NCBI RefSeq assembly: GCF_008831285.2
Contig: NC_045147.1
Coordinates: forward strand, 11,659,427-11,723,426
DNA length: 64,000 nucleotides
Direction: 5' to 3'
Origin: Nymphaea colorata
Taxonomy: Eukaryota > Streptophyta > Magnoliopsida > Nymphaeales > Nymphaeaceae
Below, piece by piece: positions 1 through 64,000 of this stretch. Made by a program: the position numbers and the translations under genes. The notes under the pieces were generated by a model that worked only from the letters and a program-made list of their open reading frames with translations, did not search any database and had not been told where the DNA came from. The stretch's first letter is position 1. Every line of letters begins with the position of its first letter.

Positions 1-384
1 CTCATCTACGTACGTGTATATCCTTGCCATCCGACATATCTAGGCAACAATTTTTCTTCTTAATACTACTGATAAAACAACCGAGGAAACTGTGTTCGCA
101 AGAGCTTGATCAGCCACTTAGGGTGGCCTTGGTTGAGTGCACACTTTTGATTTCGATAGAACCATCAGAGTATTCAATTACAACCCAAGAAATCCAAACA
201 AAAAAAAACAGTATATACGAAGGACTACCCCTGTAATCAAGCAACGTTTCATATCCAGATAATGCCGGTATCATGGAGCACTTTGGCTACATAATTATAA
301 TGTAGATAACAGTATTTTGACGTTATTTACATAATCAAACTACTAGTGTAGGCAGAGTTCGGATTGAACTGTCCTTGGTGGCCA
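1..384. other. 3' flank of SDR1, no gene seen
   Basis: This stretch lies downstream of the stop codon of the minus-strand SDR1 gene. It is AT-rich and holds no recognisable coding region; the short open frame near its start has no family features. It probably carries the 3' UTR and polyadenylation region of SDR1, but no clear signal decides the site. Confidence 0.4.
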
Positions 385-1542
385 TCAGAACTGAGAGTCC
401 TCGCATTCCATGAAATTGTGTCCGGAAGGACCATCAACGGAGAAGAGAGCAACTCGCACGACGTTCTCGGCTCCTTCAATGGGTGAGAGGTTGCCTGTAG
501 AATCCGTCATATTAGTTTTCACGGCCCCAGGGTGCACACTGTTCACATAAGCTACGCCATTCAACTGAAGGGCTAAAAGCCTCCCGTATGCGTTCAAGGA
601 AGCCTTGGAAATGGAGTAAGCAGGCAACTTGAGTGGCCACTTCTCCATGGCCTTCTCAGACTTGAGGTCCTCCAAGAACAGGTTCAGTACCCCATCGATC
701 TTCTGCTCTGTCAAGCCCTCTGTCTCCGACAGTTGCTTCCTCAACCCTTCATCCCTAACATACTGATGAAACAACCCGATTATGTTTGAAGCAGGGAAAG
801 GACACCTTAAACTACCAACACATCAAGAGAAATTTAATGGAGCACAACTGAATGAAAGAGAAGAATTTTGTAGAGCAGAAACTACTTATGCTATCAAGTT
901 TGATGCTACTGCTGCTATTGTAAATAGTACGGCAGTGTTAGAACTCACACATAGCAGTCCTGCAATGGAAGACACCATGACAATCCTGGCATTGTGAGGG
1001 GAGAGGCGGAGGAAAGGGAGTAAGGCCTCGGTAAGCTTCACGGTTCCATAGTAGTTGGTGTCTATGCACTCCTTTGCTGATTCATAACTCTCCCTTGTCC
1101 CACCCCCGTAGTCGAAGTTCGACTGCAACACCAATATCAGTGCTAGGTAAAAATGTGAACTTTAAACAAGATAATGTTTTGATGGGGACAGATCCCGAAG
1201 ACATGAAGTAGGAATGGTTGGTTTGGTATCACTAATTAATCCTTCAAAAACTACTATACAGATAAAGTATCATGTGTTCTTCTAGTTTCTGAAAATTCAG
1301 AAGTTGGGTTACACACATACATACAAACACGCATAAAGAGCAGAAGTTGGGGGTGGTGTGAAGTGGGGAGAAGGGAGGAAGAGGACAATAGCCGGTCCAC
1401 TCGACAGAACTATGCCTAATCATAAGATTAACACGCTTCAATACCATCAGGATAAACACTCTTGAAGATAAACACTCTTGAAGACTGAAATGGAGAATGT
1501 GGTCATTACATGCCACCCAACCCTGCCTGTTGCTCTAGCCAG

Positions 1543-1592
<50 letters not shown>

Positions 1593-3144
1593 AGAGAGAG
1601 AAAGAGACCAGAAATGTATTGGGGTCCACATTGTTGTGTTCCATGAACTTCCAGTGTACCTCTGCCTTTTGAATGGCAGCATTGTTTACCTACATCAACA
1701 AAATATGTTCTTATTAAAGCAGTGAAGAATTTTGGTACATTAAAAAAAAAAAAGTAAGAGCAGAAAATTCTTTAAAATTCAAGGGCAAATATTTTGTAGG
1801 TGAATTTCATTTAAAGTGCTTTTACATGGTGCTTTCCACTATATGGTGGTTGGAAAATTCAATCAAATCCAATTATTGTCGTTTGGATAAACTGTTGGTC
1901 CTTTCTGTATAGAATTATTTCATTTGTGCAAACCATAGTTAATTATGGTAGGTCATAATTGTGGCATTCTCAATGTAAAGAAAAAAAAGAATATTTCTTC
2001 ATCATAATGGCTTCTTAGGGCGCCTGATTAGCCTGAGGAGAGTTTAATATTCTACTGAATTCGAGAAAGTTAAACCTTTCGTGACGATCGAGTGATATCT
2101 TTTGTCCATAGTAGTTTATCTACAGAATGCCCTTCACCCCATTTGTTTATAGGGTTTTCAAAGTTTCAATTTGTAGAAAAACCGCTCATCCCTTAGTTTT
2201 GTGCTTGCAAGTTTTGTGCTTGCACTAGAATGTTTCTTGAAAAATTTTGTGCCCAACTTTTTAGTTTTCTGGGAAAATACTAATTTCGCAAAACCATTTT
2301 TTATCAAGAATTTCATTGTTTTTTCTGGGCAGATATTTTGTCTAACCGGGCAGATTCTCAAAGTAACATCTAAACATAAGAAGACATCTACAATTATCGA
2401 TAATTCTTTTGAGGAAAAAATTGAAAAAACATCTACAATCTTCCTCTTTGGAACAAAAATAAAACCAAGTTGTGTCAACACAACAAAATTGGTTATAATA
2501 TATATATATATATATATAGTAAAGTTTTTATCAAATTTGAAGCACACATTTTTTAAGAACAAATTGCACGTACGCCTAGCTGCTGCTGAAGACATTTAAC
2601 AAAAGAACATGATTGCATACTGTAGACCAGTGGCATAGTGAGTGCTAGGGCAGTAGACCTACGAGATTTCATTTATGCTTACCACCTCCGCTATGTGCTG
2701 TAGACCTACTTTATGCTTACCAGAATGTCGACTAACCCAACACGTAATTTCAACCAGTCGACGAAATCCAGCACACTTTGCTGTTGAGTGATATCCAGAG
2801 TGTGGAAGATGACATTCTTCCTCTTTGCTTCTGCTGCTTCTTGCAGGAACTGTTGAGCAGGGACTGAGAGTTGCTCCTGTGGCTGACGAGCAGTCATGAT
2901 GACGGTGAGCCCCTTGTCTGCGAGCTGCCGGCACACCTCCAGCCCGATCCCTCTGTTCCCTCCCGTCACCACCGCCACCGTCTCTCCACTCCACCACTCT
3001 GATCCCTTTGCTTCCTGCAACAACACAAAAAAGTATCATATCTTTCTCATCGAAGCTCAAGGGATCGGAGCCTTCTTCCCTACGTGGCATAAAGTAAACG
3101 CCCAAGTTCGCACTAGGGCCATTTCATGAGGAGAAGCTCACCAT
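385..3144 (-). CDS. SDR1: short-chain dehydrogenase/reductase, neomenthol dehydrogenase/salutaridine reductase-like
   Basis: Five coding exons on the minus strand give a 309-residue protein: 3144-3142 (ATG only), 3014-2721, 1689-1609, 1122-949 and 762-385. All junctions are phase 0 with GT/AG ends. The cofactor motif TGGNRGIG is at residues 18-25, NNAA (usually NNAG) at 101-104, catalytic Asn in TNYYG at 149, Ser in VSSIAG at 178, and Tyr/Lys in YSISK at 233/237. Arg in TGGNRGIG and in the TAR motif after strand 2 suggests NADPH. In this family (SDR114C type) such enzymes are cytosolic, monomeric carbonyl or enone reductases of terpenoid, alkaloid or aldehyde metabolism; the substrate cannot be read here. 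The start is placed at 3144 because exon 2 has no Met before the cofactor motif, and all four paralogues show the same ATG followed directly by GT. Intron 3 carries a (TA)n tract close to the splice donor. Confidence 0.9.
1549..1589. repeat. (TA)n microsatellite in SDR1 intron 3
   Basis: About 20 TA units lie within the intron between coding exons 3 and 4, some 20 bases downstream of the exon-3 splice donor in the gene's sense, separated from it by a CT-rich stretch. The open frames on both strands that pass through it are low-complexity artefacts. Confidence 0.95.
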
Positions 3145-3312
3145 TTTCCTGGAAAGTACTGTTCCTGCAATTAGCGCAACTATGGGACAATCTATCACAA
3201 GCTTATTGTGAAAATAGAAGGATTAATCGGAAACTGAGTAGGAAGGAAATTCAATCGAAGCAGGAAGTATGTCTAAGCATGAGCACGCCAACATGAATAG
3301 TCACCTCGCGCA

Positions 3313-3320
3313 TTTATATA
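3313..3320 (-). promoter_or_regulatory. Possible TATA box of SDR1
   Basis: On the minus strand the motif TATATAAA lies about 170 bases upstream of the SDR1 ATG. This fits a core promoter with a 5' UTR of roughly 140 bases, assuming the usual spacing of about 30 bases to the start site. No transcript evidence is available, so this is a motif call only. Confidence 0.4.
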
Positions 3321-3321
3321 A

Positions 3322-4080
3322 GTTGTAGGACCCTCGTTAATTGACTTGTCATAGTTGCGTTGCGTGCACACTAACAAATATGTCAAAACTAGTTATATTC
3401 ACTACTACCTTTTCAAGATAAAAATAAAAATCCATAAAAAGTAAAAAAGCACCCTAGCTAATTGACTTGTCGATCGTTACGTTGCGTGCACACAATAAAT
3501 ATGTAAAAATTAGTTACATGCATTAATGACTAAAATAACTTTTCAAGATAAAAATCAAAATAAAAAAAGTAAAAAAAATTGTAAATTTTAATAAAATTAC
3601 AAAAATATCCCTTGCTCCTTTGCTGCATGCACAACTTTCTCTACAATATGCACTAGAGAAAAAGAAAAAGGTGGCAGTGGCATCTAAGATTTTCTTTTTT
3701 TAAATTATGTACATTTTAGTCCTTTAATATTTTTATAAATTTTATTTTATCCTTTCATAATCGTTTCTTTTTCACTTTAATGAAAGGCATTTTAGACTTT
3801 AGTCAATAGTGGAGTGTGTATCTTACCAGCTTTGGGAGAAGTAAATTAAGATTGAGTTGCAGACACATCTGTGTGCACGCAATAGATATACACAAAAAAA
3901 AAATGAAGGAGGCAATGACATTTTATAAATTTTGAAAAATTATGTATATTTTAGTCTTTTAATATTTTAATATTTTTCATTTTACCCTTTCAAGAGACTT
4001 ATTTGTTCACTTTAATGAAAGAGTTTTGGCATTTTAGACTTTAATTTTTTTTTAAAGATTTTCAAACATAGACACCCATT
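3322..4080. repeat. Locally duplicated and dispersed AT-rich repeats upstream of SDR1
   Basis: Two diverged copies of a segment containing TTGCGTGCACAC and TTTTCAAGATAAAAAT lie at about 3352-3430 and 3480-3560. Two further related copies of a unit containing CACTTTAATGAAAG and CATTTTAGACTTTA lie at 3600-3810 and 3845-4045. A similar copy occurs near 30700-30890, so this is a dispersed repeat family. From 4080 to 5038 I see no gene; a short TA/GA microsatellite lies near 4602-4640. Confidence 0.6.
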
Positions 4081-4601
4081 TATACTAAAGTAACCGTTTG
4101 ACAACAATAATAATATATTTTTCGTATTCCATGAATGTTAGCTCTCATTCATGAAGCACAAGAGCTGAGCAAATTCATCATATCCATATTCAGTTATAGA
4201 ATATTTGTGCCTTATCTGAACCAAACAGATAATTATTTAATGCAGGCGCTGAGCAGTGGGAGAATCCAACCACCAAATAGAGGGCTGTTCTCCATATTTT
4301 CCCATGCTGTTAACGGATGCATATCTGTATAGATTTCAAAATCACGTTAATTGTAGAATAAATTTCATGGATAAAAGTATTTAAGGAATGGTTCTTGTCA
4401 TGTTGTAATGTTTTTCGGATCCTTCGTTATATGAAGTCCACACCATGCTATGAAATTTTACTATCTTCTAACAGTAAGATTGATGTCAAATCCTTTTGCT
4501 ACTTGGAAAGGGCATCATGTCCCACGACAAGAATATCGATTTGAGGTTTTGCAAGCATTTTCATTTGCAAACAGTCCTCCATTTTCATTTGCCGAGTTGC
4601 A

Positions 4602-4639
<38 letters not shown>

Positions 4640-5038
4640 TAAAAATTAATTAAAAATATGATTAGCCGCCGATAAAATGAAAATTCATTCAAAACAAAAT
4701 GTGGTGACAAGGCGTCGCCAATCAACAGAGTCAAAGAAAAAGATACGAGTGGCATAAAAGAAAAACTAACAAAAAAAAAAACAATAACAAACAGCATGAA
4801 AATAGCACTTTTTGCCGTGTCTAAGAACATTCGATTAAGTCTCTACATTTAGTATTATCTTAATGTATCCAATTGCAATCCAAGTTGGAAACCACTACAC
4901 CAAACTTCAATACACAGGAGCTCATGACTGAGTCATCACCATGATCCATACACATAATAGTGGACATGATGCAAACAGTACATAATCGAAGTACTTACAT
5001 AAACTTGGGGTTTACTATTGGTCTGAGCTTGATGGACA

Positions 5039-8000
5039 TCAGAACTCAGAGTCCTCACGTTCCAAGAAATTGTGTCCAGACGGACCACCAACAGGGAAGA
5101 GAGCAACACGCAACACATTCTCAGCCGCTTCAGTGGGGGAGAGATTGCCTATAAAATCCGTCATATCGGTTCTCACGATCCCAGGGTGAACGCTGTTCAC
5201 ACAAACTATGCCCTTCAGCCGATGGCTCAGGAGCCTCACGTATGCATTCAGGGAAGCCTTGGAAATGGAGTAAGCAGGCATCTTGAGTGGCCACTTCTCC
5301 GTGGCCTTCTCAGACTTGAGGTCCTCCAAGAACAGGTTCAGTACCCCATCGATCTTCTGCTCTGTCAAGCCTTCTGTCTCTGACAGTTGCCTTCTCAACT
5401 CTTCATCCCTTACATACTGATGAAGCAACTAGATTATGTCGTTTACTTGTTAAAAAAAGTAACCCAGACCACATGTTAGTATTCGGCACCTAAACAATGT
5501 GCAACGAATTCAACATGCGATCATGTGTGAATTCTTTACCATGCATGTTCTCTGGATACAAGAACATGGCATGTGAACAATGTGGTTCCTTTACAATGAA
5601 GAGGTCATCTGAATCTATGCGACATCACAAATTTGTTAAAACTTTTACATAGTTTTTGAGTATACAAACACACACACACACACACATATATGTATCATGG
5701 TCATGCTTGTTTAATTTGTGCACTTCGACATAGCTCTTTCTACACTATTGAGCATTAAGTTAAGATGGCAGCCGACCATGACACTGGTGCAGGCAATATT
5801 TTGAACCAATTGGGTGTAAATAGAGAAGTACCAAACGTGGAGGGCTCCAAGCGATTGCAATGGCATCTCTAAATATGAACTTGACCGTGAAGTCATCCCA
5901 TGAGACTTATCATTTTCTACATGAACTCATTCAAAGGTTTGTTGAGTATATCTTATATAAAAGCCCAAAATCCATAAGAACCAATAGCAAATCTTGTAGG
6001 TAACATATTTTTGGCTTTTACATCCTTGCCTCATGTTTGGGTCCTTACCTCATGGTTGGGTCCTTAACACAAGTGCCCCTAACCACATAACCCACAAATT
6101 TTTAACCTACACAACAAGCCACCTTCCCACCTATTTGCCTATGCAATGAAATTCATGCAACCATAGTCATCCATTGGAGATGTGTTATTGTACTAAAGAA
6201 CTTCATTTTTAATGGGATATTCTGCAGCAACAAACATTTTGTGAGTGTTACATGAATATTCCATAAAAAATAAGATATAATGTTAATAAAATAATAAAAC
6301 AAGTGTTCTATGAATCTACCTCAATCTATGGGGTACATTCATAAAGCATTCACCAAGCATTTCAACTGCGGCTGTTTGGCAATGGGAACAATTTTTTACT
6401 ATTTCATGAATTCACCTCAAAGATTAGACATATTTATGGAACATTGTATTACAGTGTTTCTCAAACATACCTCAATGTTTGAGGTAGATTCATGAGATAG
6501 TAACAAAATGTTACTATTGCCAAACAGCCCCTAAAATACCATATTTGTTCCCGACGTTTCATTGAGCCTCATTTATTTCAGTTGTTCAACTTTTTTCAAG
6601 ATTCTAAGTGTGATACTGTATTTAGTGGAAACTCTTGTTTATGCAAGACCATCGCTCAATGACTATAATTTGGATTAGCAAACTTTTCAATAGTTGATAT
6701 GACGTTGAGATGCTAGTCTTGTTGCCCTTTCTTTGAGTTTAAATGACCCTAACATTTGGCAATATCGGTTGAAGCATAATTCTAAACTTGGAATTTGATG
6801 TATAAACTGCACTGGCTATTGCAAACGTATGCATGCCAAAATCGTAGATTGTGATTTGGCAAGACAATAATCCTGTCCAACTTCATTTCTACCAATATGA
6901 TTTTTTGATCTCATTAGTCTAAGGCTATGGTTTTTTTTTTTTGGGTATTTTGTTCATTGTGGCACATGGGGAGGATGCCAAGTTGCTTCATTAATGGGGG
7001 ATCACTCAACAACTGGTAATTGTACTATGTGATCCTCCATGAGCAAACCAAACACATTAAAGTTGACTTTTCATCACGTGTAATTGTTAGTTGGCTTGTC
7101 AAGTACCCATGCACATGGCAGCATCCTCCTCACACATGAAAAGGATATCAACATCCTCGTCATCATATCGTGATGCTTGGCAAAAGAAATGCTTCAACAA
7201 ACATAGTGTAACTGATTGGGCTAAAGACATGTATGTAGTTCGATTCATATGTGTGCTATACTTCTATGTTTCAAGGTGGTGGATTGTGGTACTTAGGTTG
7301 AAGGGCGCACTATTGCTACCATTGATGCCTATGTAGTTTAAAACCCAAAAGGCGGGAGGACCTCTTTTTTGAGCAGTGAATTATTAACCTCCCACTCAAC
7401 TAGAAATAGTTGAATGAGAATTAGCAGTCAGTTGAACGAAAACTATGTGGCTGGTGTAAATTTCCTATTATTATAGGTCGTTTTATCGTTTTGGTAGCCT
7501 CAAGTATATTAGTCAATTAGGTATCCAAGGTAAAGTACTTTATGCACGTTCTAGAGAAGGAATAAACCACTTGTTTCATTCCAATTTTTACCAATCATCT
7601 CCAAACTGTTCGAGACTTCTCACACATTTTCCTATGTTAAAATGCGGGTTACATTGACGTCGCAATTTTTTCTAATTGTTCTGATTCTATGACATAGAAG
7701 ATCTAATAGACCATACCAATCTGAAGAAAACAACAGAGATGGACGTATGGAGTCAGGAATTTTTAGCATGAAATATAGCACGACAACAAAGATGAACGCC
7801 TATGCGGATTGAATCAAGAGCTAAATGAATCATGCTTTTTGGCATATAATAGGAAGGAAATAATACTACATTCTAAAAAGGTTACTACTAGTACTGCTTG
7901 TGCTATTTATACTGCAACATAAGTACATACATGGATATTTTAAAAGACTCACACATAACTGTCCTGCAAGGGCAGACACCATGACAATCCTGGACTTGTA

Positions 8001-9151
8001 AGGAGAGGGGCGGAGGAAAGGGAGTAAGGCGTCAGTCAGCCTCTTGGTTCCATAGTAGTTGGTGTCTATGCATTCCTTTGCTGATTCGTAACTCTCCGAT
8101 GTCCCACCAGCACACGTGAAGTTCACCTGCACCATCGATATCAGTTCTTGTTTCTCAAAAGGGCCGCGGGTTTCACAAGCACACTGTGAGCGTGAGAGAT
8201 TCAAGCCTCCAAACAAGATGTTAACAAAGAGAACAAAATACAGAGATCAGTTTCGAGAGAGGGAGAGAGAGTACCAGAAAGGTTCTTGCGTCCACATTGT
8301 TGTGTTCCAAGAACTTCCAATCTACCACTGCCGTTTGAATAGCGGCATTGTTTATCTAGAGCAGCAAAAATATTTTCTGATCCTTAATGAACGAAAACTG
8401 TATAGTGGAATATTCTGTATTTTTAAAGCAACTTTACTGCAAAGAATGAGGAAAAAGATGTCTTCAATACTATAAAAAATGGATCCTCCAAGACTTGAGG
8501 AGGCCTTCTTTTCATATATGCTCCCATAACATAAAGGCAATGCAAAACCAAGTCAAAAAATTAGGTTAAATTAGATATAATAAACTCTTATCAAATTAAA
8601 GCACAATTTTATAAGAAAAAATGGAGGTTAGCTTTTGTAAGGGTAGGAATTTGGAAAGGTTCAGGAGATGAAAACTTATTGAAGATCAGCTACCAACTTT
8701 GGTTTCCGCTTACCAGAATGTCGACGAACCCAACACGTAGCTTCAACCAGTGGACGAAATCCATCACACTCTGCGGTTGAGTAATATCCAGGGTGTGGAA
8801 GATGACCTTCTTCCTCGCTCCTTCTTGCAGGAACTGTTGAGCAGGGACTGAGAGTTGCTCCTGTGGCTGACGAGCAGTCATGATGACGGTGAGCCCCTTG
8901 CCTGCGAGCTGCCGGCACACCTCCAGCCCGATCCCTCTGTTCCCTCCCGTCACCACCGCCACCGTCTCCCCACTCCACCACTCCGCTTCCTGCAGCCAAA
9001 ATAGAACCACATCTTTCTGATAAGTCGGAGCGCACACAAGATCGGCAGCTTCTTCGGTAGGTTGTAGAGCGATTCGACAAATTAAATTTCCTTGACGCAA
9101 GAGTTTCGCTTGTGGGCGTTCTACTTTCATGAGGATCTGCGCTCTTACCAT
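5039..9151 (-). CDS. SDR2: SDR1 paralogue lacking the catalytic serine
   Basis: Coding exons 9151-9149 (ATG only), 8989-8714, 8355-8275, 8126-7953 and 5416-5039 join in phase 0 to a 303-residue protein. Exon 2 is 18 nt shorter than in SDR1 (three codons near the start and three in the loop before VIFHTLDIT). TGGNRGIG is at 15-22, NNAA at 95-98, Asn in TNYYG at 143, and Tyr/Lys in YSISK at about 227/231. The motif that reads VSSIAG in SDR1 and VSSRYG or VSSVYG in SDR3 and SDR4 reads VSALAG here, so the catalytic Ser position (172) is Ala, a TCC to GCC change. The frame is otherwise intact. It may be a low-activity enzyme, a pseudoenzyme or an early pseudogene. Intron 4 is swollen to about 2.5 kb and contains a MITE. 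Confidence 0.87.
5417..7952. other. Enlarged intron 4 of SDR2
   Basis: The equivalent introns of SDR1, SDR3 and SDR4 are 168-254 bases, whereas this one is about 2.5 kb. It contains a (CA)n(TA)n tract near 5670-5693, a 160-bp MITE at 6370-6529 and otherwise unrecognised AT-rich sequence. Short open frames at 6.3 and 7.1 kb match no family I know. Confidence 0.6.
6370..6529. mobile_element. MITE with ~56-bp terminal inverted repeats
   Basis: The left end GGCTGTTTGGCAAT is matched by its inverse ATTGCCAAACAGCC at the right end. The match continues inward, with few mismatches, for about 56 bases through CTATTTCATGAATTCACCTC and its counterpart. It encodes nothing. The end sequence resembles hAT-type non-autonomous elements, but a clear 8-bp target duplication is not visible, so the superfamily is uncertain. 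Weaker relatives appear near 19310-19400 and 31110-31190. Confidence 0.75.
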
Positions 9152-10200
9152 TCGCGTGGAGAGTTCTGGCTCCTACGATCTTGCACTTGGCAACAATCTT
9201 CCAAACTGGTTTTGGGAAGATGGAAACTATGGCCAAGTTGCCAATAAAATGCTACGTCTTTCCTAACATCCTCTGCCTCGCTTTCACTGGCTTGACCCCA
9301 AACACATGAATCTGTGCACCAAATCATATCAAACTGCTTTTGGCTAACACCTTGAGGTCACTCCATGCGTCAACTCAGTTTGGGAGGCCAAAAAAAAACA
9401 AAAATTAAGACAGCATGCTTGGTAGTTGTGGGGCTTCATTCATTTATTGATGGGACAGTTGTAAGTGGAAAAATCAAGATACGACAAGAGGTTCTATCCA
9501 TGATCAGCTACGTGTTTGATGGGCAGTTCAATTGGTAGGTAAATGTCACAAAAATCGTTGGGAGCAATTAGGGTTCAATTGGTAGCCATGAATAATGTTG
9601 CAAAAATTGACCGACTCCCATTAAGAGTGTATGTATGAGATTAGGCTTAATTGGTAGGTGGGAATAATGTTAGAAAAATCGACCAGTATCAATCTATTCA
9701 CTGGCTGATCAAGAACGATAGCTACCTGTGCGTCTTTTTTTTTTACTATTTTTAAATATTTTAAAGCATTTTTAATCTTTACTTAATTTTTGTACTTTTT
9801 CAGGAATATTTTAATAATTTTGCCTGTTAATTTTTAGAACCGATTCACCGATTAATTGCAACTTCGCCAACTACATTCAGAAACTCGAGTTTTATAAAAA
9901 TAGATTAAAATGAGGCCGATTGGAACCCGTGTGAATCTACCCTTAATCCCATCATCCGAGTGAAGGTCATAGTCCTCTCTTTATCTGATCATCATCCAGA
10001 TTCAACAGTCTTAATATAATATTTAACTGTAACCGGACATATATACTGAAATCCTGGAACGGCGATAAAATCAGTGGGTATTGTTCGCCCTACTACTTTT
10101 GGCCGTGTCACGTTGTGTCCAAAAGATTACATTCATATCAAGCACGGAAATAATGATATAAACAACTTGTTGGTTTATTACAACTATAGTCACAAATAAC
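9152..10200. repeat. 5' flank of SDR2 with degenerate tandem repeats
   Basis: The first part is the probable SDR2 promoter and 5' UTR, without a convincing TATA box. Between about 9518 and 9700 a degenerate unit containing TTCAATTGGTAG followed by AATAATGTT and AAAATTGACC recurs two to three times. The rest to 10200 shows no coding features. Confidence 0.45.
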
Positions 10201-10204
10201 GTCT

Positions 10205-10600
10205 AGTTGAGGTTTTTTTCGGATAGAATACAGTGAACTTAAAAAAAAATGAAAAAAATACATAAATTTTTAAAAATTTTAATAACAAAAAATGAGAGAA
10301 ACATAAAATAATTAAGAAAATAATAACACAAACATCAAAAGAATAAGTATATTTTCAATAAATAAAAAATAGGAAATGAAAAAAATTGTTTGACATTAAA
10401 AAACTAAAAAAAATGAAAAAACTAAAAAAAACTGAAAAAAACACTGAAAAAAGTGTTAAAATGCATTTTTTTCGTTTTTACCGTTTTTTTTTAAAAACGC
10501 ATTTTTTTTAGTTTTAGATGGCTAGTTAATTTATCACGTTTTTTTCGCATTTTTATTGAAAAAAATGTGTTTTTTGTGACTATACAAGTATAATAGGTAA
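10205..10600. mobile_element. AT-rich dispersed element (copy 1)
   Basis: A poly(A)/poly(T)-rich element whose interior (AATTTTTAAAAATT, ATGAGAGAAACATAAAAT, AATTGTTTGACATT) recurs in reverse orientation at about 40800-41080. It has long T/A runs at both sides, codes for nothing and looks like a non-autonomous element with self-complementary ends. The ends are too low in complexity to place exactly. Confidence 0.5.
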
Positions 10601-10805
10601 TTTTTTCCTTTTTACATATGAGTATTCCTTAAAATTTGAGATTAAACTTAGAGTGTCCTTCACCCAGAAATGTTTTTTACTTCACCACTCACTAATGTTC
10701 TTTACGACCCTGTTTTTACAACAAAACAAGTTCCACTCACTAATGTTCTTTAAGACCATGTTTTTACAACAAAACAAGTTGACTTGGAAAATAGGTGTTT
10801 AGTCA

Positions 10806-11110
10806 TAGGGGCGGAGCCAAAGGGGCTCACATGGGCCTTGATCCCACCTTAATTTTTTTTAAAAAAATTTACATGTAAATTTTAGAAAATGTTACTTGTC
10901 TTATATAAAAATTTTGAAAATGATATTTCGGTCCATGTCAAAATTTAGAAACTTTAATTTGGCCCTCCTCATGAAACATTTTGAGCTCTCCTATTCATCT
11001 TATCTATGGACTATGGGACAAAAAATTTTTCAGGAAGGGCAGTATTCATTCTTTTCTATACGCCCGACTTTTACAGCTAACACTCTTTGTATTTAGAGGG
11101 GCGCTAATGA
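10806..11110. mobile_element. Relic dispersed element with GGGGCGGAGCC end
   Basis: The segment begins GGGGCGGAGCCAAAGGGGCT and ends near AGAGGGGCGCTAA. Such ends recur in this window at about 27095-27262 and 33580-33757. No coding capacity is visible. It is best described as a member of a dispersed non-coding repeat family. Confidence 0.4.
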
Positions 11111-11469
11111 TATATATTTTGAACTTGAAGGAACACTCATTTAAATAAACAAAAATGACTAAAATTTTAGTATGCACGCACTCGGCTGCATCAACCCACA
11201 CTTGTCTCCCCCACTGTTTGTATGGCTAAAATTTGTCATTGGCAAGGGTAATTATTTGATCTCATTTGAGGACCTGTCATGGATAGTTGCTATGTACATA
11301 TTTCAGTTACATAATCTATTTTGTTAACTGAAGAATGATAGCTATTGTTAAAATCCAATTTTATTTTCATTCACTGGTTTTGTGATATATATATGCAATT
11401 TGTGGCATATATGGACAACACCCATCCTCCTTAAAGTTAAAATTAAGTCTCAATTATTAGGAAAATTAT

Positions 11470-11830
11470 GGTTAAGCTTGGGCATAAGCCCGACTCGAAA
11501 ATGAGTCGGGTTTAGGCTGGCTGAAACCTGAGCTCAGGTTCGGGCCGACACTTAAAACCCAAGCCCTGCCCGGCTTGGCCCAACTTGATTGAATTAAGAA
11601 TTATATTTTTAATATAAAATAATATATAAATATAATTAATTATAATAAAATATTATAATTATATATAAAAAGCAACAAAGTATATATTTAAAAAATATTA
11701 TTGGGCCCACCCAAACTAGTCTGATAATTGATCATTGATCGGGTCAGCCCAGTGCTTTTTTTTTTTCAGGCTCAAGTTGGGTCGCTTACATGGTACCAGT
11801 TACTCAGCCCGACCCCTAGCGTTAATTACG
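11470..11830. mobile_element. GGCCCGACCCG-type dispersed repeat (copy 1)
   Basis: GC-rich ends with motifs such as GACTCGAAAATGAGTCGGG, GGCCCAACTTG and GCCCGACCCCTAG flank an AT-rich centre made of ATATAAAATAATATATAAAT. The same build (GC-rich ends with CCCGGCCC motifs, TA-rich centre) recurs at 20400-20745. Both appear to be non-coding insertions of one family. Confidence 0.5.
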
Positions 11831-12059
11831 ACCCCTAACGTTAATTATGGTTATCATAAAATTTATGAAAAATCCCTTTTCTCAATAAATGTTGGGTAGA
11901 TATAAAATCCAGAAGACATATAAAAAAAAAAAATTAACTGACTCTAACCGTCCGATATATATCGAAATCGGGGGTGACGGAGGTGCGCCTGAGCCCTTGT
12001 GGTGGTACCAAATGGTAGCGTAATGCAACGTCGAGGGTTCGAAATCTGATATATGAAGA

Positions 12060-12560
12060 GGACCTCCTTTTAGACATGTTCACTATCTCTCTCCTCACGA
12101 AGCCCCCAACCGCCTCCCGCTCTCCACTCGCTACCCCTCACACCCGCTCTCGGCCGCCTCTCCCCTGATCTCAGGGCTACTGGAAGCCCTGTCCGGCCAC
12201 CTCCCTCGACGCTCTCCTCTTGCTCGCACCGGTACCCCTCTCTCTCTCTCCCTCTCTCTCGCTCTCGCGTTTTGCTTTGGCTCCACGGCCGATGCATTTG
12301 GCGAGGTTTCCCTTTCAATCGGCCCCATGGCCGACTGCTTCTATGTATGTGGTTTTTTTGCCTTTTTGCTTATGGAGCTGCCGGAGGGCAGCCCGTTTCC
12401 TCCACGAAGGGGCTGCCGGAGCAGCCCCGGTTTCAGTCGGCCCCATGGCCGACTGCTTTTGTTCATTTTTTTTACTTATTTTGTTTAAGTAGCTGCCGGA
12501 AGCCAGCCCCTTTTTCTCTCTCTACACGAGGGTCCCAACTCTCTTGAGAGTTGACTGTTC
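12060..12560 (+). promoter_or_regulatory. CT/GC-rich island, possible 5' end of the PPR transcription unit
   Basis: This is one of the few GC-rich islands in an AT-rich window. CT-rich tracts (CTCTCTCTCTCTCCCTCTCT) are followed by two copies of TCGGCCCCATGGCCGACTGC at about 12318 and 12435, each linked to a GAGCTGCCGGAG or TAGCTGCCGGAA block. It lies 1.2-1.7 kb upstream of a spliced PPR gene and may hold its promoter and first non-coding exon; that link is inference. From 12560 to 13700 I see no coding region. Confidence 0.3.
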
Positions 12561-13720
12561 GGCAAAACTTGGTGACTTGCAGACACAGCAAGAAAAAGGA
12601 GAGCTCAATCATGGTTCACCTCGCAAATAAACACTGAAAGAGTGGGTGAGGCATTTCATCGAATGCACTTCGGCTTTTACGATGGCTTCTTGATACCTCT
12701 TACTAAGGGGATTGATTTGTGCTTGTCTAATGACATCTATGAATCATGCTGGATTTATTTTCACAGAAAGCCCGATGAGAGTTTGTAGGACGAGTCTCTA
12801 TTATGTTTGTGTCCTATTGTGGTTGGTATGAAATGAATGATGGTCTTATGTGGAAAACAATTGATGGAGGAGCTGTGGGATTAATTATGTGTTGTGGGAG
12901 TATCAAGCCCTTGAAGTGATTCAGGAACAGATTCTACTTCACAGGCAGTTTAGTCATTTGATCTGTTCCAGAAGGGCTAGAGGAAGTAAGAGAAAATAAT
13001 TATATACATTGTGGTTGAAAGCAGCCTTGTAGCATGGTTACCTGAAGGAAATACTACTGTCAATTTAAAGATCCTTGTTGATCATTCTTGCTCAAGAACA
13101 TAAGGCGAAATGGAAACACGAGAAGGATAGAAGTGAATAAGTGGTAGCCGAAGTGGTCTGGTAGAATGTCTAGCAGTAAAGGAACATATGGTAAGAAGTC
13201 CATTGCTGATCTTACTTCTATAAGGACCCATGGTGATTCGAGAGATTACATGCCATGTACTACAGTTGGACTCAAGAAAACAGAATTAATTGTATTTGTT
13301 TTTATGTGACATATATCATTTTAACATCTCCGGTGATAAATTTAGAATTCTTACAGGTCACACCATTCTCCTTGAAGCATCAATTTTAGCATATCTTAGC
13401 AGCTTCATAATTTTTTTTTCTCGTTAAAGCATAGAAGTGATAGCAGGTATCTAATGTTTTGTGATTGGTACTTGAGCGTGTGAGCATCCTTCTGAGTCTA
13501 ATGGGTTAGAAAAATGTTCCGTTGAACCTTGAGCTCTTTTTTTCTTTTTGTAATGATACTTCTCGGACTGCCTTAAGCTATATTTTGAATTTTACTAATT
13601 TTTGCTAAAATTAAATTTTTGTCCCATATCATTTAGGAATATGCATTGTTTGTATTCACATTTTAATGTGCCAATGTCTTGCACTCGTTTACTTGGTGCA
13701 GGATAGGGGATTTTAAATCC

Positions 13721-14602
13721 ATGAGGACTCTGATTTGGAAGTGTCAGCATTGGGATAGTGTTTGGATGAGCAAGCATTTGGTTTTTTTGGTGAAGAACCC
13801 ATTGACCAAGGATTCAGTTGCTCGGGTTGTGGAGATCGTGAATTCGGCCAGTGGTGGTTGCTGTAAGTCAGGCATCCACAGCTTGATCAGCTATCTCTCA
13901 AGGGCTAGTTTGTTTGACTTGGCTGTCCTCGTCATGGAAAAGACGGCTAAAAGGACCTCTTACTACAATCTGTTGATAGGCGCAAAGTGTCGAAATGGCA
14001 GTTTTGAAGATGCGAGGCATCTTCTTGATGAGATGAAAGGAATGGGGTGTGATCCAAATGTCAAATCGTATAATTTTCTGCTGGGAAGTCTATGCAAGAG
14101 TGGGAAGATTGCTGAAGCTTGTGAACTCATTGAGATAATGGAGCATTCAGGATATCAACCAGATGAGATTACATATGAAATAATTGCTTATCATGCTTGT
14201 AGAATCGGGAGGATGGATTTTGCGACTGAGTTCCTGGACAGAATGCTGCTCGAAGGGCTAAGCCCTCGATTCACTACTTATGCTGCATTTGTGAAAGGAT
14301 ACTTCTACTCTGGTCAGGTTCATGGTGCTCATAGATTTGTGGCTGAGATGTGTTACAAGGATAAATCTTCGGCGAATATGAACTATAGTCTGCTTGCTAG
14401 TCTGTTTCAGAAATCAGGAAAATTTGTGGATGGATACTCGATTCTGGTGGAGATGATGGAGAAAGGACTGAAGCCAAATTTCCCTGTATTTGTGAAGTTG
14501 GTGAAGAATCTGCATCATTCTGGAAGAAGGGATATGGCCAAGGATTTAAAAGTGAGATTTTCTAAATTTGCTGGGGTTGTGTGTAAAACGAGTGGTGGGT
14601 GA
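13721..14602 (+). CDS. P-type pentatricopeptide repeat (PPR) protein
   Basis: A single coding exon gives 293 residues from the ATG at 13721. Five to six 34-36 residue PPR motifs can be read, with helix signatures such as YNLLIGAKCRNGSFEDA, YNFLLGSLCKSGKIAEA, YEIIAYHACRIGRMDFA and YSLLASLFQKSGKFVDG; no E, DYW or SMR domain follows. P-type PPR proteins bind organellar RNA and act in its processing, stability or translation. The N-terminus is rich in basic and hydrophobic residues, which fits organelle import, but no firm call is possible. A splice acceptor TGGTGCAG just upstream at 13700 suggests a 5' UTR intron, and the frame stays open 42 nt upstream of the chosen ATG only through that junction. 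The protein is short for the family but ends cleanly. Confidence 0.85.
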   Translation: MRTLIWKCQHWDSVWMSKHLVFLVKNPLTKDSVARVVEIVNSASGGCCKSGIHSLISYLSRASLFDLAVLVMEKTAKRTSYYNLLIGAKCRNGSFEDARHLLDEMKGMGCDPNVKSYNFLLGSLCKSGKIAEACELIEIMEHSGYQPDEITYEIIAYHACRIGRMDFATEFLDRMLLEGLSPRFTTYAAFVKGYFYSGQVHGAHRFVAEMCYKDKSSANMNYSLLASLFQKSGKFVDGYSILVEMMEKGLKPNFPVFVKLVKNLHHSGRRDMAKDLKVRFSKFAGVVCKTSGG

Positions 14603-15240
14603 AGTTACTCTTCAGCAGGTGAAAAGTTCAGTGAACGTTAGCAAATTTTTGATCTGCTTATGCTGCTTCAAGAATGACAAGGATGCCAATGCTGATAGTC
14701 TTTTAGGCGAGGAAAAAAGGCGAAAATCCTTGTCGGCAGTTTGACTACTATGCCCAGCATGCTACAGAGTACAAGAAAAGGGCACATCTGCAAATGCTTT
14801 GAGTCATTGACAGAGCATCTGACAGGTAGGAATTGATTTAAAGATGTGTCAGATTTGTTGTTTTGCTTTCTTTTGTTTCTTAGGATAAATTCTTCTGTTC
14901 CAGGTCCAATACCAATGACCATGTGTGCAGAAATATTTGCTCCTCGAGGATGCACTGGCACATATTATTTGCGCATCATTGATACACGTGGTGCAACCAA
15001 TGGACATTGGAAATACACAATCACCCACCTAAAATTATGCAAGCCAGTTGATTCTGGTCCTATTTTCATTGGCCACCTTAACCATAAGGGGCATGTGAGA
15101 AAACAGAAAAACAGGTGGGAGGATCTGATAGCTCCAACAAGTCTGCTAGTTTCTACTCATTTTTACTTCTTAATAGCAGTGTGTGATGAATCAGTTCTCT
15201 CTTGTATCTTTGTGCACTAGAACCACTAACTTCGTTGAGT

Positions 15241-15618
15241 GGCTGCCTTAGATTGTGAGATGTTTGGAGGGGGGAGTGATGGAACATTGGATCTTTATGC
15301 AAGGAATTTGTCTTGTTGATGAAGACAAAGAAGTGCTTTTTCTGGCCTATGTCCAACATGAGATTGCTGTCTCAGATTATAGGTACTGCATGTCTTTGGA
15401 TAGGGCATCTAAATGTTTGGTTTCTATGAACTGATTGATAAACTTTGTATTTTTTCAGAAGTGAAATTACTGGAATTACAGAAGCTGATTTTGCCAATGC
15501 ACTGCCACTGAGTCAAGTAAGAAATATTATTCGAAATATCTTATATAATGGAGAATCAATAGGCAGGGTCCACCTAAATGATGGCAGTGCGAGTGCTCTT
15601 GTTGGGCGTGTTAGATGA
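15241..15618 (+). pseudogene. Relic of a REX4/SDN-type DEDDh RNA 3'-5' exonuclease
   Basis: The frame ALDCEMFGGGSDGTLDLYAR carries the ExoI motif (DxE) of the DEDDh exonuclease family. A one-base indel then shifts the frame to CLVDEDKEVLFLAYVQHEIA and VSDYR, which ends at a splice donor near 15382. After an intron with acceptor TTTTTTCAG, the next exon from about 15460 reads SEITGITEADFANALPLSQ and ends ALVGRVR with a stop at 15616-15618, before the ExoII and ExoIII motifs. Plant members act on small RNA or rRNA 3' ends; this copy cannot be active. Coding-like sequence at 14905-15115 (frame with APRGCTGTYYLRIIDTRG) lies upstream but is not recognised and may be unrelated. Confidence 0.6.
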
Positions 15619-17473
15619 CCTTACTTGTCCTGAGATGCACTATCCTGTCCATTTGATCATTGTTGGTTTCTAATTTTGCTTTTAATGTTCTCCACAATTG
15701 TAATTTTCAGATTTATATAATGGCCTTAGGGCTCGTCAGAACGTTTTTATTATCCCATCTTGAAGATTGATTTTCATGTACTGGGTTGATTTTTTTTGGC
15801 TGCTGATTTAGTATATCAAACCATATCTTCATATGGTCATATCTGAAAATGGTATCTGTTCAGATCATTTAGTGCAATCTTATATCAACTGTACATGCAT
15901 TACAAACATTCATATGTGTGTGTGTGTGTGTGTGTGCACGGAGAGGGAGGGAAGGGGAGTTTAAGAGGTAGTTTTTAATCTATGTTCGGAGTGCACAACT
16001 AGCTTCTACTACCAAAATTTTGACCCTTTTTTTTTTATGTTGGTTGCATTTTCCGAGGCAGGTTCAAGTTACATTGCATAATTTGAGACTCTGGTTTCGT
16101 AGCTGATCACCACTAATGCACAACATTGTTCACTAAATATAAGCTTGACATTCTCCTTCTACTACAGAAACACTTCAGAAGATCTTATATTGATGTGAAG
16201 GAACCATATCGTCACTCGTCAAGTATCATATTCAAGATTACTTGGGTAAATTGCATTTGGACATTGGATAATTAAGATAGAGATCAGACATGATATTGTA
16301 CTGGAGAAAATCTCTATATATTAGTAAAGATGGATGTACAGAAAATATCCTTGATTTGGCAGAAGGCCAATTGTGCTGTGAAATTTCGCCCAACGTAGCA
16401 GAAACACGGATACTTTTTACATAGACCTATAAAATAACTGTTTTCTCTTTCTGTCTGACCCACCACAAAAATGCTAGTGCAGCGGTTTGTTTTATTAAGT
16501 TTGACTAACTGTAATTTCATGTTGAGTAGCTGCACTTTCCTACTTGTGGAAAAGTACACATAATGAACCAAATCCCTCATCAAAAGATTGGGGCAGACTC
16601 ACAGACTGCATTTCGGTTCTGCATTTTTGTATTGCATGGATATATCCCAATGTTTAGAGTGTTCCTTTGGCCAAACATGTTTTGAAATTACAAGGATAAC
16701 TTTGCTACATGTATGGCAACAAGGCTGTGGGAAAAACACGTTTGGACGCTGAGCGAATTCTATAGGCAGGACAATAAAGAGCAGGATCGCCTGTGGGAGA
16801 AACACAGCACGACACTGGAGATAAGAAACCAGGAGCGAATTCTACACGGCAAAACAATAAAGAGCAGAATCATAATGAGATTGAAAGGAGATACAGCTGA
16901 AATTAACCAGAAAGAGATTTCGTAAGCCCACATTGAAATATTCCGGCCTGTACCTTCTAAAATGCCGGTAGGAATGGGAAGAACTACTGTTAACAATGCG
17001 GCAAAATCTGGCTGCAAGGAGGGCTTTGTTGATTTGGGCTAAGGGGTCGTAAGCTACATCCTCTTCCTTTCATTATGCGTTTTGAGCTTCTCCGTTACCT
17101 CTTCCTCATAATCAACCACGAACATTTTTCTAGAGTTGGAAGGTATTATAGCTTGAGAAAAAGTTAAAAAAAATTGTGATTCGGTTGGCAAATGGGAACC
17201 TAAGTGCAAATTAGTGACCCAACTCAGATTCGTTTTAGTAATGAAACTCTGCAGAATGTCCAACTAAAATGCAACCTACTGAAGATTTTTAAACGATGAA
17301 ATTGCAATTACATCACAAAGTATCCAGAAATGAAGAAACATAAATGAAAGATATTGGGACGGATTCACGAGCCTGTAGATAGATGACCAGCGGTCCACTG
17401 CTCACTTATTGAGCACGAAAATCAAACAAACACAACAAGTTTGGCTTGGAAACCGAAAGCTATTTGGTGATCA
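15619..17473. other. Non-coding spacer with (GT)n tract
   Basis: No gene is recognised. A (TG)n microsatellite runs at about 15914-15936, followed by a short G/A-rich stretch. Short open frames on both strands at 16.3-17.2 kb match no family. The end of the stretch is the 3' flank of SDR3; a piece around 17283-17310 recurs near 30231-30258 in the SDR ghost copy. Confidence 0.5.
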
Positions 17474-20400
17474 TTAAAAGCCAACATCCTTGCTCTCGAG
17501 GAAGTTGTGGCCGGAAGGTCCACCGGGAGGGAGGAGAGCAACGCGCACCAAATAGGCGGCGCCTTCGGCCGGAGAGATATCGCCGATGCCAAAGTTCATA
17601 TCAGTCATCACGTAGCCAGGGTGCACGCTGTTGACGCAAGCTTTGTCATGCAATTGAAGGGCCAAGAGCCTCGTGTATGCATTCAACGAAATCTTGGAGA
17701 TGGAGTAAGTGGGAAGGTTACTGGGCCACCTGTCCATCCCCTTCTCAGACTTCACATCTTCAAGAAACATGTCCAACACCTGATCGATCTTTTCCTCTGT
17801 TAAGTTCACCGTATGGCACAGTTGCTTCCTTAACTCTTCATCCCTTAGAGGCTGCGACACCAACATCGTTGATCTATTCACAAACCTCATTCCCAAGTAA
17901 TTTTTTACATTTTAGAATGTGTAACTTTCATTTTAAGAAAGCTAGGATAGAATTGTCTATATATATAGTGATTGGTAGAAACCAGATAGGTCAGAGACAA
18001 AATCCAGACCCTTTAAATATGACATTTAAAATGTTTTTTCTTGAAATCTAACCTTACTAATATGAAGTATTAGTAAAAGTTAATATTCAAGAATGGGAGT
18101 CTTACCCACAGTAGCCCATATCTGGATGAGACGTTGACAATCCTTGGCTTGTGAGAAGAGGGGCGCAGGAGAGGGAGCAAAGCCTTGGTCAACCTCTTGG
18201 TTCCATAGAAGTTGGTCTCCAGGCAGCCCCTAGCCGACTTGTATCTGTCTGAGGTCCCGTTCGCCCATACAAGATGTCCCTGTGCAAAATCGTTTTCGCA
18301 AGGTTAATGGAGAAGGATAATTAAAATTTTAACTGTTTTTTTTTTTTGTTTTTGTGGTGACTTGAGTGTTCTGAGATCTATCAACTCTTCAGCACCCTAA
18401 TCACCTGTTCTATAAGTGCTCATTTATTAAATTGTATCTATGTTTTCTAGTGGGTCGGCTAATGAACAGTACATGACTCGACATACTCAACTCGAATCCA
18501 TCTCGTTTGAGTAAACAAGTTCACACTCCGGTTCGAACTCATCTTGTCTGAGGAAGTTGAACAGAAACGCTAGACTGTGGCACGATTAGTTGAAATTCTT
18601 TTAGAAGATGGTGATATATGGGAGGTTGAGATCTGCTCTCTCTTTTTATCATGTTTATAGGGTTAGGGTTTAGGGCTGATTCAAGACTTGAGTGAAAAGC
18701 CATACACATGTAAACTAGAATGTTGTGTAACTACTATTTACAGTCAAAATGAATGACACTCACACGAATCAAATTGATGACCAAACTTTCACCGGCCTAC
18801 CAATCTGACCAGGAGTCCTATAACTGATAAAAATACCGACTTACAGACAAGCATCCTTTCACGTCAGCCGACATTAAAATAGTGGCATGAATTTTATGAG
18901 GCCAACAAAAGTTATTGGACTGGTAGGGCTGTGATAAATTTTCTTTTTGAATTATTTGTAGTTACCTTTTCATTCCATTAATGGGCGTGATATATGGTAC
19001 AATCCTATGAGTGATAACAATATTGACTTGGGAACTTAAATGCATGTTGACCAATGTGCATGCATGGTTATCGGCTTGGCTGCTGATCTCTTGGGTGTGC
19101 CTTGAAAGCCACTTGCTCAGAGTAAAAAAACTTTTGGCTAAAAGGTACTATTTATAAAATTTTAAATTTTTAAGGAGCACCAATGTATAAATGAAAAAAA
19201 AAAATCTCAGAAACATTAATATAAAAATAAAAAGTTTTTTAATGTTAGTGTGGGCAATTGCCTACATGTAGCTCACACCAGCCTCCGCCCCAAGATAGCA
19301 ATAAGACATATTTATCAAACATTATGTTTTATTAATTTAAACAATTTTTTGGAATAACTTTATGAGACAGTAACAATGAGTTACTACTAATAAACGAGCC
19401 CTTAGCATTTACACTACCTTAATTAGGTAGCTTTTCAAGGCTCAAGATCATCATCCCCATATGCACAATAACCAAACACCTAAAGCATGAATTCTGTCCT
19501 TACAGGAGGGATAGCCCTAGTTAGGGGCACGGCAAACATCACCTTGACTGCTTATTTCGAGCAAATCGTGTTTGCGTAGACTTGCAAGTTAATTTCAAAC
19601 AACAACACGAACTCAATAGTATTCAACACATACTCACATGCGAACTTAGAAATTGACGGCTGTGAGCCTACTTAAAAAGATGGTGGGCTGTTAATATACA
19701 TTCCTTTCTGGTAGCTTTTAAGATTGAGGATTTTTTTTTTCCTTTTTAATGTTTGCTTGAGAGAAAATGTTTACTTGAGAGAAACCGTCTTTTATGTAAA
19801 CGTATCAACGCCATATCCTCGTGTCTTGAAGGTTTTGGTTTGCTTTGAGACTTGAGTGGACATGAAGTCACCTTTCAATTCGAGTATCACGCTTACTACT
19901 GTTTGCAATTTATAGTAATAACATTACTGAAACGTGATAGCAGCTATGATATTCAAACTTCAAAGACGTAATTGAACTACACCCCTTAGACAACCTTCTC
20001 CTTGTAATTTTTCCTTTTTGGTAAAAAATGCTGATTCATGGCACACAACTAGAAAGGTAGCCATATTGAGCGCATGAAGCCGTATTGCTTTAATAAATAA
20101 TCCGACAACTGCAATTTGTCGGCCCACTTGTTATAAAATCTTAGTGAGGTAACACTTACCACCGTATTTGCTTTTCATTTTTAAATTAAAATCATTTTAA
20201 TTAAATTTTTTCATTTAAAAAAAATTTTAATTACCTTCTCGCTTCTTTAAAACAAAAAATATTCAATGTTCAGATAGCAGTCATGGGCACCAAATCTATA
20301 CAGTGTCCAGCTTGAGTGCTAGGCAACCGGATATGTACTCAAGCATAGGCATTCCTACTACTTATTATGAAACATAATTTAAAAAACCTGATTAGGGAAA

Positions 20401-20537
20401 CCGAAAAGTGAGGCTGCGCACCGGGCTGGGCCGCCGCGGGGTACTCGGTTACCCGACTCTACTCAGGCTCGGGAAAAAGGGACCCGGCCCGGCCCGATAA
20501 ACTCCATTCAGGCCCGATAATTGGTTTTTTAAATCTT

Positions 20538-20570
<33 letters not shown>

Positions 20571-22862
20571 TATTTTATCACAATTAATTATATTTATATA
20601 TTATCTTATATTAAAAAATATATTTTTAAAATTTAATCAGGCTGAGCCCCGTTTTTGGATGTCGGGCTGGCCCGAGCTCGACCCGTTATCAAGCTGACCC
20701 GAGCCCGTTATCGGGCCAGTCCGGCCCAATGCAGGCTTACCGAAAAAGGTTTCACAAACAAAAGATTTATTTCTGACTCAATACCAATGGCGCTGAGTGG
20801 TTGACATAATGAGTTTGTGGACCTGAATATGTGTGTGTGTGTGAATATGTGCGTAAGTTCTTTTTCTTTATTTTGATGTAAAAATAATTTGAATTTAACA
20901 GGAAGGTGAAGTAGATACGGAAGATTTTTCTCTCAGACATAATATTTCATGGGAGTATTAAATCTACCTCTCTAACTCTCAAATTCATTTAGCTCATCTG
21001 ACTGCACAATCCACTAGCAATATAATGCACAAGTTTTTCCCCTTAATTCCTGACCCATAGAAAATAATTAAATAAAACACAAACTTGAAAAAAATTCTTT
21101 AAAACCGTCCATTGTGATATCTAGCAATGCATTTTTAAGAATGAAAGATCAACCGCCTAAAATTTCTGAATATTGAAAGGCCCGGATACCAGATTATTCA
21201 AGGAAAAAGTTATAGGCATCCATTCATCTAATCTAGTCCTCACACATGCAATTAGGTTTTCCAATTAACAACTTTGGCAAATTGATCTAAGAAAAGGAAT
21301 TCATCGCATAGAATCCTTGCTTAAAGCATCACATATTGTTTAAATGGCCAGTATGCTGTTGAAGTTGGAAACCGGTCTACAAAATTCTCTTGCTGCCAAT
21401 TGTGCTCACATGACGTCCAGTTTCAATAAACAATAAAAAAAGCAAGTTGTAGACCATTCAAGGAGGTGTCATGCGATTATCAATATGAAATATTAGCTTA
21501 TTTTTTTAGATTAGGGAAAGAGAGAGAGAGAGGATGCAACCGGCAACCCCAGTGGCTTAGGGACATTGTGATTGACGTGGGCAGTTGCGGACTTCAATTT
21601 TTTTAAAATTCTTTATTTTTAAATATATATGTATATATATAGTGCCCCATCAAATTTAAGTATTTTTAAACAAGTGCCTCTCCAACATTTTTTTTTGACT
21701 TCACTACTATGCAACCCCGTTGTCCTGAAAGTTTATAGGGCTTCACCTTCAACCCTTGTACTCTCTAAGACCCCTAGTAATCTCAACACCGAATAAGACC
21801 CTTTGTACTCTCAACGCCGACTAAAACACATTATCCAAGTGCTGCGGGACTACACTCTTAACACCTATGGTCCGACCAGCTATGCTACACAACAGTTTTG
21901 GAAGAGAGGAAGAGAGAGAAGACCCTCAACCCCCAACAGTTTGAAAAATTGTGCAATGGTTAAAATACACTCAATAAAATAAAAAAAAACTTTTGAAAAT
22001 AATAAAATTGTGAAAAAGTTTAAAAAATCTGAATTACTTTATATAAAAAAAAAAACTCTAATCCCAGATGTCTGTACACGCAATGCGATCTCTATGTCCA
22101 TGTGAGCCACGTTCGGTATTCAAACAGCGATAGATCCACTGCTCTCGTTGACAATAGAGAGGGAGAACAGAGAGTACCATGACAGCTCTTTTGTCGTTAT
22201 CGTCACTTTCCACGGCGCCCCAATCTATCGCCGAGTTGTTAACACCAGCATTATTTACCTACAGTCAAACCATGCAGATCCATCACCTGATAAACACAAG
22301 GATCAGTGATCTCCTTCCAACACAACATGTAAAAAAGTTTACCAGAATATCGACGAATCCAACATGTTGCTTCAACCAATCGACGAAATCCATCACACTC
22401 TGCTGCTGAGTGATATCCAGAGTGTGGAAGATGATCTTCTTCTTCCCTGCTTCCGCTGCTTCTTGCAGGAAGAGTTGAGCAGGTTCTGAGAGTCGCTCCT
22501 GCGGCTTGCGAGCAGTCATGACGACGGTGAGCCCCTTGTCTGCGAGCTGCCTGCACACCTCCAGCCCGATCCCTCTGCTCGCTCCCGTCACCACCGCCAC
22601 CGTCTCCTCACTCCACCACTCTGCTCCATCTTCTGCCTGCAACCAAGAAAACAAACACCATAGATCTGTGATTTCATTGTAGCACAGAACAGCGGCTGCT
22701 TTGGCGTAATTACTCTCACAGTGGCTAACTTCTGAATTGCTGAACGCTTTGATCAAGTTCAGAAACAGCAAAGAAGAAATCGAACCAAAGTAGCCCCTGC
22801 TGCATGCTTAATTTCTAAACATCCTAAATAAATCAACTAAAATTCTTCACTGCTCTCACCAT
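17474..22862 (-). CDS. SDR3: short-chain dehydrogenase/reductase with full canonical active site
   Basis: Coding exons 22862-22860 (ATG only), 22636-22343, 22258-22178, 18279-18106 and 17851-17474 join in phase 0 to a 309-residue protein. TGASRGIG is at 18-25, NNAG (the canonical form, unlike the NNAA of the other three) at 101-104, Asn in TNFYG at 149, Ser in VSSRYG at 178, Tyr/Lys in YSISK at 233/237. The Asn-Ser-Tyr-Lys tetrad is complete. Exon 3 has diverged strongly (many Asp/Asn/Lys) and exon 4 starts GHLVWANG, so its substrate pocket should differ from SDR1. Intron 3 is 3.9 kb and contains repeats, while the corresponding SDR4 intron is 0.57 kb and shares homology with its 21.2-21.4 kb part. 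Role by family: NADPH-dependent carbonyl or enone reduction; substrate unknown. Confidence 0.87.
18280..22177. other. 3.9-kb intron 3 of SDR3 with inserted repeats
   Basis: The intron carries a GGCCCGACCCG-type element at 20400-20745 with a (TA)n centre, a relic MITE near 19310-19400, a (GT)n tract near 20830 and a short dispersed element near 21545-21730. Blocks at about 18480-18610, 18960-19100, 20275-20310 and 20790-21190 reappear in the same order at 30360-32060, showing that the intron predates a duplication of the gene. No coding sequence is seen. Confidence 0.65.
20400..20745. mobile_element. GGCCCGACCCG-type dispersed repeat (copy 2)
   Basis: Both ends are rich in CCCGGCCCGGCCCG and GGGCTGGCCCGAGCTCG motifs around a TA-rich centre that includes a (TA)n run at about 20545-20570. 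The structure matches the insertion at 11470-11830. In the ghost SDR copy at 30-32 kb, the flanking intron sequence is present without this element, so it inserted after that duplication or was lost there. Confidence 0.55.
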
Positions 22863-22914
22863 TTTTGTCCTCCCTTGTCTACCTTTATGAGAAAGCGCCG
22901 ACAGCCTCGAAAGA

Positions 22915-22945
22915 TGCAGGATGATAATATATATATATATAATCG
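22915..22945 (-). promoter_or_regulatory. TATA-rich core promoter of SDR3
   Basis: A short (TA)n run lies about 55-80 bases upstream of the SDR3 ATG on the minus strand, flanked by ATTGGTCCG. The same arrangement, with a longer TA run, is kept in the promoter relic at 25.37-25.44 kb. It is the best TATA-box candidate for the gene. Confidence 0.45.
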
Positions 22946-24639
22946 GACCAATATGCTAGGATTCACAATTTGGTGAACATGAGCTCCCTTACTGAGAACA
23001 TGAGCTCCCTTCCCGCGGCTCTCTCGCGACCAATATGTCTTCGTTGGCTTTATGTGAAGTTATCATCTACTTCTTCTACATTAGCATTTATTCTAAGTTC
23101 ATACATCTCTCCACGTGAGATACGTGCTTCAGCATGTCAAATAATTGAAAGCAATCATGCTTGAATTTGAGTTATCCGTTTACTATAGGTTAGTTCGATT
23201 GAATACCAAATTCTAGCATGTCACCATGACTTGTATATATTATTCCCATCCAAAATCCCATGGAGCAGAGAAGTTCAAAGCTTTACTATGAATATATTTG
23301 TGTGCAGATGAATTCGAATTTCTGTGTTTCAACTCATTTAAGAATAACAAATGAACATTTATGCAAGTAAATATTTGCCTTCTTAAATGAAATCTTAAGA
23401 AAATCTGACCAGCCCTTCTTAGTTGAAAGACCACTATTTTCAACGCTCTTATACACACCAAAAATGTCATTTACAGTGGGTGTTTGGACAAAAGAACAAT
23501 TTGTGAGTGTCTATTGAGTTTATTTTAAAACATGAAGAAGATTTATAAAAAACTATGCTCTAGTGCTTTATGAAATTGTTTAAATTTTTGGAATAAATTT
23601 ATTGAACACTTTATAGGCGAAAGCGAAAGCAACCAACATACATACACCAATGAATTTCGAGTCATTTTTGTCATTTCTGAAAAGAGAAATTAGATATTTG
23701 GGGGATTTATTTATTTTTATTTACCTTCATACTTTAGACCTTTTATGAGGATTTGTCTTTCGCATGATAGGGGCATTGGTCATTTTACATCTGTATTAAG
23801 TGGCGCATAGAGCCAAATTTGTTCAGAACCCTAATCATGATTGATATGAAATTGGCTAAAAATATGATAAGAAGACGCGTTTGTGGCAATTTTTGGTCGG
23901 GTTAGTACGTTGACATTTTTCAATTTCTATTATTATTTCCCTTAGCTTTCAATTCCTACAAGACAAAAGATAGGGATTTTTAAATTATGTGGCACATATT
24001 GGATCGCGTTTGCTTACCACACATACATTCCATTTCAATTGGAATAAAATAAAACATATTTGGTTTCCTAACATGATTGAGAGAGAGAAATTATATAGGG
24101 AGTGGGGACTTTTCCTAAAATATATTTGAAGGAGTTAATTTTTTGTTTTGTTTTGTGGAAGCAGAATTATAGTTTCAAAATTTTAACAAGAGTCAAAATA
24201 TAAATTTTCAATTAAATTAAACTAAAATTTATAATTTTGTTTGAATTTTTAAAAATATCAAGAAGGGCCGTAACCCTCCCGCCCCCCTGCTAGCTCCACC
24301 GCTCCCAAGAACTTCCAATTTACCTCAACATTTATAATAATTGCATTGTTTACCTGCATCGCTTTGACAGCCTCACTCTCGGGCCCCATGTTATCGTTAG
24401 GAAATAATTTCTCAGATGGCGATGGTGTATGAGAGGCAATTTTCACGGTCGGCGGGTGGTCTTCTGTTAATTATTTGACAGGCCTTTATGGACAAGTTGG
24501 CCATGTCGACTCCAATTTGGCTGATTCATTAACTTGGGTGAGCCCCATCCCCGGGTTTCCCATTGATTGATCAAGTTTTGTTTTGCAGGTGACTCAGTCA
24601 AACTAAACCCGAATATAAAAAATACATTAACCAACTAAA

Positions 24640-24740
24640 AATTTTCAGTTTTTGTAATGTAATTTTTTCTTTTCAATTAGTTAGGGTAGAAACACGGCTT
24701 AGGCGGCCCCCACTCCCTCAGCCCCTAGTCGTACGGGTTG
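24640..24740 (+). mobile_element. Fragment of a CGGCCTAGGCG-type dispersed element
   Basis: The end CACGGCTTAGGCGGCCCCCA followed by CTCCCTCAGCCCCTAG matches the right ends of the elements at 27095-27262 and 33580-33757. Only the right part is recognisable here. Confidence 0.45.
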
Positions 24741-25388
24741 CTAGTTGTGCGACGACATGCCAATGTTAGTCATCGTGGCTGGGAGGCACGGTCAGACACC
24801 AATTATGTAGGAGACTTGTTCCAATCCCTTACTTTTTTTTTTTTTTTATGTAAGGGCATTTTAGATATTGCATATCCAAGCACTGAGGTGGGTGCTTCCA
24901 ACTTCACTCAAGAATGATTTTGGCTGTGTAATTGGTTGATTGACAACTAAAACGAAATGTGTAACTTGCATTTATTTTCTTTCTTGATCCAAGTTATTTT
25001 CTTTTTTTTTTAAAGGTTTTCTGTCATTTTTTTCTTTGTCCTTATACAAAGTTTCTTTATGAGTCATTTGGTAGTGAGAACACTTTGTGACTAACTTAAT
25101 AAAACCTGTTTTAAAGATTGGGCCTGTATTTTGTGACTAACTTAATGAATCTATCTCAAAACGGGCACCATATATCGGTGGTATAGCTTATGAATTGCTG
25201 AACTCTTTGATCAAGTTTCAAAAAAGCAAACAAGAAATAGAACCACACCAAATACAGCTCCTACTGCATGCATTGTTTGTAAACGTCCTAAAAAAATAAA
25301 CTAAAATTCTTCATTGTCTCACCATTCTTCCCTCTCCTATCAATTATAAGCAGTGGCAACCTCAAAAGGTACAGGATTATATGTATGT

Positions 25389-25389
<1 letters not shown>

Positions 25390-25421
<32 letters not shown>
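25390..25421. repeat. (TA)n in relic SDR promoter
   Basis: The TA run corresponds in position to the shorter TA run upstream of SDR3, followed in both by a CGGACCAAT motif. It has expanded in the non-functional copy. Confidence 0.8.
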
Positions 25422-25424
<3 letters not shown>

Positions 25425-25515
25425 GGACCAATGATTCTTTATGAAGCAAAAATTTACTAGAACCTAAGAAAATAAACAAGAAAGAGGCCTTCACAAGTTT
25501 CACTTCATGCTACAC

Positions 25516-25619
<104 letters not shown>

Positions 25620-25886
25620 GAGGGAGTCTCACGGAAAAAAATGGACCACGTGGTTACGTGCACGGCTGCACAAAGTGCACAGCTCTTAAACCCTGTGTCA
25701 CTATCATTTGATGATGCGTGTCATGCACACATGCCTGTATAAGTCAATTAGTGGGCTTCAAAAAGGGTCGCTTCCCTCCTGTAATTGTTGATTTATGGGA
25801 CACCTTGCACCACCCGTATAGAGACCTATTGTTTTGACTACTTCCTTACTCATATCTATTCTCGACTCTCTTTTTAATATTGTCAT

Positions 25887-25962
25887 GAGTTACACACGGC
25901 CACCATTCACGTGCATATTTATTGAGTTGCACATGGCCACCATTCACATGCATATTTATTGA
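25887..25962. repeat. Two-copy tandem repeat of ~37 bp
   Basis: A unit containing GGCCACCATTCACGTGCATA and ending TTTATT occurs twice in tandem with a few substitutions (GAGTTACACACGG versus GAGTTGCACATGG). It lies in a neighbourhood with many TGTGCAC motifs that also occur near 26830-26960 and 58230-58260. Confidence 0.8.
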
Positions 25963-27094
25963 CCCCCACCGTGAAAACCAAGAGCATCTAATGCCACTAC
26001 TACGAACATCAATTCACATACGCCAGGGTTCACAGTTTGTTGATAATGAGCTCTTTTACTGAAACCTGTTTTCTTACAGTTACCATGTTTACCATCAGAT
26101 AAGACTGAACGGAACTTCCCAGCAAATAACACAGACCGCGGTTGTTTCCCCTCCTTGGTGTTGAAGCAAAGAGGGTCTTGCTGTTTCTTGATTTCTGATC
26201 CTTTGATTATTCTTCTTCCTGTACATATCCTTTGATTCAATTCAATTAGGGAGAATAACTTTCAGCAGACATTTTCATTGGAAAATTAATTGGTAGACTA
26301 TTTACTTAAATAAAATTTACATATTTCTTTCCAGATTCTGGTAAGATTTAAATGCCTTGTTCACAATATGAAAGTTGCAAGCATATCTTTTATTATTATA
26401 CAAACTTTTGGCGTCTTTGTAACAACCTTCCATATTCAGCTTTTGTACCATTGAAAAATGGCATACATACTGAAACGGTGATCATTGACCCATGACCTAT
26501 TTACTGTTTCATTCATCACATATTTTGGACAAGTTTCAAGAATGATTTGACATTAAATAATTATTTGAGATCTCTTTGCCGTCCACTTCCAAGTTCCAAC
26601 TGCCTACTTGCTAAAAGGTTAGAGTTATATATTCAACAGCTTAATCAAATTATGTCATCCATTTCCATCGCTGCATTCTTGTTATACATTCACTATTAAA
26701 AAGTTACAATTGTACAAGCAACAACTTAATCAAATTATTATCTTTCCTTCCTTCTTGTCAATTCATTTTTCTAAGTGGTTTTGCTTTATGTCACAATCGC
26801 CCATGAGAGGCAATTACTTGCACTAGGGTGCACCGTGCACAGCCCCCAATGCATGACGTGTTCTCTTCCGACACTTTTAGAGGGGTCCGTAACTCACTTT
26901 CAAAAGAAGGTGTCATGCATATGAACTGTGCGCGTGATGCACAAGTGCACAAACCTGTGCATATAATCAGTTTCCCTTATTGACTCATATTTATTTGAAA
27001 CAATCTCTTCTGTCCGTGTAAGATCTGCCTGTGTGCAAAAAGTAAGTGGAAAGATAGAAGTAAATGAGCATTGCATATATTTTTTCCATTGTGC

Positions 27095-27262
27095 AGGGGC
27101 AGGAGCCAGGATTTTTTGTGGGTTAGATTTGGGTAGGGCTAAACTTAACTCACACTAAAAAAAGTACGTGTAAGCAAAAAAAAAAAAAAAATTCAATTTT
27201 TACACTATATATTTGGGGTGGGGCCATGGCCTAGGCGCCCCCCCCTTCCCTTTGCCCCTGTG
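27095..27262 (+). mobile_element. ~170-bp dispersed element, GGGGCAGGAGCC...GCCCCTG
   Basis: It begins GGGGCAGGAGCCAGGATTTT and ends with GGGGCCATGGCCTAGGCGCC followed by TTTGCCCCTG. A second full-length copy with the same ends lies at 33580-33757 and a fragment at 24640-24740. It codes for nothing. Confidence 0.5.
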
Positions 27263-27824
27263 TGCAGACCTATTACAGACGAGAGGTGAAAAGCGAAAGG
27301 GGCCAACCAGGTGACCCAGTTGTGATGACCCAGTTGTGAACGAGAGGGGAGTCTTTCCTCTTTTCTATATATCCAGCTTGTTACGTTCAGAAAGCAGCGT
27401 TTTTTGATCCAACAATATATATTTAGCAACCGACAATATAAATAAATAAAAAAATTATATATATATATATATCGAAGAACAGAGCAGATCTTTATATATA
27501 ATTTTAATATTGAGGCAAATGGAGGCTACCTGGTTTCTAGAGGTGATCGTGTCTGCTTGCCTTGCTAAATGACTTGAAGCTGCAGCTGGTTAAACTCGTT
27601 CTTCAACCTTACCCAATCAGACAAATTCTTCCTATGGCCCTATGCTCTTACCTGGATTCGGGACATTTTTGGAAGAGATTAGATATTTGGTTTTTTCACT
27701 TTCCATCTTTTTCCCCTGCAGGGAGACTTATAACTTCCTTATGGTGGGGGTACTCTGGTCATTTCGCATTTTTTTTTTTAATGCAGGGGTGGTATATAGA
27801 GACAAATTCATTAAGAAATGGGAA

Positions 27825-28020
27825 TGTCAACGAATCATATTAGAATATGTATTCTAATTGAACATTTATCGAATATTCAAATATTCAGATTCAGATTCAA
27901 ACACAAATAAATAAAAGTCATATACAAATCTAAAAACCAATTTTACAGTTTAAATTTGATTTTTACATTCATATCTAAATCCAAATCTGAACCGAATTTG
28001 GCCGGTTTTCAAAAGGATTA
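27825..28020. repeat. TCCGAAT-type dispersed repeat (copy 1)
   Basis: The start GGGAATGTCAACGAATC and internal repeats of AAATCCAAATCTGAACCG resemble the better preserved copy at 41480-41800 (GGGATGTCAACGGATCGGAT). It is a dispersed plant repeat made of short degenerate GAATCCGAAT units. Confidence 0.5.
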
Positions 28021-29107
28021 CATGTAAGATACTAAAATAATTCAGCTCCCCATTTTAATAAGATAACGACAAGCATTTGTAAACTTTGTTGGTCTAGTAC
28101 GTTTTATTTTTCCAATTTCTCTAACCATTCCTATTAGCTTTTAATTCCTCTAAGACAAAAGAAGAGTCCAAAAAGCTGACATGCAAAGGACGAACTTCTT
28201 TAAGATCGTTTAATTTGACATTTAGCTATGCTTCTTTAACAAATGAACTGTCAACGGCATAAAATTTCCATGGATCTTCAAGATGCAGATTTCCAGTTAT
28301 ACAAGAGAGGTATTAGTGATCTAAACCTAAATACGAATCCATTCATCTACATTCAAGCACATAGGCAACATCTACTCATGTTCACTACATTGTTCGTCTT
28401 TATGATAAGAACTACTATAGTTTGCTACTAAGTTATACTGCTTAAATAAGAAGACATAAAAAACATCTATACAGCTTCACAGCAAGTAATGTTTTCCTCG
28501 GTGAGGTGGTTGCAGAGTGTTATGGGAGTGCAAAGAACATTGTGTTTTAAATGCTTCATGCTCTTACCACACGTGAATGAACCTGCGAAATTAGAAGTTC
28601 TTACGGTGGTGAAATCAAGTCAAATTCTTCAAGGTTCTAAAAAAAAATTACATGGCTACTCTACCATCTAAAGGCTCAGTAATATCCAATAGCTCTCATT
28701 CATGATCTGCTACTGCTAATTTTAATTTTAGATTGATTTTTACTGCAAATCTATCTCCTATAGATGCCAAGGGGATAGGCCCTCCTAATTCCCCTGCATC
28801 TTCATCTCTCCATTATTTGGAACTTGCAACCACTCTTGAAATGGACACGATGGATTAACAAGAAAGAAACTTACAGCCAATTGTGTGTGTGTGTGTGTAC
28901 TGTTGCAGATATGGTGATATAAGCATATAAAAAAGAACGTCCATATTACTGTTGACAAAAAGCAATTGTTTGCTGTGGTTGCTAACATGTTATACTAAAA
29001 GTTTTCAGTGGGGAGTATGGGGATCTTAAATCCATGAATTTCAAAACTTGAAGACCTTGAGATTAAATCAAATGTGAAGGAGAGGCAAAGGTTGTTGATC
29101 GGTTAGA

Positions 29108-29435
29108 TGTTGGAACTTTCTAGAGAGAAGATTATGCTGGATTCTTCTAGAGAGGAGATTAAGTTAATCAACAATGATATTCTTGGAAGGGGGCTGCGAC
29201 AATCTTGGATAGAGATATCTCTCCTAATTTTTTGTGCTCTATCCCTAACGTTTCTCCCCTTCCACCTCGAGCATGTAAGTACAACTATAAATACCTCTCA
29301 TGTATCATCGAGTGATTCAAGTTCTCAATGAAAGAAGATCTCCTCTCTTCTCTGGTGGATGTAGGCTAATATGCCGAACCACGTAATTCTTTGTTCTCCA
29401 TAGTTGATTGTTATATACCATCACTAAATTTAACA
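29108..29435 (+). mobile_element. 5' LTR of a small non-autonomous copia-like element
   Basis: The 328-bp LTR starts TGTTGGAACTTTC, ends TTTAACA and is followed directly by the primer binding site. It carries a TATA-like TATAAATA at about 29284. TTAGA precedes it as a possible target duplication half. No intact gag or pol frame follows, so the element is defective or non-autonomous; a 3' LTR was not recognised. Confidence 0.65.
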
Positions 29436-29450
29436 TGGTATCAGAGCAGG
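29436..29450 (+). promoter_or_regulatory. Retrotransposon primer binding site (initiator tRNA-Met)
   Basis: TGGTATCAGAGCAGG is the standard plant copia primer binding site, complementary to the 3' end of initiator methionine tRNA. It directly abuts the CA end of the LTR. Confidence 0.85.
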
Positions 29451-30230
29451 ATGCTTGAAGAAGAAGATCAATGCCCAAAGATGGCTCGCAGACGACCAAA
29501 GAGATCGCTGCCTTCTTCACCAAAGCGAGGACTCATCCTATGAACAAAATATTCAAGAATCAAGCTTGAAATTTCTGAATTGCTGTTAGAGCATGATCTG
29601 CCTCCACAAAATCTCCATGGCAAATTTGGACTTTGTGAAATGCCGTCTAATTTGAGGGCAGATGAAAAGAATGATGGTTAACGGCACACATATGATATGG
29701 ATGCCAACATCATGGTAAAGATCAATTAGAAAAGATCATGGCAAAAATCAAGACGATGGATTCTGGAAACAGTTACAGCAAAAACCAAGGAACTGTTTTG
29801 TTGATAATAAATATCTTGTAACAGCTCCTTAAAATAAGGAGTTATCTCATCTATAATGTCTATATAAGAGATTGACATACTTTGTCAATTTTAAGGCCGA
29901 GGGCCTTCCGTAGGTAAAGAAAATATGCTCAACGTTAATTCCCTAAGCTTTTTTTCTATTATTGCTTTATGTTTTTCAACATTAGAACGAGGCAATCGAC
30001 AGTGGCAGAGGCCTGGTTGATGAAACATTATCTAAATTTTAGATTCAACCACACACACACACATACACATTGTATTTGTTAATTTGCTTCTTCAATAAAT
30101 GGGGGCTTTCCCCTGCATGTTGTATTGAAAAGCAAGACATGCACCCATTCGGGAAGCCGCAGTTAAAAAAAAAAAAGACGTTAAATAATTAGTAATGCAC
30201 TTTTTTCGTTTGCAATAGTTTGCTACTAAA

Positions 30231-32070
30231 ACAAATTTTTAAGCAATGAAATTACAATTGTTGATCTATTCACAGACCTCATTCCGAAGAAATCTTGTGA
30301 TATTTTCGAAGCACAAGGGTGTGTAAATGATCAACATACCTCTGTTTAAGTAAAAAAAAGGTTTAGTAACTCGAACCCATCTTGTTTGAGTAAACAAGTT
30401 CACACTCCGGCTCGAACTCATCATGTCCGAAGACTGTGGCACGATTAGTTCAAATTCTTTGAGAAGATGGGGTTCATTTTTTAAATTATTTTTTAGTAAC
30501 ATTTTCATTCCATCAGAACAAAAAATATCTAATATGTCGAAAATTTTTGGGGCTTGACCCTTTTTGATTAACTCAGGAACAAATTAAAAACTGAGTAGCT
30601 CCATGTGTTGCGTGGTCTTACACAAATTAACCTACATTTCATATTGGGCGTCTCATTCTCTTCTCTTACCTACTGGTCTTTTTTATATGTCGCAGGGCGA
30701 GCTTTCACGAGATTGAGTTGCATGCACACCTCTATGCGCACAACAAATATGCACCATGGGAAAGAAAGTAGGAAGCAGTGGCATTTTAGATTTCTTTAAA
30801 GCTATATACATTTTAATCTTTTAATATTTCATAATTCTCATTTTTTCCTTTCAAAAGTCTTCATTTTTCACTTTAATGGAGACGTTTTAGTCATTACATA
30901 CTCCTCTGCATACACCGGGATATGTACATAACCAACTTTGGAGCTTCGAGACCAGGAGCCGGATATATGGTAAAAACCTTGACAAATAAAAATAATGACT
31001 TGGGAGCTTAAATGCATGCTTGGGCAACGTGCATGGAAATCAGCTTGGCTTTTAGAGGCCATTCGGTACAGTGAATCTGCTCAAAAAATAAGAAAAATTA
31101 ATTGAATATTTGTCAAAGTGTTATATGCATCTACCCCATGTTTTAGAACAAATTCATAAAGTTTTACCATTGCTAAACAACCCCTTAGTGCACACCTCGT
31201 TCATAAGGTTGCCTTTCAAAACCAAGGTGTAGGGATATACAAGAAGCCAACTCGAGCTTGACTTGAACTGGTAATTTTTCTTAGGTTTTGTTTCTAGTGA
31301 GAAATTATTATTATTATTTTTTGCTAGCTTCTACAATTTTATCCTGCGGCTTTTTGTTCTTATTTAGTACCAAGATTCCGTTCGTGGCACGGCCCTAGAA
31401 AGATAACTATGTTGAGCACATGGGACTAGATTGCTTTAATAAATAATCCTGACACATGCCATATTTTCTTTCCATTTTTTAAAATTATTTTTGTTACTTT
31501 TTTCATTTTTTAAATTTATTTTCATTACCATTTCATTCCCTTAAAACAAAACAATATCCAATAGTTAGATAGTAGTCGTGGGCACCAAATCCATGCACCG
31601 TCAATACACTCAATAACGTTAATGCTGAGTGGTTAATATTGAGTGTATCAACGTGAATATGTGTGTGCGCGCACGCGTGTTTCCCTATTTTTGATATAAA
31701 AATAACTTGAATTCAGCACGAAGAGAAGTAGATCGGGAGGCTAATTAAAGCTATCTAAAGCTTTAGGTGCATGAAGAAAGAACAAAAATTTGCTCACACA
31801 CATGAAATATGAGCATTCACGGCTGTATTAAATCTACCAGATCTAACTCTCAATTCATTTAGCTCTTTCGTCAGTGCACGATCCACTTGCAACAAGATTT
31901 TTGACTTAGTTCCTTGCCCGTAGAAAACACTTTAAATAAAACGCGAACTTGAAAAATTCTATAGTAAATTGTCTATTTTGATATGCAGCACTGCATTTTT
32001 ACGACATGAAAGATCAACCGCCTAAAATTTCTGAATATTGAAAGGTACGGATACCCAGTTATTCAACGAA
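30231..32070 (-). pseudogene. SDR pseudogene B: exonless ghost of an SDR3-like gene
   Basis: Noncoding sequence of SDR3 reappears in order: its 3' flank (17283-17310) at 30231-30258, the intron-4 piece TTGATCTATTCAC at 30262, then intron-3 blocks from 18480 onward at 30360, 30950, 31600 and 31990 (GATCAACCGCCTAAAATTTC). Where exons 5 and 4 should lie, the flanks join directly, so the exons are deleted while introns survive. No frame is left. It is visible only by comparison with SDR3. Confidence 0.7.
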
Positions 32071-32289
32071 AATACATATCTTAAAAACATGTTATCCTGA
32101 TTCACAAACTAAGAAACTCTTGTCCTGACTCTTGGGAGAGAGTTAGTGGAAATGGAATCTTATCCTAATCCATCTAATTGAAAAAACTTCCAACACACAC
32201 ACACACAAGAGAGGGGGGAAATCTAGAGTAAGAGGGAGAAAAAAAAAAGAGCCAATAAAATGGGAATACTTAACAAAATTTGGAGACGA

Positions 32290-32570
32290 GACGTCCTCTA
32301 GCTACAAGAACAAACCGCAAAAACAGAAATAAAAAGACGAAATATGCAAGACAACTGCCCAGTAAAACAAAATAAGAGGGGTGTAGAGAGAGTGAATAGA
32401 AAGAGCGGCACAGTCACCCAGCCGCAGATGGAGGACGGTGCCGTATCCAAATAGCAAAATGAGCATCTCCCTGCACAAGACGAGACACAAAATCCGGCGA
32501 TGAGAAGGTGCTCCTGAAGATCCTGTTGTTGCGTTCCTCCCAAATGCGCCATCAAGAGGAAATGAGAGAG
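32290..32570 (-). mobile_element. LINE relic (C-terminal end of ORF2)
   Basis: The minus strand reads RIWEERNNRIFRSTFSSPDF and SRLVQGDAHFAIW before a stop. The pattern W-EERN-RIFR is typical of the segment downstream of the reverse transcriptase and zinc-knuckle region in plant LINE ORF2 proteins. Only this short end is left. Confidence 0.6.
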
Positions 32571-33027
32571 AGAGTGGAATCGCTTTTAAAAAGTAATTTA
32601 CAAGGCCGCTGCTATATAAGTGAAGATAAAACGGCATTGTATGTAATTTATACAACAAACTTAAAATGAAAGCAAGGCATTTTAAGTAACTCAGATAACA
32701 AACTTAAAAATGAAGACAGCGATTGATGTCATGACCATCCCATTTAAATTTGTTGTTTAAAAAATAATCATTTTTTGTTTTTACTACGTCCCTTCTACCG
32801 TAATATTAATGATTCAGTACAACAATTACGAAAATAATTTTTTTAATGTGTAAATAAGAGTGTATAAGCCAACCAAAGAATTGAATTCTGATCCTAAAAT
32901 TCTATGTTGTTTTTTTTCGTTCAGTTGTCAAAATGGAGATTCGATACAAAAAGTTTTAGGATTGTGCAAATCAAATGGCAGTCGTGCAATCAACTTCAAA
33001 ATCCATTCCTAACTTTATATTTTTCTT

Positions 33028-33110
33028 GCCCCCCCCCCCCCAACCCCAACCCCCGCCACCACCCCCACCCCCCCCCCCTCTCTCTCCCCCCCCCTTTTTT
33101 TTTTTGTCCA
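33028..33110 (+). repeat. C-rich low-complexity tract
   Basis: Runs of 8-11 C interspersed with CCACC and CTCTCTC, followed by a T run. The pyrimidine strand is entirely on the plus strand. The 74-codon frame through it is an artefact. A possible old LTR-like promoter (TATAAATA near 33290) lies just downstream but is not assignable. Confidence 0.85.
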
Positions 33111-33579
33111 AAATCAGTCATTGAATAAAGCAAGACTGTTTCTTCGCTAACTTAGGCAGTTTCCGGTGATTACTTCAACAATGGACCAGTCTATAGCCTG
33201 AAGGAGGGATCTGTTAAACAAAGGAGAAATGGAAGATGAATTCTGGACAGTTGTAAAAAGTTGAGACGAAGATAAGACCAAACTTCACTTATAAATACTC
33301 GTGCAGTCTTTACATCTCATTGTAGGTTCTCTTCTCTCAGCTTGTCGATTTCCATTAGAGCTGCAAGTTTTGTGGGCAACGGAAATATCTGCGGAGGCTT
33401 CGGTTGAACAGGTTTCAACAACGATGGTTCACCTTCCCCGGAAGGTTGACACCCTACTCGATTGGAGCTAGGTGCATGGGATTTGTCCATGCTTTCCATT
33501 CACTACTTACAGCTTTGCATGGTCTTTCCTAAGCCACCTGTGCCATTCGACGACATTATCATCTGTTGCTTTCAAAGGG

Positions 33580-33757
33580 GTGGAGCGAGGATCTTTTTCA
33601 GGGGCAGGTCAAACGGTCTAACGCGTTATAAGAGACATTACGCAAAAAAATACATTACGCAACTAATTTTTTAAATTTTTTTAATGTAATTTTTTTTTCA
33701 ATTAGCTGGGGTGCGGCCACGGCCTAGGCGAGCCCCTCCCTCCCTCTGCTCCCTAGT
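33580..33757 (+). mobile_element. ~178-bp dispersed element (second full copy)
   Basis: It begins GGGGTGGAGCGAGGATCTTT and ends GCGGCCACGGCCTAGGCGAG and CTCTGCTCCCTAG, matching the element at 27095-27262. A further degenerate piece with TTTGGCCCGCCCTTGAAAAA lies near 34150-34345 beside the gypsy relic. Confidence 0.5.
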
Positions 33758-34299
33758 GCGTTATAAGAGACACTTCTACAACTCCTTGGGGATCACTAGC
33801 TTTTCCAAGAAATCTGAGAAAACAATTGAACAATATGATATAAGTTAGGAAAACTTTTCAAAAAGCTTTTACAAATTCAAGGATAATAAAAGCATTTTTT
33901 ATTTTTAGAAACAGTCCCGAGTTTTGCTTCAAGAATGAAAAAACACTATAATTATAGAAGCACAGGTTATCATGAACATCACAAGTAAAGCCCTCTTGTG
34001 AAGAGGGCTTTGCTCTGACGTGGCCTTCAGAAGCTTCAGCAATTTGAAGTTGCGAGTGCTTTCTGAAAGAAGGGAATGGATGGTCATTGGAATTGCAATT
34101 GATCTTCAATAAAACACCAATGACATTGGTTGATGGAAAATGGCCCCCACCCAAACTAATTGAAAAAAAAAACATTAAAAAAATTAAAAAATTTTAGTTG
34201 TGCAATGTATTTTTTAGATTCAAGTTCAGTTTGATCCTATTGGATTTGAGGTTAGACTGTTTGGCCCGCCCTTGAAAAAAATCCTGGTTCCGCCTTAAA

Positions 34300-35200
34300 G
34301 TTCACTTTAGCCCTATTCGGATTCGAGGTTGGACTGTTTGGCCTGCCCTTAATACCTTGGGGGTGCTATCATCATCACAAATCTTGAGATCATTGTTGTT
34401 GAAGTCTTGGATAATGTTTTTGAGGACAAAACAATCCTCAGTGTCATAACTAGGGGCGCGATGAAACTTACATAGTTTTTCTTTATTTCCACCCATCATT
34501 TTCGGAGGCTCTGATACTTTTGGCAAGATGATAGTTCCTTGGGCAAGGAGGTATTCCAGGATTTTCTCGCGAGACTGACTAAGAGGAGTGAATTTCCGGT
34601 CATAACTCCAACCTGGGTATTTATTTTTCCTTTCGTCATTGCCCTTGGGTAATTATACGTTCTTCTTGTGATTGATTTCTTTGTCCTGCTTGTAACTGGT
34701 ACTATTGTCATTTCAAATGTCAGCATTAGCTATGAAGTGTGCAGACAACTGACAACTGTGTCCTTTCACTTTTCTATTCATCTTCTTTATACTTAGGACC
34801 AATGATTCCATCAAAATCACCTTCCTCAATTCCTTTCTCTATTGAGTTTGCTTGTTCGATCAACTTGACAAAGGTCTTGATTGGAGTATTGTAGATGAGA
34901 CTTTTCAAGAGCTAGACAAGATTCTTCCTGATGAGTGACAAAGCTTGTATTTCAGAAATTGGCTCATTCATCTTGTTGCATTAAATTCTATATTTTCAGA
35001 TGAATTCTCGAGTTTTTTCTCCTTGTTTCTGACGAAGACTGCAAATGGTACTGAGGGTTGTATGTAACCAAGGTTGGAGCCATTGGAGCATTTTGCTCAA
35101 ATCTTTCGATAAACATGTTAATCAATTTGTCAAATTTCTTTAGTTCGATCGGGTTGACATTTTTTTTTGTACCATTGTGCGGCGATGCCTTCAAGACTTA
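34300..35200 (-). mobile_element. Ty3/gypsy gag relic
   Basis: In shifting minus-strand frames one reads SLRQKQGEKTREFI, MNEPISEIQALSLIRKNLV, SLIYNTPIKTFVKLIEQANS and IEKGIEEGDFDGIIGPKYK, then near 34440 KLCKFHRAPSYDTEDCFVLK, a Cys/His motif of gypsy gag proteins. Stops and frameshifts break it throughout. It is part of a gypsy gag region; no protease or reverse transcriptase was recognised beside it. Confidence 0.65.
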
Positions 35201-36956
35201 TCAGAAAATAGCGAAACAAAGCTATGTTTTTTGTTCGGATTTTGTAGCAATCATTGAAGAAGGTTGAAAGATGAGGCTGTGCATCTCGGGCCTATTTTCA
35301 GATGTTGTTCTAGAAACCCTAAACTCCTTTTTCCCTTATCAATTTCTTTGTCAATGCAACTCCCAAGTAACATCTATTATGTGGCTTGAATTTCATAAGC
35401 AGCCATATAGTTGTTGGAATAAGGATGCAAATCCAAGGGATCAACAAAACAGTGGAACAAGATCCCTAGCATTAGAACACATTGCCGCCAAGCACAACTA
35501 ATTTTTAGAAAAGTGATGCAAATCCATCTTTGCTGATTCCAGGAGACTAATCCTGGGATGTTGATACGAAGATTTTAATAAAAAATGAACATTTACTCAA
35601 CTAAATATTCGCCTTCTTTAGTTGCATTTGAAAATATTACCTTTGATTTAAGTATAAGTGCACCATGAGGCGCATTTTAACCTTGTGTGCCCATAATAAT
35701 ACACTCTGCGTGAAAAGAAACACAGACCAGACATTGTCTCACACATTTCTGTTCATATAATAACTAATAAAAGTTCAATGTCCTAGTTGCAGACGATCAT
35801 ATAGTTTGCATCCAAATAGTTTTCTTGATTTGCATAAAAACAGATTATATTATTCAATTAAATTGCATCCACATACTTCTAGGAACAGCTGCCCATAATT
35901 TCAGGAACAGTTTTTTAGTCATTCATAAAAGTGTATATTGTTGTTGTGAAAAAACTCCTTACATTTTCTTGTCTCTCCATTTCCACATACACTTGTGTGC
36001 ATCAATCAACCCAAGTAAAATTGATCATATTCTTCCTAACCCATCCATTTTTAATTGTTTCCATGCACTAAAGGAAGATTATCCCAACTACATAGTGAAA
36101 TTTTAAGGTAATCCATGTCAATTCTATATTAAATGAAAAAGTTAGATGATGGGATGTTTTTTTCTCTTCTTCTTTTTTAAGATGAATGTTTACTTTTTTC
36201 TACCTCTCCGATGAGACGTTGTAGCCCAACCTATGGCCTTATGATGTGAGGTTACACAGAGCATGTTTCGAGACCTTTTTATGATTTATAAATGTAACAC
36301 ACTAGGTCGTGTCAACGTCCATGGGCATCATAAGATAAACCCCTTGAAAATGGTCTACCTTGCCACCTAACACGCTACGGCCTTCGAGGGTGCTAGAATG
36401 TTTGAATGGGAAATTTAACATCCTACTTTTCTTTTCCCACCATAACTTTCATGTTTTCCCTTTTTCTTTCCTTGTTACTTTTCTTTCTTTACCTAAGGAT
36501 TTAAGATCTTCATTTGCAGGTGTGTGCTTCTTCCTTTCCTATCTTGTCTTTGTCTAAAATATCATATCCGCATTGGAACGGTTTCCTAAGTTACAAATTT
36601 ATTATGTACCATGAGCTTATTTATTTCCTCCTAACTTAATTTCCTGTCAGGGCATGTGATGGTCCCGTTGCTCTTTCTGATCTTGTTGCTTTTGCTTACT
36701 GACTTGACCTTGGAATTCTTATGTAGATGTTGGAAGGCTAGTGCCTAGGGTAGAGGCAGGTGTGGGCATGATGTCGGCAATTGCTCATACAGTCCACAAA
36801 AACGTGTCTATTTTTATATTGAGTCTATTTTTATATTGAAATCTCATGAAAGTTCTTCTCATTTACATACAGATATTTTTTAAAAATTAAAAATTATATA
36901 ACTAATATCCTTTAGCCAAAATTTTCTGACTCGGCCCCTAGTAAGAGCATCACAGT
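35201..36956. other. Spacer without recognised gene
   Basis: A block near 35580-35640 (ATGAACATTTACTCAACTAA) repeats one near 23348-23400 upstream of SDR3. A transposon-like end TTTTCTGACTCGGCCCCTAG lies at about 36923-36944 and is similar to the insertion inside SDR pseudogene C. I see no coding sequence. Confidence 0.4.
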
Positions 36957-37760
36957 TAGAGGTTGGAAGGTTCTACGTATTTAAAAAAGAACTACAAGTA
37001 TTGTGGTTCATTTTGCAATTCATAAGAACCTAGCTAAGTGCAAATACAAAACCAAAATTTAGATCACCAACTTAACTTGGAGGCGGATCCAAGTAAAATC
37101 TGGCCCACTTATATGATTCATATACAGGTGAAATTTCAACGGCGCCACGTTCCAATAAATATCCAAACAAGAAAGATAAATTAAGGATGAGACAAATTAA
37201 TCTGTTGATAGAAGTCCAGTTGTACTCACTGCACTTATGAGAAAAATGTAGAAACAAAAAACAAACAACACCATGCATTTGCTTTCGAATACCAGATCTG
37301 TTTCGGTGATCATCATGGAAGTGGTGACCTGCTGGGCCACCTTGGGGAAGGAGAGCAATTGGCGGCACCTTCAGCCGGAGAGAGATCGCCGGTGGCGAAG
37401 CTCATGTCAGTAATCACAAGCTTTGCCGTTCAATTCAAAGGCCAAGAGGCGGGTGTATGCATTCAATGCAACCTTGGAGATTGTGTAGGAGGGGAACTTG
37501 AGGGTAGGTGTGGGTTAATTGTGGGTAATTCTAAAAATTCTTAATTTTATATTGATATTTCTGAGTAATTTTTCATCCATTAATTGATTATTTGAATATA
37601 TATTTGACCAGAATTTTCCGACTCGGCCCTTGCTTAGGGGCCACTTGTCCATGCCCTTCTCCGCACCCCACCGATCTTCTGCTCTGTAAAGCCAACCGCA
37701 TCAGAAAGCTGCTTCCTCAATTCATCATCCCCTATAAGCTGCTATCATCATTGTTGATTT
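36957..37760 (-). pseudogene. SDR pseudogene C: disrupted exon 5
   Basis: Going down the minus strand from about 37745, the exon-5 start (DDELRKQLSDAVGFTEQKIG) is visible. It is followed by a deletion of about 40 nt, then the region before the active-site Tyr. This is split by a foreign insertion of about 125 bp at 37506-37632 that ends in GGGCCGAGTCGG. The rest of exon 5 (AFELNGKA to the LSPAEGAA region) continues to about 37330 with frameshifts. The 3' flank 36957-37310 is nearly the same as 56262-56630. Confidence 0.75.
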
Positions 37761-39936
37761 ACAGTCACAAAACTCATTCCCTAGAAATCTTGTGATATTT
37801 TATAATATTTAGCTTTTTTTTAAGAAATCTTAAAAAAGAAAAAGTATTGAAATATATATTACAAAGTGTGAGGCAAGAGTCCCCTTTGTATAAAATGGGA
37901 ACTTGAAAAGGGTCGATGAGATCATATATCAGATTGATCTCCACTCATTTGGCAAGCTACAATCCAAGTGCAATCATTCTTGACCGAGAATATCAACTTA
38001 GAGAGTGCAGTGTTTTGTTTTCTTGTGAAAAGGAAATCTTAGAGATGGAAACGTGTGAGAAGCTGCAAGTGTATAACTTGTGATTGAAAGTATGTTTTTT
38101 CTATTTTTGATTCTTTTGCCACTGGTCGGTTTTAGTTTGAGATGACTGTGATAAGTCATCTATGGTTTCTTTGATGACATTGGTATTCTTTGCAAGAGCT
38201 CCGGCCCCATTATTGGAACAAGACGGGTAAAGAGAATTGCTTGTTTTAACCAAATCAAGCAACTTCAAAGAGGGAAAGCAGATTGAATATGTGGGCACTG
38301 CAGATTGAACTAAATCTTAGAGGCCAAAAAGTGCCCGAGAACTATAAAAATGTAAAAAAGTGTCCTTTGCGAAATTTGAAGAAGTAAATTGTCTTTTCGA
38401 AAAGATGAAAATTCCCTTAAACGAAAAAAAAAACCCTGCAAAACAGAAGATAAAAAGCCTCTGGCATGTCGGGTTTATTTAACCCATGGCGCCTCGCCCT
38501 GGGCACAGTCAAAGAGGACGTTTGATTGCAGGAACGCTTATGTTCCAGAACACCTTCAAACATATTTGCTGCTTTGGGGTAACGCTTTTTCAATGCATTT
38601 CAGGCATCCCCTCCACCCACCCTAAATGCTTACTTAATCCAGATGATTTTGTTGTTGAAACAGGTTTTTTTTGTTTAGCTTTTTTTTTTCAATCTGTTTT
38701 GTGCATAGTCGGCAAACCCGTGACTCATATTTGGATTGACAGATGACCGATCAATGAGTTGACTTGTCGACCCGGTCGAGTTTTAAAATAACCATAATGT
38801 AACAGCAAATCACTACAGCTGAATCGGAAGAGTTAGGGCAAGTTGGGCTGAGTCGGCCCAACCTTGACTCATGACCAAATTTTTTTAGCGATCCGAGCTG
38901 ACTTGAGCAATTCCTGAGCCAATTGGGCCAGTTTGCCAACTACTTTTTTGTGTTGCCTAAGCTTCAAAATAATACCATTCGTGGAAGAAGAGGTCGTCGA
39001 CCTTGTGTTCGCTAGCCGTGTAGAAGAAAAGAAACTACTGAGGAGCTGAATTTGGACACGGAATCAGATCTTCCGAATCAAACCATTGCTGTCACACTTA
39101 TTCAATATGATAATTTTGTATTTAAATACTTTGTAGAACCTTTTTTTCAATTTTTTGAAGGGACCGTTTTGCAATAATCAAGTGAGACATTGGGGCACGT
39201 CGTCTAAGATGTCTTATAAAACGGACATGGTGTCATTACGTCTCTTTTTATTTATCGTTCTTTCTGCCAAAAAGAGTATTACGTAGCTAGTTGGAAAGTG
39301 TATATACAAGTGCACAAAAATATGAAGAGCGTGTCATTGACTTACTCTGGTGCTTGCCTACACAATTGTAAAATGAAGCCAGGTTCTCAAGAATAAGTTT
39401 ACATTAAAAAAAAAAATTGCTTACAAAAAATTGACGTTTTTCCATATTAATCAAACAGCTAGACAAAGTGGCATCTCTTTCTCTTTCTCGAGACACCACG
39501 GTTGACAAAAAAAAAAAATGCATTAGGTAAAATTTATGCCGTGCAAAACTTTATCATCAATCAAACAGCTATGCAAAATGGCATCTCTCTCTCTCTCTCT
39601 GTGTTTGTGTGCATGTGCTTGTGCGTGTGTGTGGGGAGACAGCATGGTTCGAATTATTGCTAGGTGAGGTTGTCCCTCTCATGAACTAGATATTTTATAC
39701 CGTAAGAAATGCAACCAAGTATGGTGTCCTCACTGCAGTTCCTCCGAGTAAAAACCAATAAAACAAAAGGATTTTTGAGAGTTGAATGCCGATCGAATGG
39801 ATGATAAATAATAAGCTTACACCAATTACAGCAACTGATAATCAAAACGGACATTTAGAATCATTACACAGACGCTGCTGTCCTTGTTGTTTTTCTTTAT
39901 TATTTCCACTTGGGAAAGCATCACTGGTGCTGCCAC
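37761..39936. other. Spacer without recognised gene
   Basis: The start matches intron-4 sequence of the SDR genes (CAAAACTCATTCCCTAGAAA). Further on are a GAGTCGGCCCAACC-type repeat at about 38740-38940 and CT/GT microsatellite tracts at 39475-39635. A 65-codon minus-strand frame at 38101-38298 is not recognised. Confidence 0.4.
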
Positions 39937-41420
39937 TTATTTTATCTCCTTGTAAGGAGCAAACAGTGTGGAAGAGCTGTGGCCACCAAAGCCGAACGAA
40001 TTCGACACAGCCACTTTGATACCTAGCCTCTCCTTTTTAGGGCCAACCAGCAACTTCGCATCCTGCAACATCAGATCACATGATCTTGGTACATGTCAAC
40101 TCTCTCTCAATGTTTGTGCAGATTCAAAACAGCATAATATTGACAGTTAAAATCTAGTGAGCAGTTGGGGAATTTTAAAATTTCCTACTTTTTTAGTTAA
40201 AAGGGTAACTAAAACAACTAAAAAAATTCATTAAGAAGGGCTTAAAATCAATTAAAGAACAGTTCTAAGAATCTGAGTAGCACCGTTTCATGCCTTTAGA
40301 GAAACTGCAAATATGAGTTTGTGTGTCTGTGTGTTTGTGTTTTCATTTCAGCTGCATTCGTGTTTATCTTCACAGAGGTACTTGTTAAAGTAAAGTTAAT
40401 ACAAACCATGCCTGTATCTGGATTTTCCATATTTATGTTTGGATGAACCCAACCTGATCGCATTGCCTGTATTTAGCAAACAATTAGCCACAATTATATC
40501 CATGATCGACAGTGAATCATCGTCTCTGCAATATGAAAACATTGGTAAATATTAACTAAAGCACATAAAACTATATCGCCTGCCTGGTTTGTAACTGAAC
40601 AAAACAGATACGGAACAAAGGAAAAGCAAAAGTACTTGCTGATGATGTTGACATGCGTGTTCACATTCAACAGCAACAATACATCTGGTTTTTGAAAAGT
40701 TCTCTAACCACACTGAACATAAAGAATGGTCAATTGCACACACACACATATATATGATAGTCACAAGCAACATGTTTTTTTCACCAACAAAAAAAGTGAA
40801 AAAGACGCAATAAATAAAATTGCTGTTCAAAACTTTAAAAACTTCAAAAATGCGGTTTTTGCGTTTTTTTTGCGTTTTTCCTTTTTTTCCTTTTTTTCAA
40901 ATTTTTAATGTCAAACACTTTTTTTCATTTTTGTATTTTTATTTGTTGCAAATCCACTTATTTTATGTTTGTGTTATTAGTTTCTCACTCATTTTATTGT
41001 TTTCCTATTTTTATTTTTTAAATTTTTAAAAATTTACCATTTTTTTCAAGCTCATTGTATTATACCCAAGAAAAATATCATCGTTTAAAACTCCAAAACA
41101 TTATTTCTGATTATGATATATAAATATATATATGTATAATAGACATATATATCTCAGGCATAGCTTCCTCTTTTCTTTTGTGAGTCCAGAATACATCTTC
41201 TTACGAACAGTTACTAACGTAAAATGCCAATATTAGTCATTACAGTATAGCACAAAGTTCTAGCCCTTTCCAAGTACAACAAACTGAAGCCATGTTAGTG
41301 TTTTCTGTTTTGTCTTGCTATTGAATAAGCTGCTTGTACCTGTATTGTAGCAACAGCCTCTACTCCTGCTGCTGCTCCAAGTAGGTGATTGATCATTGAT
41401 TTTGTAGAATTAACATGTAA
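39937..41420 (-). pseudogene. 3' fragment of a plastid 3-oxoacyl-ACP synthase II (KAS II) gene
   Basis: Three consecutive exons with GT/AG junctions, all phase 0, encode the C-terminal 88 residues: 41420-41340 (VNSTKSMINHLLGAAAG), 40466-40407 (RSGWVHPNINMENPDTG) and 40062-39937 (LLVGPKKERLGIKVAVSNSF, then GFGGHSSSTLFAPYKEIK and stop). KAS II condenses malonyl-ACP with palmitoyl-ACP in plastid fatty acid synthesis. The conserved Gly before the catalytic His in GHLLGAAG is Asn here and GAAGAVEA reads GAAAGVEA. I found no upstream exons (active-site Cys, first His) between 41420 and the RPL4 fragment, so this is a truncated copy, though its frame is still open. A complete gene is excluded unless very remote exons were missed. 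Confidence 0.7.
40800..41080. mobile_element. AT-rich dispersed element (copy 2, inverted) in a KAS II intron
   Basis: The stretch with AATGTCAAACACTTTTTTTC, TTATGTTTGTGTTATTAG and AATTTTTAAAAATT is the reverse complement of the element at 10205-10600. It sits in the intron between the second-last and third-last exons of the KAS II fragment. Confidence 0.5.
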
Positions 41421-41479
41421 CTACGCAAAATATTAATTTCAAATCAAAATTTCACAAGGGAATTTACAGTATTGTTTTT

Positions 41480-41800
41480 AGGGATGTCAACGGATCGGAT
41501 TCGGATTAGACATACCTTTTACCATATCTAATTTTTTAGATATTTATATATTCGGATTCGGACTTGGATTCAAATTCAGATGAAAAAAAACTTATGCCAT
41601 GTCCGAATCCGACTTTAAAATCTACATCAGAATCCGAATTTTAAGATATATTTGAATCTGATCCGAATCCGAATTTTAAGTTATATCTGAATCTGACATT
41701 CATGCTATATCCGAATCGGACTTTTAAGTTATATACGAATCCATCCGAATCAGACTTTTAAGCCATATGCAAATCTAATCCAAATCTGATTTATGTATGA
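41480..41800. repeat. TCCGAAT-type dispersed repeat (copy 2)
   Basis: Starting GGGATGTCAACGGATCGGAT, the segment repeats a degenerate unit of about 45-50 bases containing ATATCCGAATCCGA and TTTTAAG five to six times. A more decayed copy lies at 27825-28020. From 41800 to 43096 nothing coding is recognised; a (TA)n tract lies at about 41920-41940. Confidence 0.6.
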
Positions 41801-43096
41801 AAAATGTTCATTAAACATCAAATGAATTAGAAAACCCAATCTTAACATCACACCAGCCCAAACTTGATTGGTGATAATTGTCAGGCTTATTAAAAGAGAG
41901 AGAGAGACCAAACACACACATATATATATATATATATATAATTGTTTTTATTATTTAGAGCATGATTTTTTTTATTATCTGGAGTGATTCACTTTACATG
42001 TGTTTTGTAGTTGAGAAATCTAGTGTGGGCTATTTCAAAGCATGATGTCTACTTTTAATGTCTGGATTTTTTGTGAACCATTGGTCCTCATTATCAACCA
42101 TCTTAATAAATGATGCAATGGAGGGAATATAACTTATATTCGATAAGGCTTACCAATGTACCCAAGGGTCAATGGAAGCACAAAAAATTACCGCCAAATT
42201 GCAAAGAGACAAATCAAATGTATGGTAAATATATGAATGCTTTCTAAAAATAAGTTACATTCTATTGTAACTTACACAACAAAATTGCAACTAAAATTGC
42301 AATTAACCTGGTTAAATTCAGAGCCGAAAGTTGGTCTTGAACAGCCATATTGGCTTCAAAGCCAATGTGGTAAGATGTACATAAGATCCAGATTTACATT
42401 CGACACTTCTTTCTACATAATGCAGTAAGATGTACCTCCTATGAATATGCCAGAAATAACGTCAGTTCGATTCATGACTCCTCTTGAACTCAGGCCTTTG
42501 TGCGATTAATCTAGTAGGTATACCAAGTATCTTTCTTCCAACATTTCCTATATTAAGCTTCGAACCTCACAAATAACACATAACTTGTTCCCTCCTCCTT
42601 GTATGCAACCTTCCTGTAATGTGTAAAGTGTCATGTTTGTGTAATTTCAAAAGCCGGAATAAGATTCAGAAAAGGACTTCCCTCCACAAGATGAACCTAG
42701 GACATACAACCCATGGCCCTTTTCGATTATGGTTTCAGGCCAGACAAAAATCTTTATACATTCATGATATAGATGTTTGCTAAAGAATAACAATTATTTG
42801 GCAGTTCAAAATTTCAGCAATTAAGGGCATTCCTTTCAAAGGAATGACAATTATAATACACACACATGCGTTCACACAATATAAGAAGCACGTGATTTGG
42901 TAAAGCAGAATGCATAATATGAATCATAAACATAATACATACGACAGTCTATTAATGGTTAAGTCATATAAATAACAGAAAATAGAAACAGTATAATATT
43001 ACTAAAAACAGTTATGCAACATATTACAGTGTACATATTACTAGAAAATTAGAAATCAGAAATAGTCATACATACAAAGAGTATAAAACAGAAAAT

Positions 43097-43378
43097 CACT
43101 TCACCCTTAGCCTTCACCGTCTGCTCCCCTCTGCTCCTCAGCAAGCAGAGCCATCCACCTCACGGTCTTCGCATAGTGATTGAGCTTTAGGAGCGCATGG
43201 AGGTTCTTCTGCGGATTCTTCTCTCCATCTTTGCGGGCTTCATGACCGACTGCACTTCGTCGAAGTTAATGATTCTTGCTAAATCGACATTTATTATTTT
43301 AGCCCTGGGAAGAATGTACGCAGTCTTTTTCTCTGACACCTTGTCTATGGAACCAACTGATTGTAGACCAATGCCCAT
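43097..43378 (-). pseudogene. RPL4: Ribosomal protein L4 (uL4) pseudogene fragment at the satellite edge
   Basis: The minus strand reads [19 protein letters not shown], then [18 protein letters not shown], matching the C-terminal third of plant RPL4 (family pattern SEKK-GYVLPRAK and [17 protein letters not shown]). After a deletion and frameshift it continues in another frame as [31 protein letters not shown] and, after a short insertion, VKAKGEV, all as in RPL4. RPL4 is a protein of the cytosolic large ribosomal subunit. This piece is broken and starts within the protein. The part up to SVMK is the same sequence that forms the arms and loop of every satellite unit to the right, while the part from KNPQ on is not found in them. 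The fragment is therefore the likely seed of the array. Confidence 0.85.
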
Positions 43379-46300
43379 CTCGCCAGCCCGGCCACCGGTT
43401 TGACCACCGGTGGCCGGAATTTCAAGAAGTCATCTAAATGGTGGGAAGAAGTCATCTGAATTTCAAGAAATCGTCTGAAAGGCAGGAAAAAGTCGTATGA
43501 ATTTCAAGAAACCGTCGGAATTTCAAGAAGCCGTCGGAATTTCAAGAGTTAGTCTTCGATCCCTTGGTACCATAGAGTAGGTGTCAGAGAAAAAGACTAG
43601 GTACAATCTTCTCAGGGCTAAGATAACAACGACATTAGTCTTCAATCACTTGGTACCGTAGAGTTGGTGTCGGAAAAAAGACGGGGTACAATCTTCTCAG
43701 GACTAAGATAACAAATGCCGATTTAGCGAGAATCATTAACTCCGACGAAGTGCAGTTGGTCGTGGAGCTCGCGAGATCGACATTTGTCATCTTTGCCCTA
43801 TGAAGAATGTATCAAGTCTTTTTCTCTCACACCTATTCTACGGAACCAAGGGATCGAAGACCAATGCCAATCTCGCCTAAGTTCCACGTCTTCTTGAAAT
43901 TCCGATGGCTTCATGAAATTCTGATGGCTTCTTGAAATTCTGGCCAACTTCTTGAAATTTTGACAGCTTCATGAAATTCAGACAATTTCTTCTTCGACAC
44001 TTTGTCTATGTAACCAACTCATTGTATACCAATGCCGAACTCGCCAACTTGGCCATTGATTTCTCCTCCAAGGCCAGAATTTCAAGAAATCATTTAAATG
44101 AAGGGAAGAAGTCGTCTAAATGGTGGGAAGAAGTCGTCTGAATTTCAAAAAGCCATCGGAATTTCAAGAAGCCGTGGAACACTGGCGAGATCGGCATTGG
44201 TTTTCAATCCCTTGGTTCCGTAGACTAGGTGTCGAAGAAAAAGACTGGGTACATTCTTCTCAGAGGTAAGATAACAAATGCTGATTTAGCAAGAATCATT
44301 AACATCGACGAAGTGCAGTCGGTCATGAAGCTCGCGAGATCGGCATTTGCTATCTTTACCCTGGAAGAATGGACCTAGTCTTTTTCCTAGACACCTAGTC
44401 TACGGAACCAATGAATCCAAAACCAATGCCGATCTCACTTGAGTTCCATGCCTTCTTAAAATTCTGATGGCTTCATGAAATTCTGATGGCTTCTTAAAAT
44501 TCCGATGCTTCTTGAAATTGAGACGATTTCTTCTCAGACACCCTGTCTACGGGACCAACTGATCGTAGACCAATGCCGATCGCGCCAGCCCGGCCACCGG
44601 TGTCACCTCTGGTCGCCAGAATTTCATCTAAATGGGGGGATAAAGTCGTCTGAATTTCATGAAGTCATCTGAATGACAGGAAGAAGTCGTTTGAATTTCA
44701 AGAAATCGTCTGAAGGGTGGGAAGAAGTCGTCTGAATTGCAATAAACTGTCGAAATTTCAAGAAGCCATCGGAATTTCAAGATTCCGTCGGAACTAAGGC
44801 GAGATTTGCATTGGTCTTCGATCACTTGGTATCGTAGACTAGATGTCGGAGAAAAAGACCGGGTACATTCTTCTCATGGCTAAGACAACAAATGTCGATT
44901 TAGCGAGAGTCACTAACTCCGACGAAGTGCAGTTGGTCGTGAAGCTTGCGAGAACAACATTTGTCATCTTTGCCCTCGTAAAAATCTACCTAGTCTTTTT
45001 CTCCGACACCTAGTCTACGAAACCAAGGGATCGAAGACCAATGCCGATCTCGCCTGAGTTCTGCGGCTTATTGAAATTCCAACGACTTCATGAAATTTCG
45101 ATGACTTCTTGAAATTCCAGCCGACTTCTTGAAATTCCAATGGGTTCTTGAAATTAAGACGATTTCTTCTACAACACCTTATCTATAGAACCAACTGATT
45201 GTAGACTAATGCCGATCTCGCCATCCCGGCCACCAGTTTCACCTTCGGTGGCCAGAATTTTAAGAAATCATCTGAACGATGAGAAGAAATCGTTTGAATT
45301 TCAAAAGAATCTGAATGACGGGAAGAAGTCGTCTGAATTTTAAGAAATCGTCTAAATAACGGGAAGAATTCATTGAATTTCAAGAAGTCGAAATTTCAAG
45401 AAGCCATCGGAATTTCAAGAAGTCAGCTGGAATTTCAAGAAGCCGCCAAAATTTCAAGAAGCCATGAAACACAGGTGAAATCGGCATTGTTATTCGACCT
45501 CTTGGTTTCGTAAACTAGTGCCGGAGAAAAGGACTGGATACGTTCTTCTCAGGGCTAAGATAACAAATGTTGATTTAGAGAAAATCATTAACTCTGACGA
45601 AGTGCAGTCAGTCGTCGAGCTCACAAGATCGACAGTTGTCATTTTTGTCTTGGGAGGAATGTTCCCAGTTTTTTCTCTACACCCTATCTATGGATGGAAC
45701 CAAGGGATCGAAGGATGATAAAGATCTCGCCTGAGTTCTATAGCTTCATGAAATTCTGATGACTTCATGAAATTCTGATGGCTTCTTGAAATTCAGACGA
45801 TTCTTTTCTGACACCTTGTCTATGGAACCAACTAATCGTAGACCAATGCCGATCTCGCAAGCCCGGCCACTGATTTCACTTCTAGTGGCCTGAATTTTAA
45901 GAAATCATCTGAATGGCAGGTAGAAGTCGTTTGGATTTCAAGAAATTGTCAGAAGGGCAGTAAGAAGTCGTCTGAATTTCAATAAACTGTCGGAATTTGA
46001 AAAAGCTATCGAAATTTCAAAAATCCGTTGGAACTTAGGCAAGATTGGCATTGGTCTTCGATCGCTTCGTACCATAGACTAGGTGTCGGAGAAAAAGACA
46101 GGGTACGTCATTTTCATGCCGAAGATAATAAATGCCGATTTAGCGAGAATCATTAACTTTGACGAAGTGCAGTCGGTCGTGAAGCTCGCGAGATCGGCAT
46201 TTGCCATCTTTGTCCTCAGAAAAATGTACCCAGTCTTTTTCTTCGACACCTAGTCTATGGAGCCAATGGATCGAAGACCAATGCCGATCTTGCCAGAATT

Positions 46301-49300
46301 AGTCTACGGAGCCAAGGGATCGAAGACCAATGCTGATCTTGCCTCTTGAAATTCAAACGATTTTTTCTCTCACACCTCATCTACGGAAGCAACAGATTGT
46401 AGACCAATACTGATCTCGCCAGCTCGGCCATTGGTTTCTCCTTTGGTGGCTAGAATTTTAAGAAATCATCTGAATGGCGGGAAGAAGTCATTTGAATTTT
46501 CAAAAGTCATTTGAATGGCGAGAAGAAGTAGTCTGAATTTCAAGAAATCGTCCAAATGGCGGAAGAAGTCATGTGAATTTCAAGAAGCCATCGAAATTTC
46601 AAGAAAACAGTAGGAATTTCAAGAAGCCATGAAACAATGGCGAGATCGGCATTGGTCTTTGATTCCTTGGTTTTGTAGACTAGGTGTCGAAGAAAAGGTC
46701 TAAGTACATTCTTCTTAGGGGTAAGATAACAAAGGCCGATTTAGCGAGAATCATTAACTCCGACGAAGTGCATTCGGTCGTGAAGCTCGTGAGATTGGCT
46801 TTTGTTATCTTTACCATGGAAGAATGGACCCAGTCTTTTTCTTCGACACCTAGTCGACGGAACTAAGGGATCCAAGACCAATGCCGATCCCACCTGAGTT
46901 CCACGACTTCTTGAAATTCCGATGGCTTCATGAAATTTTTGATGGCTTCTTGAAATTCTGGCCGACCTCTTGAAATTCCAACAGCTTGTTGAAATTCAGA
47001 CGATTTCTTCTCCGGCACCCTGTCTACGAGACCAACTGATTGTAAACCAATACCGGCCACCGGTTTCACCTCCGGTGGCCAGAATTTCAATAAGTCATCT
47101 AAATGGCGGGAACGAGTCGTCTGAATTTCAAGAAGTCATCTGAATGACAAGAAGAAGTTTGAATTTCAAGAAATCGTCTGAACAGCAGAAAGAAGTCGTC
47201 GAAATTTCAAGAAGCCATCGGAATTTCAGGAATCCGTCAGAACTTAAACGAGATTGATCTTCAATCATTTGATACCAAAGAATAGGTGTCGGAGTAAAAG
47301 ACCGGGTACATTCTTCGCATGGCTGAGATAATGAATGTCGATTTAGCGAGAATCATTAACTCCGACGAAGTGCAGTCGATCGTGAAGCTCGCGAGATCGG
47401 CATTTGTCATCTTTGCCCTTAGAAAAATGTACCCAGTCTTTTTCTTTAACACCTAGTATATGAAACCTAGAGATCGAAGACCAATGCCGATCTCGCTTGA
47501 GTTTCGTAGCTTCTTGAAATTCCGACGGCTTCATGAAATTCCGATGACTTCCTGAAATTTCGTTCGACTCTTGAAATTTCGATGGCTTCTTGAAATTCCG
47601 ACGATTTCTTCTCCGACACCTTATTTACAGAACCAACAGATCGTAGACCAATGCCGATCTTGCCACCGTGGCCACCAGTTTCACCTCCGGTGGCCAGAAT
47701 TTCAACAAATCATCTGAATGAAGGGAAGAAGTCATTTAAATTTCAAGAAATCTACATGGTGGGAAGAAATTGTCTGAATTTCAAGAAATCGTCTAAATGG
47801 CAGGAAGAAGTCATTTGAATTTCAAGAAGTCGTCGGAATTTCAAGAAGTCAGCAGAAATTTATAGAAGCCTTTTGGAATTTCAAGTACCCATGGAACATA
47901 GGTGAGATCGGCATTGGTCTTCGATTCCTTGGTTTCGTAGAATAGTTGTCAGAGAAAAGTATTGTTTAGGTTCTTCTCAGGGCTAAGATAACAAATGCCG
48001 ATTTAGCGAGAATAATTAACTCCAACGAAGTGCAGTCGGTCATAAAGCTCGCGAGATCGGCATTTGTCATCTTTGCCCTAGGAAGAATGTATCCAGTCTT
48101 TTTCTCTGACACCTAGTCTATGGAACCAATGGATCGAAGACCAATGCTAATCTCGCCTAAGTTCCACGTCTTCTTGAAATTCTGATTGCTACATTAAATT
48201 CTGATGGCTTCTTGAAATTCTAGCCGACTTCTTGAAATTCCGACAGCTTCATGAAATTCAGATGATTTCTTATCTCACACCTTGTCTATGGAACCAACTG
48301 ATTATAGACCAATGCCGATCTCACCAGACCGGCCACCGACTTTATCTACAGGGGCCAAAATTTCAAGAAATCATTTGAATGGCAGGAAGAAGTTGTCTGA
48401 ATTTTAAAAAACAGTCAAAATTTTAAGAAGTCAGCCTGAATTTTATGAAGTCGTCGGAATTTCAAGAAGACGTGGAACACAGGCGATATCGGCATTGGTT
48501 TTCGATCCCTTGGTTCCATAGACTAGGTGTTGAAGAAAAAGATTGGGTACATTCTTCTCAGGGGTAAGACAACAAATGCCGATTTGCGAGAATCATTAAC
48601 TCCGATGAAGTGCAGTCGCTCGTGAAGCTCGCGAGATCGGCATTCAGTTTTTTTCCCAACACCTAGTCTACGGAACCAAGGGATCGAAAACCAATGCCTA
48701 TCTCACCTGAGTTCCAGACTTCTTGAAATTCCGACGGCTTATGAAATTCTGATGGCTTCTTGAAATTCTAGCCGACTTCTTGAAATTCTGATGCTTCTTG
48801 AAATTCAGACGATTTCTTCTCAGGCACCATTTCTACGAGACCAATTGTTCGTAGACCAATGCCAATCTCGTCAGCCCGGCCACCAGTTTCACCTCTGATG
48901 GCCAGAATTTCAAGAAGCCATCTAAATGGTAAGAAGAAGTCATCTGAATTTCAAGAAGTCATCTGAATGACAGGAAGAAGTCGTCTGAATTTCAAGAAAT
49001 CGTTTGAAGGGCGGGAAGAACTCGTCTGAATTTCAATAAACTATCAGAATTTCAAGAAGTCGACCAGAATTTCAAGAAGCCATCAGAACATCGTGAAGCC
49101 GTCAGAATTTCAAGAAGCTATGGAACAAGAAGTCAACCGGAATTTCAAAAAGCCATGGATTACAGGTGAAATAGTCCTTGGTCTTCGATCCCTTGGTTTC
49201 ATAGAGTAGGTGCTGGAGAAAAAGACTGGATACATTCTTGTCAGGGCTAACATAACAAATGCCGATTTAGTGAGAATCATTAACTCCAACGAAGTGCAGT

Positions 49301-49969
49301 CGGTCATGAAGCTCACAAGATTGGCAGTTATCATCTTTGTCTTGGGAGGAATGTACCCATTCTTTTTCTTCAACACCTTGTCTATGGAACCAAGGGATCA
49401 AAGAACGATGCCAATCTCGCTTGATTTCCATGGCTTCTTAAAATTCTAACGGCTTCATGAAAGTCCGATGGCTTCTTGAAATTCCGGACGACATCTTAAA
49501 CTTTGATGGCTTCATGAAATTCCAATGGCTTCTTAAAATTATGGCAGACTTCTTGAAATTCCGACGGCTTCTTGAAATTCAGACGATTCTTTTCCGACAC
49601 ATTATCAATGGAACCAACTGATCATAGACCAATGCCAATCTCGCCAGTCCGGCCACCGGTTTCACCTCCAGTAGCTAGAATTTTAGGAAATCATCTGAAT
49701 GGTGGGAAGAAGTCATTTGAATTTCCAGAAATCGTTTGAAGGGCGGGAAAAAGTCGTTTGAATTTCAAGAAATCATCTGAAGGGCGGGAAGAAGTCGTCT
49801 GAATTTCAAGAAATCGTCTGAAGGGCGGGAAAAAGTCATCTGAATTTCAATAAACTGTCGGAATTTCAAAAATCCGTTGGAACTTAGGCGAGATTGGCAT
49901 TGGTCTTTGATCACTTGGTACCGTAGACTAGGTGTCGCAGGAAAAGACCAGGTACATTCTTTTCATGCT
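43379..49969. repeat. Palindromic RPL4-derived satellite, block 1 (about 10 units)
   Basis: Tandem units of about 563-683 bp, with loop centres near 43731, 44294, 44908, 45583, 46148, 46749, 47351, 48011, 48591 and 49274. In the unit at 47284-47453 the arms 47284-47350 and 47388-47453 are inverted copies with few mismatches around a 37-nt loop; arms and loop in plus sense read as RPL4 ([27 protein letters not shown]). Complementarity continues outward through ACCAAGGGATCGAAGACCAA and its inverse, then through many 20-24 bp subrepeats of GAATTTCAAGAAGCCATCGG type, to a second dyad GGCCACCGG...CCGGTGGCC (e.g. 47670-47695). Short open frames on both strands are by-products, not genes. Units differ by 10-20 percent by eye, so the array is not recent. 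Confidence 0.93.
47284..47453. repeat. Example hairpin core of one satellite unit
   Basis: Left arm 47284-47350 begins GGTGTCGGAG and ends TTAGCGAG; right arm 47388-47453 begins CTCGCGAGATCGGCATTTGT and ends near AACACC. Each is close to the reverse complement of the other, around the 37-nt loop 47351-47387. The loop retains the single-copy RPL4 codons for ARIINSDEVQSV. Confidence 0.9.
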
Positions 49970-51102
49970 TGTTCGCATCTTCAAATTTTTTGGTTTTTGG
50001 AGTGCTCCAAAAAATGAGATTTTTATTTGAAATGGAGAGAGAAAGGGGACTCACCCATCGGTACGAGGATCAATCGTTCTCGCACCTTTATCAGGGGTAA
50101 TCAATCCAATGGTTATGTCTATTATTTATGCATTTCATTTTAACTTAAACATCTTTTTTTATTCTATATGTTGTGTAAGAAAATATTGAAAGTTTTAATG
50201 TTTCAAACTTTTGAAAAGGTTCTTGAAGAATCATTTAAGAATGTGAAATATTTTAGGGAAAACTAGAATTGAGAAATCTTTGTAAAGATCATTTGGAAAA
50301 CATGAGAAATCATTTTGAAGTCACTTTAGTGTTCTCTTAAGATTTTAAGTAGGTTTGAGATTTTGCTCTAATTCGGTTACTACCTAGTTAGAGCTTCATC
50401 TCATTTTGCTTAAATTCTTTTGGAGAGGTGCTTGTGATCATAAGTGATATTAAGTGATTGTGGATGCGTGAATGCATTGATCCTATATAATTGAAAGAAA
50501 ATAAAACATTCCAAATACAACATTCATCTAAGACATTTCTACCATAACATACATCTAAGATTTTTGTTTATATAGTCAGCATAAATGTTTATGAAGAAAG
50601 AAAAGTTTTGAAAATAGATTGAGGTTGGGGTTGGGGTTGTAGACCATCAAACATGAATTCAATATTGAGTCATTACTTGAGTATTGGTCTTAGTGAAGTC
50701 GATAAATGGAAATGATCTTAAACCATGAGAAAAAAATATTTGAAAGGATGGAGAAGATGAAATACTCTTCTGGAGAGAAAGAGAGATAGAGAAAGGGATT
50801 TCAAAGATTTTTAAACAGAAGATTTCAAAAGGATGAGAAGATGCATATCTCTATATGTATGCATATACGTATATATGCTCTTGACAATGAGGTCTTAACT
50901 TAAGTAGAATGAGAAAATGAAATGAGGTCTTAATTTAAGTAGAATGAGAAAATGAAACTTTTAGAAGAAAGAGGGAAAGAAAGGGAGATAGAAAGAGATG
51001 CATATACATGTGTATATACCATCACATATACACATATATAAAATTTGGTAAAAATGATATTGATTTGAATAGAAAGAAAGATTTTAAAGGAAAATATATA
51101 GA

Positions 51103-51147
<45 letters not shown>

Positions 51148-52530
51148 AAATTTATAGATGAAGACATTTGAGTTGAAAAAAAGATTATAGAGATAGAAAA
51201 TAAGACATTCATGTAGGTATTAAAATAAAATATAGAAGCATAGAGAGAGGAAAATGAAAGGAATCATCATGTTGATACATATGTATATAATATGTATACA
51301 CATATGTGTCTTCATGAGATTAGAAATCAAGAAATGAAAAATAACAGACTTCAAGTTTGATGTAGGCCGAAGGGAAGTTTGGACTCATGCAAGAGTTTAA
51401 GCTAAGTCCCCAAAGCCACATTAGAATGTCTCTTTTAAAAATGTTTTGGAAAGTATGATTTATATAAACATAGAATGTTATTATTTGGTTTGTCACAAGG
51501 GATATATTTCTTCCACCGTTGGTTGTTGAAGAAAAACAAGTAATATAATGAGGCACTCGTTAGGGTTCTTAATTGGGTGATTAGGAAGAAAAATAGCATA
51601 AAATGACATGCAAATACATATTAACATGTACATTTTTGTGAGGATTTTTCTCGGGTTGGACAAGTCCCAACCTCAAAATTTAATATGAAGATAAAGATAA
51701 ACAACCCTAAACCACACTTTCATTCTCACCATACATTCACATATAAATGGAAAACCAAACAACTATGCATGGATAATATATAGACAATCTTTAAAGAAGG
51801 AAAAGAGAGAGATTGAGAGCATGATGGAGAGAGAAATGTTCAACTAGGAGGGAGGACATGGTGTAACTATGAAATGATATACCATCTCATCTTCTCATGC
51901 TCCCGGTGCACTTGAGCATAGCCTTTTGACTCTAAACTAGAGATTGAGAACTATCTCATACGGCCATTGGGAGATGAAGAAGGGGAAAAAATGAAGAAGC
52001 AAAACAAGACAATTTTTGAGAAATGAAATAACATGATTCAAGCATGAAAATAAAAGATCATCTCATTTTCTCATGCTCTCGGTGCACTCAAGCATAGCCT
52101 CTTGACTCTAAAATGGAGATTGAGGGCTATCTCCTTTGACCATAGGGAGAGGAAGAAAAGAGAAAAATAGGAGGAAGCAAAAGAACAACAAGAATGTATT
52201 CAAGAAATGAGAGAACATGATTCAAGCACATCTCCAAATTCGTTCTAAATCCGATTTTGTTTAGTCGGTTGTCAACTCATTCGAGCGTGCGACTTGGGTT
52301 TTTTTTTTAAAAAAAAATGTTTTGGTGTGAGAAATGAGTTCTGAAAACAAAGGAAAGGTCCGTGCACGTGCGACACTCAAATTTTGTCGTTTCAAACTTG
52401 ATTCTAATTTTGGGTTTGAAATGCTTGATTTCGATTTGAACTTAGGTTTTGGATCTAATTTGGATCCAAAGGTTGGGTTTTGTATTTTAATAAAAGAACG
52501 TATCATTTGAAAAAATTCGGGTTGATTACA
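49970..52530. mobile_element. 2.56-kb solo-LTR-like insertion in the satellite
   Basis: The segment starts TGTTCGCATC and ends GGGTTGATTACA, so it has TG...CA ends. It is flanked by ATGCT on the left and ATGTC on the right, an imperfect 5-bp duplication of the satellite target ATG(C/T)C. Satellite sequence continues across it from TTCTTTTC to CGAAGATAA, as in the intact unit at 46110-46135. It has no recognisable coding sequence. It contains a two-copy tandem repeat of about 175 bp at 51880-52230 (CTCGGTGCACTCAAGCATAG), a two-copy repeat of about 36 bp near 50890-50960 and a (TA)n tract at 51109-51144. A large gypsy-type solo LTR is the best reading. Confidence 0.65.
51109..51144. repeat. (TA)n microsatellite
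   Basis: About 18 TA units lie inside the solo-LTR-like insertion. Confidence 0.95.
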
Positions 52531-55500
52531 ATGTCGAAGATAAAAAATGCCGATTTAGCGAGAATCATTAACTCCGACGAAGTGCAGTCGGTCGTGAAGC
52601 TCGCGAGATCGATATTTGTCATCTTTGTCATCGGAAAAATGTACCCAGTCTTTTTCTCCGACAGCTAGTCTATGGAACCAAGGGATCAAAGACCAATGCC
52701 GACCTCACCTGAGTTTTGCACCGTCTTGAAATTCCGACGGCTTCTTCAAATTCCAGCCGACTTCTTCAAATTCCGATGGCTTCTTGAAATTCAGACGATT
52801 TCTTCCATAACACCTTATCTACAAAACCAACAGATCATTGACCAATACTGATCTCGCCAGCCCGGCCATCGGTTTCACCTCTGGTGGCTGGACTTTTAAG
52901 AAATCATCTGAATGATGGGAAGAAATCGTTTGAATTTCAAGAAGTCATTTGAATGGAGGGAAGAAGTCGCCTAAATGGCAGGAAAAAGTCGTTTGAATTT
53001 CAAGAAGCCATCGAAATTTCAAGAAGTCAGCCAGAATTTCAAGAAGCGGTGGAACACTGGCGAGATCAGCGTTGGTTTTCTATTTCTTGGTTCTGTAGAC
53101 TAGGTGTCGGAGAAAAATACTGGGTATATTCTACTCACGGGTAAGATAACAAACGTTGATTTAGCGAGAATCATTAACTCCGATGAAGTGCAGCCGGTCG
53201 TGAAGCTTACGAGATCGGCATTTTTATCTTCACCCTGGAAGAATGGACCCAGTCATTTTCTCCGACACCTAGTCTACGGAACCAAGGGATCGAAGACCAA
53301 TGCCGATCTCACCTGAGTTCAATGACTTCTTGAAATTCCAACGGCTTCATGAAATTCTGATGGCTTTCTGAAATTCCAACCGAATTCTTGAAATTCCAAT
53401 GGCTTCTTGAAATTCCGGCTGAATTCTTGAAATCCGATGCTTCTTGAAATTCAAATGATTTATTCTCCGACACTCTATCTATGGGACCAACTGATCGTAA
53501 ACCAATGCCGATCTCACCAGCCCGGCCATCGGTTTCACCTCCAGTGGCCAGAATTTCAAGAACTCGTCTAAATGGAGGCAACAAGTCATCTGAATTTCAA
53601 GAAGTCATCTGAATGACAGGAAGAAGTCTGAATTTCAAGAAATCGTCTGAAGGGTGAGAAGAAGTCGTCGGAATTTCAATAAACTGTTGGAATTTCAAGA
53701 AGCCATCGGAATTTCAAGAATCCGCCGAAACTTAGGCAAGATTGGTCTTCAATCACTTGGTAGGGTAGAATAGGTGTCGGAGAAAAAGACCCGGTACTTT
53801 CTTCTCATGGCAAAGAAAACAAATGCCGATTTAGCAAGAACCATTAACTCCGACGAAGTGTAGTCGGTCGTGAAGCTCTCAAGATCGGCATTTGACATCC
53901 TTGCCCTGGGAAAAATGTACCCAGTGTTTTTCTCTGACACCTAGTCTACAAAACCAAGGGATCGAAAACCAATGCGATCTCGCTTGAGTTCTGCGGCCTC
54001 TTGAAATTTCGACAGCTTCATGAAATTTTGATGGCTTCTTGAAATTCTAGTCGACGTATTCAAATTCCGATGGCTTCTTGAAATTTAGACGATTTCTTCT
54101 CCGACACCTTATCTATGGATCAACTGACCGTAGGCCAATGTCGATCTCTCCACGCCGGCCACCGATTTCACCTTCGGTGGCCAGAATTTAAAGAATCATC
54201 TGAATGGTGGGAAGAAGTCGTTTGAATTTCAAGAAATCTGAATGATGGGAAGAAGTCGTCTGAATTTCAAGAAATTGTCTAAATGGCGGGAAGAAGTCGT
54301 CGGAATTTCAAGAAGTCGTGGAACATAGGCGAGATCAGCATTGGTCCTTGATCCCTTGGTTTCGTAGACTAGGTGTCGAAGAAAAATACTGGATACATTC
54401 TTCTCAGGGCTAGGATAACAAATGTCAAGACGAAGTATAGTCGGTCGTGAAGCTCACAAGATCGGCATTTGTCATCGTTGTCATGAGAGGAATGTACCCA
54501 GTATTTTTCTCCGACACCTTGTCTATGGAACCAAGGGATCGAAGAACGATGCCGATCTTTCCTGGGTTTCATGGCTTCTTGAAATTCCGGATGACTTCTT
54601 GAAATTTTGATGGCTTCATCAAATTTTGATGGCTTCTTGAAATTCTGGCCGACTTCTTGAAATTTTGACGGCTTCTTGAAATTCAGACGATTCTTTTCCG
54701 ACACCTTGTCTATGGAACCAACTGATCGTATACCAATGCCGATCTCGCCAGCCCAGCCACCGGTTTCACCTCTAGTGGCTAGAATTTCAGCAAATCATCT
54801 GAATGGCAAGAAAAAGTCCTCTGAATTTCAAGAAGTCATTTGAATTTGAAGAAATCGTCTGAACGGCGGGAAGAAGTCGTCTGAATTTTAATAAATTGTC
54901 GAAATTTCAAAAAGCCATCAAAATTCAAGAATGTGTCGAAACTTAGGCGAGATTGGCATTGGTCTTTGATCACTTGGTACCGTAGACTAGGTGTCGAAGA
55001 AAAAGACCGGGTACATTCTTCTCATGGTTAAGATAACAAATGCCGATTTAGCGAGAATCATTAACTTCGACGAAGTGCAGTCGGTCGTGAAGTTCACGAA
55101 ATCAGAATTTGTCATCTTTGCCCTGGGAAAATGTACCCAGTCCTTTTCTCCGACACCTAGTCTACGGAACCAAGGAATCAAAGAGCAATGCTGAACTCGC
55201 CTAACTTCCACCGCTTCTTGAAATTCCGATGGCTTCATGAAATTCTGATGGCTTCTTGAAATTCCGGCTGACTTCTTCAAATTTCGATGGCTTCTTGAAA
55301 TTGAGACAATTTCTTATCTGACACCTTATGTACGGAACCAACAGATCATAGACCAATACCGATCTCGCCAGCCCAGCCACCGGTTTCACCTCTGGTGGCC
55401 AGAATTTCAAGAAATCATCTGAATGGTGGGAAGAAGTCGTTTGAATTTCAAGAAATTGTCTAAATAGCAGGAAGAAGTCATCGGAATTTCAAGAAGCCCT

Positions 55501-56190
55501 TGGAAGTTTATGAAGTCTGCTGAAATTTCAGGAAGCCATCGGAATTTCAAGAAGCCGTGGAACTCAGGCAAGATCGACATTGGTCTTCGATCCATTGGTT
55601 TTGTAGACTAGGTGTCGGAGAAAAAGACTAGGAACATTCTTATCAGGCCTAAGGTAACTCCGACGACATGCAGTCGGTCGTGAAGCTCACAAGATCGGCA
55701 TTTGTCATCTTTGCCCTGGGAGGAATGTACTCAGTCTTTTTCTCCGACACCTAGTCTATGGAACCAAGGGATCGAATACCAATGCTGATCTTGCCCGAGT
55801 TCCACATCTTTTTAAAATTCCAACGACTTCGTCAAAATTCAATGGCTTCTTGAAATTCCAGTCGACTTCTCTAAATTCCGTTGGCTTCTTGAAATTTAGA
55901 CAATTTCTTTTTCGACTCCCTACAGAACCAACTAATCGTAGACCAATGCCGATCTCACCAACGCGGCCACCGGTTTCACCTCCGATGGCCAGAATTTCAA
56001 GAAAAGTCATCTGAATGGCAGAAAGAAGTCATCTGAATTTCAAGAAGTCATCTGAATGATGAGAAGAAGTCGTTTGAATTTCAAGAAATCGTCTGAACGG
56101 CTTGAAGAAGTCGTCTTAATTTCAAGAAACCGTCGAAATTTCAAGAAGCCATGGAACTCAGGCGAGATGGGCATTGGTCTTCTATCCATG
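52531..56190. repeat. Palindromic RPL4-derived satellite, block 2 (about 6 units)
   Basis: It continues block 1 after the insertion: loop centres lie near 52562, 53169, 53839 and 55055. Two further units have internal deletions of the loop or inner arms near 54428 (the AATCATTAACT part is missing) and 55655. Unit spacing is about 590-670 bp. The last recognisable piece ends GGGCATTGGTCTTCTATCCA at about 56190, followed by unrelated sequence and then SDR pseudogene D. As in block 1, both strands show short frames ending around TGYI, DEVQSVV and MYPVFF because the unit is its own inverse. Confidence 0.92.
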
Positions 56191-56261
56191 TACTCATCCG
56201 TGTTACACTCCTTTTAGCTTTGAGAGTTAGGTTGAGGGGGTATGCCATGTCGCATTTTTAG

Positions 56262-56800
56262 AGGTAGAGGTTGGAAGGTTCTACCTATTTAAAAAAGAAC
56301 TACAAGTATTGTGGTTCATTTTGCAATTCATGAGAACCTAGCGAAGTGCAAATACTAACCAAAATTCAGATTCATTTTATAAATTACCATCTTAACTTGG
56401 AGGCGGATACAAGTAAAATCTGTCCATAAATGATTCGTAAACAGGTGAAATTTCAATGGCGGCATGTTGAAATAAATATCCGAACTAGAAAGATAAATTA
56501 AGGATGAGACAAATTAATCTGTTGATAGAAGTCCAGTTGTATTCACTGCACTTATGAGAAAAAAGTAAAAACAAAAAACAAACAACACCCTGCATTTGCT
56601 TTCGAATACCAGATCTGTTTCGGTGATCATCAGAACCCGACATTCTTGCTTTCATGGAAGTGGTGACCTGCTGGGCCACCTTGGGGGAAGGACAGCAACG
56701 CGTACCAAATTGGCAGCACCTTCAGCCGGAGAGAGATCGCCGGTGGCGAAGCTCATGTCAGTAATCACAAGCTTTGCCGTTCAACTCAAAGGCCAAGAGG
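56262..56800 (-). pseudogene. SDR pseudogene D: truncated exon 5, twin of pseudogene C
   Basis: From about 56800 down, the minus strand shows the second half of SDR exon 5 (ELNGKA, LSPAEGAANLVRVA, then HFHESKNVGF with stop near 56630), broken by indels. Upstream of the break, at 56801, unrelated sequence begins. Its 3' flank 56262-56630 matches 36957-37310 nearly base for base (e.g. AACTACAAGTATTGTGGTTC in both). The two pseudogenes are thus a duplicated pair in direct orientation about 19.3 kb apart. Confidence 0.75.
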
Positions 56801-57349
56801 ATTATGTTCACCAAATTTTAGTGCTTGATGTCTCGCATTGACAGAGGACGACTGCCAGTTCGGTCCATACTCATTTAGGCTACTTGGAGAAATGTTTAAT
56901 AATTGGAGACATACAAATTATTTAGCCAACACCGCTACATGTTGATTCTTTTGGAGCGATCAACTATGACTGGGGCCAAGGCCAAGCAAGTCAAATTATT
57001 AGTAAAGGTTTCTAATAACAATAAGAACGATTTTGCGTTTGTTTGCTTGATATACCCTTGGTGTTTCAATTTAACCCAAAAACAAAACTACAAAATATTA
57101 GATTTCATTGGCAAGGAGAATCTAACTGCAGATACTAACCAAATACAGATTCATTTTAAATTTATATGTCCATCATAACCTGGCAGACAATCCAAACTTG
57201 AACTTAAGATTGCCATTGCCTCAAATTTCAGCAAATATCCAAACAAGAAAGGTAAACCAAGATAGATTAAGTTGAGGGCGAAAAAAGAAAAACAAAAAAA
57301 CAAAATCATTACACATTTGCTTTTGAATTCCAGAACTTTTTGGTGATCA

Positions 57350-59524
57350 TCAGAACTTGGCATCCTTACCTTCAAGGAAGTTGTGGCCAGAAAGGCCACC
57401 GGCGGGGAGGAGAGCAACACACACCAAATTCGCGGCCCCTTCAGCCGGAGAGAGATCGCCGGTGCCGAAGGTCATGTCAGTCATCACATAGCCAGGGGTG
57501 GCACTATTGACACAAGCTTTGTCGCCCAATTCAAGGGCCAAAAGCCTCGTGTATGCGTTCAACGCAATCTTGGAGACGGTGTAAGAAGGAACCTTGAGGG
57601 GCCACTTCTCCATGGCCTGTTTGGATTTCAGATCTTCAAGGAACGTGTCTAACACCTCATCAATCTTTTGCTCCGTCAACCCCTCTGTATCGCTCAATTG
57701 CTTCCTCAACTCATCATCCCTGAGAAACTGCTAGCATCATTGTTGATTTACTGTCAATTTTATATATCTATCTTTGGTTTAAGAACACTTGGAAAACAAA
57801 AAAAAATTGATTTGTTTACTACTTGCAAAAAAAAAAATAAAGCCATATGAGCTTACGGGGTTGAACCAGGGAACAGATTAATGTTGGAGACTTACAAGAA
57901 GTAGTCCGTAGACGGATGAGACGTTGACAATCCTGGGCTTGTAAGAAGAGGGGCGCAGGAGAGGGAGCAACGCCTTGGTCACCCTCTTGGTTCCGTAGAA
58001 GTTGGTCTCTATGCAGTCCTTTGCCGACTCCTGCTTCTCCAGTATCCTGTTTAAGCATGGAGGATGTACCTGTGTATAATCCTTTTCTCAAGGAGAAAAA
58101 TAAAAAAATCAACACACATGTACAAACACACACACACTCACAGTTTTCAAGATTCTGAATTACACTTCAAAGAAGACAATAGTCTTTGACAATAGCTTCA
58201 ATTAAGGAAACTTTTATACCAGTAATTGTCATGCACACAGACCTGTGCACATTTGCGCCGTGTACAAGCCTGGGATCATGACCAGGTTCCCAAATCTTTA
58301 TGGGGTAAACGACTCGTTAATTGTTTTAGTTGCCGACTCGTTATTCCTTAAAATATCAACACCCTAAATTTTCTTATCTAAGCGTAAATGGTTAGGTAAT
58401 CTATTCATCTATATTGAAGAATTGATCTAAAGGAATAATTCATTGTATAGAATCCTTGCCCAGAGCATGCATTACATATAGTTTAAATGGTCAGAAAGAA
58501 CGCTGCCACAGTTGAAGCTGAAACTGTTCCACAAAATGTGCAGACGACGGCTTCTTCAGTTTATGGAATCAAATAAAACGCCTCCTAATACAAGGGCATA
58601 CGAATTTCATGAACTAGGAGAGAGGAAGAGGGAGAGGGTACCAGAAAGGTTCTCATGTCTACATTGTTCTGTTCCAAGAACTTCCAATCAGCATTTAGAA
58701 CAGCAGCGTTGTTTACCTGCATCAACAATATATTTTCTGCTTAATCAACCTATGAAAATTAATATACCTTGGGGCTTTTATTTTAAATCAACTTTATGGC
58801 GAGAAGAGGAAAAGAAGCTTCATTGATGAGCGAAAAGTTCGAGGAAACTTTCTTTCACGATGCTTGATACTTGATTGCCCCTACAAAATAGGAAATCAAT
58901 CGAACACCAGGGTTCGATACTCGAGCGCTTTTCTTCCCTCTTGCGAGGAAGGTCTGAACATACAAGGAATTAATTTCTATTATACTTCGTGTCTAATAAG
59001 TTTGGTTTCTGATGTCAATTGATTTTTATTGAAAGCGTTTGACCGACACGTAGGGAGGATGGAAACCTAACAACTTTTGGTTTCTACTTACCAGAATGTC
59101 GATAAATCCAACATGTAGCTTCAACCAGTCGACGAAATTCATCACACTCTGCCGTTGAGTAATATCGAGAGTGTGGAAGATGACCTTCTTCCTCCCCAAT
59201 TGTGCCGCCTCCTGCAGGAACTGTTGAGCAGAGGCTGAAAGTTCCTCTTGTGGCCTACGAGCAGTCATGATGACGGTAAGCCCCTTTTCTGCGAGCTGCC
59301 GGCAGACTTCCAGCCCGATCCCTCGGTTCCCTCCCGTCACCACCGCCACTGTCTCCTCACTCCACCACTCTGAAGTACCCTGCGCTTCCTGCAACCAAAA
59401 TTAAACCGGTCGACGTTTATCATCGGATCGATCCAGAAGATGTATCGGCAGCCAGGTTCTAGGTAACAAATTTCCTTGACATAAAAGTTCTTTGGGGTGT
59501 TTTTCATCAAGATTTGCTCACCAT
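57350..59524 (-). CDS. SDR4: short-chain dehydrogenase/reductase, complete copy
   Basis: Coding exons 59524-59522 (ATG only), 59388-59092, 58716-58642, 58069-57896 and 57727-57350 join in phase 0 to 308 residues. TGGNRGIG is at 19-26, NNAA at 102-105, Asn in TNFYG at 148, Ser in VSSVYG at 177, Tyr/Lys in YTVSK at 232/236, so the catalytic tetrad is complete. Exon 3 is two codons shorter and exon 2 one codon longer than in SDR1. The start of exon 4 (VHPPCLNRILEKQ) differs from all paralogues, as expected for the variable substrate region of the family. The proline motif VNSATPGYV replaces the VNSVHPG of the others. It is the most compact copy (2.2 kb) and the best candidate, with SDR1 and SDR3, for an active NADPH-dependent reductase. 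Confidence 0.9.
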
Positions 59525-60427
59525 TTTTTGTGGGAATACCGGTCCAATCGGATCCAGAACTCGGACAACAATCTTTCAAACTGGAAAATTGCAGAGAGTT
59601 GATAATTCTTTAACCTTCCTCTCTCTTATCTCGCATTTCGCTCACCCTCTCCCTCAAATGTGCAACTACGATAAAGAGATTCGGGTTCAGAGATGTCTCT
59701 TTCTCTCGTACGTTAAGATAAGACTCTGGAACAAGTTTGAAAAAGAACGAATCTGTGGTTTGTATGGCGCATCTTAGGTGGCGGTAAGAGATTGAAGGTT
59801 TCATCGTCTCCCTTTAGGTGGTCCAGCAGGTCTGTTATTTCAACAGGTGTTTCGTACCGCTTGACAACTAGTCAGCATCAGAATCACGTACAACTCTGTA
59901 GCGTTTTGCAAAAGACTGTAGATGTCAGACGCCTTGGGAGATTCGAGTTTCACTGTTTTACTTTAATTTCACTTTCGTCCTTCATCACATTTGGGCAGAA
60001 CCACCCAATTCATTCATGTGGCAGTCTGACTCGTCATGATGAACAGAAAAAAATATGTCATGATGAACATACGTAAGTCGAGTGAGGAATCCACTTAAAA
60101 AAAAAAAAAAAAAAAGAGAAATATGAACAGGATGTACTTGTGGAGTGTTGAAGTGGGTTCCTCATCCTGATTTTTAAAAAATTTGATTCTCGAGACAAAC
60201 ACAAGACCGAAATCCCGAATCTTTTATGAAAATATGAAGAAATTGGGATTTCGCTCTGTGGATTTAGATCCCAACATGTTTGTTAGTGGTTATAAGATTC
60301 AAGCAAACGTCGTTTTCAATTAGCGAGTGAATCAGTGATGGCTTTGAGAGGGCTTTTCAACAACAAATATTTGTTTTCTTTTACTCGTAAAAGAGCATCA
60401 ATTTTTGACACAGTTGCAAGGTCTAAT
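59525..60427. other. 5' flank of SDR4, no gene seen
   Basis: It holds the presumed SDR4 promoter. A run of about 18 A occurs near 60096-60114. No coding region or TATA box is convincing. Confidence 0.4.
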
Positions 60428-60976
60428 TGTTGGGTCAAGTCCAGTCTCAAGTGAGGACTCAACCCGACCCATCACTTAAGTGATGGGCGGAGGAAAAGAG
60501 AAGGGCACCAGTTGGTGCCCCCATCGCCCTTACATCTCTTTCTTTTGGGGAAAAAGAAAAGAGATCTCCCCCTTGTGGCTGCACACAACAAAAGGAGAAG
60601 GAAAAGAGGAAGGCAAAGAAGAGAAGAATGAGAAATCGCAGCAAGGTTGCGTGTGTTGATTGGCACGCCAAGAAGAGAAATGAAAGACAAAGAAGAAAGA
60701 AGAAATTAAGGGAGTCTTCATTGGGTGATCTCTTTCTTGTTTCTTTGAGGCTCTTTCTTTCACTCGTATAAGAGAGTGTTATTGCTCTCTTGAGTTCACT
60801 GTTTTTCGTAAAACAGTAAGGATATTGTTGCTGGTGTATTTGGCTCCTTTCTTGATGTATAAAAAGTCTCTCTTGCCCATGGTTTTTTATCCCATTATTG
60901 GAGGGTTTTTTACGTAAATTGGTCTCTTATTTCTGCATTATTTAGCATATATTTGATATATATTACTTTAATATAA
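60428..60976 (+). mobile_element. Partial LTR of a copia-like element, plus orientation
   Basis: It starts TGTTGGGTCAAGTCC after a possible target half CTAAT. Near 60880-60935 it carries the motif order GGTTTTTTATCCCATT, GGAGGGTTTTTTACGTAAAT that is common in copia LTRs downstream of the transcription start. A TATA-like TGTATAAAAAG is at 60857. The LTR runs without an end into the minus-strand copia element, which seems to have inserted into it at about 60976. Confidence 0.6.
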
Positions 60977-61364
60977 TGAAAAACAAGGAAGAGAGAATGA
61001 GAGACACAGAGCTTAACGTGGTACGGAGAATGATTCTCCTACGTCCACAATGAACCTCTCTCACAGATTATTCTAGGTGAGGTTTCATTATTTATAGAGG
61101 AAGAATTACATCTCGTCAATCTTGGAAAGATGTCTTTCCTTTTGTTTACAGTTTGGCTTATTCATTCGTTGGGATTTTCTTCCCTTTGTTGGCTTGAAAA
61201 TTTCTTCTTCCTTGCTGCTCTAATCATGGGATTTTTTCAGTTGACGCTGGTTTCCTTTTTCCTCAATTTTCTTGCCTTTGTTTTCAGCTTGTTTTTCTTG
61301 CCTTTGTGGTGTGTTTCCAAATTCATCGCTGGATTGGGATCTCGTTGGATCTACTATGCTGACA
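60977..61364 (-). mobile_element. 3' LTR of the minus-strand Ty1/copia element
   Basis: On the minus strand the LTR starts TGTCAGCATAG directly after the polypurine tract GAGTTTGAGGGGGGA (61365-61379) and appears to end CTTGTTTTTCA at 60977, about 388 bp. It contains CTCTATAAATAATG as a TATA box (about 61100-61087). The outer border is inferred from the CA end and is less certain than the inner one. Confidence 0.65.
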
Positions 61365-64000
61365 TCCCCCCTCAAACTCAATGGTCCGGAACGAACATTG
61401 AGTTCGAAACGTCCTCGAACAAATGCTTCTACGGATAGAGCTTTGGTGAGAGGATCTGCCAATTGATGAGAGGTAGGAATGTGTCTCACAGAAAGTTGCC
61501 TTCAAGTGACATGATCTCGGACAAAGTGGACATTGAGTTCAATATGTTTACTTTTCTAGTGAAGAACTGGATTCGTTGTCGTATGGGTGGCACTAATGTT
61601 ATCGCACCAAAGGATTGGTGGTTCAGAAGGAGAGACACCCATATCATGTAATAAATATTTAAGCCAAATGATCTCTGCAGCAGTGCTGGCGACTGCCCGG
61701 TACTCAGCTTCAGTGGAGGATCGAGCTAGAGTTTGTTGTTTCTTCGAACTCCAAGTGATCAAATTCCGGCCAAGGAAGACAGCATAGGCCCCAATGGACT
61801 TGCGATCATCTGGACAGCCAGCTCAGTCTGCATCGGAGTAGGCATGCAGGTGAGTGGATGAGTTGTGTCTGAGGAGAAGGCCATGATGAGTGGTGGCTTT
61901 GGCATAGCGTAATATTTGTTTCACTGCATTCTAGTGGTCAATCGTAGGAGTGTGCATGAACTGACAAACCTTATTGACTGCATAGGATAGATCATGCCTA
62001 GTAATGGTGAGGTATTGAAGAGCCCCAACTGTCTGGCGATATAGTGTGGCATCTGAGAAGCATGTTCCAACCTTTGTCAGTGAGGAATTTGCTGGTAGAA
62101 GCGTTGAGATAGGCTTGACACCAGTCATATGTGTTCGAGCCAAAATGTCAATGATATATTTTTGTTGTGACAGGAGCAGTCCTTCTGTTGTTGGAATAGC
62201 CTCAATACCCAAGAAATAATGTAACTCGTCGAGATCTTTAGGAGAGAAGGTTGTACTGAGGCGATGAATTAATTCAGTAACCTGTACAGTAGAGTTACTT
62301 GTGATTAGAATATCATCAACATAAACCATGATAATGATCCTAACTTAATCTGTAATCAAGGTGAACAATGAGGTGTCAGCTTGAGACATTTTAAAGCCCA
62401 TATGAGATAGTGCCTGACTGAGACGATGAGACCAGGCTCTTGGAGCTTGTTTAAGTCCATAGATTGCTTTATGAAGTTTGCACACATAAGATGGGTGATG
62501 TCGATCCTCAAATCCTGAAGGTTGAGCCATATATACATATTCAATCAGATCTCCATGAAGGAATGCATTATTGACATCAAGTTGTTTTATAGGCTATTTG
62601 AGGGAAGTAGAGAGAGATAAAATAGTGCGCACGGTGGCTGGTTTTACAACAGGGCCGAATGTTTCATAGTAGTCGATGCCTTCAATTTGATCATAGCCTT
62701 TGGCGACCAATCGAGCCTTGTAACGTTCCAAAGTTCCATCAGTTTTACGTTTAATCTTGAAGATCCATTTACACCCTATAATGGTATATCTTCGGTTTGG
62801 TGGAACAAGAGTCCATGTTCCATTTTGATGAAGAGCTTGCATTTCTTTGGCCATAGCCTCTTGCCAATGGACTGACTTGAGTGCTTGGACATAAGTTGTT
62901 GGTTCCTGATTGGATCAGTATTGAGTTACAAGAGCAGTGGGAAGAGGGTAGGGTGTTGGAAAAGAGAGTTTGGGTTTTCTCATACCATCTTGTGACCGAG
63001 TGAACATACTATGGGTTCGAAGAGATGGCATTTGAGGATCTGTAGTTGGAGGTTCGGCAGGCATAAGTGTTGTGGATTGGGTGACATTTGGTTCACATGT
63101 AGAACTAGTTAGATTGGATGGTGGCTGACCTGAGGGATTGTTGGGTAAGGGAGGTATCACATGTAAAAGAATAGGTATTGGTGTGGTGGTAGGATGGGTA
63201 ACATCAAGTGATTTTGGCTAATCGAGGAATGGAAAATTTGACTCCTTGAACACAACATGTCGGCTGACAATGATTTTGGAACTTTGTAGGTTGTTACATA
63301 AGTATCCCTTGTGGACATTAGAGTACCCAAGAAAGATGTGCTTGGAGGATTTGGGCTGAACCTTGTGGTCGCGATAAGATTGTAGGTTTGGGTAGACAGC
63401 GCAGCCAAACACTCGCAAAAAGGAATAATCTGGAGGTTGTTTGTGTAGAGTTTCAAAGGGAGACTTGCCTTTGAGTCTGGTTGTAGGAACACGGTTCAAT
63501 AAGTATGCTACTGTGCTGAAAGCATATGTCCAAAATTCTGCTGGAATGCCTCCATGTTTAAGAAGAGAGACCAGTTTCTTCAATGGTGTGATGTTTCCTT
63601 TCAGCAGTGCCATTCTGCTCATGTGTATGAAGGCATGAGATTTTTCTTTCAATAGCATGATCTTGAAAGAATTTGTTAAGCACTATATACTCACCACCAC
63701 CTTCAGATTGGAAAAATTTAATTTTTGTAGCATACATATTTTCAACTTTCACCTTGAATGCTTTGAACGCCTTTTCAACATCAGACTTATATGCTAGAAA
63801 GTAAATCCATGTAAACTTAGAGTATTCGTACATAGTATCGATATATGTCTTTGCTAATCATGGGCACTGGACCCCAGACATCCGAGTGAACAACTGCTAA
63901 AGGTTTAGTGGCCTTATGATCAGATTGGGTAAATGGAAGTGCATGTGACTTCCCAGATTGGCAAGCATCACAAAAATAATTGTTTTTGACATCATAATCA
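61365..64000 (-). mobile_element. Decayed Ty1/copia pol region (integrase, RT, RNase H), running off the window
   Basis: In minus-strand order one finds a GAG-pre-integrase Cys motif (CDACQSGKSH, near 63960), the integrase core with DVWGP and EYI...NGTAERKH (about 63900-63580), the integrase C-terminal part with FWTYAFSTVAYLLNRVP (63560-63230), reverse transcriptase with the MVYVDDILITSN active site (62860-61931), and RNase H with SSKKQQTLARSSTEAEYRAV and a C-terminal RHIPTSHQLADPLTK (61790-61420). The frame is broken by indels near 63600 and 63830 and by in-frame stops near 63218, 62915, 62594, 62345, 61931 and 61835. Most of the stops sit where the family has Trp. The element is not autonomous. 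Gag, protease and the 5' LTR lie beyond 64000. Confidence 0.88.

Follow-up and report, generated by a model that had tools for sequence, protein, structure and literature searches.

The 64-kb window, the whole stretch of DNA that was analysed, looks like plant nuclear DNA. Pfam searches were run on 10 listed reading frames, nine of which were matched, and revealed pieces of short-chain dehydrogenase/reductase (SDR) genes, a PPR frame and pieces of a Copia-type retroelement. No RNA families at the gathering score and no tRNAs were found in the window. Amid the SDR gene pieces, at 43.1-56.2 kb, lies an array of about 17 hairpin units (43097-56190). Self-search with one unit and mapping of an arm consensus placed the limits of homology at 43233/43267 on the left and 56187 on the right. 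Elsewhere in the 64-kb window, the self-search with the unit matched nothing at E 1e-5.

Sixteen GC-rich hairpins detected by pattern, plus a decayed one recognized by eye at 44051, served as unit anchors and delimited 16 whole units. These are arranged head to tail, with partial units at the ends. The 15 contiguous units are 541-773 bp long, and all unit alignments comprised these 15, the split unit 11 being left out. Their identity to each other averages 80.2%. Tandem Repeats Finder, with a longest period of 500, reported short subrepeats only, mostly of 19, 22 and 41 bp. As a satellite in the usual sense the repeat is at most a candidate, being known from one local array of ~10.4 kb in the 64-kb window, with units 72-87% identical. 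By its unit divergence the array appears old, yet unit types recur along it.

Each unit is a near-palindrome, in which a plus-strand arm from the ribosomal protein L4 gene (RPL4) (L, ~118 bp) is followed by a 37-nt loop and a minus-strand RPL4 arm (R, ~110 bp). The rest of the unit consists of 19/22-bp minisatellite stretches, in one sense before L and in the other after R, a third, short RPL4 piece on the minus strand (S, ~59 bp) and a small GC-rich hairpin. Arm sizes and strands were obtained by mapping a 118-bp arm consensus. The small closing hairpin (GGCCACCGG...CCGGTGGCC) was found in 12 copies at three mismatches or fewer, and in none of 100 shuffles. An exact 30-base loop pattern had no matches in viral contigs, a result of little weight since the collection is viral. 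The minus-strand R arm, the S piece, the alternating unit types and a 2.56-kb insertion (49970-52530) go beyond what the initial annotation had described. The features are as follows.

43097-43384, minus strand: left-edge copy E, the longest RPL4 fragment (uL4 residues ~268-351, with frame breaks)
43267-56187, plus strand: whole repeat array by arm-consensus mapping (repeat sequence of ~10.4 kb, interrupted by the 2.56-kb insertion)
43390-44050, plus strand: unit 1, type B, in which part of the L arm is additionally duplicated at an 85-bp period (43549-43714)
44051-44591, plus strand: unit 2, type A1
44592-45227, plus strand: unit 3, type B
45228-45864, plus strand: unit 4, type A2
45865-46425, plus strand: unit 5, type B
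46426-47054, plus strand: unit 6, type A1
47055-47669, plus strand: unit 7, type B, the example unit, predicted to fold into a single long hairpin
47240-47358, plus strand: L arm of unit 7 as aligned, its final 8 bases being loop
47351-47387: loop of unit 7
47388-47497, minus strand: R arm of unit 7, by arm mapping
47606-47664, minus strand: S piece of unit 7, by arm mapping
47670-48330, plus strand: unit 8, type A2 from arm features, its position in the unit tree being weak
48331-48877, plus strand: unit 9, type A1, part of the R arm lost
48878-49650, plus strand: unit 10, type A2
49651-52863, plus strand: unit 11, split by the insertion at 49970-52530, its left L-arm piece judged by eye to be of B type
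49970-52530, no strand assigned: solo-LTR-like insertion of 2,561 bp with ends TG...CA, flanked by ATGCT and ATGTC
52864-53523, plus strand: unit 12, type A1
53524-54156, plus strand: unit 13, type B
54157-54754, plus strand: unit 14, type A2, with a deletion of the inner L arm
54755-55374, plus strand: unit 15, type B
55375-55964, plus strand: unit 16, A2 by eye, its position in the unit tree being weak, with a deletion of the inner L arm
55965-56187, plus strand: partial last unit, which breaks off 27 bp into the L arm

The two flanks of the insertion in unit 11 each differ by one C-to-T change from the ATGCC of intact units (e.g., at 46086). From these intact units, we read the flanks as a probable 5-bp target duplication of ATGCC. 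The insertion, which matched nothing else in the window at E 1e-3, is read as a putative solo LTR. Outside the array, the right flank (56262-56800) is 85.6% alike to 36954-37449. The left flank (38000-43150) had no comparable partner, so that an empty site is not demonstrable in the window.

Protein comparisons identified the source of the arms. A 44-residue unit consensus, in which one in-frame stop was entered as K, matched residues 268-307 of plant uL4 (best E 1.2e-12). Up to E 1, this search gave 59 sequences, all but three of them named L4, uL4 or L1a; two of the others bore the name KLLA0B07139p and the third was called 'Ribosomal protein, putative'. Left-edge copy E, used as an unaltered query, matched uL4 residues 268-316 (E 4.9e-14), and its next frame matched residues 321-351 (E 2.6e-07). 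The far end of this copy, at ~43097-43103, was placed by eye. From the two matches, the seed was a broken RPL4 piece of at least 84 residues. The initial annotation had attributed the array to RPL4 and had seen a longer fragment in opposite orientation at the left edge; both claims are borne out by the two E values and by the minus-strand copy that continues collinearly to residue 351. The same matches refute a chance resemblance of an unrelated satellite to RPL4, for which no supporting point was found and whose probability is negligible.

It had also been claimed that the RPL4 segment of every unit translates in plus sense. Every unit does contain an RPL4 segment, but the peptide could be aligned over 30-32 residues in only 12 of the 16 whole units, and three of these have internal stops (47289, 47949 and 53777), leaving nine that are stop-free. 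The segment is frameshifted in one unit (48533/48583) and has lost its inner part in two (54376 and 55615). In the split unit it is interrupted by the insertion (49887...52537), the right part giving a gapped 30-residue match at 52510 whose start is insertion sequence.

In the 11 ungapped L segments of the 16 units, changes were spread over the three codon positions (29, 35 and 36), and 30 synonymous changes were observed versus 32.3 expected. This even spread, with no synonymous excess, indicates that there is no coding constraint. A functional RPL4 gene or a coding repeat was ruled out by the stops, the frameshift, a TAG in 13 of 15 L arms and the missing synonymous excess. The array thus appears to code for no protein.

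The order of inversion and amplification was approached with an alignment of 15 L arms, 15 R arms, 15 S pieces and left-edge copy E. Excluded from the alignment were three L sequences (the interrupted arm of unit 11, the duplicate at 43549-43629 and the incomplete last one at 56161-56187) and two incomplete minus-strand pieces, the R arm of unit 9 (48645-48707) and the S piece of unit 16 (55920-55959). In the FastTree arm tree (support values not printed), all 15 R arms fell into one group, together with the truncated L arm at 55567. The remaining 14 of the 15 L arms formed three L-only groups, and all 15 S pieces formed one group that includes copy E. Identity within classes was 80.1% (L-L), 81.7% (R-R) and 80.0% (S-S); across classes it was 76.9% (L-R), 72.0% (L-S), 84.1% (S-E) and 79.6% (L-E). 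The arms cluster by their position in the unit, which argues that the inverted duplication preceded amplification. A single codon bears on the same point. Where plant uL4 has a lysine, copy E, 8 of 15 S pieces and two R arms carry AAG, whereas 13 of 15 L arms and 12 of 15 R arms carry TAG, which none of the 15 S pieces does. Because the TAG is common to most L and R arms, most of them descend from one mutated ancestor. Together, the shared codon and the grouping by position indicate that the inverted composite unit existed ahead of amplification, in line with the initial proposal of an inverted duplication followed by amplification.

The arm ends carry a possible trace of the inversion itself. 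In the R consensus, the outer arm end matches the reversed inner NADLA-coding bases at 17 of 18 positions, with at most 13 of 18 in shuffles. The mean match was 11.9 for the L arms (11 of 15 scorable) and 13.5 for the R arms (13 of 15 scorable), and it was weak in left-edge copy E (11 of 18). The reversed match hints at a fold-back origin of the inversion.

Along the first ten units, the types follow each other as B, A1, B, A2, B, A1, B, A2, A1, A2. The split unit 11 follows, called B by eye, and then A1, B, A2, B and A2. The unit tree of 15 units separated nine A from six B units with a bootstrap of 91, and gave bootstraps of 99 for five of six B, 92 for all four A1 and 95 for three of five A2 units; since the arm tree had supplied the type names, the unit tree is no independent test of them and the alternation is descriptive. 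For the first ten units, identity at lags 1-5 was 78.0, 80.5, 78.2, 80.4 and 78.5%, higher at the even lags 2 and 4 than at the odd ones. Identity at lag 7 was 82.5% (three pairs), which counts against a simple even-lag rule, and the alternation is broken at units 8-10. The unit types alternate largely, not strictly, along the array.

Decay of the units depends on sequence context. Read against the majority consensus, to which the minisatellite stretches align poorly, transition rates in the 15 units were 0.198 at CG, 0.187 at CHG, 0.083 at CHH and 0.038 at A/T sites. Transitions at CG and CHG sites were thus about five times commoner than at A/T sites. Methylated plant repeats are expected to show a transition excess at CG and CHG sites, and an excess at CHG points to the silencing type of methylation. 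From this excess, the array is probably methylated and silenced. The observed/expected ratio of CpG is 1.0 in the array versus ~0.6 in the flanks, which fits a CpG-rich seed that has not yet decayed to the local level.

One part of the unit departs from this picture. A 60-bp block of inner L arm and loop (consensus positions 301-360) has a divergence of 0.067 versus 0.125 in the arms, about half, contrary to uniform drift. Its low divergence was seen in all four site classes and was reached in none of 20,000 column resamples, with block limits picked after the divergence profile was seen. Neither coding selection nor pairing accounts for the conservation of the block, which could come from local gene conversion or from some use at the DNA level.

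We consider it likely that the locus is a silent, decaying, gene-seeded tandem array of hairpin structure. This reading brings together the RPL4 origin, the palindromic anatomy, the precedence of inversion over amplification, the unit types, the context-biased decay and the lack of coding constraint. A truncated plant RPL4 pseudogene piece (about uL4 residues 268-351) would have undergone an inverted duplication, possibly by fold-back synthesis. Joined to a short 19/22-bp minisatellite, it would have formed a near-palindromic unit of ~615 bp. Amplification of this unit in tandem, partly as multi-unit blocks and presumably by unequal exchange, would have left the largely alternating A/B pattern. 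Later drift would have brought the CG/CHG transition excess, as in a methylated, silenced plant repeat. An LTR element may then have landed in the array, its remnant being the putative solo LTR.

Alternatively, the array could be part of a Foldback-like, MULE, Rehavkus or Helitron-type transposon with a captured RPL4 fragment, piled up in tandem. Foldback elements have long inverted arms composed of short tandem subrepeats, which the arms of the array resemble, and the capture of gene fragments is common in plant DNA transposons. However, the unit has no other copy in the 64-kb window. Comparison of the flanks 41001-43266 and 56151-58500 found no inverted match; the three hits, of 12-22 bp and E 0.66, were all on the plus strand. 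No target duplication was seen by eye at the array ends, the true ends of which may be lost. By the usual criteria, no Helitron-type end was seen by eye after the small hairpin. In Tribolium, TCsat23 forms short tandem arrays within the inverted termini of Rehavkus-1_TC (PMC10218199, in part), and there, as in our array, tandem repeats are inverted around a centre. Unlike for Rehavkus-1_TC, transposon ends and dispersed copies were not found in the 64-kb window. It is for these Tribolium repeats that we retain a transposon origin, as an unlikely one.

The array could also be a hairpin-RNA locus, its transcripts folding into about 16 long hairpins and its RPL4 arms being diced to siRNAs against RPL4 or its pseudogenes. 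The models would be the tandem hpRNA clusters of Drosophila or young plant MIRNA loci. Like these, the array has inverted arms that are predicted to fold into a long hairpin, at -248.9 kcal/mol for unit 7 (z -14.7 versus 20 shuffles). For the 15 aligned units, predicted folding energies per nt ran from -0.37 to -0.50 kcal/mol on the plus strand and from -0.32 to -0.50 on the minus strand. All 15 folded better than each of 20 outside pieces, which were not GC-matched (mean -0.244, minimum -0.295). Tandem hairpin loci are known, such as hp-CG4068 with 20 copies in D. melanogaster; it and hp-tHMG form clusters of tandem inverted repeats, and some hpRNA arms share homology with a coding gene (PMC10317233, in part). 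Similarly, some plant MIRNA loci were founded when part of a protein-coding gene was duplicated in inverted orientation (PMC1790633, in part).

The differences lie in product and upkeep. As described in the available parts of these two papers, the Drosophila clusters make Dcr-2-dependent siRNAs, and the MIRNA loci are, with few exceptions, single genes that yield a small RNA. Our array, in contrast, is old and amplified, is known from sequence only, and its arms are ~23% mismatched. Arms of the same unit were no more alike than arms of different units, either in a fixed alignment of 14 of the 16 units with units 9 and 11 left out (77.1 versus 76.5%, P 0.095) or in local alignments of 14 units, one L arm of which (52558) is mostly insertion sequence (78.3 versus 78.3%, P 0.43). 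Pairing is thus not maintained. Moreover, the conserved 60-bp block lies largely within the unpaired loop, and the context-biased decay suggests silencing. The unusual conservation of that block keeps the hairpin-RNA reading alive, as an improbable one. In its most specific form, RPL4 would have seeded a tandem hairpin-RNA locus in a plant. Its read-through transcript would fold into a string of hairpins, the diced products of which would damp RPL4 paralogues or pseudogenes, and the 60-bp block would be the trace of this use; we regard this as very doubtful.

As a silent, gene-seeded array, the locus can be set beside known satellites, whose named sources include rDNA spacers, transposable elements and MITE-like elements (PMC5615363, in part). 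It resembles these in that a foreign piece was amplified in tandem and the units drift. It differs from the satellites in the available part of that paper in its seed, coding sequence from a ribosomal protein gene set in a palindrome, and in being known as one small local array. The pericentric satellite of P. subdepressus likewise has inverted repeats in its unit and two alternating variant clades. It differs in its 72-bp unit, in occupying 20% of the genome and in that a gene origin is unmentioned in the available part of the text (PMC8122249). No satellite seeded by RPL4 or by a ribosomal protein gene was found in titles and the beginnings of abstracts, which is weak evidence as most subscription papers were outside this scope; the available parts of PMC10218199 and PMC13364442 held nothing bearing on RPL4-derived satellites.

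An origin from RPL4 is unusual for a repeat, and the array offers a legible case of a tandem repeat that started from an ordinary gene. Because the left edge retains a longer RPL4 fragment in which the lysine codon is ancestral, the putative steps are readable as a series, from gene piece through inversion, composite unit, amplification and decay to the LTR hit. If small RNAs arise from the array, it would tie the birth of a tandem repeat to the inverted-duplication model for the birth of small-RNA genes.

Within the consensus of the tandem RPL4-derived hairpin units, positions 301-360, comprising the inner L arm (plus-strand L4) and the loop, have diverged about half as much as the remaining arms. 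The lower divergence was seen across all site classes, and coding constraint was not found as a companion of it in this block.

Features of the array and its surroundings (window coordinates).
~47327-47386, inner L arm and loop block in unit 7
49970-52530, solo-LTR-like insertion
388-822, 8693-9172, 17477-17911, 22286-22807, 57353-57730, 59029-59400, minus strand, pieces of short-chain dehydrogenase/reductase (SDR) genes, each matching the Pfam family adh_short or adh_short_C2
13667-14599, plus strand, reading frame of a PPR-repeat protein (Pfam)
61934-62344 and 63221-63682, minus strand, Copia-type retroelement pieces (Pfam RVT_2 and retroviral SH3-like domain)

The insertion, which splits the array, is AT-rich with a purine-biased plus strand, and is flanked by a decayed 5-bp target duplication. 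It contains a diverged direct repeat (copies 51872-52044 and 52048-52228).

SDR gene pieces are clustered in the window. Two paralogous stretches (36954-37449 and 56262-56800, 85.6% identity) both lie close to SDR 3' ends, the latter beginning 75 bp to the right of the array end. The PPR-repeat frame is open throughout its 311 codons.
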